Part shown: positions 1 to 64,000 of the stretch, piece after piece | How the letters are laid out: the number at the start of each line of letters is the position of its first letter | Position numbering within the stretch: position 1 is the stretch's first letter | NCBI GenBank assembly: GCA_033032175.1 | Contig: CM065309.1 | Location: 3,472,001-3,536,000 of the forward strand | Source of the DNA: Saturnia japonica | Lineage: Eukaryota; Arthropoda; Insecta; Lepidoptera; Saturniidae | Length of the DNA stretch: 64,000 nt | Direction: 5' to 3' | Program-made: the position numbers and the translations under genes | Notes under the pieces: model-generated | Seen by the model: only the letters and a program-made list of their open reading frames with translations | What the model was told of the DNA's origin: nothing | Databases searched by the model: none

Positions 1-1386
1 ACTTTTTAGCATGTCCTGTCTTAATATTCTTGGTATTATGATCCTATCACCTTTAAATAACAAATCTTTTATTATGACAATCTCATCTTGAAATTGGTAA
101 TATGGTTTTAAGTCATCTTCAACATCTTTATAAAATTTTGGCCAGCCATTAAGGCAAACAACTTTAAGTTTACTCATAACCCTGTCTTTATCTGCTGCTT
201 TTGAAAGTCTTTCCCAACATTCAGGCGTAACTGGTAAATTTTGCAGTAATAAACAGATTTGCAATTCTATGTCATCTTCAAAATTGGTCTCATGATCACA
301 GCCACTCACTGAAAAATCTCTTGATAGTGTATCCGCAATATATAAATATTTTCCTGGGGTATATACAACATTCAGACAAAAAGGTTGCAGTCGCATCATC
401 ATTTTCTGTAATCTCGCTGGTACCTTACATAATGGCTTATTCATAATTCCAATAATGGGCTTATGATCAGTTTCTACCCTAACTGAATTTCTCCCAATCA
501 AATACTGTTTGAATTTTTCTACTCCAAAACATATGGTCAGCAACTCTTTTTCTATTTGGGAGTATCTCACCTGTACCTCAGTTAATGCTTTTGAAGCATA
601 AGCAATTGGACATCCTTCTTGAAGCAAAACTGCACCCAATCCAACAGAACTTGCATCCACACTAAGTGTTAATTCCTTTTCTGGCTCATAAAATACTAAT
701 ACGGGCGCATTAGTTATTAGTTTTTTCAGTTGCTCAAAACACCTCTCATGATTATTTTCCCATCTATAATCAACATCAATTTTCAAAAGATGCCTTAACG
801 GTTCTGTTATTTCAGCATATCCTGGAATAAATCTAGATACATAATTAAACATTCCTAGTACTCGTTGCAAGGCTTTTTTATCTTTGGGATGTGCTAATTC
901 AGTTACTGCCTTAACCTTCTCTTTATCAATGCTTACTCCATTTTTACTAATATGTCCCAAGAAAGTAACTTCATTTACAAAAAACTGACACTTTTGTGGA
1001 TTAAATTTTATTTGATTCTCTTTAGCTCTAGTCAATACTCTACATAAAATCTTTTGCAATTCTTTCTCTGATTCAGCCCAACAAAGCACATCGTCTTGAA
1101 AAGTAGCAACCTGGTCAATGTCCTGAAATGTATCACAGACCACTTTGTGAAATATTTCAGGTGCTGGTGAAATTCCAAATGGTAAGCGTAAGAATCTATA
1201 CCTTCCCCATGCTGTTTGAAAGGTACACAACCTTGAACTACTATCATCTAGAGGGCACATCCAAAATGCTGACTGAGCATCTAATTTACAATATACCTTA
1301 GCACCCGCTAGACGTGCTGTAATATCTTCAATTCTAGGAAAAGGAAAATGTGCTCTCTTCAAAGCCTTGTTTAACGGTCTAGGATC
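1..1386 (-). pseudogene. pol continuation: RT and RNase H, cut by window edge
   Basis: The frame continues after the TAA at 1388-1390 with no further stop that I see down to base 1. Recognisable blocks in order: DPRPLNKALKRAHFPFPRIE, KLDAQSAFW, LPFGISPAPEIF, ATFQDDVL (RT catalytic aspartates near 1090-1100), FLGH, and the RNase H stretch LTLSVDASSVGLGAVL with IAYASKALT and RVETDHKP. The end near base 1 is the linker before integrase. With the upstream stop bypassed this would be ordinary Ty3/gypsy pol; as it stands it lies downstream of a nonsense codon. Confidence 0.8.
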
Positions 1387-2781
1387 TTAACATATACGGA
1401 GAGAACCATCTTTCTTCTGTACTACAATCATCTGACTTACCCAGTCAGTTGGTTCAGTCACTGGGGCAATGATACCCTTTTTCACTAAATTATCCAACTC
1501 TTGTTTAACTTTAGTCATTAAACTATAAGGCAATCTCCTGGCTGGGGAAACAACAGGCTTTACATCTTCACTTATTTCTAATTTTATCTTAAAGGGCAAA
1601 CAGCCTATATTCCCATCAAACAAATCCTTGAAACTCTCTGGAATAATAGATTCTAAACTTTTATTGATCTGGTCCACTCTCTGAATGAGTCCAAGCAGTT
1701 CAGAACTTTCCAAACCCAATAAATTATAACAATCTGAACCTATAACATAAAATTCAATTGGATAAACTTTTGATTTGTACTGACAATTAAGAATACATTT
1801 ACCAATGACAGGCACTTTTCCCTTAGTAAAAGAAGTGATCTTAACATTAGTATTTTTTAAATCTTTTGATCTTAGACCTAACTTTAAAAACTGCTTTTCA
1901 CTAAGTACATTGCATTGTGCACCAGAGTCAACCTTAAAGCTAACCAGTAATGTATTTATTTTTAGACTAACACAATACCATGAAAACTTTTTTTTATTTT
2001 CCAATGATAATATTGCTACATTATATCCAGTATCACCATCACTATCCTCCTCTAATATATTTATTTTTTTAGTTTTACACTTTTTTGCAAAATGATTCTT
2101 TTTCTTACAAATAGCACATGTTTTTCCATAAGCCGGGCACTTCCCATAGTCATGTTTATATCCACAATATTGACACTCTCTGTTATTTTCCGTTTTCTTC
2201 TTTACTATGTCTATATCTACTTCTTTCTTAATATTTGGCTCACAAACTTTTTCCATTTGACTTACTTGCTTATCAACAACAGTATGATTTCGGCAAATAT
2301 CTAACGATTTTTCCAAGGTGAGGTTCGTTGCTCCAAGAAGCTGTCTCTGTAGCCCAGGGTTATTAATGCCACAAATGAATAAATCCCTTACCAGCTCATC
2401 CTGGATTACACCAAAATTACAAGACTGGCTCATCCTCTTCAGTACCGTCATATATTGTTCAAACGATTCTTCAGTCTGCTGCTTCCTTGTGAATATTTGA
2501 TACCTCTCATAAGTTACGTTAGTTTTAGGTATAAAATGGCCGTCAAACTTTTCTAACAAGCTACATAGTGTTTCTTCATTTGAACATTTAAATGTTTCAT
2601 AAATATCTAAACAATAATCACCCCCATGGTGTAATAATATGCCAATTTTCTGTTTTTCTTTCGCTTCTGCATAATAAGCATCACAATATAAGTAAGAAAT
2701 TGTCTCTTGAACAATCTCCAATTATTGTGCATATCACCCTCCGTCGACAATGTAGCAAATCCCTTCAGACTTGGCTCCATG
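1387..2781 (-). pseudogene. gag-protease-RT N-terminus of the gypsy element
   Basis: The long open frame covers 2721-1387 (444 codons) but opens with a TTG. A better gag start is the ATG at 2781-2779, just inside the PBS, whose frame joins the main one only through a 1-nt shift near 2705. Visible domains: gag/capsid-like residues 1-160 (including GILLHHGGDYCLDIYETF), CCHC-type knuckles at residues 183-195 and 202-215, protease DSGA at 265-268, and the first RT block ending KKDGSLRIC. A TAA at 1388-1390 interrupts the conserved block that normally continues into DPRPLNK. Gag packages the RNA, and the protease would mature the polyprotein. Confidence 0.8.
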
Positions 2782-2808
2782 ATTCCTAATTGTTTACCGC
2801 TGTCACCA

Positions 2809-2964
2809 TGTTTTATTGTTCAATGAAAGATTAACTGGATTTTCAAGTAAATTGTATTTTTATGTTCCGAAAATGTCTTACAATGATCGTACCAACTTCC
2901 ATAGACATAAATCACATATCATAGATTATCCGTAGACAAGCATCATAGATTATTACTTACAACA
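2809..2964 (-). repeat. 5' LTR of the gypsy element
   Basis: A 156-bp segment with TG...CA ends. Read on the minus strand it starts TGTTGTAAGT and ends in AATAAAACA immediately before a TGGTGACAGCGG primer-binding-like sequence (about 2797-2808). Position, termini and the PBS just inside support the call. The partner LTR lies outside the window, so it cannot be verified by comparison. Confidence 0.5.
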
Positions 2965-5591
2965 CCCATGATACCCAGATAGCTGATAGCCGCTGCTAGC
3001 TATGTTAATACCGATACGGTACGTTAGAGGCATGGCAACCGTTTTCAGTTACGTTTCGCTATAGCGGACACATGGCTAGTATGTATTACTCATGTCATGG
3101 AGTACTATCCGTAAATAGGGAAATAATACTCTACTCTATGACAGAAACTGCTTGAAGGTAGAGGTGGGTGATTATGAATAATTATATAATCGAGACATAG
3201 ATTATAAATAATTTGCATTATCGAGTTATTTCGATATTGAGTGCTCGTTCATAATTTAATTGGAATATGATTATGAATGATCAATATGATCATTCATAAT
3301 CGAGCCCTTTACGTATACTCAGGGTGGGCGATTATGAATGATTTATGAATTGATATATAATGTACTTGTTATATTATTAAAAAGGTAGAGTCTGAAGCTA
3401 AAAAAAGATTGCTCAGTCGTAAACAAAGTTATTTACAAGAGCATAATTATATATGAATTACCTAATAAAAGGTCATTCGACCGTAATAATTACTAATCCT
3501 ATCAAATTAGTAACCTTGCTAGTAGTTACTAATTGCTATAATCGAGATATTTAGAGGCATCTTCTTAAATGAATGATTACGTATATCTCATAATGTCATA
3601 ATCATAATCGACCACCGCTATTTGAAGGTCTTTTGAAGGTGAAAAATATCAGCTGTGGGCTACTGTGGCCTGTGTTTGTGTTATTTAAATAAAATGTTGA
3701 AAAATTAAAACTACTATTGTACTGTACGTAGATTATAGTACATAGGTAAATAGACCTACCAATGGTTAGGTACAAATGCACAATAGGTACATGATAGTGA
3801 ATACACTCTTTGAGCAGAAGTGCTAGATTTGAAAAATTCAATCTATGAAATAGGTTTTTTTGTTCTTTAGCTTTTCTTACTGTCTTACATGTTTCTGTAG
3901 TTTCAATGGAATTGTTTTAATACATTTAAGTAAAACAGTAGATGAATAATTTTGATAAACAAGTATGGTCGCGATAAACTGAGTTATGATTTAAATAAAT
4001 ACTGTGGCGTCTCAAACCTATACCAAGAAAATAGATATTTGCATAGGTATGTAAACTTTCTTTAGTAAATTCCTTGCATTCTCTCTGGTTTTGTTCATCT
4101 CATTAGATGTAAACATGGTGACACATATTTCATTATTAAATTTTATAATGATTATTATAACAGTCAACCTAACTTCAAATAGTCAAAAGCAAAGAAAAAA
4201 TGTTTTCTTCAAATAATTCATAATTTATTTTAGGTTGCTAACCTTTGATTATGACATTAAAATATAATCAAAGTTGCTAATATAATTATTAATTTCTTAA
4301 GAAAATAATACTAATTGTAAATAAAGCTGAAGTTAGTATGAAAACATGTTAGTATGTACCAACAGAGTATGTATTTACCTATATCTTGCTTACCTACACA
4401 ATGCTTAGTAGAGTTCTAGACTAGTAGTATAAGCAGAGTCAATTGTCATTATTCAAAGTTTCAGGACATTGTAACATCATTACACCCCAATTTGAAACAG
4501 ATATGGTTAAAATTTAGAATCGTTTGCCAAGCGGAGGGGTTTGGGAGCGGGGGGTGTCCCTAAGCCCTATGACACTACTCCCATTACAAGGTAACTCACC
4601 AAAGCTAAGTTATAGGGGTTCATAGTTTCAAGGTCAAATTTGAAATTTCCACATCATGTAAGCCCGTTATAATTTTAGAGGCAAGAAATGAATCAGGAAG
4701 GGCGACGGGTGCAGCCACCCACCCTCTTGACCCAATTCCATGAAGAAATAACCGTTCCTAGCCAGAAAATTTAAGGTTTTGATGGGATTTTACTCAGAAC
4801 AACCATGATAAGTGATAAAATTAGGACTTGGCACTGTCCGGCTGCTTTCGTGGCACACTGACTTTGCTCCCTCGGCTCATGCTTAAACTTAAACTTATCG
4901 CAAGACATCTAACAAACTTGTCGCTCCCTTCGGTCGCTACTTGCTACCTATTTGTTGACAAATTACTAAAATTTTTATAAAACTTTAGAATCCTAAACAT
5001 AACATACTTTTACGCCTGTTAGGTTTCACGCCGAAGGGTTAGGCAGAGGTGTACTACTGTGGTTTTAATAAATTTAATTTTTCAATAAAACAACACATTT
5101 TCTAAGTTTTCATTTAATACAAATGTAATTAATTGCCCTAATTAATTCCTCAAAGGGATCTTTCTTTTGTTTGTTTCATAGGCATACATTAAGTAAAATG
5201 CTTGTGACAATGTAATTTTTATATTCTCAAACCATCTGTTCCTTTACCTCGACTTTTGATTTGGCTCTACATGGACTTCTGTTACATACAAATGGTCCAA
5301 CTGTTTTGTTTGTTGTATACTCCACATGCATTAACATTTTATGATAATTACATAACTTTGTTTTTTTTAATCATTTGTTTTTCTTCTGCGAATGCGATGG
5401 CTTCTTCACATGAACCAAGTTGGTCGACTTCAACCACTTCCAACCCTGAATTCGTGCCAAACGATTCTAAATCCAACCCGCAGATACTTACCTATTGACA
5501 TTTAAGCCCTGTTAGTTTGTAACAGAGGTTTTGGCTTAAACTTCATGTCTAGACAACAAATACATACAAATATAAGTAATTGGATATGTCG
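2965..5591. other. A+T-rich intergenic DNA without recognised gene
   Basis: No convincing coding sequence. It contains a perfect 14-bp palindrome with a 5-nt spacer at 3269-3301 (GATTATGAATGATC and its complement), inside a stretch with repeated GATTATGAAT words (3168-3360). At 4500-4740 there is a more GC-rich patch (GGGAGCGGGGGGTGTCCC) that looks like part of a dispersed repeat but which I cannot name. The short ORF at 5256-5498 has no recognisable features. Confidence 0.4.
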
Positions 5592-6120
5592 CCTGGTTTA
5601 AATGATTCCAGTCCAGTTATCGAACATAGTGCTGGACTAGAATAATGATTGTTTACATTATTCCAGTCATCTAGAAACCGTTAAAGTGTCAACACTGCTG
5701 TGACATTGATTTCAAGAAGGCAGCAAAATTTTTTTATAAACATGCTTTATTGATCAGATTGATAAGGAACAAAAAAAATAAACAGATTTATATTCCCAGT
5801 TAGGTTCATGTAAACATACAAGTTCTCTGTATAAAGTAACAACCTGTAAAGCTTAACCTTCTGTTAACTTTTTCACCATTGTTACAAAAACAACCTTCCC
5901 ACAAGAACAACAATACCTGTTCACTTTATGACGTATCTGCCAGCACTGGATTGGCCGTTTACATGACTCCAGTTGTGCTAGTATATTTGCACTGGATTGA
6001 AAAGTAGAATGCTAATCCAGTTACTGGACTGGATCCCTCACTGGATGTATTGCAATTAAATTATTCCAGTTCCAATCTAGCCTTGGATCTAATCACTGGA
6101 CTGGAATGATGTAAACCAGG
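5592..6120. mobile_element. MITE-like element with 26-bp terminal inverted repeats
   Basis: The left end (CCTGGTTTAAATGATTCCAG...) and the right end (...CTGGAATGATGTAAACCAGG) are inverted copies over 26 bp with two mismatches. The 529-bp interior has no ORF and carries further CCAGT/ACTGG words. I see no clear target duplication (GTCG before, TAAAAG after), so the transposase family cannot be assigned. Confidence 0.6.
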
Positions 6121-6458
6121 TAAAAGCCAGTATTTATTACATAATTATGTTTATTTATTAAACACAATGCAGCCAAATAGCACACATATGTCTAATACAT
6201 ATATGAAAACCTATTACAGGTTATTATAGTATGTTACTTATGTTTTAAACTCAGTAATACTAATAAAAGTTTTTAAGGTATTTGTGTTAGGTTATTTAAT
6301 AACATCTCTAAGCACTTTATTGTTTTTCCAGACAATAAGTTCAAGAACCATATCGAGTAGGTATTATTGTCAAAAGGTTATCAATATCAAAATATTACAT
6401 ACTATAGTGGTGGATCAATATTTGAATGACAGTGATGTCTAGAAATGACTCCTCTCTC

Positions 6459-6965
6459 TACATCTATACAATTAATAAAATCGAAGTGTTTGTCTGTAAT
6501 GTCAAAATAACAGCTTTTTACTAAATGTATAACAAAGTTCAAATGGTATTTTGAAAATTTTCTCTGCCTGTCTGTGTGTTCTGGGTAATCTTCGAAACAG
6601 TTGGACCGATTTCGATCGAACTTTCTCTGGCAGATAGCTGGTGTTATAAGGAGTAACTTATGCTTCAGAATAAGAATAATCAATTCGGAAAAACAAATAA
6701 TTTCAGCAGCTTAAATGGCTTAAGCCGAGTGAATGATAAGAGATATATCAAATTAATGTAGCACATAATTGTAGATATTAAAAAGACCTATAAAAGAGTG
6801 AGCGAGAGCATTTGTCTATCTTTTATGGATCATCCACAATAATGGTTTTTGTCTTTAAAATAACAGAGCGGGAGGATCATGATTCGCGTGTGTGCCCGAT
6901 CGACGCCGCGACGGCAATCTGTAGATTCTGTAGTCCATGCGAGTGCAGCCGCGGGCACAGCTAGT
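6459..6965 (-). repeat. dispersed repeat family R, copy 1
   Basis: About 500 bp shared with copies at 7544-8050, 11716-12222 and 13147-13667. Read on the minus strand it starts at CTAGCTGTGCCCGCGGC, has the CGTGGACTAC-type block, a CCGAATTGATT block, a TCCGAAACGGTTG-like block and ends at AATTGTATAG. This style of sequence (GTGCCCGCGGCTTCG near the end) is common in lepidopteran genomes. No coding capacity is visible. Confidence 0.55.
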
Positions 6966-7543
6966 TATTGATAAACCTCATTATGTTTGTTGTCAGCTCT
7001 TTTTGATGACTGGGATAATTTCCAAAGTTGTGCAAAATTCATAAGTTTATACTAAATAAAGTAGATATTAGTTTCATTTCATTGAACTAACCCTGTGAGT
7101 TATATTAATAAGCTTACATTCACCAACTTTCATGTTGAACTGTCAAACAGTTTTGGAGCTTATCCTTCTTATATTATGTACTAAGATCCATTTTTATATA
7201 GGTACATAATATATCATATTGTTTCTTTTAGTCTTCTTTGGTTTTATCATAAAGCCAGGCATAGTGAACTCTGATACCAAGTATTAGGAACATTATAATA
7301 TTTGTCTGTATTTACATTCATTAAATTGTATAACATAAGCATAGGTAAGCTGACAGTAAGCTGTAAGCACTCAAGTCAAGAATGAGTGAAACATCTTTTG
7401 TATCTTGCTTGATTAATATGAAACAAAACCCCCCATTGCATCTCCCTGTCTGTCTGAATACTATAAACTCAAAAACTACCAAACGGATTTTCATACAGTT
7501 TCCATCAATGGACGGGGTCATTTATGAGGAAGGTATATATTCA

Positions 7544-8050
7544 CTAGTTGAGCCCGCGGCTTCGGTCGCGTGGATTATAGAAAAACGTATAATGCTTTAA
7601 ACATGGTTTAATTAATATATCGGGATATTTTTTAAAAAAATTAAAATTTAAAAAAATCTAAATCCTATTTCTGCCTGATACGCTCACAACTGTAAACCTC
7701 AATTATTTTGTTAACATAGACAACAATTAATAATTTTCCATCTTACACGAAAAAAATTTAAGCGCCCGAATTGATTCACCATGACCAATTTTTTTTATAT
7801 GTGCGAAACCCTAATTTTTTTGTAAAATAAAAGTAGCTTAAGTTAGTCCCTATATCATCAGCTATCTGTCAATGAAATTCCCGCCAAAATCGGTCCAACC
7901 GTTTCGGAGATTACCCGGAACAAACATACAGACAGACAACATTTTTAATAATGGGCTTTTTGATATAGGTATCGTATATATTTTCATATGCATTTAGTAA
8001 AAAAACTATTATTTTGACTTTACAAACAGACACTTCAATTTTATTAATTG
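7544..8050 (+). repeat. dispersed repeat family R, copy 2
   Basis: Plus-strand copy starting at GAGCCCGCGGCTTCGGTCGC, with the shared blocks CGCCCGAATTGATTCACC, ATCATCAGCTATCTGTCA, CCAACCGTTTCGGAGATTAC and the terminal CACTTCAATTTTATTAATTG. The preceding stretch 7390-7540 (ACTACCAAACGGATTTTCAT) looks like the end of another dispersed repeat. Confidence 0.5.
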
Positions 8051-8597
8051 TTTATATATTCAAACAGCGATTTTAGGTTTAAGAGTTATTGGCTCGATTC
8101 CGCGGCCAAGGACCCCCTGCCCTTCCCCTCGAAATCGGGTGCGATAGATTGGACGGAGAAATAAGCTCTTTAGTTCGAATACGAATTTCCGCCTGCTACC
8201 TTTGTGATCATTTTTTTTTCCTTGAAATAAGTTTCTAGTTGTTATACATTGTTGGAGAACTAAGAAAACGGTTATGGTTTTAAAATAATCTGCTAGCCAA
8301 GTTCCATAACATTTTTTAAGGCCTTTTAGTGTAAAGAAGTCTATAAATATAATATTGAAATAATATCGTTTTTCGTCTCACATTTTATATTTGGACCGGT
8401 AATTGTTATTTTAATATTGATGAATAAACAATATTTAATCGTTCTTATAAATCGGAAGAAAAAATGAGATTTAAATTGATACACCTCCTAACGGGAATTT
8501 GTCACTTGTTTTGGTGGGGGCCACGGGGGTTGCGCGAAATTTACGCGCATTCAATAATTCAATGATTGTTCAGTTATTTTGTATGGTACATATATAC

Positions 8598-10085
8598 AGG
8601 GTGTCCCGTAAGGAATGGACCAACGCTATGATGGTGATAGAGGGTGGCATGATCTAATAGAAACACTAAAATTTATTGATCTAGGTTTAGTAGTTTTAAA
8701 GTTTTGAATTTTTTAAATGTTATCTTGAAATTCTCCTTCTATGAACACAAAATTTAAATTAAAAAATATATATATTATGTTTTTGTTTAACGAACTTAAA
8801 AAAACAAGTATCTTTATAATCAAAATGTTATTCTTGCTTAATTATGGGTATAACACAAAAATAAAAGCTAAAACATATGCAATAAAAAATGTGTGTGTGT
8901 ACCAGAGTACACAGGAAAGAAGTGAAACTTCTTTACGACATATCATTTTTCTACTATTTGCAACTTCACGAAAATGGGGTAGATAAGGCTTAAGCCTTAA
9001 GAAAAACAATTTTTTTGAATAAATAAATAATTTAAAACGAATAATTAAAAAATATGTACTTATACATATTTTTATTTTCTAATCGTGTTTTGTTTTATTT
9101 TTAAATTATTTTTTAATTTATATTTTTTATTGTTTTTAGAATTAATAATGTTCACTAGATTTACAGTCATATTTATTAATACTTGCTAATTTTAACAGAT
9201 TTATATATATTCACTGATACTTACAATCAAAAAGTGAGGTTAACCTAAAATAAATATTAAAATCATGCTCATACGTGTTGAATTTATAAAACGAAATATA
9301 TAATCACTCTCACTTTTCTTGTAAATTCACTTAAATTTGAATAAGTCTTTTTATTTTATCACTTTCAAATTAATATATTGTTATTCTTATTTCAAACCAA
9401 ACTTCAAAACTAATATATTGTTGTTATTATTATAATATATTACATTATATTCTTTACGTCACTATACTAAACTTTGATAAAAAAAGCAACATGGCGCGTA
9501 ACCGAAAAACGTGACGATTTTTCAAAAATTTCTCCCATACGTCGATAAAGAAGTTTCACTTCAAAAATTAATTGACAAAATATGCAATGTGATATTGTAA
9601 TGAAGCTGGTATAAAAAAATTGTATGGTAGCCTTGTGGAACTTTTATTTTAAAACACCTACAGTTCATACCGAATAGAATTAGGTATAATTCTATGGTAC
9701 ATATAAATTAATTAAAACTTTTTTGATTCATCATTCAATATTACGGACTATTTTTTGCCACGGCAAATAAAATAAAACAAATGTAACATTATTAATGAAA
9801 AAGTATTTATTGCGGTTCATTTTATTACAATAAATGCTCAAAATGCTTTCCTCTAACTCTTACGCACAACCGACATCTAATAAAATTTCTTTTTAAACTT
9901 CTTAGAGCCCACTTTTTATTTTTTACAGTTTCAGCAACAAGGTTCAGTTTTTGTCTTAACACACTCTCATTTATATTATTACTCTCATAGATTGCTACTT
10001 TAAAGTAACCCCACCCCATAGGAAATAATCCAAAGGGTTTAGGTCAGGCGAGCGTGGTGGCCAGGCTATATCACCTCCGCGTCCG
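8598..10085 (-). mobile_element. Tc1/mariner-superfamily remnant
   Basis: The minus-strand translation of 10085-9825 gives a transposase C-terminus: AWPPRSPDLNPLDYFLWG, with a frame slip near 10020, followed by about 50 residues ending HFEHLL. The SPDLNPLDYFLWG block is typical of DDE transposases of this superfamily. A CAGGGTGTCCCGTAAGG sequence at about 8599 resembles a terminal repeat seen on such elements; whether it belongs to this copy is inference. The interior 8740-9780 is A+T-rich and degenerate. The catalytic first aspartates are not visible. Confidence 0.5.
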
Positions 10086-11715
10086 TCTCACAAAATGATA
10101 TAGCTAATAAAAGTTTATAGTTACAGTTACAGCCTGCACTACAGATTATCCTAATCAAATGATATGATATTTTTTTATAAAATGATTAGGTTCAATAATT
10201 CTCGACACGAGATTTTTTTTTTTTTTTTTGAAAATCCATACTTAACTTTAGTTATTCTTATTATTTAAAATCGATGTGATGGGTTTTTAGAACACATTTC
10301 TCTATCTCTTATAGTTTCAGAGTTCCTCCACTGGCCCATTTCAATGTTACATCTACACCTGTATACATATAGGTGCACTGCTATTCAAAAGAACTAAATA
10401 TTTAGTTAATATAATACTAATGTTAGGGAAGCTCGAAAACTCAGACTTGTCTGTAATATTCGGATATTTGTAAGCCTTGTAGGCATCCTGTTATTAAGTT
10501 GTTTCCATAGGGATGATGCTATTGCTCCCCATTCTCTATGGAGCTGATCTGCTCATGATCTCATGTGAGTGCATGAAATCTATCGCAGTCGTCTATCCAG
10601 ACGAGTTTTATTGGATTTGGATCTTGGAATTTAAGGGAATAAACAAAAATTCTTAGCTCAACCTGTGTTTATGTTGTTGTGTATCTGCCTTTAATTGAGT
10701 GGTTCTCTTTCTGTTCCAAGATTCCCTTGACTCTATCGAGGTCACCAACCACATCATGAGAAAAATATTCTCAAACCATTACAGAATCCATTTGCTGTTT
10801 GACTGTTAGACTTATGCCTTCTGGGTGAATTTTTTCAAAGGGCATTCGACGATCTTACAATCTAGGAACCTGCCACGGCGCGGCGGCGTGGCGTTTTCTC
10901 CAATCGCGACTTCTGTGTTTTTGTTTTTTTTGTCGTTGGGTTGTTTGGCGATTTTGCGTTACATCCCATGTGTATGTATATCTTCACCGTTCGCTTTTTT
11001 TGGTACATTTGATTGCTTGATCCAATTATATAAAACTATACTTTTACTTACAGTTCAAAAAATCTGTGTAAAACTGTTACATAGTCACTTTTTCTTCTTT
11101 TACTGATTCGCTTTGCACGGCTGTCATTTGTTTAACCTTTAACAAAGAAAAAACTCGTGATTTAATTAATATGTCCGGAAAGTTTTGGACGGCAGTGTTT
11201 ATTATTGTTTATTTATTGGTTGAATGTGAATCAAATTATATCATAGGAGGAAAAGTCCCCGAAAGTGTTAGAATATAGTGTGTCGAATCTCGTATAGCAA
11301 TAGCTAAAATTTACTTGATATGTATCATGTATGGGATTAGGAATAGGGTAAAAACCATTCGTTAGAACAAACAAAAGCGAGTGCTAAATGGCTGTTACAG
11401 TTTTGATTAAACACGTGCATTTATGTAACGTTATTACCTATTGAAACCTGATTGAAATGTTCTCAGAGCGTTACCGTGATATTAACTGAGACTGATCACG
11501 AGATCGACACGAGACACCAACACCAGAGATACCACAAACAATAAACTGTTCAGATTCAAGCGGAGTGTTCCTCGCACTGAACAAATAATATTAATCTAGT
11601 TTACAACATGATAATGTTGTGTTGCTTATCCAAACAAAGTTTTTATCATCAGGTAGGTCAGTATTATATGAAATTGTCGTTTGGTTAGGAATTACAAATT
11701 CAAATTTATTTTAAA
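10086..11715. other. intergenic DNA, no recognised gene
   Basis: Contains a 20-bp T tract near 10211-10230 and a 93-codon ORF (10825-11106), mostly hydrophobic and starting in a GC-rich patch, which I do not recognise and would not call a gene. Nothing else supportable. Confidence 0.4.
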
Positions 11716-12222
11716 CTAGCTGTGCCCGTGGCTTCGCGCACGTGGACTACATAATGCCCGCGCAAATTTTACTCACCCGCTCCCGGCTTTTTTAAAGACA
11801 AAAGTGCTTATTGTGGGTGTTCATTAAACGATATACGTATGGTCTCGTTGACTTTTTTGTGTCTACAATTGTGAAGTAAATTAATTTGCTATATCTCTTA
11901 TGGTTTACTCAGCGTAAGCCATTTAAGCGCCCGAATTGATTCACCGCGACCAGTTTTTTTTTAATTTGTGCGGAACTCTAATTCTTTTTCTAAAACAAAA
12001 GTAGCCTAAGTTATTCCCTATAACATCAGCTATTTATCAGTGAAAGTCCCGTAAAAATCAGTCCAACCGTTTCGGAGATTATCCGGAACAAACAGACAGA
12101 CAAAAATTTAATATTTTTTTTGTTGTTGTTTAAGTATCGTATATACTTTCAAATGCATTTACTAAAAAACTGTTGTTTTGACATTACAAAAGGACACTTC
12201 AATTTTATTTAATTGTATAGAT
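11716..12222 (+). repeat. dispersed repeat family R, copy 3 (left arm of inverted pair)
   Basis: Begins CTAGCTGTGCCCGTGGCTTC and ends CAATTTTATTTAATTGTATAG. It is in inverted orientation to copy 4 at 13147-13667, and the two arms enclose a mariner remnant. Confidence 0.6.
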
Positions 12223-13146
12223 TAGTTGATATATCAATAAATCAAATATTTTCGTGGTTACTTTTTGTATTGATAAGAGATGGCGCTATCACGATTTTGT
12301 ACTGGGCATCGTTTGATTTGTTACATCGTGTATGGATTTGTTTTTTTAAACGAATTGCAATTTTGTTTATTTCTATAGATTTAGGCTTGTGTTTTTGTGT
12401 TTCGAATTTAGTGATTAATTTATTTTCGCACCATTTGACTTTTCTTTGACACCGTTCTTTTCACAAAATGGAAAACATAAAATATCGCGTTATTTACGGA
12501 TATGAGTTCCACCGTGGCATCAGCGCTGCAGAAACAGCTCGAAGGATTAATGATGTGTATGGGGAAGCTACTGTAAGCTACGTTTTTGATTCAGTTTTCG
12601 TTCTGGAAATTTTAACCTACGAAACAAACCCCGTGGACGGCCGAAGATCCTAGTTGATAATGAAGAATTAAAGGTGATCGTGGAAGCGGCTCCATCGCAA
12701 ATCACGTCAGAATTAGCAGCACGCTTCTGTGTGAGTGATAAAACACTTTTAATTCACTTGAAACAAATTGGAAAAGTGAAAAAGCTCAAGAAATGGGTAC
12801 TCATGAATTTACAGAAACACACCAACAAACATGCATTGAGTGTTGCGTTACATTAAGCAGCCGGAGTTTTGAGTTATATTCTTACTTGTGACGAAAAATG
12901 AATCCTTTACGACAATCGGAAACGCTCATCACAGTAGTTGAACCCAGGAGAACCCGTCAAATCCTGTCCCAAACGAAAATTAACTCCGAAAAGGTACTGG
13001 TGAGTGTTTGGTGGACCAGTGCGAGTGTTACACGCCACAGCTTCCTAAGATCTGTCCAGACGATAACGGCAGATCTGTAATATCAACAATTAGTAGTAAT
13101 TAAGTCGTAATATTTTGCTTTATTGTAATACATTATTACATTATCT
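12223..13146 (+). mobile_element. mariner remnant between inverted family-R repeats
   Basis: The region 12390-13080 is homologous to the reverse strand of the better preserved mariner at 17755-20737, sharing the 5' leader (ACACCGTTCTTTTCACAAAATG) and the transposase start. No terminal repeats of the TTAGGTCC type are seen here, so the ends are lost. Confidence 0.65.
12468..13080 (+). pseudogene. mariner transposase, broken
   Basis: Three fragments in series. 12468-12653 is the N-terminal helix-turn-helix region (MENIKYRVIYGYEFHRG..SAAETARRI). 12674-12856 has SELAARFCVSDKTLLIHLKQ. 12898-13080 has NPLRQSETLITVVEPRRTRQ and SVWWTSASV, around the first catalytic aspartate region. The C-terminal NARPHT and YSPDLAPTDYH blocks are missing. 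Several frameshifts and an internal deletion make it non-functional. Confidence 0.7.
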
Positions 13147-13667
13147 TCTATACAATTAATAAAATTGAAGTGTGTGTTCGTAATGTAAAAATAACAGTTT
13201 TTTACTAAATGCATATGAAAGTATATACGATACCTATAACAAAAAGCCCATTTCTAAAATTTTTGTCTATCTGTCTGTTTGTTCCGAGTAATCTCCGAAA
13301 CGGTTGTACCGATTTTGATGGGATTTTCACTAATAGATAGCTGATGATATAGAGTGGAACTTAGGCAAGTTTTATTTTAGAAAAAGAATTAGGGTCCCAC
13401 ACAAATAAAAAAATACTGGTCACGATGAATCAATTCGGACGCTTAAATAGCTTATGCTGAGTAAACCATAAGAGATATATGAAATTAATGTACTACATAA
13501 TTATAAACATTAAAAAGACCTACAAAAAAGTCTGGAAAAGTATACGTCTATCTTCTAAGGAACACCCACAATAAGCATTTTTGTCTTTATAATAGCCAGG
13601 AGCCGAGGAGCAAGATTCGCGCGGGCATTCTGTAGTCCACGTGAGCGAAGCCACGGGGACAGCTAGT
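13147..13667 (-). repeat. dispersed repeat family R, copy 4 (right arm of inverted pair)
   Basis: Minus-strand copy ending at GGACAGCTAG on the + strand, aligned block for block with copies 1 and 3. Together with copy 3 it forms arms of about 510 bp around a 0.9-kb spacer. Confidence 0.6.
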
Positions 13668-13804
13668 GATTGTATAAAATTGTATTATTAGAAACCGATT
13701 GCATGAAAATCCCTTAGTATCGATTTTTTTCTAAAAATAACAATAAAATATATTTTAAAAGTAATAAAATAATCGATGCTTTGAATACGAGTTAAAACTA
13801 TTAA

Positions 13805-13905
13805 AAAAAGTTATGTGCAGGTATTGGACCCGCGACCTTCTGTCTCAATAGTAGGGTTGACTAAACGAACGACTAACATTTCCGTGCTCGTCTCGCGGCG
13901 ACTGA
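13805..13905 (-). repeat. possible tRNA-derived SINE remnant
   Basis: On the minus strand there is a GGTCGCGGGTCCAATACC sequence that resembles a tRNA B box in its usual SINE setting. No full A box or 3' tail is identified, so this is tentative. Confidence 0.3.
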
Positions 13906-14250
13906 AGCTAAACTACGCTACCTTTGAGTTGAAGGCGATCGGATTGACAATTTGCTCTTGATCGGATCCTGTATACCCGATTCCTTATTATACTGCATTA
14001 TATATTGACAAAAACTTATGTAGATCGTGCCGTATAATTGCCTTATATGGGAATATAATAAAAAACAAAAATTTTACAATGTTTGAAATCGACACTTGCG
14101 CATATACATTATAAAGGAATCTGGTTCGTTAGCGGAACGCGTCGGCCTCAGTACGCGCTGGCCTGCAGCGGACACAAAGCGAGGAAACCCAATACCAGTC
14201 GCGCGTCGCGATGCCGTGGTGCCCCCCGGCCGCACGGTCTCGCACCTCGG

Positions 14251-14288
14251 TTATAAAGGAGTGAGGGCGCGGCCGGCGGTCACTCCGC
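14251..14288 (+). promoter_or_regulatory. AGL core promoter: TATA box and initiator
   Basis: TATAAAGG at 14252-14259 lies 30 nt upstream of the A in TCACTC (14280-14285), which fits the arthropod initiator. The surrounding 14120-14320 is strongly GC- and CpG-rich compared with the A+T-rich DNA to its left. This would give a 5' UTR of about 40 nt before the ATG at 14322. Confidence 0.55.
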
Positions 14289-14321
14289 GCCCCCACCGCG
14301 ACTACGCCACTCGTACCGAAT

Positions 14322-17300
14322 ATGGTGACACGCGACAAAACCGATTACGGCAGAAAGGTGCAAGAGAAGGCGGTCATAGAGAAGGTACTCAGTACCTACT
14401 CGCCGGACGGATATACTTCAGCTAGTTCTGCCTCATCCGCAATCAGTGTCTAAGCTCTCATGAGCTCTTTCTAATTGATTACAGAGGCAGATGGCCATCG
14501 AGCGGATCGCGGTCGCGGGGGACGCGACCCCCTCGCTTCAGAGTACTCGTGTCATCACTCTGGAGCACGGAGAACACCTCGACTCTACTCTCTACAGGTC
14601 GGTGTAGACATTGTGCCGAGTGAGACCGTACTCCGTGCGAGTCCAGCCGGTTTTGATGACTTCAGGAAAATGATATAATTTCTCAGATTCGAGAAAGGAT
14701 GCTATCTCCAATTCTGCCCGGGAGCGAGCCTCCTCGGACGCAAAGTGTTCTTATACACGAACTATGTGGTGACCGAGGAGGACCGTGAGCTGTCGAAGAC
14801 GGAGGCGGAGTTTGTCCGTAACCAGTATTACGGGCTGGAGTGGCGCGTGCTGTCCCCGGAGGGCGAGGCCGGCGAGTCCTTGGGCGCTGGCCCGCTGCTC
14901 ACCGACATCGACGTGTGCGCTCAGCTGAAACTCACGCGTGCCGGCTCCTTCCACTACTACTTCGTGTATGACAGCGCGTGAGTACTCTGTCGCTGTGTGC
15001 GTGCGTGCGTGCGTGTGGCATGCGTGCGTGCGAGCCGAGCGTGTGTCCCGTTGCAGTGAGTCGCCGGTGGGACCGCAGGGTTCCGGTTGGTTCCATGCGG
15101 CGCCGACACTGTGCGCCGGTGGCCGCGTCCTGCCGCTGAATGCTGTCTCATGCCAGACAGTGCTCGCCAAGTGCCTCGGGCCGCTGCAGCGATGGGAATC
15201 TGTGTTGCGCGTCGCCTTTGAGTCTGGCTATAACATGATACACTTTACGCCAATCCAGGTTCAGTATTCATGTGTTTTGACAGGTTAGTACGAGACTCAA
15301 ATCGTTATAAGTCGTAGTATACCTTTATGTCTACCAGGAGCTGGGCGCTTCGAACTCCAGCTACAGTATCGCGAATCAGCTGCGGCTGAACCCTCAGTTT
15401 GGCGCGGACGCCACCTTCGCCGACATCGAGAACTTCGTCGCAAAGATGCGTAACGAGTGGAAGGTACTCGCATGGGCCATCTCTATCTAATCTTTTAGGA
15501 TCGAAGCAATCACCTGCCGTCAGACGATTTTAATAATGTTTCTGCTTTCAGATGTTGTCGATCTGCGATGTTGTACTGAACCACACCGCCAACGAGACTG
15601 CATGGTTGACGGAACATGCTGAGGCGACGTACAACTGCCTGAATTGCCCGCACTTACGGCCCGCGGCGCTGTTGGACGCGTTGTTGGCTCGCCTGACTGC
15701 TGACGTCGCGCGCGGAGACTACGAGGCGCGGGGGGTGCCTCGTCGCGTCACCTCGCACGACCACATCGAGGTAAGCAGCTCTGTTCATTCTGTCTGGCCT
15801 GCAGGAGCACGGGATCAGATGCCCCACGTTGGTACTCTTGTTGCAGGCTATCAAGCAACTATTGACTACGCAGCTGATACCGGAAGCTCGTCTGCACGAG
15901 ATGTACGTGTGCAACGTTTCTGAAGTGGTGCAGGAGTTTTACTTCCTGGCGCGCAATAAGTGAGTTGACCGGAGCCGCGGCGGTCGGGTCTGTGCATTAT
16001 GCGTGTGTGTGTGTGTGTGTGTCTGTGCTGTGACGGTGCGTGCGCATTGCAGGTTGCCGGCGGCGCGGCCTGAGACCGTTGCGGTGGCGGCGGAGGGGAG
16101 GGGGGGCAGGGCGAGGCGTCAAGATGCGCGGACCTGCGCCTGCTGCCGGACCCACAGTGCCGGCGGCTCCGTGCCACCGTCGATCTCGACCTCGCGTTAC
16201 AGCTGTACAACGTGTATCGGTCAGTCCGACTTCCTACAACGATACCACTCGAACCGAGATACCCTCGTTCGGTTACTCATGTTAACCGATAACCGACAAC
16301 TCTTGGAAACCAACATTAGTACAGTATTGCAAAGGCCGTGAAATCGGCAATTGCAAGTTGAGTATGAGTTTGAAGGTCGAGCCGTAGGCGAGGATTTCAC
16401 TAATACGAGACAGGTAATTGCCATTTCCGCCGAGGCATATATAGTGCTTTTCTCAAACATTCATGGAAATATTGTCATTATTTTCGAAAAAAGAACACGA
16501 GAAGTATAGAATTTACGGACAAAGAAAATCAAATCCATTGCAGGAGCGTTTTTTGAATTTGGAACATTACAACGCTCCGGCAATGTTGTATGAAACGGCG
16601 TGCTGGGGTTATTAAATAGGTACTCTTTGATTGGATATCTTTTATCAATCTTGGCATGTCCGTAAATTCAATACATCGCGTGTTCTTTTTTCGAAAATAA
16701 TGACAATATTTCCATGCATGTTTGAGAAAAAAGGATTTATTTTAATATTGCCTCGTTTTTTAATTAATCAATCAAAATCATCTTTATTCAATTTAGGCCC
16801 TAAGAAAGCACTTATGAACGTCAAAACACTACTGCCGGTTGGGAAAACGTCCCAGACATCGAGAAGAACCGGTAAGAAACTCGATCGGGTTTATCTTTTT
16901 TTGTCAACTGTGCAAATGTTAATATAACAGGAACAATAATAATAATTTACATATATAATACAATCCAATAATAATAATCATTCACATAATGATCTACCCT
17001 ATAATAACCTTTTGACAATAAAACTTGCTTGACATGGTCCTTGAACTTGTTGTCCGGTAAATCAGTAATATGCGTCGGGATCTTATGGGAAATTTGTTCT
17101 TTAGTGATTCACGGGGTTTTAGGTTGTAAATTGCACGAATTATCCGTTTTTGTAATATAAATATGGTATCTACCTCAGCTGCTGAACCCCACAGCAAAAG
17201 GTTGACTTACAGTAACCATTTCATTTTTATCTTTAACATAATAATTAAAAATAATGCGGTATTTGCGAAGCTATTTTCTCAAATTCAGTATTAATCTTAG

Positions 17301-20300
17301 TTAACTTGGGCATTTAATGTAGATTAAAGTTATGAAATGAATGAATGAAAAAATTAATACCATAGAAGATATCACGAATTCAAAATTACGCGCTACCAAA
17401 AAAATTATTTCTCAGTGAAACGGTCGCGGTCGGTTTGCCGGCACTCTGCACTCCGAACCTACGGTGAATTGCGCGTCGTAAGCTAACTTCAGTTATATAA
17501 CATACCATCTCGCCTTTATCCCTGAAGTGTTAAGCAGATTTGTCCACCCACAGTTTGCCGGGTATATCTTAGGTCCCACGTAATAGGGGGCGACCCTATT
17601 GCCATTAGTCGGGCACAAAGCCAAACTCCAAGCTGTTACTGAAAATTTTATTTAAAAACCGAATAACACTTTGATTAACCTGGGAATTTAGCATAACAGT
17701 CGCGTTTCGGACCATTTGGCTAATGAGGCAGTTATTAACTATCGAATCTAAATATTAGGTCCTAACAAATGAAATTAGCGTTTAATATGGTAAAAGTGAA
17801 ATGAAAAAAAAATATTATGAAATTATACATTTAATCAATCGAAGTATGTACCATTATTATTTATGAACTTTCGCCGTTTTAAAAGTAGTTAATTGATTCC
17901 ATTGCTGAAAAAATTGTGGGAGCAAGAATCAATAAAATCTTTGAAGGCAGTTTGGACAGTCTCATCAGAATTGAATTTATTTTCCTTGCAAGAAATTGTC
18001 CAAATTCCGAATATAGTGGTAATCTGTTGGAGCAATGTCCGGGGAATATGGTGGGTTTCGGAGACATTCCAACCGCAGTTCCTCTAATTTAGCTACAGTC
18101 AGTCGTAAAGTATGGGGTCTAGCGTTGTTCTGAAGCAGCAGTTGGCTTGAGATATTGACCATCTCGGTTGTTTAACGGCTAGCATTTCCATCATGGTTAG
18201 CAATTGTTGACAATACAGATCTGGCGTTTTCGTCTGGACAGATCTTACGAAGCTGTAGTGTATGACACCAGCACTGGTCTACCAAACACTCACCAGTACC
18301 TTTTTCTGAGACGACTTTCGCTTGGGACAGGATTTGGTCGGTTCTCCTGGGTTCAACCATTGTGATGAGCGTTTCCGATTCTCGTAAAGGATCTATTTTT
18401 CGTCACAAGTGACGAATTGTTATACGAATCAAAATTCCCTCGTTATTGTGGATATTGAGTAATGTAATGCAGAACTCAATAGGTGTTTGTTGGCGTGCTT
18501 CAGTCAATTCATGCGGTACCCATTTCTCTAGCTTTTTCACTTTTCCTGATTGTTTGAAGTGAATATCTTTTTTTATCACTCACACCGATGCCTGCAGCGA
18601 ACTCTGATGTGGTTTGCGAATAATCCGCTTCAACGATCATCTTTGATTCTTCATTTTCAACTAGGGTCTCCGAACGTCCACGGTGTTTGTTTCGTAGGTC
18701 AAAATTTCCAGAATGAAAACGTTGGAACCAAATACGTATCGTGTTTTCTTTTACAGTAGCTTTCGCATACACATAATTAATCCTTCGAGCCGGTTCTGCA
18801 GCGCTGATGCCACAATGGACTTATATTCGTAAATAAGGCGATATTTTAAATTTTCTATTTTGTGAAAAGAACGATGTCAAAGAAAAATAAAATGGTGCGA
18901 AAACAAATAAATCACTAAATTCGAAACACAAATACACAAGCCTAAATTTGGAATAAATTTGAATTTGGATTTATTTTTTATTTATTTATTTGGTACATAT
19001 TGCTTCACAGCACATTTAACACAAAATATACATTTGTTATGTTTTGCAATCAAGTGGTGCCAATTACGAAACAATTATTATTAAATTTTGTTTGTTATCC
19101 AGCGGTTAAATATTTATATACATAAAAAATATCATTATGAAGTATTATGTGTTTCTATATCTCAATGTGAGTGGGAGTGTGAGTCTGCGTGTAGTGTGCG
19201 TGTGCGTGAGAGTGTATAGGTGTGGTGGGATCATATGCTCCTGAGTGAAAGCATATCTAAATTGTATATGTATGTATGTTATAAGCAATAGAGAGTAAAC
19301 TGAGTCCTTTCTGTGTTCCTGTTTCACAGCCATGATGACTATTTCAATGTGTTTTTTGATTTTAATTCTTTTAAGAAAACATTCCTATTTGACTGGAATA
19401 AATCAATATGACTAAACTTCGTGTCATACATGTTAAAACATCTTTGTAAAACAGATTTCTTAACATAATTGTGTTTAACTGGCGGTGGTGCAAATAAGCG
19501 CGGATTTCGAATAATTTTTGTATGTGTTTTGAAATTAATCCTATTCACTAGTTCGGGGCAATCAATATTGTTGTTCAAAATATCGTATAATAATGTCATG
19601 TCGAAGATAGATCGTCGTTTTGATAAAGAAGTTAAATTGTAAAAGTCTAAATCAATTAAGTATGACTTATGCTCGTTATTAAATTTATAATTTAGATATC
19701 TCAGGAATTTACTTTGAATGTTGTCTAGACTAGTCTTATGTGTGATATAATCTGGTGACCATATTAGCGAAGCATAATCGAGATAGCTCCTAATGTATGT
19801 AAAATATAATAATTTTAGTGAGTTTAAGTTTACAAAAGGCCTTGCAACTCTGCAAATGAATCCAAACATTTTTAAAGCTTTCTGACGTATGTAATCATAG
19901 TGATACGTGTAAAGCAGTTTGGAATCCATCATCACCCCCAAATCAGGAACGACAGAAACCCTCTGCACTGGCAACATGTCAAGTATATAGATATAATTTA
20001 TAGGTTGATGTTTTCTAGTGTATGATATTACATTACATTTCTTTACCTTTAAATTTAGCTTATTTAAATTGCAATAATCACAAAGTTGCAATTTTTCATT
20101 CTGTAACATGAAGCAGTCATCAATAGTACGAATAGCGCTGAAAATTTTGGTATCATCGGCATACATAAGGTACCTGGCGGAGGTGAAGCAAGAGGATATA
20201 TCGGAGATATAAATGTTAAAAAGCAATGGTCCTAGGTGTGAACCCTGCGGTATATCTGAAGGAATAGTTTGAAAGCCAGAGAGAAATGCCCCAATTCGAA

Positions 20301-23300
20301 CCGCCTGATTTCTATTGTGAATGTAGGATTTAAACCACCTCAAGAGATCACCGTGTACACCTATCCTGTCAAGCTTCAGTAAGAGGATATCATGATTAAT
20401 ATGATCAAAACACTTAGAGTAATCAGTATACATGACATCCACCTGATAACCTTGATCCATAGCTGTAGCTATGTAATCTGAAAATACTGCTAGTTTGGAT
20501 AGTGTCAATCTTCGTTTCATAAACCCATGCTGTTCCAATGGTATAGACAAAGAAATTGAGCTGTATATTTGATCGTGCACCAATTTTTCAAACAACTTAC
20601 TAAAAACAGACAATAGGGATACTGGACGGTAATTCTCAACATTACTCTTGGATCCAGCTTTCTAACCAGACGCCAGATATTTGAGATCAAAGTGACCAGT
20701 TCAACAAAACGCAAATTTCATATGTAAGGACCTAATATATCTCATTATAAAATACTTATTACCCGTCGTCTCACTCGCCAACGATGGCCGTGATACCGAT
20801 GTAACTGGATGTGCCAGGGCGTGTGCGCTGGGCGGGCGAGGCTGTGTGATGAGTGCGATGTGGTGTGTCGCGCAGGGCGGAGTGCTACGACGAGGAGTCG
20901 CGCGTGCAGCGCTGCTGCGAGGAGCTGCGTCGCCGGCTGGAGCAGCTGAACGACGCGGCCGCCGAGCGAGTGCGCGACAACCTGCGCGCCGCGCTCGACA
21001 ACGTGCTCGCCGGCTTACGGTCAGTACTTATCTATTTGTACACGTCCGCGAACAGAACTGACGAGGTACTAATTTACTTTCTCCTATCAGATATTTCCGG
21101 CTGCAATCCGATGGGCCGAAGGTAGAAGAGGTCAGCGTTAAAAATCCGTTGGTGCCGAGGTGAGATTTTGGTAGAGTGAAATGGTTGAATACTAGTTGAA
21201 ATGACGTGACACGGGCGACGTCGCCTACTCTCAGGTATTTCACTTGGGCGTGTCCGGTGGAGAGCGCTTCGCTGGCAGAGGTGGAGGCTGTGCTATACGG
21301 GGAGGCGGGTGCGCACTGTATGGCGCACAACGGCTGGGTCATGGACGCCGACCCGCTGCAGGACTTCGCCGCGAAAGAGCAAGCTGCACGCGTTTACCTG
21401 CGCCGTGAACTTATTGCCTGGGGCGACTCCGTCAAACTGAGGTGAGTCCCCTCTCCAGTCTCCTGGTCGACTCCACTCCACAATCCACTGCTGGCACTCA
21501 CGGTTCGCACCCGCAGGTACGGCGACAAACCCGAAGACAGCTCGTTCCTGTGGGCGCATATGCGGGAGTACGTCGAGTTGACTGCAGAGGTGTTCGACGG
21601 GCTGCGCCTCGACAACTGCCACTCGACGCCGTTGCACGTGAGTGCTCCCCGCCGCCCGCACCACCCTCGCCTTCGCCCGTCTGACGTCACGATTTCATCT
21701 CCAGGTAGCGGAGTACATGCTGGACTGCGCGCGTAACGTGAAGCCAAACCTGTACGTGGTCGCGGAGCTGTTCACAAATTCGGATCAGGTTGATAACATA
21801 TTCGTGAATCGACTCGGCATCACCTCGCTGATAAGAGGTCAGTGAAGAGGTGTCTCAGGATCGGAGCGCGCTGGAGCTTGTATGATAGTGAACTCTCGCT
21901 GTCTGCAGAGGCACTGGGCGCATGGGACTCACACGAGCAGGGCCGGCTGGTCCACCGGTTCGGCGGGCAACCTGTGGGTGCGTTCCTGCGTGATCTGCGC
22001 CGACCTGCGAAGCCGCGAGTAGCGCACGCTCTGCTGATGGACCTCACGCATGACAACCCGTCCCCTGTCGACAAGAGGTAATTCCTGGCGCGGTCCCCGT
22101 CCTCACCCTGGTTGCGACTCACTTTGGTCATATTTACAGGTCCGTGTTTGACATGTTGCCGTCGTCGGCACTGGTAGCGATGGGTTGCTGCGCGACCGGC
22201 AGCACACGCGGCTACGATGAACTCGTGCCTCATCACGTGAGCGTCTTCCCCGCTTGCTCTCTGATGGTGTTTCACTATCATATACTAAGTAAATAATTTT
22301 GAACAGATTCATGTTGTCGACGAGACCAGATTATACACAGAGTGGACCGAAAGCCAAAGCGCGGCGGCGGCGGGGGAGGGAGGGGCGCGCCACCCTACGC
22401 GTTGCCCGCGATTCCGGTATTATAGCCGCGAAGCGGGCGCTCAATGAACTCCACCGTGAGCTCGCGCTCGAAGGTTACTCTGAGGTAAATCCGCACACCG
22501 CGCCCCGCGACCCGCGTCCGTAAGTTAAGTGGCAACCTCGAATTTTGTTCTCGCCCGTAGGTTTATGTGGATCAGATGGATGCTGATGTAGTGGCTGTAA
22601 CACGGCACGAGCCGAAGTCGCGTCGTTCCGTCGTGCTGGTCGCTTTCACCGCGTTTTCGGTGTCGGAGGGCGCCGCCGTGCCTCGTAACGTGCGTCCGCT
22701 GCGCTTTGAAGGGCAACTGGAGGAGATAATCCTCGAGGCGGAGCTGCGCCGCATTGAGGGCGAGAAAGGCGGCGAGGCCGAGGCAGAGTTCACGCGCGAC
22801 TCCACACACATCAATGGGCTCGAGCAGTACGTGGCGACCGTGCGGCGCGCACTCGCACTCGAACAGTCCACGATGTTTGCTCGCGAGCGGGCGGAGGGGC
22901 CGTACACGGTGCTCGAGTTCCGGCCGCTGCGTCCCGGGGCGGTGGTCGCGTTGCGTGTCGCACCGCGGCCCGAGCACGCTGCCGCACTGGCGACGCTACG
23001 TCGCATAGTGGAGGCGCCGCCCACCGCCGATCCTACCGGCCTGGCTCCGGCGCTGGCGGACCTCGACTTGGCTGATTTTAACGCACTCCTTTACCGGTGC
23101 GAGGCAGAGGAGCGTGAAGCGAGCGCCGGAGGTGCGTACGACGTACCCGGCTGGGGCCCGCTGACCTATGCGGGCCTGCAGGGCGTCGTCTCGCTGCTGT
23201 CCGAGGTGACGCCCGGTGACGACCTCGGGCATCCGCTGTGTGAGAACCTGCGCGCCGGGGACTGGCTCGCCGAGTACCAGTGGAGTCGGCTCGGACGCGA

Positions 23301-25257
23301 CCCGCGGCTGGCGGCGGTGGCGGCGCGATACCGGGAGGCGCTGCGCCCTCTGGTGGCGCTACCGCGATACCTGGTGCCCGCGTACTTCGCCGCGGTGACG
23401 AGTGCGCTGTACCGGGCGGTGGTACGTGCGGCGTTGGCGCGCATGTCGGGCGCTGTGTGCGGGAGCTCGTTCTCGCGGGCGCTGGCCCTCACGAGCGTGC
23501 AGCTGGCGGGCGCGCTGCCCTCGGCGCCCCTGCCGCCGCCCTCGCCGGCGCTCCCTCCGCCGCGCCCAACGCGCTCCGTGACGCTGTCGGCGGGGTTGCC
23601 ACACTTCGCCGTCGGGTATATGCGCTGCTGGGGTCGGGATACGTTCATCTCGTTGCGCGGCCTTTTTCTCCTTACGGGACGGTATCAGGTGAGCTTTGGG
23701 CCCGCCTCCGTTCCGCGATGTTTCCGTCAGAAACTGGTGGGGGTTTACTCGTTCGCTTGCATTGCAGGACGCGCGATACCATATCCTCGGGTTCGCAGCG
23801 TGCCTGCGCCACGGTCTGATCCCCAACCTGCTGGACGGTGGCCGTAACGCGCGATATAACTGCCGCGACGCCGTCTGGTGGTGGCTCCAGAGTATCAAAC
23901 AGGTGGGTGGAGCCGCGCGACCATGCCCTCACGATACCCGCTGACTCGATTAGTTTCCTAACTGTTATATATGTATGTACCTATATGTATATTGCGTGCC
24001 GTGCCTTACCGCACGGTAACGGCTATGCATTAAAGCAGTGTGTAACTAGCCGTGTTGCGTTTCACTGGTCTCACTCCTCGATATAAAACTAACCTACATG
24101 TTTATCCGCGGCCACAGTACTGTACGGAGGCGCCGCAGGGGTATTCGCTGCTTACGGAGCCAGTGTCTCGGATATTCCCGAAGGACGACAGCGAGCCCGC
24201 TCAGCCGGGCGCCGCCGATCAGCCGCTCCACGACCTCGTGCAGGAAGCGCTCGACGTGCACTTCCAGGGTCTCGCGTTCCGTGAGCGTAACGCAGGCCGC
24301 GCCATCGACGCGCATATGTCGGACAAGGGCTTCAACATTCAGATCGGCATCGATCCCGAGACCGGTTTCCCCTTCGGTGGCAACGACGCCAACTGCGGTA
24401 CCTGGATGGACAAGATGGGATCCTCCGAGCCGGCGGGCACCCGCGGCCGCCCCGCCACCCCGCGTGACGGCAGCGCCGTGGAGCTGGTTGCGCTCGCTTA
24501 CAGCGTCGTGTCCTGGCTAGCGGCGCAGCACCGCGCCGGCCGCTACCCCTACCCCGGCGTCGTGCGCCGCCACCGGGACGGCTCGCTCACTTCCTGGACC
24601 TACACGCAGTGGGCGGAGCGCGTGCGCCACTGCTTCGAGCGGCACTTCTGGGTGCCTCCGGCGCCTTCCGCCCGCGACCCTCGTCCCGACCTCGTGCACC
24701 GGCGTGCTATCTACAAAGATACGCACGGCGCCACGCGACCCTGGGCGGACTACCAGTTGCGATGCAACTTCCCCGTCGCGATGGCGCTCGCGCCCGAACT
24801 GTTCGAGCCGCGTCACGCTTGGCTTGCACTCGACCAGCTCGAGCGGCTGCTGCTCGGCCCCCTCGGCGTGAAGACGCTCGACCCGGCCGACTGGGCGTAT
24901 CGCGGCGACTACGACAACTCAAACGATAGCGACGACCCGAGCGTCGCGCACGGCTTCAACTACCATCAGGGTCCCGAGTGGCTCTGGCCGCTCGGCTTCT
25001 ACCTGCGCGCGCGTCTCGCTTTCGCACACGAGTGCGGTAAGCACGCGCGCACTGTCGCCGCCGTTTACACCGCGCTCGCACCACTGGTCGCCGAAATCCG
25101 AACGTCGCCCTGGCGCGGTCTCCCCGAGCTCACTAATGCGGGCGGCGCGCCCTGCACCCACTCGTGCCGCACGCAGGCCTGGAGCTCCGCCGTGGTGCTC
25201 GAGGTGCTCCACGACCTCGAGCTGGCGAGGCGTGCACGCTCCCTCGCCACAGACTGA
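14322..25257 (+). CDS. AGL: glycogen debranching enzyme, 19 exons
   Basis: Cytosolic bifunctional enzyme of glycogen breakdown: 4-alpha-glucanotransferase (N-terminal half) and amylo-1,6-glucosidase (C-terminal half). Exons from GT/AG signals and homology: 14322-14384, 14485-14597, 14687-14977, 15057-15258, 15338-15463, 15552-15770, 15847-15959, 16053-16219, 20876-21019, 21091-21159, 21235-21441, 21517-21637, 21705-21837, 21909-22077, 22140-22236, 22307-22484, 22561-23688, 23768-23902, 24118-25257, about 1600 residues (animal AGL about 1530). Transferase motifs: [23 protein letters not shown] (nucleophile Asp), YVVAELFT (acid/base Glu), MDLTHDN. Glucosidase motifs: RCWGRDTF and [11 protein letters not shown]. 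All junction phases agree except exons at 16053 and 22307, each off by one base beside G-rich runs. Introns are 60-215 nt except one of 4.66 kb filled with transposons. Exons are very GC-rich. The start at 14322 is chosen because it is in frame, follows the TATA/Inr and splices cleanly. Confidence 0.93.
16447..16735. mobile_element. foldback element in AGL intron
   Basis: The left arm (about 16449-16500, TTTTCTCAAACATTCATGG...) and right arm (about 16678-16730, ...CCATGCATGTTTGAGAAAA) are inverted copies over about 52 bp with one mismatch, and more weakly to about 80 bp including GAATTTACGGACA. The interior has a further hairpin around GGAGCG/CGCTCC (16543-16579). No ORF. MITE or foldback family not identified. 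Confidence 0.65.
16760..17197 (-). mobile_element. LINE 3' fragment, strongly 5'-truncated
   Basis: The minus-strand frame 17197-16994 reads [20 protein letters not shown] and [12 protein letters not shown], the block that follows the RT thumb in jockey/CR1-like LINEs, followed by degenerate sequence and a 3' part ending near 16760. Only the C-terminal tail of ORF2 remains. Confidence 0.6.
17977..18882 (-). pseudogene. mariner transposase, broken
   Basis: Minus-strand fragments. 18772-18509 is the HTH linker ([21 protein letters not shown]). 18360-18172 has [20 protein letters not shown] and a region with D after a SVWWD-like block. 18162-17977 has [20 protein letters not shown] and [25 protein letters not shown]. 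The last block matches the D34D C-terminus of mariner transposases, though the NARPHT aspartate is N here (QNNARPH). Frameshifts between fragments. Confidence 0.8.
18965..20705 (-). mobile_element. jockey/CR1-like LINE, 5'-truncated, inside the mariner
   Basis: Minus strand: ORF2 RT and C-terminus from 20705 to 19339, a 3' UTR to about 18965 and a terminal AAATAAATAAATAAA-type tail. A second, more damaged copy lies at 28085-29688. It is joined at its 5' side to the mariner terminal repeat near 20706. Confidence 0.8.
19339..20613 (-). CDS. LINE reverse transcriptase (partial ORF2)
   Basis: 424 codons open from 20613 to the stop at 19339. RT motifs are visible: [14 protein letters not shown] (about residue 28), [18 protein letters not shown] (catalytic Asp of motif A), [15 protein letters not shown] and [11 protein letters not shown] (catalytic YADD). 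The C-terminal jockey-like tail includes [15 protein letters not shown]. The fingers region upstream is present only out of frame (20714-20614, ENYRPVSLL), so the copy is truncated and frameshifted at its 5' side. Methionine 1 is internal. The protein would copy LINE RNA onto chromosomal DNA. Confidence 0.85.
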   Translation of the reverse strand: MSVFSKLFEKLVHDQIYSSISLSIPLEQHGFMKRRLTLSKLAVFSDYIATAMDQGYQVDVMYTDYSKCFDHINHDILLLKLDRIGVHGDLLRWFKSYIHNRNQAVRIGAFLSGFQTIPSDIPQGSHLGPLLFNIYISDISSCFTSARYLMYADDTKIFSAIRTIDDCFMLQNEKLQLCDYCNLNKLNLKVKKCNVISYTRKHQPINYIYILDMLPVQRVSVVPDLGVMMDSKLLYTYHYDYIRQKALKMFGFICRVARPFVNLNSLKLLYFTYIRSYLDYASLIWSPDYITHKTSLDNIQSKFLRYLNYKFNNEHKSYLIDLDFYNLTSLSKRRSIFDMTLLYDILNNNIDCPELVNRINFKTHTKIIRNPRLFAPPPVKHNYVKKSVLQRCFNMYDTKFSHIDLFQSNRNVFLKELKSKNTLK

Positions 25258-26286
25258 CGTGCCCGGGTGCGCCGCGTGCGTCACGCGCGTCGCTCCGCCT
25301 CCCCGCGCCGCCTCTATGCGCAGCCCTACGAGCCCGAGGCGCCGCCCCGCGCGCTCGCCGCTCTACGTCGCCTGGCGCGGCCGCTCGCCCGCTCGGTGGT
25401 GCGCCGCTCGCGCTCTGTGCACCACCTGCTGCGCGGCTCGAGGGCGGCGGGCGGCGCGCTCTCCACCGTTGTATACAGCGACCGCTACTTTCGCTATGGG
25501 CTGCAGTTGCAGGCGCGCCACGTGCCTCCACGTCGTCTTATCGCAGACGAATTCGGAGCACGGCCGCCCGCCGAGCGCCGGGCCGTCTCTCCGCGCCGCT
25601 CCCGCCCGGCGCACGTGATGCCGCTGCACGCGCTCGCCTCGCACTTCGCCCCTCGCGCCGGCCTGCTGCAGGACACGGGTCCGCCGCCCGCTCTTTATAC
25701 CGAGCGCTCCACCGTGCGACTGCTAGTAGTTACGACCGAAGAGCGGTTCTCGGAGCCGTCGCAAGCGAGGTGTATTCTGCCCGCGCCGCGCCGCCCGCTC
25801 TCGTACAGACAGCCGGCGAGCGGATACGCGCCGTGCCCCGTGCCGCGACTGCAGCCGGGCCGCCGGGCACGCTGTGCTTCACCGACACCTAGTGCGGCTG
25901 AAGAGGCACCGCGGCCGCAGTTTGCGCTGGCGGACGAGGAACTCGCCGCGGCGGATATGCACTCTGGTTCGCCAGGGGACGTGTCCGAGAGCGAAGCGGA
26001 CACAGTGGAGCTCGCGTACGAAGCGCTGGCGAAGGACTCGCCGCGCGTGAGCCTGGCTAACTTAGCTCGTACGGGCGATTGCAAGGCGCCAGGTCGCAAA
26101 GTGCTCAACACAGAACGGTACAATAACGGAGCGCGAGCACCACTAGTGAGCGGCGAGTGCTGGTCGGGTTTGGGGGCGGGGGCGGAGGCGGAGAGTGTGC
26201 GGGGGACGGTGCGCGCGGTGCTGGCCTGCAGCGGGCTGTTCTACGTGTTCGCGTTTCTCGCTTTCTATTTCCTGAGTTTACCATAA
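25258..26286 (+). CDS. open frame continuing in phase after the AGL stop: candidate readthrough extension or separate gene
   Basis: After the AGL TGA (25255-25257, followed by C) the same frame stays open for about 342 codons to TAA at 26284-26286. It has no ATG until 25618. The product is Arg/Ala/Pro-rich at first, then contains an acidic stretch (SPGDVSESEADTVELAYEAL) and ends with about 20 hydrophobic residues (AVLACSGLFYVFAFLAFYFL plus SLP), like a tail anchor. GC content falls abruptly just after 26286. The surrounding DNA is so GC-rich that other frames are open too, so chance is possible. Alternatives: translational readthrough of AGL, a gene whose first exon I missed, or GC-rich 3' UTR. 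I recognise no family. Confidence 0.4.
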   Translation, partial: RARVRRVRHARRSASPRRLYAQPYEPEAPPRALAALRRLARPLARSVVRRSRSVHHLLRGSRAAGGALSTVVYSDRYFRYGLQLQARHVPPRRLIADEFGARPPAERRAVSPRRSRPAHVMPLHALASHFAPRAGLLQDTGPPPALYTERSTVRLLVVTTEERFSEPSQARCILPAPRRPLSYRQPASGYAPCPVPRLQPGRRARCASPTPSAAEEAPRPQFALADEELAAADMHSGSPGDVSESEADTVELAYEALAKDSPRVSLANLARTGDCKAPGRKVLNTERYNNGARAPLVSGECWSGLGAGAEAESVRGTVRAVLACSGLFYVFAFLAFYFLSLP

Positions 26287-28084
26287 GGAGTCCCACCTCT
26301 TGCTTTCGCATTAAAGATCCCAAGCTGATTCTCTTTATTAACCTAATATAATTTTATTAGTAAGATTGTGTATGTTTTATAAAGTCATTACGTATGGTGT
26401 AACATTAAGTTAATTATATTTCCGTAGAAATGCGTAACTTTTCCTATTTTAAGTACTTTTTGACGAATAAAAAGAAAATTTACAAATTATTTGAAACTTT
26501 CCGTAGCTATAAATGTTCACCAAAGACAGCTGTTTTGACAGTGTATATTATTTTCCAAAAGTTCCTAATTACTATAAAAATAGAATTATTTTAAATGTGT
26601 TACAAAACTACAACTTTGCCTACGTCCGTAACATTGAGTAAAATGGTATGATTGTACTGTTTCTTACATTAAAAGAAGCCTTATTATCAATTAAATACAC
26701 ACCATTTTCGAAAACTCTCATTGATGACTTTAAATACCATTTACCTTGTTAGGCAATGTTGCATCTGGAATTTTTCTTATTCAAGCGCATGGCTGCCCAC
26801 TTGATATTAATGAAATTAGTATTAAAATCAGAATGAAAACCCCCATTGTAAATATTAAAAAGGGAGAAAATTGTGCAACACCGTACTCATGTAATGTAAG
26901 TCCAGCTGTACTTTTAATATAATTTTACCAATCATATAGTTTGACATGGAATATTTTATTATGAAATTTTAATTAATGTAATGGTAGCCATTTCAACGAT
27001 AAAATATCAGTAACTGTACCTACAAAGTCTAGATTACTAAAACATGACGACCTTTCGTTTTATTGAATTAAGATTTAAAACATTGACATCCCTAACGTAG
27101 GCAATGTTAGGCACAACAAAAAAGGAATCTAGTGTTAACTTTACCTAAATACATTTTTCTTGTAAAAAGCCCTCCTGTAATAATCATTATAGTCAGCAAA
27201 TTCAAAATCAAACATAAAATAATATATTAAACGGCGAGAAAATTAGAGTATTTCACAACCTACTGAAAATGTTTGAACGCAATCACAACATCACCTCTCC
27301 CACGATAACATCGATCAGTGAACCGACGTAACGTTCGATTTAATTCTGTTGTGACAGTAAATTTTTCGAGTTGCCAGATAATATTTCAAACAACTACTTG
27401 GACTTGGTGCTGCATAATAAAATTTTAGAAAATTTGTATTTTAGGCAAAGTTGAAACTGATGGGTAAAGTTGCGCAATTTTACAGTTATGCATTATTTTT
27501 AATTACCTCTGTAATATGTACTCTCGTAAGTGTATAAGACATTATAATATATAATTGTTTCAATTAAATCGTTTCACAATGATGGAACCCCATTTGTTTT
27601 AACTTCGTAATTTTTCTAAGTAGGTAGTGAGATTCAAAGCACTTGTTTTAATAATAAATTATTTATTGTTATTAGTAAGTAAGTGACACAATGAACGAAA
27701 CTGAACGCAAGTTACTTGGAGCTGAAATAGAAGATGTCTTTCCTGTACTTTAAAATGTATGTGTCTGTTGCTAATAAAAATAATAGAGACATTGCTTACA
27801 TTCTTGTCATTGAACTATTTAGCATTACGCACATACTGACCGGCGCTGGTGGCCGCTGGTGGTCGGACTTTCAATTCATTGCGTTTGGCATCAAGTGTAT
27901 CACGTCTATGTCCTTCAAAAGCTCGAACCCTCTTCACAACCATTGTGAGAGTTACAATTTATATAGGGACCCTGTGGTGAGGCCTTTATGCCATAGTTTT
28001 TCAGTCTCAATGTTTCTAAGCCTTCGTAGTAGTAGGTATTTTGTATTCAAAGTGGCGTCTAACAAGATGGAAGATTGAAGTAGA
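26287..28084. other. A+T-rich DNA downstream of AGL
   Basis: ATTAAA at about 26310 and AATAAA at about 26466 may serve as polyadenylation signals for the AGL transcript. A 114-codon ORF at 27734-28078 has no recognisable motif and no codon-bias support. Nothing else seen. Confidence 0.4.
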
Positions 28085-29688
28085 TCGTATTCACTAGTTC
28101 GGGGCAATAAATGTTGTTGTTTAAAATATCGTATAATAATCACATGTCGAAGATAGATCGTCGTTTCGATAAAGAAATTAAATTATAAAAGTCCAAATCA
28201 ATTAAGTATGACTTATGCTCGTAATTAAATTTAAAATTTAGATATCTCAGGAATTTACTTTGAATGTTGTCTAGACTAGTCTTATGTGTGATATAATCTG
28301 GTGACCATATTGGCGAAGCATAATCGAGATAGCTTCTAATGTATGCAAAATATAACATTTTTAATTAATTTAAGTTTACAAAAGGCTTTGCAACTCTGCA
28401 AATAAATCCAAACATTTTTAAAGCTTTCTGACGTATGTAATCATAGTGATACGTTTATAGCAGTTTGGAATCCATTATCACCCCCAAATCACGAATGACA
28501 GAAACCCTCTGCACTGGAAACATGTCAAGTGTATAGATATAATATAAAGGTTGACGTTTTCTAGTGTATGTTATAACATTAATTTCTTTACATTTAAATT
28601 CAGTTTATTTAAATTGCAATAATCACAAAGTTGCAATTTTTCATTCTGTAACATGAAGCAGTCATCAATAGTACAAATAGCGCTGAAAATGTTGGTATTG
28701 TAGCGTCATCATTAATGTTTAATGTTGTACTTGTGCATTGTGTGCACGGACAGTCCAGTCTCGGTCGGCACACGCGATGCACGCGGTAATAATACAGAAA
28801 TAAACAATTTAATTTGGAAGGATTGTTTTCACATTTATCTCCAGACTGGTAAACCTCCAAAGTATCATCGGTATACATAAGGTACCTGGCGGAGGTTAAG
28901 CAAGAGCATATATCGGAGACATAGATGTTAAAATGCAATGGACCTAGATGTGAACCCTGCGGTATACCTGAAGGAATAGTTTGAAAGCCAGAGAGAAATG
29001 CTCCAATCCGAACCGCCTGATTTCTATTGTGAATGTAGGATTTAAACCACCTCAAAAGATCACCGTGTACACCTAACCTGTCAAGCTTCAGTAAGAGGAT
29101 ATCATGATTAATACGATCAAAACACTTAGAGTAATCGGTATACATGACATCCACCTGATAACCTTGATCCATAGCTGTAGCTATGTAATCTGAAAATACT
29201 GCCAGAATTTTTTATGGTTATTTTGGATGGCTGCTTCAATTTCAAGGAAGTACCTATTCCAGCAGGCAATCTGCATTTTTTTTTATCTTCTTCTCAACAA
29301 ACAAAATGTGTCATAATCCGTAGGTATACCATACTTCTTCCATTTCTTATGAAATTTCTCTTTTTCTTTGACAATACTCATTAGTGGCTTAGAATACCAT
29401 AGTGGAATTTTTTTAGGGAAACTATTGTATTTAGGTACATGGGTATCAATCACCGTATTTAATCTATTGTAAAGAATCGTGACTGAACTTTCATCTGTTT
29501 CTTTGCTGAAATCGAGTTTCCAGTGAAACGAATTTAAGTAACTGTTAATTTCATCATAATTAGCATTTTTTTTATTTGTAAATAGTTATTTGTATCATTT
29601 TTAGCAGATTAATATTTATGATAGTAAATTTCAATATCAGAGCAGGGTGGTGGGTGATGAGGCATATCTTCTTTGGATATAAATAATT
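28085..29688 (-). mobile_element. second copy of the jockey/CR1-like LINE, degenerate
   Basis: Minus strand, closely similar to 19339-20613. Fragments: linker region 29600-29230 (KIPLWYSKPLMSIVKEKEKF), RT core 29172-28870 ([20 protein letters not shown] and [15 protein letters not shown], then the active-site block cut by an insertion), C-terminal parts to 28140. There is an internal deletion at about 29205 where the RT fingers should be, and a 163-bp insertion at 28699-28861. It abuts the telomeric element array directly. Confidence 0.75.
28699..28861. mobile_element. 163-bp insertion in the LINE, possible solo LTR
   Basis: Compared with the sister LINE copy (20130-20165), extra sequence starts TGTAGCGTCATC and is flanked by GTAT (28695-28698 and 28862-28865), as expected for a short target duplication. 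It contains AATAAA. The TG start and the size suggest a solo LTR of a small LTR element, but the expected CA end is not clear. Confidence 0.4.
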
Positions 29689-31197
29689 CGGGCAACCTGA
29701 AGGGGACGTGTATAAAGTCCCTGAAGGAGGCGGCCAAATCCCTAAGAGAAGTGGTAGATGTGCTCATTACACGCACTACCAAAGAGGAGACGGCCCGATT
29801 GGCCCGGGATGCAAGGCTGCTCTGGCAGCAGGTGAAGGACCTCAAGGAAGAGGTCCTTGCGTGGAGAAGAGAGGCGAGTGCGAGGAGGATAATGCCTCCT
29901 CCCCCTCCGCCGCCACCTCCTAAGACGGTCCAAGTGGAGGCGCCTCCCTTGGGATGGGAGAAGGTCCTAGAGGGAGCGATGAGCAAGCTTGAGCTGTCCA
30001 TCTGTACCACTGTCGGAGCGGTGATGGACGCGCGCTTCGACAGTCTGGAGGCGGATGGGCGGCTCTTGCCCAAGAAGGTAATTCGCCCACCGCTTGCGGG
30101 GGACAAAAGACCTGGGCCGGAGAAGAGGCCGAGGCCTGCTGCGGGACCTGGGCCGACCAGCTATGCTGGCACTAGTGCCAAGGCGGTAGGAGCAAAAAAA
30201 GGCCCGGTCTGTGTCACGGGCCAGGTTTGAGGGAGCAGCTGAGCCCTCTGCACCCACCGCTCCACTTAGTTTGGAGTGGGCCGCTCTCCCGGGGGCTTCT
30301 GTCTCCCAGGCCGTTTCCCGGGCCCCATCTGAGGTATGGGAGGAGGCGTGGACCACTGTGGTGCGTCGGGCTATGAAACCCAGGGCGCCGGCAGCTACAG
30401 TGGCTGCTCCTGCGCCTAAAGAGACCACCAAAAAGAAGGCCCAGCCGAAGGTGCCGCGTACAGCAGCGGTACTTATCACGCTGCAGCCGGAGGCTGTGGC
30501 CAGGGGGGTTACCTATGCGGCGGCGGTCCTGAAGGTGCGGGAGCAGGTGAAGCTGGCGGAGCTTGGAATCAGCGACCCGAAGCTCCGCACGTCGGCCACG
30601 GGGGCCAAGATTATAGAAATCAATGGCTCCGATGGTGAAATTAAGGCAGATGGCCTGGCGACACAGCTGCAGGCTGCACTGGCCGGTGTAGCTGTAGTTA
30701 CCAGGCCAATAAAACGGGCGGAGCTTCGGGTCGTTGGAATCGATGACTCGGTTGACGAAGGCGAGTTGAGGGCGGCTATAGTCGGTGCGACCAGATGTGA
30801 GCCGGCCATGATTAGGGTCGGCTCCATCCGGCAAAACTGGGGTGGAGGGGCGGCGTTTGTGTCGCTCCCAGTCGCGGAGGCGAAAAAGTTGGCCGATGCA
30901 GGGCGTCTCCTAGTCGGCTGGAGTGTGGCCCGAATCTGCCCATTGCCGGAGAAGCCCCTTCGGTGCTTCAGGTGTATGGGCTTGGGCCACACTCGCCCAC
31001 TATGTGAGGTGATGGCCGACAGGAGCGCCCTATGTTACAGGTGCGGGGGTCTGGCCACGCGGCGGCAGAATGTGCATCGCCCAAGATGCACTGTGATGTG
31101 TGTGCCGCCGCGGGTAAACCAGCGGACCACTACATGGGAGGGGCGAGCTGCAGGCCCCCTGCAACCAAGACGAGGCCTTTTGGGGCTGGTAGACCCA
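29689..31197 (+). pseudogene. ORF1 (gag-like) of element A
   Basis: Starts at SGNLKGTCIKSLKEAAKSLR, then a coiled-coil segment, a Pro/Ala-rich linker, the core domain (TAAVLITLQPEAVARG ... RPIKRAELRVVGIDDSVDEG) and CCHC knuckles (CFRCMGLGHTRPLC, then LCYRCGG). Frames change near 30215 and again near 31050, where the second and third knuckles continue in another frame. The last ORF1 codons follow the nested element at 32297-32325. ORF1 would bind element RNA and deliver it to telomeres. Confidence 0.75.
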
Positions 31198-31211
31198 GGT
31201 CGGAGGCAGTT

Positions 31212-31290
31212 GGGGCACTATGTCTGGAACCTCCTCGTGGTGTACCCCGGGCAACGGCGGCCGCTTCACGGCCGACGGCTAATACCAGAC
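31212..31290 (+). ncRNA. HDV-like ribozyme of element A'
   Basis: P1 GGGGCAC (31212-31218) with GTACCCC (one C-A mismatch); P2 GTCTGG with CCAGAC (31285-31290); P3 ACC/GGT with loop TCCTCGT; P4 CGGCCG/CGGCCG with loop CTTCA; J4/2 ACGGCTAATA with the candidate catalytic C. P2 and P4 differ from the other copies by compensating changes. Confidence 0.75.
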
Positions 31291-31398
31291 CGACGGCGTT
31301 CCTCCCCTGTACCCCTCTGCTCATCAGAGGAGACAGGGGATGGGGCAAGAGTGGACCTGCTTCGGCTCGTCCACTACGGACGGACTCGTCGTTGACGG

Positions 31399-31940
31399 CG
31401 GAGGAGGAAGAAAACCTCCTTAAAAAATTGAGAGGATACAACCTCTTTAAAAAATCGCTGACGGCGGTGGAGTAAACCACCTTAAAAAACCTTGGACGGA
31501 CTGTGGTGGAGTAAACCACCCTTTAAAAAATCACGGACGGACGGTGGAAGACAACCACCTTAAAAAATTACTGGACGGAGGTGAAGAAAACCACCAGTAT
31601 AAAAAATCAAGGACGGACAGTGGAAGGAAACCACTTAAAAAAATAACCGGACGGTTGAGGATGAGCACCTCGTTAAAAAATCAAAGACGGACTTGACAAG
31701 GACGGACGGGAGCTTAATGACGGCAGAGGAGGAAACCTCTATAAGAAACCAACGACGGACTGGTGGGGGAGGGGGTGCGTTCATTCGCCTCCTTCTCCTG
31801 CCGTTACAGGACGGCAGAGGAGAAAACCTCGGTAAAAAATCATGGCCGGGCTAGCGGAGTGGGGGTGCGTTCATTCGCCCCTTACCCCCGCCATATGCCA
31901 AACATTATGGCAGAGACAGAGGAGAAAACCTCTATAAAAA
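31399..31940 (+). repeat. array of 11 short hairpins with A-tracts
   Basis: Unit: (GG)ACGG, 4-5-nt stem, purine-rich 6-8-nt loop, complementary stem, then about TTAAAAAATC. Stems in order: GGAGG/CCTCC 31403, AGAGG/CCTCT 31431, GGTGG/CCACC 31466, 31505 and 31543, GGTG/CACC 31580, AGTGG/CCACT 31619, GAGG/CCTC 31657, AGAGG/CCTCT 31725, GAGG/CCTC 31817, AGAGG/CCTCT 31918. Both sides of the stem change together. A single unit also occurs in element H at 48755-48780. Confidence 0.75.
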
Positions 31941-32329
31941 ACCCAACAACGGGTGGGTGGGGGACAGGTGGTGGTTCATCCGCCTCCTTCTCCTGCCAGG
32001 CCGAACCAAGGGGAGATGGGTCGGGGGGCCTGTCTTCCCATTGCACTGGTTTGGCGGACGGGGAGACAGTTCGTCACCGGTTTGTCTCCGTCAGCGGGCG
32101 GCCCTTCCGGGCCTTGCCGCCGGGGCGGCGCGGCTGAATGCCAGCGCAGTGCCCGCGTCGCCCCAGCATGGCGGCGGACGGTGCACCGTGGAGTTTTTTA
32201 GTGAGTAGGAGTCTCACATAACCACTCGTTCCCCCGGGCGAGTGTGTACCCATGACGGGTTTTCCACTCCACGTTAACAAAAAAAAAAAAAAAAAAGGTC
32301 GGAGGCAGTTGGTACGACTCGTTAATGTA

Positions 32330-34325
32330 ATGGATCGACGCCGTACCGACTGCCTTCAGGCGAATTTGAACCACTCCGCCACTGCACAAGATTTATTTGT
32401 GCAGTCAGTGGCGGAGTGGAACATCAATATTGCGGTGGCTGCGGAGCCGTACTCTGTCCCCGCCCAACCTTACTGGGCGGGTGACCTTGACGGCTCCGTA
32501 GCTATCTACTGCACGGGGTCCCCCCTCTCCTTCAAGGAGAGGGGATCCGGGTTCGTGGCGGCCGCCTGGGGAGGGTATGGGGTAGTGGGTGTTTACTTCT
32601 CCCCAAACCGGCCCCTGAGGGAGTTCGAGTCGTTTCTCGACTCCCTGGGGCCGGTGGTTAGGCGGCTGTCGCCACTCCCCATCGTCCTGCTTGGCGACCT
32701 TAACGCCAAGTCGAGGGCATGGGGAGGGGTGGCCACGGACCCAAGAGGGGAAGTGGTGGAGGAGTGGGCAGTCCAGGCTGGGCTGTCCCTCCTCAACCAA
32801 GGGGCGGTGCACACGTGCGTGCGACAGAACGGAGGGTCCGTGGTGGACGTCTCCTTCGCCACGCCGTCTGTCGCACGCCGTGTGCAGGATTGGAGAGTGC
32901 TGGAGGAGGTGGAGACCCTGTCAGACCACCGGTATATCCGGTTTGGGGTCTCCACCTCCTCAGAGGTGCCGGCGCGCCGGGCTCCGGGGGGGGCTAACTT
33001 CCCCCGATGGGTGGTGAGCCGCCTCAATCGGCAGCTTGCTGAAGAGGCGGCCATCGTCCAGAGCTGGCGCGCGCCGGCTCCTAGTGAGGAAGATATCGAC
33101 GCGATCGCGGGCCGTTTCCGTAAGGCCCTTACGGGCCGGGTGTTAGGTGTGGCGCTGAACCACATGGGGGTAGAGCTTCGGGAGCTGTTCAACCGATGTT
33201 TGTCGGTTGGACGGTTCCCGAAGCTCTTGAAGATGGGGTGACTCTGCCTTCTGGGGAAGGAGGGTTGCCCCCCGGACTGCCCGTCCTCGTACCGGCCCCT
33301 GGTGCTGCTGGACGACACGGGGAAGATGCTGGAGCGTATTCTGGCATCTCGTGTCGTCCAGCACATGGCGGAAGTTGGGCCGGTACTTTCGGACCGGCAG
33401 TTTGGTTTCCGGAGGGGGCGTTCAACGCTGGACGCCCTCTCCACCCTGAAGGAGTGGTCCACGGAGGCGACCGAGTGGGGAGGTAGGTTGTTGGCGGTAT
33501 CGATCAACATTCACGTGTTGTGCTACGCGGATGACACACTAGTCGTAGCCCAGGGGGGGGGGGTCTTTTGAAGAGGTGGCGCGCCTGGCCTCATAGGGAG
33601 TAGCCCTCGTGGTCGGGCGCATAAAGGCGTTGGGCCTCAGGGTGGCAGCTGAAAAGACCGAGGCCCTAATTTTTCATGGGCCTCGATGTGGGCCGCCTCC
33701 TGGGGCCCACATATATGTGGAGGGCGTTAGGGTCCGGGTTGGGGCCCAGATGAAATATCTGGGCCTCATCCTGGACGGACGTTGGCGGTTCGAGTCCCAC
33801 TTTAAGGGACTCGAACCGCGGATAGTGGGAGCGGCGGCGGCTCTCGGCCGGCTTCTTCCGAAACCGGGGGGGCCGGGCGCGAGCTGTCGCCGCTTATTTG
33901 CCGGAGTAGTGAGGAGCATGGCCGTCTACGGGGCACCGATCTGGTCGGATGCCCTTAGCGCCACGAACAGACGCGTGTTGCGTGCTACGCAGCGTGTCGT
34001 GGCGCTGAGGGTCATCCGCGGGTACCGGTCGGTGTCCGCGGGGGCGGCCATGGTTCTTGCCGGCTCCCCGCCGTGGGAGCTGGAGGCGGAGGTGCTCGCC
34101 GCCGTGTATGAATTCACGGCGGCGAGGAGAGAGTTAAGGGAGCCTCCGGCTCCCACGGAGGCGGACAGGGTCCGGCGTGAGGCCCGAGAGATTGTTATTG
34201 GAAAGTGGGAGGAGGACCTGGCGGACGCGCGCTATGGACGGTATACCATAGACGCCGTCCGCCCGGTCCTCCGGGAGTGGTGCGCCAGGGAGCGGGGCTC
34301 CCTGACGTTTAGACTTGTGCAGGTG
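32330..34325 (+). pseudogene. ORF2 (endonuclease-RT) of element A
   Basis: ATG at 32330 begins MDRRRTDCLQANLNHSATAQ. The endonuclease domain carries VVAAEPYSVP-like, LLGDLNAKSRAWGG and LSDHRYIRF motifs of APE-type R1-clade enzymes. The linker is deleted at about 33125. A CGA to TGA change stops the frame at 33239-33241. RT block 0-2 follows (SSYRPLVLLDD, RQFGFRRGRSTLDAL). About 78 codons, including the motif A Asp and PQGS, are deleted at 33510, then LCYADDTLVV. A G-run slip (33551-33560) shifts the frame. The thumb and tail region runs to 34325. Confidence 0.8.
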
Positions 34326-35880
34326 CTGCAGGATATCTGGCAACCTCAAGGGTACTTGTATCAAAACTCTAAAGGAGGCTGCTAGGACCCTACATGAGGT
34401 CACAGCCACGGCGCTAACTCGCACGGTTGAGGAAGAAACACTCATCCTCCGTCGCGAGGTATGAAAGCTCCGCGAAGAGACAACTGAGTTAAGGGTGGAA
34501 CTCGCCACTCTCCGTGGCCAGGTGAAGACTGTTCCACCAGTGCCAGTGTCGCAGGCACAGCCAGAGGGCTCTCACCGAGAGCCGGAATTCCTTCCGCAAA
34601 TTTTGCTAGAGGCAATGACGGTCCGAATGGACGACATGGAGCGTGCTCTCCGGTTGTCTTTCGGGGAAATGATAATGGATCGACTGGATGACCGTCTTCC
34701 CCCTGCAGGGGTAGTTCGTCCGCCCTTGGCTGCGGATAGAAGGACGGAGGAAACTGGACCTATAGGAGGCCCAAAGAAGACTTCCAGGGCCAAGAAGAAG
34801 CCGGCTGAAAATAAGCCCACGACAGCACCTCGTGCTGCTACTATAGCGGCAACACAACCACAGGAGTCTGTCCCTGGCATGGTCTGCGAATTGATACCTG
34901 ACCCGACTCCGGCTACGGCTCCAGATATTGAAGCGACTTGGACGAAAGTGATCCGTCGCAGGAAAAGGAAGAAAAAGAAGGTGGCGGTGGCGGCGGCTGC
35001 GAAAGTTGCTCCCTCCCGCCCGACGATGAATAAGGTGAAGCTCCTCCCGAGTCCACGCTCGGCTGCAGTGGTTTTTACGCTCCAGCCTGAGGCTTTGGCT
35101 CGGGGAGTGAGCTACAAGGACGCCCTCCTTAGAGCGAGGTCAGCCGTCAGCCTGACGGCTCTAGGAATTGAAGACTTCCTGTTTCGAGAGACCAAAACGG
35201 GATCTAGAATTATAGAAATTCCTGAAAGCCAAGGGGCGAAGCAAGCCGACAAACTGGCACAGAGTTTCCAGTCAGCGTTAGCGGACGTTGCCTTAATTGA
35301 TAGGCCCGTTAAGAGAGTAAATGTTCGCATCGTTGGCCTGGATGACTCTGTATCCAGGGAGGAGGTAGTCGCAGCTACAGCGGCTATAGGGGGATGCGAG
35401 TCGACCCTCATAAGGGCAGGCGAAATTCGCCGAAATAATAATTGCGGTATGGGTGCAATTCATTTGGCTGTACCAGTTGATGCAGCCAGAACCTTGGTTG
35501 AGGCTGGACTCCTCCTTGTCGGTTGGAGTGTGGTCCGAGTCCACCTTCTGGAACCTAGGCCCTTGCGCTGTTTTAAGTGCATGGGTTTGGGTCACACTCG
35601 GCTGCTGTGCCCGTCAACAACCGACAGGGGGCTCCAAGCTTTAGATGTGGGCAGCTAGGACACAAGGCGCTGGAGTGCGGAGCTGAAAAGCTTCGCTGCG
35701 CCTTGTGTGCTGATGCTGGAACGCCAGCTGGTCATTTTATGGGGGGCGTCAGTTGCAGACCGTCAACCAAGGCAAAAAGAGGGGCAGCACCAGCACCTAC
35801 ATCGTTTTCCGTAGGTGCTTAGCGTAGACGATGGGCAGTAGGTGGGGGTGTTTAACCGCCTTTTTCCTCTGCCCTTGCTG
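34326..35880 (+). mobile_element. element B: ORF1-only unit, both ends lost
   Basis: Joined to element A at 34326 and to element C at 35880. It contains ORF1 from SGNLKG to its end and then the start of the common 3' UTR (GCGTAGACGATGGGCAGTAGG at 35823) with no ORF2 in between, so it belongs to the gag-only group. Confidence 0.75.
34331..35822 (+). pseudogene. ORF1 of element B
   Basis: SGNLKGTCIKTLKEAARTLH at the start; TGA at 34465 replaces an Arg codon of the RRETRKLREE coiled-coil block. The core 34495-35640 contains RSAAVVFTLQPEALARG, RPVKRVNVRIVGLDDSV, and the first knuckle CFKCMGLGHTRLLC. A 1-nt slip near 35628 puts the second and third knuckles (FRCGQLGHKALEC, CALCADAGTPAGHFMGG) in another frame, ending 35820-35822. 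Confidence 0.75.
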
Positions 35881-35924
35881 GACGGCTTCTTCGGTCGCTT
35901 CTTGGCCGACGGCTAATACCTGAC
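35881..35924 (+). ncRNA. 3' half of an HDV-like ribozyme (element C)
   Basis: P4 CGGTC/GGCCG (35891-35907), J4/2 ACGGCTAATA and the P2 strand CCTGAC remain. P1, P3 and the 5' P2 strand are absent, so it cannot self-cleave. Confidence 0.6.
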
Positions 35925-36039
35925 AGGGGGGGCCTCGTTTATCGACTCTCTGCTCCTCAGAGCTGACGAAGGTCATGGCTTGTTGGCGGGCTCGGCGTGC
36001 ACTCACACTGTTGTCGGGCGGACAGGTTGGACACGTTGG

Positions 36040-36416
36040 TACGGCACACGGCATGGGTACGGAGGCGGCACAGCACCCTAACCTTCCGGCTGACGCAGGT
36101 GCTCTCGGGACACGGATGTTTCGGGAGTTACCTGTGTCGCATAGGCCGAGAGCCAACAACTGGGTGCCATCATTGTGGCTACGCGGTCGATAACGCGCAG
36201 CACACACTGGCCGCCTGTCCTGCATGGGACTCGTTACGCCGCGACCTTATCGCGGCTATAGGGCCCGATCTCTCACTCCCGACCGTCGTTTCATCCATGG
36301 TCGAGGGTGAGAGCAGGTGGAACTCCGTCGCCTCATTCTGCGAGGACGTCATGCTCGCAAAGGAGGCGGCGGAGAGGGAGAGGGAGCAGACGTTAGAGTT
36401 CCCCTCCCGCGGTTGA
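36040..36416 (+). pseudogene. C-terminus of ORF2 (zinc finger) of element C
   Basis: Reads LTFRLTQVLSGHGCFGSYLC and then the CX2C...HX4C finger CHHCGYAVDNAQHTLAAC, ending at TGA 36414-36416. This C-terminal finger is characteristic of R1-clade ORF2. The same region in element M is CHECGAAEDTAQHTLSEC. Confidence 0.75.
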
Positions 36417-36808
36417 CGAACCCGGCGGCGCAGGGTCAGGAATGACCTCCTGCCGCCGTAAAAACGGCCTGCGGGTGTCGGACGCGGGCACGTCCTTCGC
36501 CCTTGCAGCTAATGCACAGGCCCGAGGCGTGGCGCATCAGTGTTCGATGCGCCTCTCGTAGGTTCGTCGGAGGGTGTCACACACCTCGACCCCTCAGACC
36601 GCTGAAGGTGGCCCCTTATGAGGGGCCTACACCCGTCGGGCGAGTAGAAGTAATGCGCAAGCTGTCCCTACTCCCCGGCCAAATGGGTGAAGGAGGAAAA
36701 CCGTGGGGTTTTAGTCAGTAAGAGTCTGACATACCCCTCTCGAGCTGCCCGGCTCGGGAGGCGGATCCATGTAAGATTTCCCCAGGTAAAAAAAAAAAAA
36801 AAAAAAAA

Positions 36809-36822
36809 GGTTAGGTTAGGTT
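36809..36822 (+). repeat. telomeric tract GGTTAGGTTAGGTT between C and D
   Basis: Fourteen bases of telomeric repeat between poly(A) of C and the ribozyme of D. Confidence 0.9.
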
Positions 36823-36899
36823 GGGGTGCGATGTCAGGAACCTCCCCGTGGTGCACCCCGGGCAACTTCGACCATTCTGGTCGGCGGCTGATACCTGAC
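36823..36899 (+). ncRNA. HDV-like ribozyme of element D
   Basis: P1 GGGGTGC (36823-36829)/GCACCCC (36853-36859); P2 GTCAGG (36833-36838)/CCTGAC (36894-36899); P3 ACC/GGT with loop TCCCCGT; P4 CGACCA/TGGTCG with loop TTC; J4/2 GGCTGAT with candidate catalytic C at 36888. P1 begins on the first base after the telomeric GGTT. Confidence 0.85.
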
Positions 36900-37114
36900 G
36901 CGCTCCTCCTGGTATCCCTCTGCTTATCAGAGGGGACTATGGAGAGGCGCCGGCTGGAGGGCCGTAAAAGCTCCTGGGTGTGGTATGTGCGCGGCGCACC
37001 CAGTACCGGGCTGGGGCCGATGAGGGCTCAGTCTGAGCCCCAAGGGCCCAGTTCCGGACAGCGGCTGGCGGGATTGGTTGTTTTCATACCGATCGGCAAA
37101 ATTTAAGATTAAAC

Positions 37115-37191
37115 TACCCCAGGAGGGTACCCGAAAGGGAGAATCCCTCCCCGAGCCTAGCTCGGGCTACCCCGCGTCTTCTGGGGGGGGC
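37115..37191 (+). ncRNA. leader module copy a (element D)
   Basis: GGAGGG/CCCTCC outer stem enclosing CCC-GAAA-GGG; then CCGAGC-CTA-GCTCGG; then CCCC...GGGG. Confidence 0.7.
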
Positions 37192-37199
37192 AAAATTTT

Positions 37200-38593
37200 G
37201 CAAGATTCGAGAAAACACACGACGACACTGGCTAGTAAACTGACGACTGATACCACTAAAACGACGACCTTGGCTAAGGAAAAACGGTTAATTGATGGAC
37301 CCGTTGTGGTCCTGGAGCGGGATCAGTCGCGGCGCGAGACGCGTAAGCTTCGTGAAGAGGCGGCCGAGATGAGAGTGGAACTTGCGACTCTGTGTGGCCA
37401 GATAAAGACTGCGCCAGTGCAGGTGGTGCCTGAAGTTCCTCACCGGGAGCAGGAAATCGTTCCCCAGGCGTTGCTGGATGCGATGGTGGTCCGCACGGAC
37501 AACATGGAACATTCCCTGCGGGTGTCTCTAGGTGAGATGATTACCGCCCGCTTAGATGATCGTCTTCCCCCTGAAAAGGGTGGTTCGTCCATCCTTGGTC
37601 ATGGATAGGAGGCTGGAAAAATCTGGGCCTGTAGGGGGGCCAAAGACTAAGCCCGCTGGTGCCAAGAAAAAGCCGGCTAAGCCCGAGCCTGCACCTTGTG
37701 TTGCGACCTCAGCGGCAGCGCCATCCCAGGAGTCGGTCCCTGGAGTGGTCTTGGATACGATTCCAACCACGGCGCAAAATGCCGAAACGACGTGGACCGA
37801 AGTATCCCGTCGCAAAAAGAAAAGGAAGAAGAAGAAGAAGGCGGTACCGTCTGCGAAGGCAGCTTCCACTCCTCAGAAGGGTGCACCTCGGAAGTCCAAG
37901 GTGAAGCTCCCCCCGAGCCCGCGTGCGGCTGCAGTAGTCATGACACTGCAGCCCCTGGCAGTGGCTCGGGGGATTAGCTACAAAACGGCCCTTCTGAGGG
38001 CTAGAGAGGCTGTCAATCTGACGTCGAAGGGAATTGATCAGCTCTTGTTCCGTCAGACTAAAACGGGAGCAAGAATCTTTGAAATTCCTGGCTCCCAAGG
38101 CCCGGAGCAAGCCGACAAACTGGCGCAGAGTCTCCAAGCGGCGTTGGCGGACGTTACCTTGATCAACCGGCCTGTCAAGAGGATTAGCGTCCGCATCGTC
38201 GGCTTGGATGACTCTGTGACCAGAGATGAGGTTGTTGCCGCCACGGCGTTAAAGGGCGGATGCCAGCCAGCCCATATAAGAGCTGGCGAAATTCGCAATT
38301 TTAGAGGAGGCCTGGGTGCGATACATTTGTCTGTGCCTGTAGCCGCGGCTAAGACCCTGGTGGAGGCTGGGCGCCTCCTTGTTGGTTGGAGCGCGGCCTG
38401 GTTTCATGTGCTTGAATACAAGCCAATGAGCTGTTTCAAGTGCATGGGTCTGGGCCACACTCGGCCCTTATGCCCGTCAGCAGTTGACAGGAGAGTGCTC
38501 TGCTTCCGCTGTGGTCGGCCTGGTCACAGGGCACGAGGCGCAGTGCCCGCGTCGCCCCAGTATGGCGGCGGATGGTACACCGTGGAGTTTTAG
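37200..38593 (+). pseudogene. ORF1 of element D, internally deleted
   Basis: After the leader, frame 37078-37608 gives the coiled coil and the SLRVSLGEMITARLDDRLPP block. A slip near 37575 moves to the frame ending 38593. Core domain RAAAVVMTLQPLAVARG, RPVKRISVRIVGLDDSV, knuckle CFKCMGLGHTRPLC, then CFRCGRPGH runs into 3' UTR sequence. Confidence 0.75.
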
Positions 38594-38684
38594 TGAGTAG
38601 GAGTCTCACATAACCACTCGTCCCCCCGGGCGGGTGTGTACCCATGATGGGTTTCTCCACGTTAAAAAAAAAAAAAAAAAAAAA

Positions 38685-38693
38685 GGTTAGGTT
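38685..38693 (+). repeat. telomeric tract GGTTAGGTT between D and E
   Basis: Nine bases of telomeric repeat after a 21-A tail. Confidence 0.9.
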
Positions 38694-38758
38694 CAGAAAC
38701 CTCCTCGTGGTGCACCCCGGGCAACGTCGACCAGTCTGGTCGGCGGCTGATACCTGAC
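38694..38758 (+). ncRNA. HDV-like ribozyme lacking P1 5' strand (element E)
   Basis: P3, P4 (CGACCA/TGGTCG) and the 3' P1 and P2 strands are present, but the GGGGTGC strand is missing, so P1 cannot form. Confidence 0.7.
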
Positions 38759-39020
38759 ACACTCCTCCCGGTATCCCTCTGGTTATCAGAGGGGACTGTG
38801 GAGGGGTATTGGCTGGAGGGCCATTAAAAGCTCTTGGGTGTGGCATGTGCGCGGCGCACCCAGTACCGGGCTGGGACCGATGAGGGCTCAATTTGAGCCC
38901 CAAGGGCCCAGTTCCGGACAGCGGCTGGCGGGATCGGTAGATTTTATACCGGTCCCGGCAGGCGTACCGCAAACTGGAGGAGGAGAAAAGGAAATGGAGG
39001 CAAAATTTAAAAAAGCAATA

Positions 39021-39096
39021 GCCCAGGAGGGTACCCGTAAGGGAGAATCCCTCCCCGAGCATGGCTCGGGCTGCCCCTCGTCTTCTGGGGGGGGGC
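39021..39096 (+). ncRNA. leader module copy b (element E)
   Basis: Inner hairpin CCC-GTAA-GGG (a GNRA loop), CCGAGC-ATG-GCTCGG, GCCCC/GGGGC. Not in the main ORF1 frame. Confidence 0.7.
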
Positions 39097-39132
39097 AAAA
39101 TTTTGCTCAATACGAACAAAACAACAACGACT

Positions 39133-41104
39133 ATGGCAAGCTCAAGGACGACTGACAATTCAAAAGCAACGACCTTGGCATTATCGAAACGGACATCTGA
39201 TAGACCCTCTGTGGTCATCGAGAGAGATCTGGCGCTTGATGAATTCGCAGTCAGACACTGGACTGATAGTTCAAGTTAGGAAGGTGCAGAGGCTACTGAT
39301 AGCAGAAAGAGGGGACACGTGGGCGATGGAGATGAGGTAGGCGTGACCGAGTCCCCGCCCAGCAAGATTACCACGGCGCGCAGGGGCAAATCCTGCGACC
39401 CTGGCAATACGGCCGGATCTAGGCGTACGATAGTGAGTGAGGTAGGCGTGTCCGCTGTACCCACGACACTATCATCCAGCGCTACTACACTGGAGGCTCC
39501 AGAAATTGAAGAGGAGTTAGCCCTTGAGACTCTTGACCCGGAGCGGTTAAGGACTCTGGCGAACAAAAAAGTGGCGTGCATTTATGAGGTGTGCAAGAAA
39601 TCGGGCAACCTCAAGGGAACCTCTATAAAGGAGCTGAAGGGAGCAGCAAGTGTACTGCAAGAAGTGGTGGCAACAGCGCTCACCAGAACTGTGGCTGAGG
39701 AGACGCTGTTACTCCGTCGAGAAACCAGAAAACTCCGCGAAGAGGTAACGGAGCTGAAGGCGGAGCTCGCTGCCCTCCGTAAGCGTCCAGAGAATCCACC
39801 TCTGACAACGGCACCACGGGCTCAGACGGAGCCCCTTTGCAGGGAGCAAGAGATCCTGCCGCAGGTGCTTCTGGACGCGGTGGCGGACCATGTGGCAAAC
39901 TTGGGGCAGTCTCTCCGGATGTCTCTGGGTGAGATGATATCTGCCCGCCTGGAGGCCCAGGAGGACCGTTTGCTTCCGGCCAAGGTGGTCCGTCCTCGGC
40001 TAGCCGCAGACAGGAGGAATGAGTCCTCTATATCAGTTACAGTGCCCAAGCTGAAAACCGCTGGGTCCAAGTCAAAGCCAGCTGGGCCTGTACACGATCC
40101 CCTTGCTGGGGTTGTGGAGAAGACACAGACTTCCAGGGAGCCTGTTAATATCCTGGAAACAGACTGGCCAGAACTTTCGAACCCGACGGCTCCAAATGCG
40201 ACGTGGACTACGGTGTCACGTCGCAAAAGAAAGAAAAAGAAGGCACCGACTGAAGTTGTGGCGACGGCTCCTCTGAAGGATGCGCCTGGGCGGAAGAGCA
40301 AGTCAAAACTCCCCTCACCCCCACGCTCGGCTGCAGTGCTCATAACACTGCAGCCTGAGGCAGTTGCTCAGGGTGTGAGCTATAGTGCGGCCCTTCTGAA
40401 GGCAAGGATGTCGGCGGATCTGCCTAGATTGGGTATTGAGGACCTATCGATCCGCATGACAGCTACGGGAGCTAGGGTCATCGAGATTCCTGGCCCCCAA
40501 GGCCAGGAGCAGGCCGACAGGCTGGCGCAGTGCCTCCAGTCGGCATTAGTTGGAGTCGCCACCATAGGTAGGCCGGTAAAGCGGGTGAACGTCCGCATCG
40601 TCGGTTTGGACGATTCCGTGACGCAGGAGGAGGTGGTCGCAGCTGTCGCGTCCAAGGGTAAGTGCGACTCAGCTCTAATTAAGGTTGGATCTATACGCAG
40701 CATGGGTAGGAGTTTGGGCAGGGTTCATATGTCCCTCCCTGTTACGGCGGCAAAGTTATTGGTGGAGGGGGGACGTCTCCTTGTGGGATGGAGTGCGGCC
40801 CGAGTCCATCTCTTGGAGCAAAAGCCTCTGAGGTGCTTCAGGTGTTTGGGCTTGGGTCATACGCGGCCAACTTGCCCGTCGTCGGTCGATAGGGGGGGCT
40901 GTGCTTCCGATGTGGGAAACCAGGCCATAAGGCCTTGGAATGTGAGGCGGTGACGCTGCACTGTGGATACTGCGCTGATGCTGGACAGCCAGCAGGACAT
41001 TATATGGGGGGCGCTGGCTGCCGGCCGCCTCCCGTTAAAGGGACGATACCTGTTGCGCCAATACCAGCGACAAGTCCATCACCGGACATATGCGTAGACG
41101 ATGG
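39133..41104 (+). pseudogene. ORF1 of element E
   Basis: Likely start ATG 39133 (MASSRTTDNSKATTLALSKR). TAG at 39277-39279 interrupts SSS-EEGAE, which is open in the sister copy J. From 39319 the frame is open for 544 codons: SGNLKGTSIKELKGAASVLQ, coiled coil LLLRRETRKLREEVTELKAE, basic stretch RRKRKKKK, core RSAAVLITLQPEAVAQG and RPVKRVNVRIVGLDDSV, first knuckle CFRCLGLGHTRPTC. A G-run slip at about 40895 moves the second and third knuckles (CFRCGKPGHKALEC, CADAGQPAGHYMGG) to another frame, ending near 41104. Confidence 0.8.
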
Positions 41105-41445
41105 GTAGTAGGATGAGGCGCTTCCACGCCTCTCCTCTGCTCTAGCTGGACCAAGGGGAGACGGGTCGGGGGGCTCGTCTTCCCATTGCACTGGTTCAGC
41201 CGTCTGGGAGACAGTTGGGGTTGTACCAGACTGTCTCTCTTTAGCGCCGGGGCCCGACTGGGGCTGGCCGCCGGGGCGTCGCGGCTGATTGCAACCGCAG
41301 TGCCCACGCGTCCCACTATGGCGGCCGATGGTACACCGTGGAGTTTTAGTGAGTAGGAGTCTCACATAACCACTCGTCCCCCCGGGCGCGTGTGTACACA
41401 TGACGGGTTTCTCCACGTACAAAAAAAAAAAAAAAAAAAAAAAAA

Positions 41446-41454
41446 GGTTAGGTT
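41446..41454 (+). repeat. telomeric tract GGTTAGGTT between E and F
   Basis: Nine telomeric bases following a 25-A tail. Confidence 0.9.
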
Positions 41455-41456
41455 AT

Positions 41457-43166
41457 GGGGGGGGGGGCCGATCCCGTGACAAGGGTTCGACTCGTGCAAC
41501 GAAAGCTGGAAAGGCCGGTGGGTCACATGACTGTGCTATTGCCACACCGATCAAGGATGAGCCGTCGGAAAGCGCCGATGTAGGAGTGCTCGAAGGAATT
41601 GAGTTGCTCGACCCTGATAGTCTGAGGGCTCTTGCGACGGAGAATGTTGATGAGATCCTTGAGGTTGCCAAAAGATTTGGCAACCTCAAGGGTACCTACA
41701 TCAAATCGCTCAAAGAAGCAGCATGGACTCTGCGAGAAGTAACGGCCACCGCTCTTACGCGCACGGTGACTTCAGAGAATCTTCTCCTGCGCCGTGAGAC
41801 GGGGAGGCTGCGTCGTGAAGTCGAGGAGCTGAGGGCGGAACTTGCGTCGTTACGTGTTCGGGTGGAGTGTCCACCTCCGTCACCGTCACCATTGCCACAG
41901 GTGTTACCTCAGGCTTCACCGCAGGTGGATCTGGAGTTGTACAGCGAAGTGACAGATATCTTGCCAAAGACACTGCTCAAGGTGCTAGATGGATACATGG
42001 ACAGGATGGAGAGATCTCTCCGGCTGTCGTTAGGGGAGATGATATCCGCACGTCTGGACGATCGTCTTCCACCCTCCGAAGTGGTCCGCCCGCCCTTAGG
42101 TGCGGACAGAGGGTTGGCTCCTGGTCCTTCTGGATCTCAGCCTGTAGGACGAAAGGCCGCGAGGTCCAAAGCTGCAAAGCCTAAGGCTTCGATGCCCATC
42201 CCTGATGTGACGACGACAGTCCATCCACAGGAGGCCGTGCCTGCTGCTCCTGCCCAAGATCAGGCTGGAGCTGGATCGGGATGGACGACCGTAGCCAAGC
42301 GACGGAAAAAGAAGGAAAAGGCCTCATCGAATCTGAAGGCTACTGCGGGGGTGATTTCCACTCATAAGGGAATGCCTGGGCCCAAGCCCAAGCCTAAGCT
42401 TCCTTCGGCACCGCGCTCGGCTGCAGTGCTCCTTGCACTGCGGCCTGAGGCTGTGGCGGAGGGGCTATCGTATAGTGAGGCTTTACTTAGAGCACGGGAC
42501 CGTCTCCCTTTGTCTGACCTGGGGATCGATAAAATATCTATTCGGTGTACTGCCTCGGGCAGCCGTATTATTGAGATACCGGGTGCCCGGGGAGTAGAGC
42601 AGGCGGATCAATTAGCCCTAAAGCTAAGTGAGATTATGGCAGATGTAGCCACAGTGGCGAGGCCCATTAAAAGAGCAGACATCCGAATCATTGGATTGGA
42701 GGATTCCGTCTCGGCGCATGAAGTCGTAGCGGCAGCGGCGGCTAAAGGCGGTTGCGAGCCAAACCTTATTAGGGCTGGTGAGATACGTCCCTACGGGAGA
42801 GGCAATGGCGCAATTCACTTGTCACTCCCAGTCGCCGCTGCCAGGACATTGGTGCAGTTAGGTCGTCTCCTTGTTGGCTGGAGTATGGCACGCGTCCGTC
42901 TCCTGCAAGGGGGGCCTTTGAGATGTTTCAGGTGTCTGGACGTGGGCCATACCCGGCCCACATGCCCTTCGGCAGTTGATAGAGGAGGCCTTTGCTTCCG
43001 TTGTGGACAGCCTGGCCACAAGGCGCAAGAGTGCACAGCTGCAAAGCTGCACTGTGCCCTGTGTGCCGACGCCGGAAGGCAGGCGAAACATTTCATGGGA
43101 GGGGCGAAATGTAGGCCACCCGTCCAAAAGACGGGGAGAGCGCCTGCAGCGCCAAGACCCCCTTAG
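41457..43166 (+). CDS. ORF1 (gag-like) of element F, best preserved of the gag-only group
   Basis: Open without interruption for about 570 codons; its true start is lost to truncation, and the frame also reads back through the preceding poly(A) as lysines, which is an artefact. Domains: acidic ADVGVLEGIELLDPDSLRAL, GNLKGTYIKSLKEAAWTLRE, coiled coil (RRETGRLRREVEELRAELAS), SLRLSLGEMISARLDDRLPP, basic linker, core RSAAVLLALRPEAVAEG ... RPIKRADIRIIGLEDSV, three knuckles CFRCLDVGHTRPTC, CFRCGQPGHKAQEC, CALCADAGRQAKHFMGGAKC. It ends at TAG 43164-43166, 10 nt before the 3' UTR. Expected role: RNA binding and telomere targeting of element RNPs. Confidence 0.8.
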   Translation, partial: GGGGRSRDKGSTRATKAGKAGGSHDCAIATPIKDEPSESADVGVLEGIELLDPDSLRALATENVDEILEVAKRFGNLKGTYIKSLKEAAWTLREVTATALTRTVTSENLLLRRETGRLRREVEELRAELASLRVRVECPPPSPSPLPQVLPQASPQVDLELYSEVTDILPKTLLKVLDGYMDRMERSLRLSLGEMISARLDDRLPPSEVVRPPLGADRGLAPGPSGSQPVGRKAARSKAAKPKASMPIPDVTTTVHPQEAVPAAPAQDQAGAGSGWTTVAKRRKKKEKASSNLKATAGVISTHKGMPGPKPKPKLPSAPRSAAVLLALRPEAVAEGLSYSEALLRARDRLPLSDLGIDKISIRCTASGSRIIEIPGARGVEQADQLALKLSEIMADVATVARPIKRADIRIIGLEDSVSAHEVVAAAAAKGGCEPNLIRAGEIRPYGRGNGAIHLSLPVAAARTLVQLGRLLVGWSMARVRLLQGGPLRCFRCLDVGHTRPTCPSAVDRGGLCFRCGQPGHKAQECTAAKLHCALCADAGRQAKHFMGGAKCRPPVQKTGRAPAAPRPP

Positions 43167-43173
43167 GGGTTGA

Positions 43174-43501
43174 GCGTAGACGATGGGCAGTAGGTGGGGG
43201 TATTTAACCGCCTCTTTCCTCTGTCCTTGCTGGACCAGGGGAGACGGGTCGGGGGGCCCGTCTTCCCATTGCACTGGCTCAGCCGTCTGGGAGACAGTTG
43301 GGGTTGTACCAGACTGTCTCTCTTTAGCGCCGGGGCCCGACTGGGGCCGGCCGCCGGGGCGTTGCGGCAGATTGCAACCGCAGTGCCCGCGCGCCCCACT
43401 ATGGCGGCCGATGGTACACCGTGGAGTTTTAGTGAGTAGGAGTCTCACATAACCACTCGTCCCCCCGGGCGGGTGTGTACACATGACGGGTTTCTCCACG
43501 T
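43174..43501 (+). promoter_or_regulatory. common 3' UTR of the array elements (reference copy in F)
   Basis: About 330 nt shared by A' (31960-32278), E (41095-41420), F, K (55756-56083), L (57633-57962), N (62501-62827) and, in part, D (38540-38663), M (59870-60080) and B (35823-35880). Near the end is GTGAG-loop-CTCAC followed by ACTCG/CGAGT and ACCC/GGGT hairpins, then poly(A). Element C carries the equivalent with GTCAG/CTGAC. This is the expected recognition region for the RT (inference from non-LTR elements generally). Confidence 0.7.
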
Positions 43502-43525
43502 AAAAAAAAAAAAAAAAAAAAAAAA

Positions 43526-43529
43526 GGTT
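43526..43529 (+). repeat. minimal telomeric remnant GGTT between F and G
   Basis: Only GGTT separates the F tail and element G, the smallest remnant compatible with cleavage at TT/AGG. Confidence 0.8.
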
Positions 43530-43534
43530 ATGGG

Positions 43535-43610
43535 GGGGTGCGTGTCAGGAACCTCCTCGTGGTGCACCCCGGGCAACGTCGACCAGTCTGGTCGGCGGCT
43601 GATACCTGAC
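43535..43610 (+). ncRNA. HDV-like ribozyme of element G
   Basis: P1 GGGGTGC (43535-43541)/GCACCCC (43564-43570), P2 GTCAGG (43544-43549)/CCTGAC (43605-43610), P3 ACC/GGT with loop TCCTCGT, P4 CGACCA/TGGTCG, J4/2 GGCTGAT. Preceded by ATGGG after the telomeric GGTT. Confidence 0.85.
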
Positions 43611-43843
43611 AAACTCCTCCCGGTATCCCTCTGATTATCAGAGGGGACTGTGGAGGGGTATTGGCTGGAGGGCCATTAAAAGCTCCTGGGTGTGGCATGT
43701 GCGCGGCGCACCCAGTACCGGGCTGGGGCCGATGAGGGCTCAATTTGAGGCCCAAGGGCCCAGTTCCAGACAGCGGCTGGCGGGATCGGTTGCTTTTATA
43801 CCGGTCCCGGCAGGCGTACCGCAAACTGACGATAATAGTATTG

Positions 43844-46564
43844 ATGATGGATTCCGCAAGATTAAAAAGTAAACTACCCCAGGAGGGTACCCTAACGGGA
43901 GAATCCCTCTCCGAGCACGTCTCGGGCTGCCCCACGTTTTCTGGAGGGGGCAAAGCTTTGCGAAATTCACACACAACGACAACTTTGGCGAGTACAAGGA
44001 CTCTTGATGGAAACGATTTGGATGTCGAACTGATGGATAAACCGACGACTATGGCACGAAAATGGACTACTGATCGATCGTTTAACATGGATAGTGCAAA
44101 ATTACAATTTGAACTACCCCAGGAGGGTACCTTAACCGGAGAATCCCTCCCCGGGCTTGTCCCGGGCTGCCCCACGTTCTCTGGGGGGGGCAAAATTTTG
44201 CATGAGTTAGATTTAAACACGATGACTTTGGCGCGAAAATGGGTATCCGATGAAGAAAACATGATGGACAGTGCAACAGTAAATAGTAAACTACCCCAGG
44301 AGGGTACCAGCACTACTCGTGCTGGAGAATCCCTCTCCGGGCTTGGCCCGGGCTGCCCCGCGTTTTCTGGGGGGGGCGAATTGTTGCGAGACTCAACTAC
44401 TCCGACGACTTTGGCTTGCTCAAGGACTTCTGTTGCTTCACCAATTGTTGTACTGGAAAGGCTGCCGGCTCTTGAAAGAATGGCGTCTGTTGAATGTCTC
44501 TCAGACAGTAGTAACTGCAGTGCGGACACCTTTGAGACCATTGAATCCATTGAGGGGAGTGAGTCTCCTTGCTTAAGTAAGTTTTTCCGTAAGCGGAAAG
44601 GGAAAAACTTGGATGAAGGTTCTGCCCCAGAGGCGGGTTCTGACGTTGAGCCGGATAATGTCACGAAGGATGCTCGTATAACTCCCGCGAAGAAAGGCAG
44701 GGGTCGCCCTCCGACCACAGGTAAATATGTGGGTCAGTATGTGGCACAAAAGGAATTAATCCGCCTTGAGCAGGAAGAGCTCCGTCTCCGTGCGGAGCAA
44801 GAGGTGGCAGACCTGGATGAGGAAGCCAGGCAACTCCGAGTTGCCACTAGGGCGCACGGTACAAATCAGCCGGAGGCTGCTCTTGACCTGAACGAATTGG
44901 CTAAAAAGAGCGTAGAGGTGGTTCTAAAAGTAGCCAAGAGATCCGGCAATCTGAAGGGGACTTTTCAAAAAGCCTTAAACCATGCTGCGGACTCTTTAAA
45001 AGAGATCTTGGAAGTGCTCCAATGCCGGACCACAAATAGTGAAACGGCTCGCTTAAAAGCGGACAATGACCGCCTAAAGGAGGACTTACTTCGTCAACAG
45101 ACGGAGATGGCGGAGCTTCGAAAGGAGCTAGCTGATATGAGAGTGCAAATAAGCCAGCTGCACCCTCAAGCACAGGCGTCACAGCCCATTACGGTGCCCG
45201 GGCAGCAGATTGTGCCACCTCGCAAGAAGGCGGCGAGGGAAGAATTTCCTCCCCTGCCGCAGCCGCGCGAGTCGAGGATTCAGATGGAGCCGCCTCAAGT
45301 AGTCTCTGCTGAAAGATTCGAGCAGGCGATGCTCCGAATGGAAAATATAATGTTCGCTCGGCTAGAGGCTATGGAGAACAGGCTCCCGCCGGAGGAGCGG
45401 ATGCGACCTCCATTGGCCGCAGATCGTAGGAATGCTAATGCAAAAGCAGTAATCGTACCTGAAGAACGGTCCTCCAAACTTCCAATTCCTCCGTTGTCAG
45501 CCGTCAAAAATGTAAAAAGAGGAACCAAGGAGAAGGCTAACAATGCTACGGCAATTCCAGCTGTGTTAGCTCCTTCCACAAATAGGGAGCAGCCGGTAGT
45601 GCCTAAACCCGTAGAAGGGGAATGGGTGCTAGTTGGTAAGAACGGTCGCCCTAAAAAGCCAGCTAACTCGAAGAAGTCAACTCCTAAGAAGGAGAAGGGC
45701 CGTAAACTCCGAGCACCAAGAACAACTGCGGTGTCAGTTACTCTGCAGCCGGAGGCGGAGAAGAAGGGTTTTTCCTACTTGCAGGTGCTCCAAGGAATAA
45801 AAACCAACGTCAGGCTGGCTGACCGGGGTATTGAAGGGATCCGTTGGAGGAGAGCAGCGAACGGTGGTTACCTTGTCCAGATACCTGGTGCCGCCAGTGG
45901 AGATAAAGCAGATGCCCTGGCAGCCAGATTTAAAGAGGTGCTTCCAGCAGAGGGCATTAAAATATCCAGGCCCATGAGGTGCGCAGACATTCGTATCTCG
46001 GGCCTAGACGAATCCGTCACAGCAGATGAAGTTATCGCTGCTGTGGCCGAGACTGGCGGATGTCCCCGGGAGCAGGTGAAAACGAATGGAGTACGTCCAG
46101 GGCTAAGGGGGCTCTGTACGGCTGTAGTTTCTTGTCCTGTGGCGGCAGCGAAAAAAGTCACGGACGGCCGACGACTTCTGATTGGGTGGGTGTCGGCACA
46201 AATTAAGCTCTTGGAGCCTCGGTCTCGAAAATGCTTTAGATGCTTACAAGCCGGACATCTGGGCAATAAATGCACCTGCCAGGTTGACTGTAGTCAGCTA
46301 TGCTTCCGGTGCAGTCAACCGGGGCATAAAGCCGTTGAGTGCAGTGCGGAGCCACACTGTGCGGTTTGCGCAGCTTCAGGCAGACCTGCTGCCCATCGAG
46401 TGGGTAGCAGGGATTGTGATAAGCCTGCGCCCTCAACCAAAAACGGGGCGAAGAAGAATAGGGGCAGGAGCAGGGGTAAGAACCCCGCCCAGCCCTCGAC
46501 GTCATCGGTAGTCACTGAGACGCCGGCGACTTCCCATGAAGGCGAAATGGAGTGTCATCAATAA
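43844..46564 (+). CDS. ORF1 (gag-like) of element G, intact
   Basis: 906 codons from ATG 43844 (a second ATG at 43847) to TAA 46562-46564. Order: three translated leader repeats, Ser/Asp-rich stretch, AT-hook-like KKGRGRPPTTG (44691-44723), helical charged segment (RLEQEELRLRAEQEVADLDE), SGNLKGTFQKALNHAADSLK, coiled coil, core domain TTAVSVTLQPEAEKKG ... RPMRCADIRISGLDESVTAD, three knuckles CFRCLQAGHLGNKC, CFRCSQPGHKAVEC, CAVCAASGRPAAHRVG. ORF2 ATG follows 2 nt after the stop, suggesting coupled or reinitiated translation. It is longer than the gag-only ORF1. Confidence 0.85.
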   Translation: MMDSARLKSKLPQEGTLTGESLSEHVSGCPTFSGGGKALRNSHTTTTLASTRTLDGNDLDVELMDKPTTMARKWTTDRSFNMDSAKLQFELPQEGTLTGESLPGLVPGCPTFSGGGKILHELDLNTMTLARKWVSDEENMMDSATVNSKLPQEGTSTTRAGESLSGLGPGCPAFSGGGELLRDSTTPTTLACSRTSVASPIVVLERLPALERMASVECLSDSSNCSADTFETIESIEGSESPCLSKFFRKRKGKNLDEGSAPEAGSDVEPDNVTKDARITPAKKGRGRPPTTGKYVGQYVAQKELIRLEQEELRLRAEQEVADLDEEARQLRVATRAHGTNQPEAALDLNELAKKSVEVVLKVAKRSGNLKGTFQKALNHAADSLKEILEVLQCRTTNSETARLKADNDRLKEDLLRQQTEMAELRKELADMRVQISQLHPQAQASQPITVPGQQIVPPRKKAAREEFPPLPQPRESRIQMEPPQVVSAERFEQAMLRMENIMFARLEAMENRLPPEERMRPPLAADRRNANAKAVIVPEERSSKLPIPPLSAVKNVKRGTKEKANNATAIPAVLAPSTNREQPVVPKPVEGEWVLVGKNGRPKKPANSKKSTPKKEKGRKLRAPRTTAVSVTLQPEAEKKGFSYLQVLQGIKTNVRLADRGIEGIRWRRAANGGYLVQIPGAASGDKADALAARFKEVLPAEGIKISRPMRCADIRISGLDESVTADEVIAAVAETGGCPREQVKTNGVRPGLRGLCTAVVSCPVAAAKKVTDGRRLLIGWVSAQIKLLEPRSRKCFRCLQAGHLGNKCTCQVDCSQLCFRCSQPGHKAVECSAEPHCAVCAASGRPAAHRVGSRDCDKPAPSTKNGAKKNRGRSRGKNPAQPSTSSVVTETPATSHEGEMECHQ
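43875..44377 (+). ncRNA. three leader modules c, d, e in tandem (element G)
   Basis: Copies at 43875-43951, 44115-44191 and 44291-44377, each inside ORF1 in the same frame (LPQEGT...GESL...GCP.FSGGG). Inner hairpins CCC-TAAC-GGG, CC-TTAACC-GG and CCAGCAC-TACTC-GTGCTGG; middle hairpins CCGAG/CTCGG, CCGGG/CCCGG and CCGGGC/GCCCGG. The stem changes are compensating. Confidence 0.75.
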
Positions 46565-46566
46565 CA

Positions 46567-48494
46567 ATGGCACTCAATTTCTTACAAGGTAATCTCAACC
46601 ACTGTGCCAGAGCTCAAGACCTCTTGTTCCAGAGCATGGCGCAGTGGTTGATCCACATCGCCGTGATGGCCGAGCCGTACTATGTTCCACCCGCAGATAA
46701 CTGGGTGGGTGATTTGGACGGTTCGGTGGCCTTAGTGTCCCAGGCCGCTGCTGGTGCCCCTCCTTTCTCCAACATCTCGAGGGGTCGGGGGTACGTAGCA
46801 GCACATCTCGGTGACATGGTCGTAGTAGGGGTGTATATGCCTCCAAGTAGAAGTCTCGCTGACTTTGAGGGATTCCTCGGGGAGATGCAAATCGTTGTTG
46901 GTCGTATCCATCCTCACCCCGTCCTGGTCCTCGGGGACTTCAACGCTAAATCTACAGCTTGGGGTTCCCCGTCAACGGACGCTAGGGGTGAGGCTCTGGA
47001 GGAGTGGGCTATATTAATGGGCCTACTTGTCATCAATCGGGGGTCCGTTAACACGTGCGTGCGACAGCAGGGCGGTTCTATAGTGGATATTACGTTTGCA
47101 AGCCCTGCTTTAGCACGCCGAGTTCGGGGCTGGACAGTCCTTGAGGGAGTGGAGACGTTGTCAGACCACCGATATATACGGTTCGACATCTCCACCCAGG
47201 CCTTGGATGTACCGGCCCGTAGGACCTCCGTAGAGGACGGTCCGCGTTGGGCATTGAAGCGCCTAGATCGTGAGGTACTTCTGGAAGCTGCCGTCATGCA
47301 GGCCTGGGTTTCCGGTGAACCGCCCGACAGGCTTGCTGATGTTAACGAAGAGACGGAGTCACTGCGCGCGGATATGACGCGTGTCTGCGATGCGGCAATG
47401 CCCCGAATAAAGGGGCCGATGCCCGCCAGGCGTCAAGTGTACTGGTGGACCGCCGAAATCGCGCAATTGCGTGCCGCGTGTGTAACGGTTCGGCGCCAGT
47501 ACACCAGAGAGCGGCGCAGGCGGGGTCGCACGCAGGACGCGTCCGCCAGAGAGGTAGAACTCTACGAAGGGTACAGAGCGGCCAAGTTGGCGCTCAAAAA
47601 GACCATTGAGCGGGCGAAAGCTTTGGCCAGGGAGGAGCAGCTGGAGACGCTCAACCGGAATCCATGGGGGCGCCCGTACCGAATGGTACGTGGCAAATTA
47701 CGCCAATGGGCTCCCCCGATAACAAAGAGTCTCCAGCCAGAGCTCCTCCAAGATGTAGTGGCCGCTTTGTTTCCTACGGGGGCAGAGCATACACCTCCCA
47801 CGATGGCTCCGTTCGCAGCCATGCCCAACGCGGAGGGCGACGACGATGCACCCGAGGTGACCCGGGAAGAGCTGAGGGCGGCGGTGAAACGCATGCAAGC
47901 AAAAAACACCGCCCCAGGACCCGACGGCATACCTGGTCGTGCATGGGTCCTGGCTCTAGAAGCCCTCGAGCCCCGACTTTTGGGGATCTTCACAGCGTGT
48001 CTTCAGCAGGGCCGGTTTCCGCGTGTATGGAAAACCGGCAAACTAGTCCTGCTGAAGAAAGAGGGGCGCCCTGCGGACTCTCCGTCCGCATACCGGCCCA
48101 TAGTGTTGTTGGACGATGTGGCAAAGCTCTGCGAGCGAATAATCGCAGTCCGCCTCGTCCGACACTTAACAACGATAGGGCCGGATCTGGCGGATAACCA
48201 GTTTGGTTTCCGCCAGGGGCGCTCCACGATTGACGACATAATGCGTGTGAAGATCCAGGCGTAGGAAGCAATTGCTCGGGGCGAGGTGGTTCTGGCGGTG
48301 TCTCTTGACATCGCCAACGCTTTTAACACCTTGCCCTGGGCTACAATTAGAGAGGCACTCCGGTTTCATGGAGTGCCGTCCTACCTCCGCCGCATAGTCG
48401 GGGCGTACCTCAGTGAGAGGTACGTGACCTTCCCGGGTCAGCGAGGGATGAGTCGGCGAGATGTCGTATCCGGTGTTCCCCAGGGGTCAGTGTG
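46567..48494 (+). pseudogene. ORF2 (endonuclease-RT) of element G, truncated
   Basis: Starts MALNFLQGNLNHCARAQDLL. APE-type endonuclease motifs: MAEPYYVPP, VLGDFNAKSTAWGSPSTDAR, NTCVRQQGGSIVDITF and LSDHRYIRF. The linker WGRPYRMVRGKL and RT blocks AKNTAPGPDGIPGR, SAYRPIVLLDDVAKL and NQFGFRQGRSTIDDI follow. One in-frame TAG (48262-48264) interrupts the frame, which continues LAVSLDIANAFN (motif A Asp) to VSGVPQGSV, where element H sequence begins. The YADD motif and C-terminal finger are missing. Confidence 0.85.
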
Positions 48495-48496
48495 AG

Positions 48497-48547
48497 GTGC
48501 ATCCCGGGCAACGGCGGCCGCTTCACGGCCGACGGCTAATACCTGAC
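48497..48547 (+). ncRNA. 3' half of an HDV-like ribozyme (element H)
   Basis: From GGTGCATCCCGGGCAAC: P1 3' strand, P4 CGGCCG-CTTCA-CGGCCG, J4/2 ACGGCTAATA and CCTGAC. Same P4 subtype as A'. The 5' P1 and P2 strands are gone. Confidence 0.65.
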
Positions 48548-48960
48548 GGGGGGGCGACGTTTACTGCTCTTTAAGAGGGTTCGAAGACGTGGCGTGTTGG
48601 CGGGCTCGGCGTGCATTCACACTGCCGTCGGGCGGGCAGGTTGGACAACTTGTTCGGCTTGTCGCCGACGATCTCGTAATCCCATCGGAGTGTCGTGGTC
48701 ACGTCTCGCGGCTTCGTATGGGACCGAGGGTCTTGGCTTCACCGCCTGGACCGCGAGGAAGAAAACCTCTATAAAAAATTACCTCAATCCCAAGCGGCGG
48801 CGCACCGCGAGGGGATGCGTGGCTGGGGGTAGCCCAGTCACGAGTGCGACCCCCGTCAGAGAACCGGCCGACTCTCTTGACGGGTTACGCTAGGCTTACC
48901 CAGGTACAGGGGGCACTGCCTGGGTGGACAGTAATTTCCCCCACACTCGTGGGATTAGAA

Positions 48961-50698
48961 ATGAAGAATTCAAAATCAAAAACAAAATCAATGAAAATGA
49001 AAGTGAATGATAAAGAAGATAGCTTGAGTATTGAGGATGGTGCCGCTTCAACCGATTGCCCTGCTGTGGGCCCGGAGTGCAATGTGTTGCTAGAGTGCCT
49101 TTCGGACACCACGGATATAAGCAGAGCTACAATGGTGACGGCCAGCGAGGGGAGTGATGTTCCCCTAGCTGATTTTCGTAGAGTTAAAGAACGAGAGCGC
49201 TTACGTCTCCGTACGGACTCATCTTCAGGGAGCGATCCTGAAACTAGCATGACAGGGTTGTGTACCCCCGTACCCAAGAAAAAAGGCAGGGGTCGCCCTC
49301 CAACAACAGGACACTACAGGGATTTGGCGAAAGCTAAGGCAGAGTTTATTCGCTTGGAGGAGGAGGAACTTCGCCTCAGGGATGAAAGAGAGGTTGCGTT
49401 GGTAGCTTCGAGAGCAAGGCATGAAAGAGCCGCTGCAAAAGCACGGTCACCAGGTTCTGAGGAGCAAACAGCTGCTGATCTGAACGAAAGGGTTATTGAG
49501 GACGTTGAGGTTATTCGTAAAGTTGCCAAGAAGTCTAAAAATCTTAAGGGCACTTTCCAGCGTGCTCTTAATGATGCGGCCTCGTCTATAGTGAATGCAG
49601 TTGACGAGTTACAATCTCGCACTGTCTCTGATGAGGTGAGGAGGCTCCAGGCAGCGTACGCTGAGTTAGAGGCAAAAGAGGCTAAGCAGGCGGCTGAGCT
49701 GGCGGAACTACGCAAGGAGATGGTGGAGCTTAGGGCGGAGGTGGAAAAGACTCGTCACCCAGAGCCTGTGAGTAGTGTTGCTCATTTTCCCACCATTGTT
49801 TGTGAGGGAGATGCCTTTCCTCCATTAAAGAGAACGGTGCTAGAAGACCTTTCTACGATTTTACAAAAATCGAAAGACACTCAAAACGGGGAGAGAGAAA
49901 GTGAAAAGCTTGAAAGGGTGATGAGTCGAATGGAAAGTATGTTTTCTAGGCTTGAGGCTATTGAGCAGAGACTACTGCAGGAAGAATGGTCTCCCTCCAG
50001 TACGCATCGGGAAAGTACCCAGTCAGTGACTACAGTGGTGGCTGCGTCCGAAGCGCCATCTGAACTCCAGAAGATTAGAGGGAATCAGCAGAGTAAAAAG
50101 AAGACTGCAGTCAATCAGGCAGCTACCAAGACTGTATTTATCGATACGGAACAACCACCAGTGTCTAAACCTAAGGAAGGGGAATGGGTTCTGGTGGGGA
50201 AAAACGGCAGGCCAAAGAGGCAGGCCAAGAATAAAAAGAAGTCAGCTAACACGAAGGGGAGTGTTCCGAACCTACGGCCTCCTAAAACAGCCGCTGTAGC
50301 AGTTAAGTGACGGGCGGCGATTATTAATTGGGTGGGTTTCGGCACAGGTAAAGGTCCTGCCGATACGGCCTCAAAGGTGTTATAGATGTTTCCAGGAAGG
50401 CCATATCGGAGCAAAGTGCACTTCTGGGGTTGACTGTAGTCAGTTGTGTTTTAGATGTGGCCAATGAGGTCATAAGGTCAGTGGGTGTAGTGCCGAACCG
50501 CATTGTGTGATGTGTGCAGCTGCAGGCAGACCAGCGGGCCACCTAATAGGAGGCAGGTCTTGTACAGGATCTGCGCCTTTGTCGAATAAGGGAGCTGCAA
50601 AGAAGTTGCGAAAGAGGGGCAAGAGTCCCACACAGACCCTGATGCCATCGGCGAGCAATGACGCGCCGTTGACGTCTCGGGCGGTGGACAATAATTAA
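48961..50698 (+). pseudogene. ORF1 of element H, internally deleted
   Basis: ATG 48961 (MKNSKSKTKSMKMKVNDKED). AT-hook-like KKKGRGRPPTTG (49279-49314), charged helix, SKNLKGTFQRALNDAASSIV, coiled coil, then PPKTAAVAVK and a stop at 50308. The core domain is deleted. Sequence resumes at GRRLLIGWVSAQVKVL-like with knuckles CYRCFQEGHIGAKC and CFRCGQ (then TGA) GHK, CVMCAAAGRPAGHLIGG, ending 50696-50698, 10 nt before the ORF2 ATG. Confidence 0.75.
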
Positions 50699-50708
50699 AT
50701 TAAATTAG

Positions 50709-51490
50709 ATGGCTTATAACTTTCTCCAAGCTAATATAAATCATTCGGCTGTGGCACAGGATCTCCTGGTCCAAACTATGTCTGAGTGGTCGGTACACGT
50801 AGCGGTAGTCGCTGAACCTTACTCCATCCCTCCTAGGGATAGCTGGGTGGGGGATTTGATGGGTACAGTGGCCGTTGTCTCGGCAGGAAGGTTTGGCTCT
50901 CCCCTTATGTCTGAAATTGTGAGAGATTCAGGTTTTGTTGCTGTTAAATGGGGGGAAATTGTAGTAGTGGGAGTTTACTTTTCCCCAAACAGGACGCTTG
51001 CAGAATTTGAAGCGTTCCTTGATAGATTGGGCTCCATAGTTAGGCAGACTTTACCCTGTCCCATTTTAGTGGCGGGTGACTTTAACGCTAAATCAGCGGC
51101 GTGGGTGGTAGGGTCTTGCATGAGTGGACCGTTGAAACTCGCCTTTCTGTCGTCAATCAGGGGTCTTTGAATACTTGTATTCGGCAGCAGGGTGGCTCCA
51201 TTGTAGATGTCACCTTCGCTACTCCTATTGTCGCCCAGCGAATCCGAAATTGGAGAGTTGTGGAAGAAGCAGAGAGCCTGTCAGACCATTTATATATTAG
51301 ATTTGACCTTTCCCAATTATCAACGTCCTCAGCTTCTAACAGAAATATTTCGTTGTCTCCTAGATGGGCTTTGAAACGATTGAATGAAGAGCTTCTACTG
51401 GAAGCTGCTGTACTTGAGTCTTGGATATCGCAACCGGATGAGCAGATGGACGTGGTCGAGGAAACTGGCAAGTTTCAGAAAGTTATGATG
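50709..51490 (+). pseudogene. ORF2 endonuclease of element H
   Basis: Begins MAYNFLQANINHSAVAQDLL, with VAEPYSIPPRDSWVGD, GVYFSPNRTLAEFEAFLDRL and VAGDFNAKSAAW. A frame change near 51105 continues NTCIRQQGGSIVDVTFATPI and LSDHLYIRFDLS to about 51490. The RT is absent. Confidence 0.8.
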
Positions 51491-51491
51491 A

Positions 51492-53698
51492 CAATGAGAA
51501 GTGCAAGATTAAGAAGAAAATTACCCCAGGAGGGTACCAGCTCCTCAGTAGTTGGAGAATCCCTCCCCGAGCCTAGCTCGGGCTGCCCCACGTCTTCTGG
51601 GGGGGGCAAAATTTTGCATAATCAGGACATACCCGCGACTTCGGCAGAGAACAAAGAGACTGATCCCAGCAAAGAATTGACGACCACGGCTTCGCATTCA
51701 CGGACAACAGATTTACCCACTGACTTAAGTCCAGTGATGGAATGTCTCACGAACGTCAGTGTGCATAGTAAGAGTACGATGGTCACCGCTAGTGAGGGTA
51801 GTGACATTCCTACCAGTGGTGAGAAAAGAAAAAGAAGAAGGCGTCTAAATTTCACGCCAGAACAATCATCAGATTCGGAGCCTGCATCCGGGGCTACAGG
51901 GCAGTGTACTCCGGTACCTAAGAAAGGTAGAGGCCGGCCGATCACAACAGGACAATATAGGGACCTGGCACAGGCTAAAGCAGAGCTCAATCGCCTTAAG
52001 GAGCAGGAACTCCATCTCCGAGCTGAGCAAGAAATGATGGATATAGCTTCGAATGTAAGGCGCGAGCGGATTGCTTTGAAGTCCGACGCTCCGATGTCGG
52101 AAGAGCAATTTGCTACGGAGCTCAAGAACATGATCTTAGGCGATGTTGAAGTGATACTCAAAGTCGTACAAAAGTCTAAGAACTTAAAAGGGACTTTTCA
52201 ACATGCTCTAAAAGAGGCGGCCGCTTCCATAGCGGATCGAGCTATAGTGCTAGCTGGTAGGACAGCCTCGGAGGAGCTAAAGAAGCTCCAGGAGGCCTAC
52301 GAACGGCTAAAAGCTAACGAGGCGAAACAGGCGCAAGAGATTGTGGATCTCCGCAAGGAGTTGATGGAAATTAGAGCAGATTTAAAGTCACGGCAGATGG
52401 AATCCGTTCTCACTACTAGGATGGCAAGTCGAGGAGGTGTAATATCCCCTCACCATGATCCAACGGTAGTTACAAAGGATATGCTAGACAGTGCCATGAG
52501 TAAAATCATGATGGAAATGAGATCCTGCATAAAGGCGATTGAGGAAAGGCCTTCTGTTCTGGAGGTACAACAAAGGGCGGTACATGCAGCGGTCTCGGTT
52601 GCTGCACCCGTCATACTTTCTCCTGAACTTCCTGTACCTGCTGCTCCAGTAAGCCGGAGGAAACGGAACAAAAAGAGGAAGTCGCTAGCGGCGCAGGAGG
52701 CGGAGGATTCGCACCCTCAGCAAACTTCTACTCACTTGCCACCGGTGATAAGTGAAGCCTGGTCGACTGTGGCGAAACGGGGTAGTAAAAAGCGCATTGC
52801 AACAAAACAAGCAGCAACAGCGAAGCATAAGCCAACCAGAATCGCTGTCCCACGCTCCTCAGTAGTCATCATGACACTTCAGCCGGCAGCGGTAGAGAAC
52901 GGAGTGGATTATGTGAGGATGGTGACGGTAGCTAAAGAGAAGGTGGACGCAGCCAGTCTTGACATCAGCTTCTTGAAGTTCAGACAGACTACTTCCGGGG
53001 CCCGCAAATTGGAGTTGCCAGGCGTCTCCAGTGCGGAAAACGCGGATCGCTTAGCGGAGAGGCTGAAGACCATTTTTGACGAAACTTTTGGGGATGGAAT
53101 GGTTCAGGTGACCAGACCTACTAAGTGTGCGGAGCTGCGCCTTACAGGTCTGGATGACTCGGCGACCGCGGATGAGATTGCGACAGCTGTGGCCATAAAA
53201 GGTGGCTGCCCTGCCAACCAGGTGAAGGTAGGCGAGATTCGTCGAGCTCGTTATGGTGTTGGTACAGCATGGGTCCGCTGTCCAGTAGTAGCCGCTAAGA
53301 AAGTAGTACAGGAGGGCCGGTTACTTTTAGGCTGGGTGGCTGTTCAGGCGAAATTGCTGCAGCCAACGGCTGCAAGATGCTTTCGCTGTCTTGGACTGGG
53401 GCATATAGTGCAACGATGTACTGCGAAGGTGGATCATAGCAATCTTTGCTTCCGATGTGGGAAGGATGGGCACAAGTCCGCTAAATGCACTGCAGCCCCA
53501 CACTGCTTGATTTGCTCGGAGGCCAAGAGACCTGCGGACCACCGATTGGGGAGCAGGGTGTGTGCTGCTTCTGAGCGGACGAAAGATGACAAAGAAGCCA
53601 AAAAAGTTGCAGCTTCAAGAAAAAAGGCTACAACCAAAGCGGCTATACCAAAGGCCCCTGTGGGTCCTGGGGTAGGGGGGACTAGGTTTATTCAGTAG
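51492..53698 (+). CDS. ORF1 (gag-like) of element I
   Basis: Open to TAG 53696-53698, about 735 codons. Leader peptide LPQEGT...GCPTSSGGGK, AT-hook-like KKGRGRPITTG (51922-51954), charged helix, SKNLKGTFQHALKEAAASIA, coiled coil (EELKKLQEAYERLKANEAKQ), core RSSVVIMTLQPAAVENG ... RPTKCAELRLTGLDDSATAD, knuckles CFRCLGLGHIVQRC, CFRCGKDGHKSAKC, CLICSEAKRPADHRLGSRVC, basic tail. ORF2 ATG (53701) follows after 2 nt, as in G. The 5' limit is uncertain because of the in-frame fusion to H. Confidence 0.8.
51522..51607 (+). ncRNA. leader module copy f (element I)
   Basis: Inner stem CCAGCT/AGTTGG with one G-U pair, outer GGAGGG/CCCTCC, middle CCGAGC-CTA-GCTCGG, last GCCCC/GGGGC. Confidence 0.7.
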
Positions 53699-53700
53699 GA

Positions 53701-54945
53701 ATGGCTCACAAGTTTTTACAGGTCAACATAAACCACTCGGCCGTGGCCCAGGATCTTATGGTTCAGACTATGGCCGAGTGGTTGATTCAAGTGGCTATAG
53801 TATCTGAGCCCTACTACATCCCTCCCAGAGACAAATGGATTGGAGATGCGACGGGTACAGCTGCTATTGTCTCTTCTTTGGCAGTCGGCATTCCCTCTCT
53901 GACACTTAAGAAAAGGGGTTCGGGGTTTGTAGCGGCTCAGTGGGGGGACATAGTCATCATTGCTGTCTATTTTTCGCCCAACAGAACCCTTTGTGAATTT
54001 GAGGGATTTTTAAACGAGTTGGGAAGGTTTATTGGGAGAATTTTACCTTGTCCCATCTTATTAGCGGGAGATTTTAACGCCAAGGCGTCGGAGTGGGGAT
54101 CCTCTGTCACAGATCTGCGGGCAGGGTTTTGCAAGAGTGGGTTTTTGTAAATGGCCTCTCAGTCGTTAATAGAGGGTCGACAAACACATGTGTGCGACAA
54201 CAGGGTGGTTCCATAGTGGACCTTACCTTCGCTACCCCTGTTGTCGCCAGGCGAGTTCTCGATTGGAGGGTAGTGGTGGAGGCAGAGTCACTGTCGGATC
54301 ACCTTTTCATAAGGTATGACGTCTGCCATTCGGCAACTAATATTGTCATAAGCACGGACAGGATGGTGGCCCCTAGGTGGGCTTTAAAAAGCATCAACGA
54401 AGGCTTGCTGGTTGAAGCCTCGATAGTCGCGTCTTGGGCAGCACCGGCACATAGACCGGTGGATGTCATCAGGGAGGTGGGATGGTTTCAGGATGTTATG
54501 GCGAGCATCTGCGATGCTGCCATGCACCGGGTCAGGCCTTGTCAACCCAGGCGACAGGTTTATTGGTGGTCTCGAGACATCGCTAGTTTGCGGGAGTTGT
54601 GTGTGGCTGCGAGGCGTCGGTATTCCAGACACCGTAGGCTACGCCAGAGACGGGATGAAGCTATCGAGGCTCAGCTGTATGCGGACTACAGGGAGGCAAA
54701 GAAGAACTTGCAAATCTCCATTAGACGGGCTAAAGAAAGAGCGCGTGAGGAGCTACTAGAGACTCTAGACGGTGATCCGTGGGGACGCCCCTACAGGATG
54801 GTCTTGGGCACTTTAAGCCCCTGGCCTCCTCCGCTCACGCAGAGTCTCAACCCCCTGCTTCTGGAAAGTATACTTGCTGCGCTGTTTCCACATAGGGCAG
54901 AATATTCGCCGCCTTTTACAGCTTCTGCCGTAGTTCCTGAGGTTG
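53701..54945 (+). pseudogene. ORF2 endonuclease and linker of element I
   Basis: MAHKFLQVNINHSAVAQDLM, SEPYYIPPRDKWIGD, LAGDFNAKASEWGS; frame change near 54110; then NTCVRQQGGSIVDLTFATPV, LSDHLFIRYDV, RRQVYWWSRDIASL and WGRPYRMVLGTL. It ends before any RT motif. Confidence 0.8.
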
Positions 54946-55750
54946 CTGCGGCAAAAGCTCCGTCTTCAAATGGGAAGAAGGCGCCTGGGAGTAAACCCAA
55001 GAAGGGGCTCCCTTCTACGCCGAAATCGGCTGCAGTGATTGTTACACTGCGGCCTGAGGCGGTGGAGAGGGGAGTTACTTACAAGGCGGCCCTTATGGGG
55101 GTGAGCCGGGCTGCGGTAGCCGAACTCGGCATAGAGAACCTGTCGCTTCGCCCTGCGGCCACGGGATCTAGAATCATACAGATTCCTGGCGCCCGTAGTC
55201 GGGAGCAGGCTGACGGGTTGGCCCAAAAGCTCCGGAGGCGTTGGCGGATGTGGCCACTGTGGAAAAGAGCAAACGTCCGGGTCATAGGGCTCGACGAGAC
55301 GGTTACGGTGGCAGAAGTCGTTGCTTTGGCGGCGGCGAAAGGTGGCTGTGAGCCAGCGCTTATTAGGCCGGGCGAGATACGCCCCTACGGGAGGGGCAGT
55401 GGAGCGATCCACCTGTCGCTCCCAGTCGCCGCTGCCAAAGCACTGATGGAATCTGGTCGCTTCCTCGTGGGCTGGAGCTCTGCTCGCGTTCGCTTGTTGA
55501 AGGGGGGACCACTTAGGGCTATCGGTGCCTTGACGTTGGCCATACCCGGCCTATTTGTACGTCGGTTGTCGACCGAGGGACATTTTTTTCCGGTGCGGGG
55601 AACCTGGACACAAGGCACAGCAGTGTACAGCTAAAAAGCTGCATTGTGCCCTGTGTGCCGACGCCAATGGCCGGCGGATCATTATATGGGTGGCGCCAAG
55701 TTAGGCCTCCCGACCAAAAGAAGGCACCGCCTACAGACTCAGCACCATAG
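54946..55750 (+). pseudogene. ORF1 C-terminal part of element K
   Basis: KSAAVIVTLRPEAVERGVTY, GSRIIQIPGARSREQADGLA, then a short out-of-frame stretch (LRRRWRMWPLWKR) that another frame reads as EALADVATV, then ANVRVIGLDETVTVAEVV and the RPYGRGSGAIHLSLPVAAAK block. The knuckles are out of frame (frame lost near 55520). Fused in frame upstream to element I ORF2. Confidence 0.75.
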
Positions 55751-56079
55751 GGGATGCGTAGACGTTGGGCAGTAGGTGGGGGTGCTTAACCGCCTCTTTC
55801 CTCTGCCCTTGTGGACCAAGGGGAGACGGGTCGGGGGGCCCGTCTTCCCATTGCACTGTTCAGCCGTCTGGGGACAGTTGGGGTTGTACCAGACTGTCTC
55901 TCTTTAGCGCCGAGGCCCACTGGGGCCGGCCGCCGGGGCGACGTGGCAGATTGCAACCGCATTGCCCGCGGCGTCCCACTATGGCGGCGATGGTACACCG
56001 TGGAGTTTTAGTGAGTAGGAGTCTCACATAACCACTCGTCCCCCCGGGCGAGTGTGTACCCATGACGGGTTTCTCCACG

Positions 56080-56112
<33 letters not shown>
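54946..56112 (+). mobile_element. element K: 3' part of a gag-only unit
   Basis: ORF1 from the linker before the core domain to its end, the common 3' UTR (from GCGTAGACGTTGGGCAG at 55756) and poly(A) 56084-56112. Multiple single-base losses relative to siblings. Confidence 0.8.
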
Positions 56113-56114
<2 letters not shown>

Positions 56115-56116
56115 TT
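56113..56116 (+). repeat. minimal telomeric remnant GGTT between K and L
   Basis: GGTT follows a 29-A tail; element L begins AGATGGGGTC. Confidence 0.75.
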
Positions 56117-57958
56117 AGATGGGGTCTGGCGGATAGTAAAGTGGACACAATCCTTGGGGTATGTAAAGTTTCTGGTAACCTCAAGGGTACGTGCGTTAAA
56201 GCACTTAAGGAGGCAGCTAGGATCTTCAGGAGATTACTGCGACAGCGCTCACGCGCACAGTGGAGGAGGAAACTCTGCTTTTTGCGTCGAGAGACGCGGA
56301 AGCTGCGCGATGAGGTGGCTGAGCTGAAGGCGGAGCTCACTGCTCTACGTACCATCGCGAAGACACCGCCTCCACCAGTAGTGCTACTTCCAGAGACTCC
56401 TAGTCAGGAGGAGCAAGCCCTACCGCAGGGTTGGTCAAAGTATTGGCGGAAAACATGACGCAAATGGAGCGGTCCCTCCGGGTGTCGTTGGGTAAGGCAT
56501 GTCTGCCCAGATAGAGGCGATAGAAGATCGCCTTCTGCCCGCCAGGGTAGTCCGCCCGCCTTTGGCAGCAGACCGTAAGGTGACACCGGGCCTACAAAAT
56601 CTAAGCCTGCAAAGGCAAAACTGCGGGACCCAAGACGCCTAGGCCTACCTCTGCTGTGTCTGACAGTCCTATGGGATGGACTGGGTCCCACTGCCTGCTT
56701 CCGCCCCTGCTTCTGCTCCTGTGGTAGCGCCTGAGGAGCAGTGGACCACTGTGGTTCGTCGTCGACGTCGGCATAAAAAGCCCGCTAAGGCTCCGAGGAC
56801 TGCAGCTACTGCCCTGACTGGAGGTGGGCCTAGGTCTAAGCCTAAGCCCAAAGCGAAACTTCCTTCGGCACCGCGCCGGCTGCGTTTGTTATTACGCTGC
56901 AGCCGGGAGCTGTGGCGGAGGGATTTAGCAATAAGGACGCTCTTTTAGAAGCGAGGGACCGATGAGTAGGCAGAGCTCGGTATAGAGGATTTCTCGTGGC
57001 GCCCCTCTGCCACTGGATCCAGGATCATAGAGATTCGGGGGGATCAAAGTTCGGAGCAGGCCGATAGGCTGGCGGAGCGCCTCCAGGAAGAGTTGTCGGG
57101 GTTGGCTGTGGTGGCTCGGCCCGTTAAAAGGGCCCATATCCGAGTCATAGGACTGGATGAATCCGTCTCGGTGGAGGAAGTCGTTGCGGCTGCAGCGACT
57201 AAGGGGAGTTGTGAGCCAGCTCTTATCAGGGCTGGCTCTATTAACACCTATGGCAGGGGCAGCGGCGCAGTCCATCTTGCGTTACCTGTAGCCGCTGCCA
57301 AGGTGGTGGTGGAGGCGGGTCGCCTCCTGGTCGGGTGGAGTGCGGCTCGTGTGCGCCTCCTGGAGGGTGGGCCCATGCGGTGTTACCACTGCATGGAGGT
57401 AGGCCACACGCGTCCGCTCTGCCCATCAACGGCGGTCAATAGAGGAGCACTGTGCTTCCGATGCGGAGAGCCTGGCCACAAGGCGCAAGCGTGCACTGCT
57501 GAAAAGCTGCACTGCGCCTTGTGTGCCGACGCCGGAAGGCCGGCGGGGCACTACATGGGGGGCGCCCAATGTAGGCCCCCTGAAAAGAGAGGAAGGGCAC
57601 CGCCTGCACCACCACATCCGCAGGGGGGGTAGCGTAGACGTTGGGTGTTAGGAGGGAGTGTTTTTCGCCTCCTTCCTTCACCATTGCTGAACCAAGGGGA
57701 GACGGGTTGGGGGGGCCCGTCTTCCCATTGCACTGGCTCAGCCGTCTGGGAGACAGTTGGGGTTGTACCAAACTGTCTCTCTATAGCGCCGGGGCCCGAC
57801 TGGGGCCGGCCGCCGGGGCGTCGCGGCAGATTGCATCCGCAGTGCCCGCGCGTCCCACTATGGCGGCCGATGGTACACCGTGGAGTTTTAGTGAGTAGGA
57901 GTCTCACATAACCACTCGTCCCCCCGGGCGAGTGTGTACCCATGATGGGTTTCTCCAC

Positions 57959-57989
<31 letters not shown>

Positions 57990-57994
57990 CAAAA
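56117..57994 (+). mobile_element. element L: gag-only unit, 5'-truncated
   Basis: Starts inside ORF1 after AGATGGGG, runs to the ORF1 end (57632), the common 3' UTR (GCGTAGACGTTGGG at 57633) and an A-rich tail 57963-57994 with one C. No ORF2. Confidence 0.8.
56141..57632 (+). pseudogene. ORF1 of element L
   Basis: SGNLKGTCVKALKEAARIFR, RRETRKLRDEVAELKAELTA, then several single-base slips (about 56430-57090), then an open frame with RPVKRAHIRVIGLDESVSVE, GRGSGAVHLALPVAAAKVVV and knuckles CYHCMEVGHTRPLC, CFRCGEPGHKAQAC and CALCADAGRPAGHYMGGAQC. Ends at TAG 57630-57632. Confidence 0.75.
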
Positions 57995-57998
57995 GGTT
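57995..57998 (+). repeat. minimal telomeric remnant GGTT between L and M
   Basis: GGTT follows the L tail; element M begins with the same AGATGGGGTC as L. Confidence 0.75.
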
Positions 57999-60080
57999 AG
58001 ATGGGGTCGGTGGTGGAGCGCCTCAGCAACAAGCGGAGGGCGCCAGGCCCTGATGGGGTTCCGGGCCGGCTGTTAAGTGTGGCGCTGGACCACATGGGGG
58101 GAGAGCTTCGGGAGCTGTTCAACCGATGTCTGTCGGTTGGACGGTTCCCGAAGCTCTGGAAGATGGGGCGACTTTGCCTTCTCGGGAAGGAGGGTCGCCC
58201 CCCGGACTGCCCGTCCTCGTACCGGCCCCTTGTGTTGCTGGACGACACGGGGAAGATGCTGGAGCGTATTCTGGCGTCTCGTGTCGTCCGGCACATGGCG
58301 GAAGTTGGGCCGGTGCTATCAGATCGGCAGTTCGGTTTCCGGAGAGGGCGTTCAACGTTGGACGCCCTCTCCACCCTAAAGGAGTGGTCTGCGGAGGCGA
58401 CCGAGGGGGGAGGTAGGTTGTTGGCGGTGTCGATCGACATCGCCAACGCCTTCAACAGTCTGCCGCATGGTGTTATACGGGAGGCGCTCCGGTTTTTCGG
58501 AGTGCCCTCGTACCTGCGGCGGCTGTTGGGGGACTACCTCCAGGGCAGGGAGGTCGCCTTCACGGACGGGAGGGGCAATGTGGTTCGGCGGCACGTGGGG
58601 TGCGGTGTTCCACAGGGGTCGGTGTTGGGGCCGCTCCTGTGGAACATTGGCTACGACTGGGTGCTCCGCGTAGCGCTCCCTTCGGGGATTCGGGTGCTTT
58701 GCTACGCGGACGACACCCTAGTCGTGGCCCAGGGGGGGACCTTTGAAGAGGTGGCGCGCCTGGCCACAGAGGGCACTGCCCTCGTGGTCGGGTGCATAAA
58801 GGCGTTGGGCCTCAGGGTGGCGGCCGAGAAGACCGAGGCCATACTCTTTCATGGGCCTCGGTGTGGGCCGCCTCCTGGGGCCCACATAAATGTAGAGGGG
58901 GTGAGGGTCCGGGTTGGGGCCCAGATGAAATATCTGGGCCTCATCCTGGACGGACGCTGGCGGTTCGAGTCCCACTTTAAGGGGCTCGAACCGCGGATAG
59001 TGGGAGCGGCGGCGGCTCTCGGCCGGCTTCTTCCGAATTCGGGAGGGCCGAGCGCGAGCTGTCGCCGCTTGTTTGCCGGAGTAGTGAGGAGCATGGCCGT
59101 CTACGGGGCACCGATCTGGTCGGATGCCCTTAGCGCCACGAACAGACGCGTGTTGCGTGCTACGCAGCGTGTCGTGGCGCTGAGGGTCATCCGCGGGTAC
59201 CGGTCGGTGTCCGCGGGGGCGGCCATGGTTCTTGCCGGCTCCCCGCCGTGGGAGCTGGAGGCGGAGGTGCTCGCTGCCGTGTACAAATTCACGGCGGCGA
59301 GGAGAGCGTTGGGGGAGCTTCCAGCTCCCACAGAGGTAGACAGGGTCCGGCGGGAGGCCCGGGAGGAGGTCACAAGGAGATGGGAGGAGGACCTGGCGGA
59401 CGCGCGCTATGGGCGTTATACCATAGACGCCGTCCGCCCGGTCCTCCGGGATTGGTGCGCCAGGGAGCATGGCTCCCTGAGCTTTAGACTTGTGCAGGTG
59501 CTATCCGGACATGGTTGTTTCGGATGGTACCTGCACAAGATTGCCAGGAGGGAACCGAACACTACGTGCCACGAGTGCGGGGCTGCAGAAGACACGGCGC
59601 AGCACACTCTCTCCGAGTGTGCTGCGTGGGTGGGGCAGCGCCGCACTCTGGCCGTAGCTGTTGGAGGAGACCTCTCGCTGCCGAGTGTGGTGAGAGCCAT
59701 GCTCGGCAGCGAGAATGCATGGAAGGCGATGGCCTCCTTCTGCGAGGAAGTCATCTCGCAGAAGGAGGCTGCGGAGAGGGCACGCGAGGGGGATCCCCTG
59801 AGCGGCCCTCTCCGACAAAGAAGAACGGGTGGCAGGAGGAGGCGGTTCATTCGCCAACTCCCGCCACCCTAGCCGAGCCAGAGGAGACGGGTCGGGGGGC
59901 CCGTCTTCTCATTGCACAGGCTCGGCGGACGGAGGAGACGGCTAGGGTGTACTGAGCCGTCTCCTATTTAGGCCAGGGCCTGGTGCAGCCGGGCCGGCCG
60001 CCGGGGCGGCGCGGCAGAATGCCAGCGCAGTGCCCGCGTCGCCCCACTATGGCGGCGGATGGTACACCGTGGAGTTTTAG
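57999..60080 (+). mobile_element. element M: 5'-truncated copy with intact RT half of ORF2
   Basis: Starts in ORF2 just before the RT domain, continues to the ORF2 stop and the first about 200 nt of the common 3' UTR, then passes at GGAGTTTTAG directly into telomeric repeats (60077-60088) without the last about 75 nt of 3' UTR or a poly(A). Confidence 0.85.
58001..59872 (+). CDS. ORF2 reverse transcriptase and C-terminal finger of element M
   Basis: 623 open codons, the best preserved RT in the window. Motifs: APGPDGVPGR (14-23), SSYRPLVLLDD (72-82), DRQFGFRRGRSTLDAL (108-123), LAVSIDIANAFN (motif A, Asp146), GCGVPQGSVLGPLLWN (200-215), RVLCYADDTLVV (YADD 235-238), KYLGLILDGRW, thumb, and the C-terminal finger CHECGAAEDTAQHTLSEC (near 522). 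The start ATG lies in the junction sequence AGATGGGGTC, not at the native start; the endonuclease half is missing, so this copy alone could not nick DNA. Its RT could in principle act if fused or expressed, which is speculation. Confidence 0.85.
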   Translation: MGSVVERLSNKRRAPGPDGVPGRLLSVALDHMGGELRELFNRCLSVGRFPKLWKMGRLCLLGKEGRPPDCPSSYRPLVLLDDTGKMLERILASRVVRHMAEVGPVLSDRQFGFRRGRSTLDALSTLKEWSAEATEGGGRLLAVSIDIANAFNSLPHGVIREALRFFGVPSYLRRLLGDYLQGREVAFTDGRGNVVRRHVGCGVPQGSVLGPLLWNIGYDWVLRVALPSGIRVLCYADDTLVVAQGGTFEEVARLATEGTALVVGCIKALGLRVAAEKTEAILFHGPRCGPPPGAHINVEGVRVRVGAQMKYLGLILDGRWRFESHFKGLEPRIVGAAAALGRLLPNSGGPSASCRRLFAGVVRSMAVYGAPIWSDALSATNRRVLRATQRVVALRVIRGYRSVSAGAAMVLAGSPPWELEAEVLAAVYKFTAARRALGELPAPTEVDRVRREAREEVTRRWEEDLADARYGRYTIDAVRPVLRDWCAREHGSLSFRLVQVLSGHGCFGWYLHKIARREPNTTCHECGAAEDTAQHTLSECAAWVGQRRTLAVAVGGDLSLPSVVRAMLGSENAWKAMASFCEEVISQKEAAERAREGDPLSGPLRQRRTGGRRRRFIRQLPPP

Positions 60081-60088
60081 GTTAGGTT
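60077..60088 (+). repeat. telomeric tract TTAGGTTAGGTT between M and N
   Basis: The tract starts within the TTTTAG of the M 3' UTR with no poly(A), unlike all other units. Confidence 0.85.
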
Positions 60089-60165
60089 GGGGTGCGATGT
60101 CAGAAACCTCCTCGTGGTGCACCCCGGGCAACGTCGACCACTTTGGTCGGCGGCTAATATCTGAC
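60089..60165 (+). ncRNA. HDV-like ribozyme of element N
   Basis: P1 GGGGTGC (60089-60095)/GCACCCC (60119-60125); P2 GTCAGA (60099-60104)/TCTGAC (60160-60165), a compensating variant of GTCAGG/CCTGAC; P3 ACC/GGT; P4 CGACCA/TGGTCG; J4/2 GGCTAAT. P1 begins right after the telomeric GGTT. Confidence 0.85.
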
Positions 60166-60169
60166 GCGC

Positions 60170-60391
60170 TCCTCCTGGTATCCCTCTGCTTATCAGAGGG
60201 GACTATGGAGGAGTGCTGGCTGGAGGGCCGTTAAAAGCTCCTGGGTGTGGTTGTGCGCGGCGCACCCAGTATCGGGCTGGGCCGATGAGGGCTCAGTTTG
60301 AGCCCCAAGGCCCAGTTCCGGACAGCGGCTGGCGGGATCGGTTGTTGTCATACCGATCCGGCAGGCGTACCGCAAACTGACGGGTAGAGCA
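60170..60391 (+). promoter_or_regulatory. structured 5' UTR downstream of the ribozyme (element N, typical of D, E, G, J)
   Basis: Successive hairpins: CTCCTCC...GGAGGAG enclosing CCCTCTG-CTTAT-CAGAGGG; GGGCTC-AGTTT-GAGCCC; CGGGATCGGT paired with ACCGATCCGG. The CCCTCTG/CAGAGGG hairpin recurs in D, E, G, J and A' with a changing loop. Function unknown; placement before ORF1 suggests translation control. Confidence 0.5.
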
Positions 60392-62516
60392 GTGAAGATG
60401 GAAGCAAACCTTAAAAAGAAACTACCCCAGGAGGGTACCCGCAAGGGAGAATCCCTCTCCGAGCAAAGCTCGGGCTGCCCCACGTTTTCTGGGGGGGGCC
60501 AAAGATTGCACAAGACTGGTAAAATCACAACGACTTTGGCAAGAACTGGGATAACCGATACTAGCAATAAAACGACGACCGGGAAAAACTAAGACTGGAC
60601 TCCGAACAACCATCGGTACGGCTTGTGCGGGATGTTTCGCTGGACCGGTTCTCTGTCCGACATTGGGCAGGGAGCTCGACAGCTTATCATCAGTGACAAT
60701 CGCTGATAGGAAGCGGTCGCATGGCGACAAGTCTGGTGCGACGGGGTGGCCCCCAGCAAGGTGACGACGGCCCAGAGGAGTAAAGCCCGTATCCTGGGCT
60801 CCTCTGCTGGGGTGCCACGTGCAGCGGCAGTAGTTGAGGCAGATAGGGCAAAGTGTCCTGCTTCTGAACTGGCCTGCACTGAAGAGGCGGTTGCCGTCGC
60901 AGATGTGGGAGTGCTCGAAGGTATCGAGCTCCTCGATCCTGATACGTTGAGGGCCCTCGCAAAGGAGAAAGTAGACACGATCCTTGAGGTTGCCAAGAAA
61001 TCTGGCAACCTCAAGGGTAATTTGTAAAAAACCTGAAGGAGGCGGCGTGGATCCTCCATGAGGTCACTGCCACAGCTCTCACGCGTACGGTGGCGGAGGA
61101 GACCCTCCTTCTGCGGCGCGAGACGGGGAGGCTCCGTCGGGAGGTTGAAGAACTCAAGGCGGAGCTTGCCTCGTTCCGTAATCGGGGGGAGACTCTACCT
61201 GCGCCACCGTTGCCACCAGCACCGGCACCTGTGCAGGAATCCTCGTGCAAGCATTGGAGAAGCTATGGGGACCCATATGGGGACGATGGAGCGGTCCCTC
61301 CGCGTCACGATGGGGGAGGTAGTGACTGCCCAAATTGAGGCCCTGGAGGACCGTCTCCTCCCCGCCCCAGTGGTTCGCCCCCCTCTGGCTGCCGACAAGA
61401 AGTTGGGTGGTGCCGCTGTCCCTAGACCAGTGGGTACTACAGCTTTGAGCCGCAAACTAATGGTGCCGGGGGCTGCGGCTCGCACCCCTGCACCACGTGC
61501 GGAGGGTAGGTCTTTGGTAGCCATCCTCAGGAGCCCCTGGGTATGAGTATGGAGTGGGCCGTGCGCGGCGCGATGCGCATGTGCCAGCCACAACTGACGC
61601 GAACGCTGACGGATGGACTGCTGTGTCCCGTCGCCGCCGAAGAAGAAGGGAGAAGCTCTCCACGGTACCGAGGCCTTCTGTGGGAGTAGCTCCCGTACCT
61701 GTTGGGAGTGCACCTGGGCGTAAGCCTAAGGCAAAGCTCCCGTCGACACCGCGCTCAGCTGCAGTGCTTATTACACTGCAGCCAGAGGCCTTGGCGAGGG
61801 GACTGAGCTATAGCGAAGCTCTCTTAAAGGCTCGGGACCAAGTTGTGTTGGCGGATCTCGGTATCGAGAATATATCCACTAGGGCCACAGCTACGGGATC
61901 CAGGATTGTGGAGATCCGGGGCTCCCTGGCCCGGAACAGGCGGACCGGATAGCCGAAACCTACAGACGGTGTTGGTGGGCGAGGCTACCATCGCCAGGCC
62001 GGTTAAAAGGGCGGACGTTCGCGTTATTGGGTTGGACGACTCAGTGTCGGTGGAAGAGGTTGTGGCAGCTGTGGCTGCTAAGACCGGCTGTGAGAAACCC
62101 CTAATTAGGGCTGGAGCCATACGGGCCTATGGCAGAGGCACAGGTGCAGTGCACCTCTCGCTCCCCGTCGCGGCTGCGAAGGTGTTTTTGAGGCAGGTCG
62201 CCTCCTTGTCGGGTGGAGTGCGGTCGTGTGCGCCTCCTGGAAGGTGGGCCATGCGCTGTTTCAGGTGCATGGGTGTGGGCCCACTCGCCCACTCTGCCCG
62301 TCGACAGTTGACCGCGGGACCCTGTGCTTCCGAAATGGGCTGCCCGGCCACAAGGCGCTGCAGTGCGCTGAAAAGCACCACTGCGCCGTATGTGCCGATG
62401 CCGGGAGACCGGCTGGGCATCAAATGGGAGGAGCTAGCTGCAGGCCGCCGACCACTAAGGGCAAGGCGCCGCCGATGCCAAATACCTCAGCAGAGGTTAG
62501 CGTAGACGTTGGGTAG
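60392..62516 (+). pseudogene. ORF1 of element N
   Basis: Leader peptide MEANLKKKLPQEGTRKGESL, then slips; ADVGVLEGIELLDPDTLRAL and SGNLKG (stop after NL at 61025), coiled coil LLLRRETGRLRREVEELKAE, core RSAAVLITLQPEALARG, RPVKRADVRVIGLDDSVSVE, and knuckles spread over three frames (CVCASW.., LCFRNGLPGHKALQC where the second Cys is N, CAVCADAGRPAGHQMGGASC). It ends in frame at TAG 62514-62516, beside the common 3' UTR junction. Confidence 0.75.
60423..60499 (+). ncRNA. leader module copy g (element N)
   Basis: Inner CCC-GCAA-GGG (GNRA loop), CCGAGC-AAA-GCTCGG, GCCCC/GGGGC. Confidence 0.7.
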
Positions 62517-62838
62517 AAAGGGGGGGCGCTTTTGCCTCCTCCTCTGCTCTAGCTGAACCAAGGGGAGACGGGTCGGGGGGCTCGTCTTCCCATTGCACTG
62601 GTTCAGCCGTCTGGGAGACAGTTGGGGTTGTACCAGACTGTCTCTCTTTAGCGCCGGGGCCCGACTAGGGCCGGCTGCCGGGGCGTCGCGGCCGATTGCA
62701 ACCGCATTGCCCGCGGCGTCCCGCTATGGCGGCCGATGGTACACCGTGGAGTTTTAGTGAGTAGGAGTCTCACATAACCACTCGTCCCCCCGGGCGGGTG
62801 TGTACCCATGAAGGGTTTCTCCACGTTAAAAAATAAAA

Positions 62839-62857
62839 GGTTAGGTTAGGTTAGGTT
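62839..62857 (+). repeat. telomeric tract, four GGTT units, between N and J
   Basis: GGTTAGGTTAGGTTAGGTT, the longest telomeric stretch in the window. Confidence 0.95.
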
Positions 62858-62931
62858 AGTGCGTGTCAGGAACCTCCTCGTGGTGCACCCCGGGCAACGT
62901 CGACTAGTCTGGTCGGCGGCTGATACCTGAC
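62858..62931 (+). ncRNA. HDV-like ribozyme with shortened P1 (element J)
   Basis: P1 reduced to GTGC/GCAC; P2 GTCAGG/CCTGAC intact; P4 CGACTA/TGGTCG with a T-G pair. Activity is doubtful. Confidence 0.7.
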
Positions 62932-63190
62932 ACACTCCTCCCGGTATCCCTCTGGTTATCAGAGGGGACTGTGGAGGGGTATTGGCTGGAGGGCCATTAA
63001 AAGCTCCTGGGTGTGGCATGTGCGCGGCGCACCCAGTACCGGGCTGGGGCCGATGAGGGCTCAATTTGAGCCCCAAGGGCCCAGTTCCGGGTAGCGGCTG
63101 GCGGGATCGGTAGATTTTATACCGGTCCCGGCAGGCGTACCGCAAACTGGAGGAGGAGAAAAGGAAATGGAGGCAAAATTTAAAAAGCAA

Positions 63191-63266
63191 TACCCCAGGA
63201 GGGTACCCGAAGGGAGAATCCCTCCCCGAGCATGGCTCGGGCTGCCCCTCGTCTTCTGGGGGGGGC
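63191..63266 (+). ncRNA. leader module copy h (element J)
   Basis: Inner CCC-GAA-GGG with a triloop, CCGAGC-ATG-GCTCGG, GCCCC/GGGGC. The triloop breaks the reading frame but not the pairing. Confidence 0.7.
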
Positions 63267-63302
63267 AAAATTTTGCTCGATAAGAACAAAACAACAACGA
63301 CT

Positions 63303-64000
63303 ATGGCAAGCTCAAGGACGACTGACAATTCAAAAGCAACGACCTTGGCATTATCGAAACGGACATCTGATAGACCCTCTGTGGTCATCGAGAGAGATCT
63401 GGCGCTTGATGAATTCGCAGTCAGACACTGGACTGATAGTTCAAGTGAGGAAGGGGCAGAGGCTACTGATAGCAGAAAGAGGGGACACGTGGGCGATGGA
63501 GATGAGGTAGGCGTGACCGAGTCCCCGCCCAGCAAGATTACCACGGCGCGCAGGGGCAAATCCTGCGACCCTGGCAATACGGCGGGATCTAGGCGTACGA
63601 TAGTGGGTGAGGTAGGCGTGTCCGCTGTACCCACGAAACTATCATCCAGCGCTACTACACTGGAGTCTCCAGAAATTAAAGAGGAGTTAGCCCTTGAGAC
63701 TCTTGACCCGGAGCGGTTAAGGACTCTGGCGAATAAAAAAGTGGCGTGTATTTATGAGGTGTGCAAGAAATCGGGCCACCTCAAGGGAACCTCTATAAAG
63801 GAGCTGAAGGGAGCAGCAAGTGTACTGCAAGAAGTGGTGGCAACAGCGCTCACCAGAACTGTGGCTGAGGAGACGCTGTTATTCCGTCGAGAAACTAGAA
63901 AACTCCGCGAAGAGGTAACGGAACTGAAGGCGGAGCTCGCTACCCTCCGTAAACGTCCAGAGAATCCACCTCTGACAACGGCACCACGGGCTCAGACGGA
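63303..64000 (+). CDS. ORF1 (gag-like) of element J, incomplete at edge
   Basis: Open from ATG 63303 (MASSRTTDNSKATTLALSKR) to the window end, about 232 codons: acidic/Ser-rich N-terminus (HWTDSSSEEGAEATDSRKRG), LALETLDPERLRTLANKKVA, SGHLKGTSIKELKGAASVLQ and the start of the coiled coil. It lacks the TAG that breaks copy E. The three zinc knuckles should lie beyond the edge. Confidence 0.8.
   Translation, partial: MASSRTTDNSKATTLALSKRTSDRPSVVIERDLALDEFAVRHWTDSSSEEGAEATDSRKRGHVGDGDEVGVTESPPSKITTARRGKSCDPGNTAGSRRTIVGEVGVSAVPTKLSSSATTLESPEIKEELALETLDPERLRTLANKKVACIYEVCKKSGHLKGTSIKELKGAASVLQEVVATALTRTVAEETLLFRRETRKLREEVTELKAELATLRKRPENPPLTTAPRAQT

Follow-up and report, generated by a model that had tools for sequence, protein, structure and literature searches.

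The array examined here appeared to contain a non-autonomous, gag-only lineage derived from an R1-clade, SART-like LINE that targets telomere repeats; its RNA would be copied in trans by a pol-bearing relative. We put the probability of this reading at roughly three in four. The data came from one 64-kb window (the whole stretch of DNA analyzed) close to a chromosome end, the host probably being lepidopteran, and all features described below are on the plus strand. Eight members of the ORF1 group (A, B, C, E, F, K, L, and N) had visible sequence after ORF1. ORF2 was absent from seven of the eight, and six of these seven had the same junction.

An earlier note on this DNA had treated positions 38694-43525 as a single unit, but this interval held two elements. 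Element E (38694..41445) was a nearly full-length gag-only unit, lacking the first ~12 nt of its 5' end, with a 5'UTR, ORF1, a 3'UTR (41092-41420), and an A25 tail followed by GGTTAGG. Its ORF1 (ATG at 39133) was interrupted by an in-frame stop at 39277 and, late in the frame, by a frameshift within the second knuckle. Element F (41455..43525), which was preceded by 10 nt of telomere repeat that itself followed the poly(A) of E, was a 5'-truncated gag-only copy with an open frame, three CCHC-type knuckles, a stop at 43164-43166, a 3'UTR (43174..43501), and an A24 tail. The description of F as a fully open ORF1 with three zinc knuckles was accurate for the remaining frame and the knuckles, but the N-terminal part was absent and the ORF was incomplete. 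The first in-frame ATG of F itself was at 41997, and the single in-frame ATG upstream of it (41400) was inside the 3'UTR of E. Because F was 5'-truncated, no intact gag-only copy was seen, and the window contained no intact, complete gag-only ORF1.

Element B (34336..35886) consisted of part of a gag-only ORF1 and the first ~65 nt of the 3'UTR, fused to another deletion derivative (35884-36808). K (54966..56112) was the 3' half of a gag-only copy with an A29 tail, and L (56125..57989) was a 5'-truncated gag-only copy with an A27 tail followed by CAAAA. N (60089..62838) extended from a ribozyme-like 5' end through the 3'UTR, which ended in AAAAAATAAAA, to TTAGG repeats; its ORF1 was degenerate, with 15 non-triplet indels relative to F. 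The gag-type copy O (62859..64000) reached the window end within ORF1, which was open from the ATG at 63303; O and E were 97.6% identical over 1137 columns, yet had different 5' ends. Several joints between elements in the array had no telomere repeats.

The motif GCGTAGACGNTGGG occurred exactly six times in the window (35822, 41092, 43174, 55756, 57632, and 62500; 43174..43187 in F). No further occurrences were found in the window with two mismatches allowed, and chance was rejected as an explanation because six copies were seen in 0 of 100 shuffles. In all six copies, the motif separated the ORF1 tail from the 3'UTR and no ORF2 homology intervened, which bore out the idea that B, E, F, K, L, and N pass from ORF1 into one 3'UTR start without ORF2. 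The proposed position of the junction at the end of ORF2, by comparison with 59820-59880 of the pol-bearing copy M, also held: gag-only homology to M started at 59827, within the last ORF2 codons of M. An R-rich C-terminal tail was shared by 30 of the 32 ORF2 relatives printed (P0009-P0040); P0037 and P0040 deviated. A common junction applied to the six copies in the window, but not to C (36823..38684; A21), which had a ribozyme-like 5' end and had also lost ORF2, by a different, larger deletion from ORF1 into the 3'UTR at about 38533/38539. Likewise, the expected poly(A) and telomere repeats followed the junction in E, F, K, L, and N (GGTTAG, or GGTTAT in F), but not in B, where ~65 nt preceded the fusion. 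The sequences around the junction had been called diverged. This was the case just upstream, where copies mostly differed by 30-67% (30-nt windows), but not from about 55 nt downstream, where they differed by 3-5%.

The gag-only 3'UTR was ~0.33 kb long and near-invariant between copies from ~43229 in F, and its divergence was 4-11% beside an ORF1 dS of >1. With a near-invariant 3'UTR beside diverged ORF1s, a single ancestral deletion was favored rather than proven. The 3'UTR of M was related to that of the gag-only copies. A hairpin near the 3' end (GTGAG-N7-CTCAC) was suggestive only, as one double change in three distinct aligned rows was matched by 153 of 500 shuffles; covariation in the 3'UTR was weak (9/96 pairs, term -0.02). 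Within the array, 8/8 3' ends adjoined (A)GGTTA (36808, 38684, 41445, 43525, 56112, 57989, 62838, and the internal end of M at 60080). The copies were separated by short TTAGG spacers. Their different 5' ends, private A-tails, and SART-type target supported the view, drawn from sequence, that gag-only units were copied by retrotransposition.

The pol-bearing relative A (29680..34331) had a 5'-truncated ORF1 extending to 31213 and an ORF2 starting at the ATG at 32330. This ORF2 had lost internal segments and had a stop at 33239, and A was also broken by a UTR-only insert. M (58001..60080) was 5'-truncated and RT-containing, and its 3'UTR ran only as far as an internal TTTTAG, which was followed by GGTTAGG. 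With A interrupted and M truncated, no intact helper was found in the window. H (43535..48498) carried ORF1, from another ORF1 clade, and ORF2 with a truncated RT, and it had the common 5'UTR (88-90% in comparisons with gag-only copies); parts of ORF2 were retained by H, I, and J in the same array. Pfam EN and RT were matched in the pol-bearing relative, and the best solved-structure matches of its EN were TRAS1 (1wdu) and then R1Bm (2ei9); as judged from these matches, the endonuclease is R1-clade. Of the features of a SART-type element, TTAGG-strand insertion with a poly(A)-AGG joint and an R1-clade EN/RT in the relative were found; the combination of ORF1 and ORF2 was lacking in gag-only units and present in A and H (damaged or truncated).

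The UTR-only copy in A (31214..32296) had a 5'UTR, tandem repeats, a 3'UTR, and an A18 tail, was flanked by a 16-bp duplication (31198-31213 and 32297-32312), and had no ORF1 or ORF2 homology. Since it adjoined AGGTCGG, which is not a telomere repeat, the insert was evidence of movement in trans, though of something other than a gag-only copy. The suggested trans-mobilization was supported by this duplication-flanked insert, by the kinship of the 3'UTR with that of M, and by the SART1 trans assay in the available part of its report (PMC7265360).

HDV-like matches (RF02682) were found at the 5' ends of copies of three kinds (gag-only, pol-bearing, and UTR-only). Only the match in N (60089..60166; 44.4 bits) reached the gathering score of 44. 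The matches in H (43535-43613; 38.6 bits), the UTR-only copy (31212-31289; 33.2 bits), C (36823-36900; 30.6 bits), O (24.8 bits), and E (24.3 bits) were below it. In 4/4 copies with an intact end, the match started 0-2 bases from the 5' end of the element. The P1-P4 pairing was full in N and H, with one mismatch in C and three in the UTR-only copy. Other Rfam matches (mir-3389, mir-9242, mir-96, mir-Ro6-3, anti-hemB, and snoTBR5) were below gathering and were not accepted as genes.

The gag-only ORF1s were near synonymous saturation, yet constrained. The dN/dS check that had been proposed revealed purifying selection: codon ML analysis of 7 copies and 547 sites yielded an omega of 0.237, with an lnL 312 better than that of the neutral model. 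The internal-branch omega was 0.26 (neutral internal branches were 13 lnL worse), and pairwise values were 0.16-0.30 in 20 of 21 pairs, the remaining pair being saturated. Pfam identified only the CCHC knuckles in Gag. The structure model (mean pLDDT 69.3, pTM 0.40) indicated that Gag may have a predicted coiled coil, two RRM-like domains, and three knuckles, a domain reading and no more; Foldseek TM-scores by query were 0.10-0.17 among the 50 matches listed. A viral contig scan confirmed 0 of 12 ORF1 stretches and 0 of 32 ORF2 stretches and gave 0 matches to the 3'UTR pattern.

The phylogenies that the earlier note called for, built with the window copies, agreed in part with its proposal of one ancestral deletion that then multiplied. 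In the best full-length ORF1 tree, the gag-only copies were monophyletic, and no best tree placed an ORF2-bearing element within the F/K/L/N/B/C cluster. However, a full-length tree with A inside the gag-only group was allowed (p-AU 0.17), as was grouping of A with B and C (p-AU 0.33 and 0.056), and the ORF1 C-terminal part gave no resolution on the placement of A. In addition, B differed from F and K by only 3 and 2 nucleotides, respectively, over the 41 nt after the junction, despite 39-41% ORF1 divergence. A single origin therefore seemed probable rather than certain.

Several ORF1 lineages might instead have lost ORF2 by gaining the same young 3' end through template switching or recombination, in which case the junction would be an exchange point and Gag would have been selected in autonomous ancestors. 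The contrast between 3'UTR divergence and ORF1 dS, the abrupt drop past the junction, the likeness of B to F and K, and the 5'UTR in common with H all argued for such exchange. The best ORF1 and 3'UTR topologies of F, K, L, N, and E, however, were only 0.07 lnL apart (little signal), the ORF1 tails before the motif were similar in length and partly recognizable as homologous, and the best ORF1 tree had the gag-only copies together. We considered exchange unlikely.

Three other explanations were rejected based on the 28-41% divergence of the ORF1s, the private A-tails, and the lack of a convincing splice pair. Repeated excision of ORF2 as an intron, with insertion of the spliced RNA, would account for a single fixed junction over diverged ORF1s, and a pyrimidine-rich stretch precedes CAAAG at the ORF2 end of M. 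By eye, though, no convincing splice pair was found at the A ORF1 end and M ORF2 end, and the gag-only cluster was free of ORF2-bearing elements in the best trees (with the allowed placements of A noted above), making splicing very improbable. Slightly less credible still was multiplication of dead deletion copies by DNA duplication of the array alone: most copies were broken and joints without telomere repeats occurred, but the different 5' ends, A-tails, TTAGG spacers, and omega of 0.24 were against it. Assembly collapse of ORF2 was the least plausible, even though the array was repetitive and the assembly sequence alone was examined, because six copies with such diverged ORF1s would need to collapse at the same base and ORF2 parts were preserved in H, I, and J.

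We favored trans-copying of a gag-only lineage, against which stood the want of an intact gag-only copy or helper in the window, the sub-gathering ribozyme matches, the weak covariation, the B-F/K likeness, the placement of A, and the single window. An internal deletion would have brought the ORF1 end up against the final ~15 codons of ORF2, with the 3'UTR after them, and the resulting RNA would start with a ribozyme-like segment and retain the Gag ORF and the 3'UTR. The putative ribozyme would release the RNA 5' end, and Gag would be translated and then coat the RNA. The ORF2 protein of an A/M-type relative, the presumed helper, would recognize the common 3'UTR, nick TT|AGG in the repeats, and copy the RNA in trans.

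The comparison with HeT-A stood as an analogy of plan. HeT-A is a gag-only telomeric LINE in head-to-tail arrays, and the RT-bearing TAHRE has a similar Gag and conserved DNA regions, according to the portions available (PMC5537684, PMC4700185). Both systems (HeT-A with TAHRE/TART in Drosophila, and the array here) thus combine telomeric LINE units that encode only Gag with a relative that carries an RT. The gag-only units are not HeT-A: fly telomeres lack simple repeats and HeT-A attaches to ends, whereas copies here lie between TTAGG spacers; the fly 3'UTR is unusually long and contains a promoter, whereas that here is 0.33 kb; the relative here is R1-clade; and the 5' end here is HDV-like. 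The silkworm SART1Bm, in the part of its description available, targets the TTAGG strand, joins poly(A) to AGG, can initiate internally, and has proteins that mobilize 3'UTR-tagged RNA in trans in a 3'UTR-dependent manner (PMC7265360). The insertions here resembled those of SART1Bm in strand and joint, and the 3' end of M resembled its internal initiation; SART1Bm has both ORFs, however, whereas gag-only units have Gag alone.

Precedents for parts of the plan besides HeT-A were HAL1, MoTeR2, and R2 SIDEs. HAL1 belongs to the L1 family and is not known to be telomeric. This mammalian half-L1 is described, in the excerpt available, as a non-autonomous LINE derivative with ORF1p only and several origins (PMC5753468); gag-only units are likewise ORF1-only LINE derivatives with a constrained ORF1, probably multiplied in trans, but they are not L1. 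MoTeR2 of the blast fungus, as far as the available text goes, lies in telomere repeats without RT and has both ends in common with the RT-bearing MoTeR1 (PMC7367193), a similar arrangement to that here. Unlike the gag-only units, MoTeR2 is fungal, is found in TTAGGG repeats, has an unrelated insert in place of gag, and is associated with an RT most like SLACS/CRE1; the MoTeR 5' end also faces the chromosome end. Drosophila R2 and R2/R1 SIDEs combine a 5' HDV-like ribozyme with a 3' end and are mobilized by R2 or R1 machinery, per the accessible part of the source (PMC3414825). The UTR-only copy, with both ends (the putative ribozyme match being below gathering) and no ORF, may fit the SIDE plan; SIDEs target rDNA and have no ORF, unlike gag-only units, which keep a constrained ORF1.

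Among the literature matches listed, none was recognizable by title or abstract start as reporting gag-only or non-autonomous SART/TRAS elements or an HDV-like ribozyme in SART; most subscription papers were outside this scope, and such reports may exist elsewhere. To our knowledge, why a telomeric element drops RT but keeps Gag is unsettled for HeT-A. The origin of HeT-A was called unclear in the available part of a 2017 review (PMC5537684). The array would be a second, probably independent, case of the gag-only plan, in a TTAGG telomere, and raises the question of whether Gag is kept for own-RNA preference or for bringing RNA to telomeres. Because pol-bearing relatives and an ORF-less derivative are in the same array and a SART trans assay is published, this question is testable. 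A broader and rather unlikely idea is that the gag-only lineage is old, occurs in more than one species, and independently arrived at the HeT-A plan within TTAGG telomeres (ribozyme-processed RNA, selected Gag, and borrowed RT), with Gag delivering RNPs to telomeres and helping to maintain length where telomerase is weak. Two proteins from other assemblies nested among the gag-only ORF1s.

In the window, R1-clade LINE copies were arrayed head to tail from about 29.7 kb to the right edge, and all copies found lay on the + strand. Poly(A) and short GGTTAGG spacers stood between several of the copies, and we infer from the sense of the spacers that the chromosome end lies to the right of the array. 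A glycogen-debranching-enzyme gene lay to the left (domains in ORFs, 22.6 to 25.3 kb). Among the matches listed in three protein searches (in one case the best 120 of 845), all organism-named homologues were lepidopteran (Vanessa, Euphydryas, Brenthis, Danaus, Papilio, Bicyclus, and others). Some joints in the array were without telomere repeats (A to B at about 34331/34336, B to a mini-derivative at 35884, H to I at 48495, I to J at 51490, and J to K at 54924-54966); these were perhaps template jumps or recombination.

The earlier note had proposed that copies B, E, F, K, L, and N pass from ORF1 directly into a common 3'UTR start. This was borne out, as GCGTAGACGNTGGG occurred six times in the window and, in all six copies, joined the ORF1 tail to the 3'UTR. 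In the pol-bearing copy M, 3'UTR homology began at 59827, about 15 codons upstream of the ORF2 stop, and the same arginine-rich C-terminal tail was present in 30 of 32 ORF2 relatives with printed ends (the protein P0037 extended past the tail, and P0040 departed from it). Judged from these sequences, the gag-only unit looks like ORF1 fused to the last ~15 ORF2 codons and the 3'UTR. Elements E (38694-41445, first ~12 nt missing) and N (60089-62838), both on the + strand, each spanned about 2.75 kb from the 5'UTR to the 3'UTR end. Copy F, previously put forward as a gag-only copy with a full open ORF1, turned out to be 5'-truncated, and no intact gag-only copy was found within the one window. 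Copy C also had no ORF2, via a different deletion. Copy O, which is cut by the window edge before the point where any ORF2 would start, was 97.6% identical to E (1137 columns) and had a different 5' end, so the E/O subfamily was copied recently. The segment at 35884-36808 was a separate derivative. It combined a truncated 5'UTR with an ORF2 end (about 60% amino acid identity to M) and finished in a different 3'UTR and A21. Relative to the gag-only hairpin, the 3' hairpin of this derivative showed one paired G-C to C-G change.

In the best full-length ORF1 tree, the gag-only group was monophyletic, with the ORF2-bearing relative A and the protein P0002 as sister, and the ORF1 and 3'UTR topologies were compatible for five copies (E, F, K, L, and N). 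Placing A within the gag-only group was, however, not rejected for full-length ORF1 (p-AU 0.17), and the C-terminal part alone left A unplaced. Two read-assembly proteins, P0001 (645 aa; longest contig 2129) and P0130 (270 aa; longest contig 1116), had tails similarly short to those of the window ORF1s and were placed among the window copies, beside F with the C-terminal part and beside K with the full length; trees separating them from the window gag-only copies were rejected (p-AU 0.0047 and 0.0045). Their source may be the same or another species.

The proposed dN/dS check on the gag-only ORF1 indicated purifying constraint. Codons were projected onto the frame of F with stops and gapped codons masked, which left, of 557, 556 usable codons in F, 531 in E, 504 in N, 475 in L, 456 each in B and A, 377 in C, 255 in K, and 149 in O. 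Pairwise dN/dS was 0.16-0.30 at dS 1.05-2.2 in 20 of 21 pairs (B, C, E, F, K, L, and N), and the remaining pair was saturated. Codon ML on these seven window copies with a fixed topology gave an omega of 0.237 (lnL -9129.6 versus -9442.1 for neutrality). A two-class model gave 0.26 for internal and 0.23 for terminal branches, and forcing neutral internal branches was 13 lnL worse. O was omitted because of its few usable codons; its pairwise values were 0.35 (F), 0.36 (E), 0.18 (L), 0.23 (N), and saturated (B). Unless the gag-only state predates the tested branches, these omegas do not reflect selection within gag-only elements.

The ORF1 C-terminal part diverged by 28-41% (15 pairs of B, E, F, K, L, and N). 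Among E, F, K, L, and N, the whole 3'UTR diverged by 4-11% (10 pairs), and by 3-5% starting about 55 nt past the junction. Either much stronger constraint acts on the RNA 3' end than on the protein, which would be expected if this end has to be recognized by a foreign RT, or 3' ends were exchanged. The 41 nt of B past the junction differed from F at 3 positions and from K at 2, which hints at such an exchange. M and F differed at 19/47, 7/54, 31/66, and 7/83 positions in successive 3'UTR blocks; M is therefore a relative of the gag-only units, not a demonstrated helper.

Element A bore on mobilization in trans. Its ORF1 belonged to the gag-only ORF1 group (41% amino acid identity to F; 38-60% per tblastn piece), and its ORF2 was about 92% identical to M in DNA across the overlap. 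This ORF2 was damaged, with parts absent relative to M and H and a frame stop at 33239, and no intact helper was found within the one window. A was interrupted at its ORF1/ORF2 boundary, outside telomere repeats, by a 1.08-kb, SIDE-like UTR-only copy (31214-32296) that comprised a ribozyme-like 5' end, 5'UTR, 39/76-bp tandem repeats, 3'UTR, and A18, with the 16-bp target duplication GGTCGGAGGCAGTTGG on both sides. Because this copy carries the duplication and no ORF1 or ORF2 homology was found within it, an RNA with only UTR ends has been inserted by machinery from elsewhere, though at a site that was not a telomere repeat. In one report, proteins of the silkworm element SART1Bm likewise insert a reporter RNA bearing the SART1Bm 3'UTR, poly(A) is joined to AGG, and initiation inside the 3'UTR is possible (PMC7265360). 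Array 3' ends conformed to the poly(A)-AGG rule in 8 of 8 cases, and the 3' end of M resembled a start inside the 3'UTR as described there.

The 5' ends matched an HDV-like ribozyme model (RF02682, gathering 44) in N (60089-60166, 44.4 bits), H (an ORF1+ORF2 element; 43535-43613, 38.6 bits), the UTR-only copy (31212-31289, 33.2 bits), and C (36823-36900, 30.6 bits); the 5'-truncated copies O and E scored 24.8 and 24.3 bits. RF00094 scores were all below its gathering value of 50 (N, 41.9; UTR-only copy, 34.8; H, 32.8; C, 31.8). P1-P4 of the predicted ribozyme paired fully in N and H; C had one mismatch and the UTR-only copy had three. P2 showed paired changes among copies. LINE ribozymes named in one source include those of R2, R4, Dong, baggins, L1/L1Tc, and RTE (PMC3774820). 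The ORF1 start of H (43736-44430) contained a module (LPQEGT...GESL...GCP..FSGGG) in three diverged copies; the module also occurred in gag-only 5'UTRs and at the start of the Papilio machaon protein P0132.

Comparison with HeT-A, which the earlier note had drawn, held for the plan (gag-only units and an RT-bearing relative with a similar Gag) but not for the setting, here an R1-clade element in TTAGG repeats, or for the 3'UTR. Because of these differences, the gag-only units are not a HeT-A member. HAL1 is a nontelomeric parallel, MoTeR2 is a parallel as a nonautonomous element in telomere repeats, and R2 SIDEs are a parallel for the ribozyme and 3' end. The units fit best as a gag-only derivative of a SART-like family; the preference for SART over TRAS comes from the insertion site and not from an RT tree.

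An AlphaFold2 model of Gag (17 sequences; mean pLDDT 69.3) contained a long helical stretch, which in the model is likely a coiled coil, two high-confidence alpha-beta domains, and the knuckle region. The best Foldseek matches were mostly two-RRM proteins with low TM-scores. Antisense to the RT of M, 58592-58660 (-) matched the mir-3389 model at 59.1 bits, below the gathering value of 75; this family may be derived from elements such as M. Elsewhere, two copies of another RT (19339-20661 and 28609-29211, both -) were 93-95% identical across about 1 kb, and 1-1386 (-) carried LTR-retrotransposon-type RT and RNase H domains (Pfam RVT_1, RT_RNaseH, and RT_RNaseH_2).
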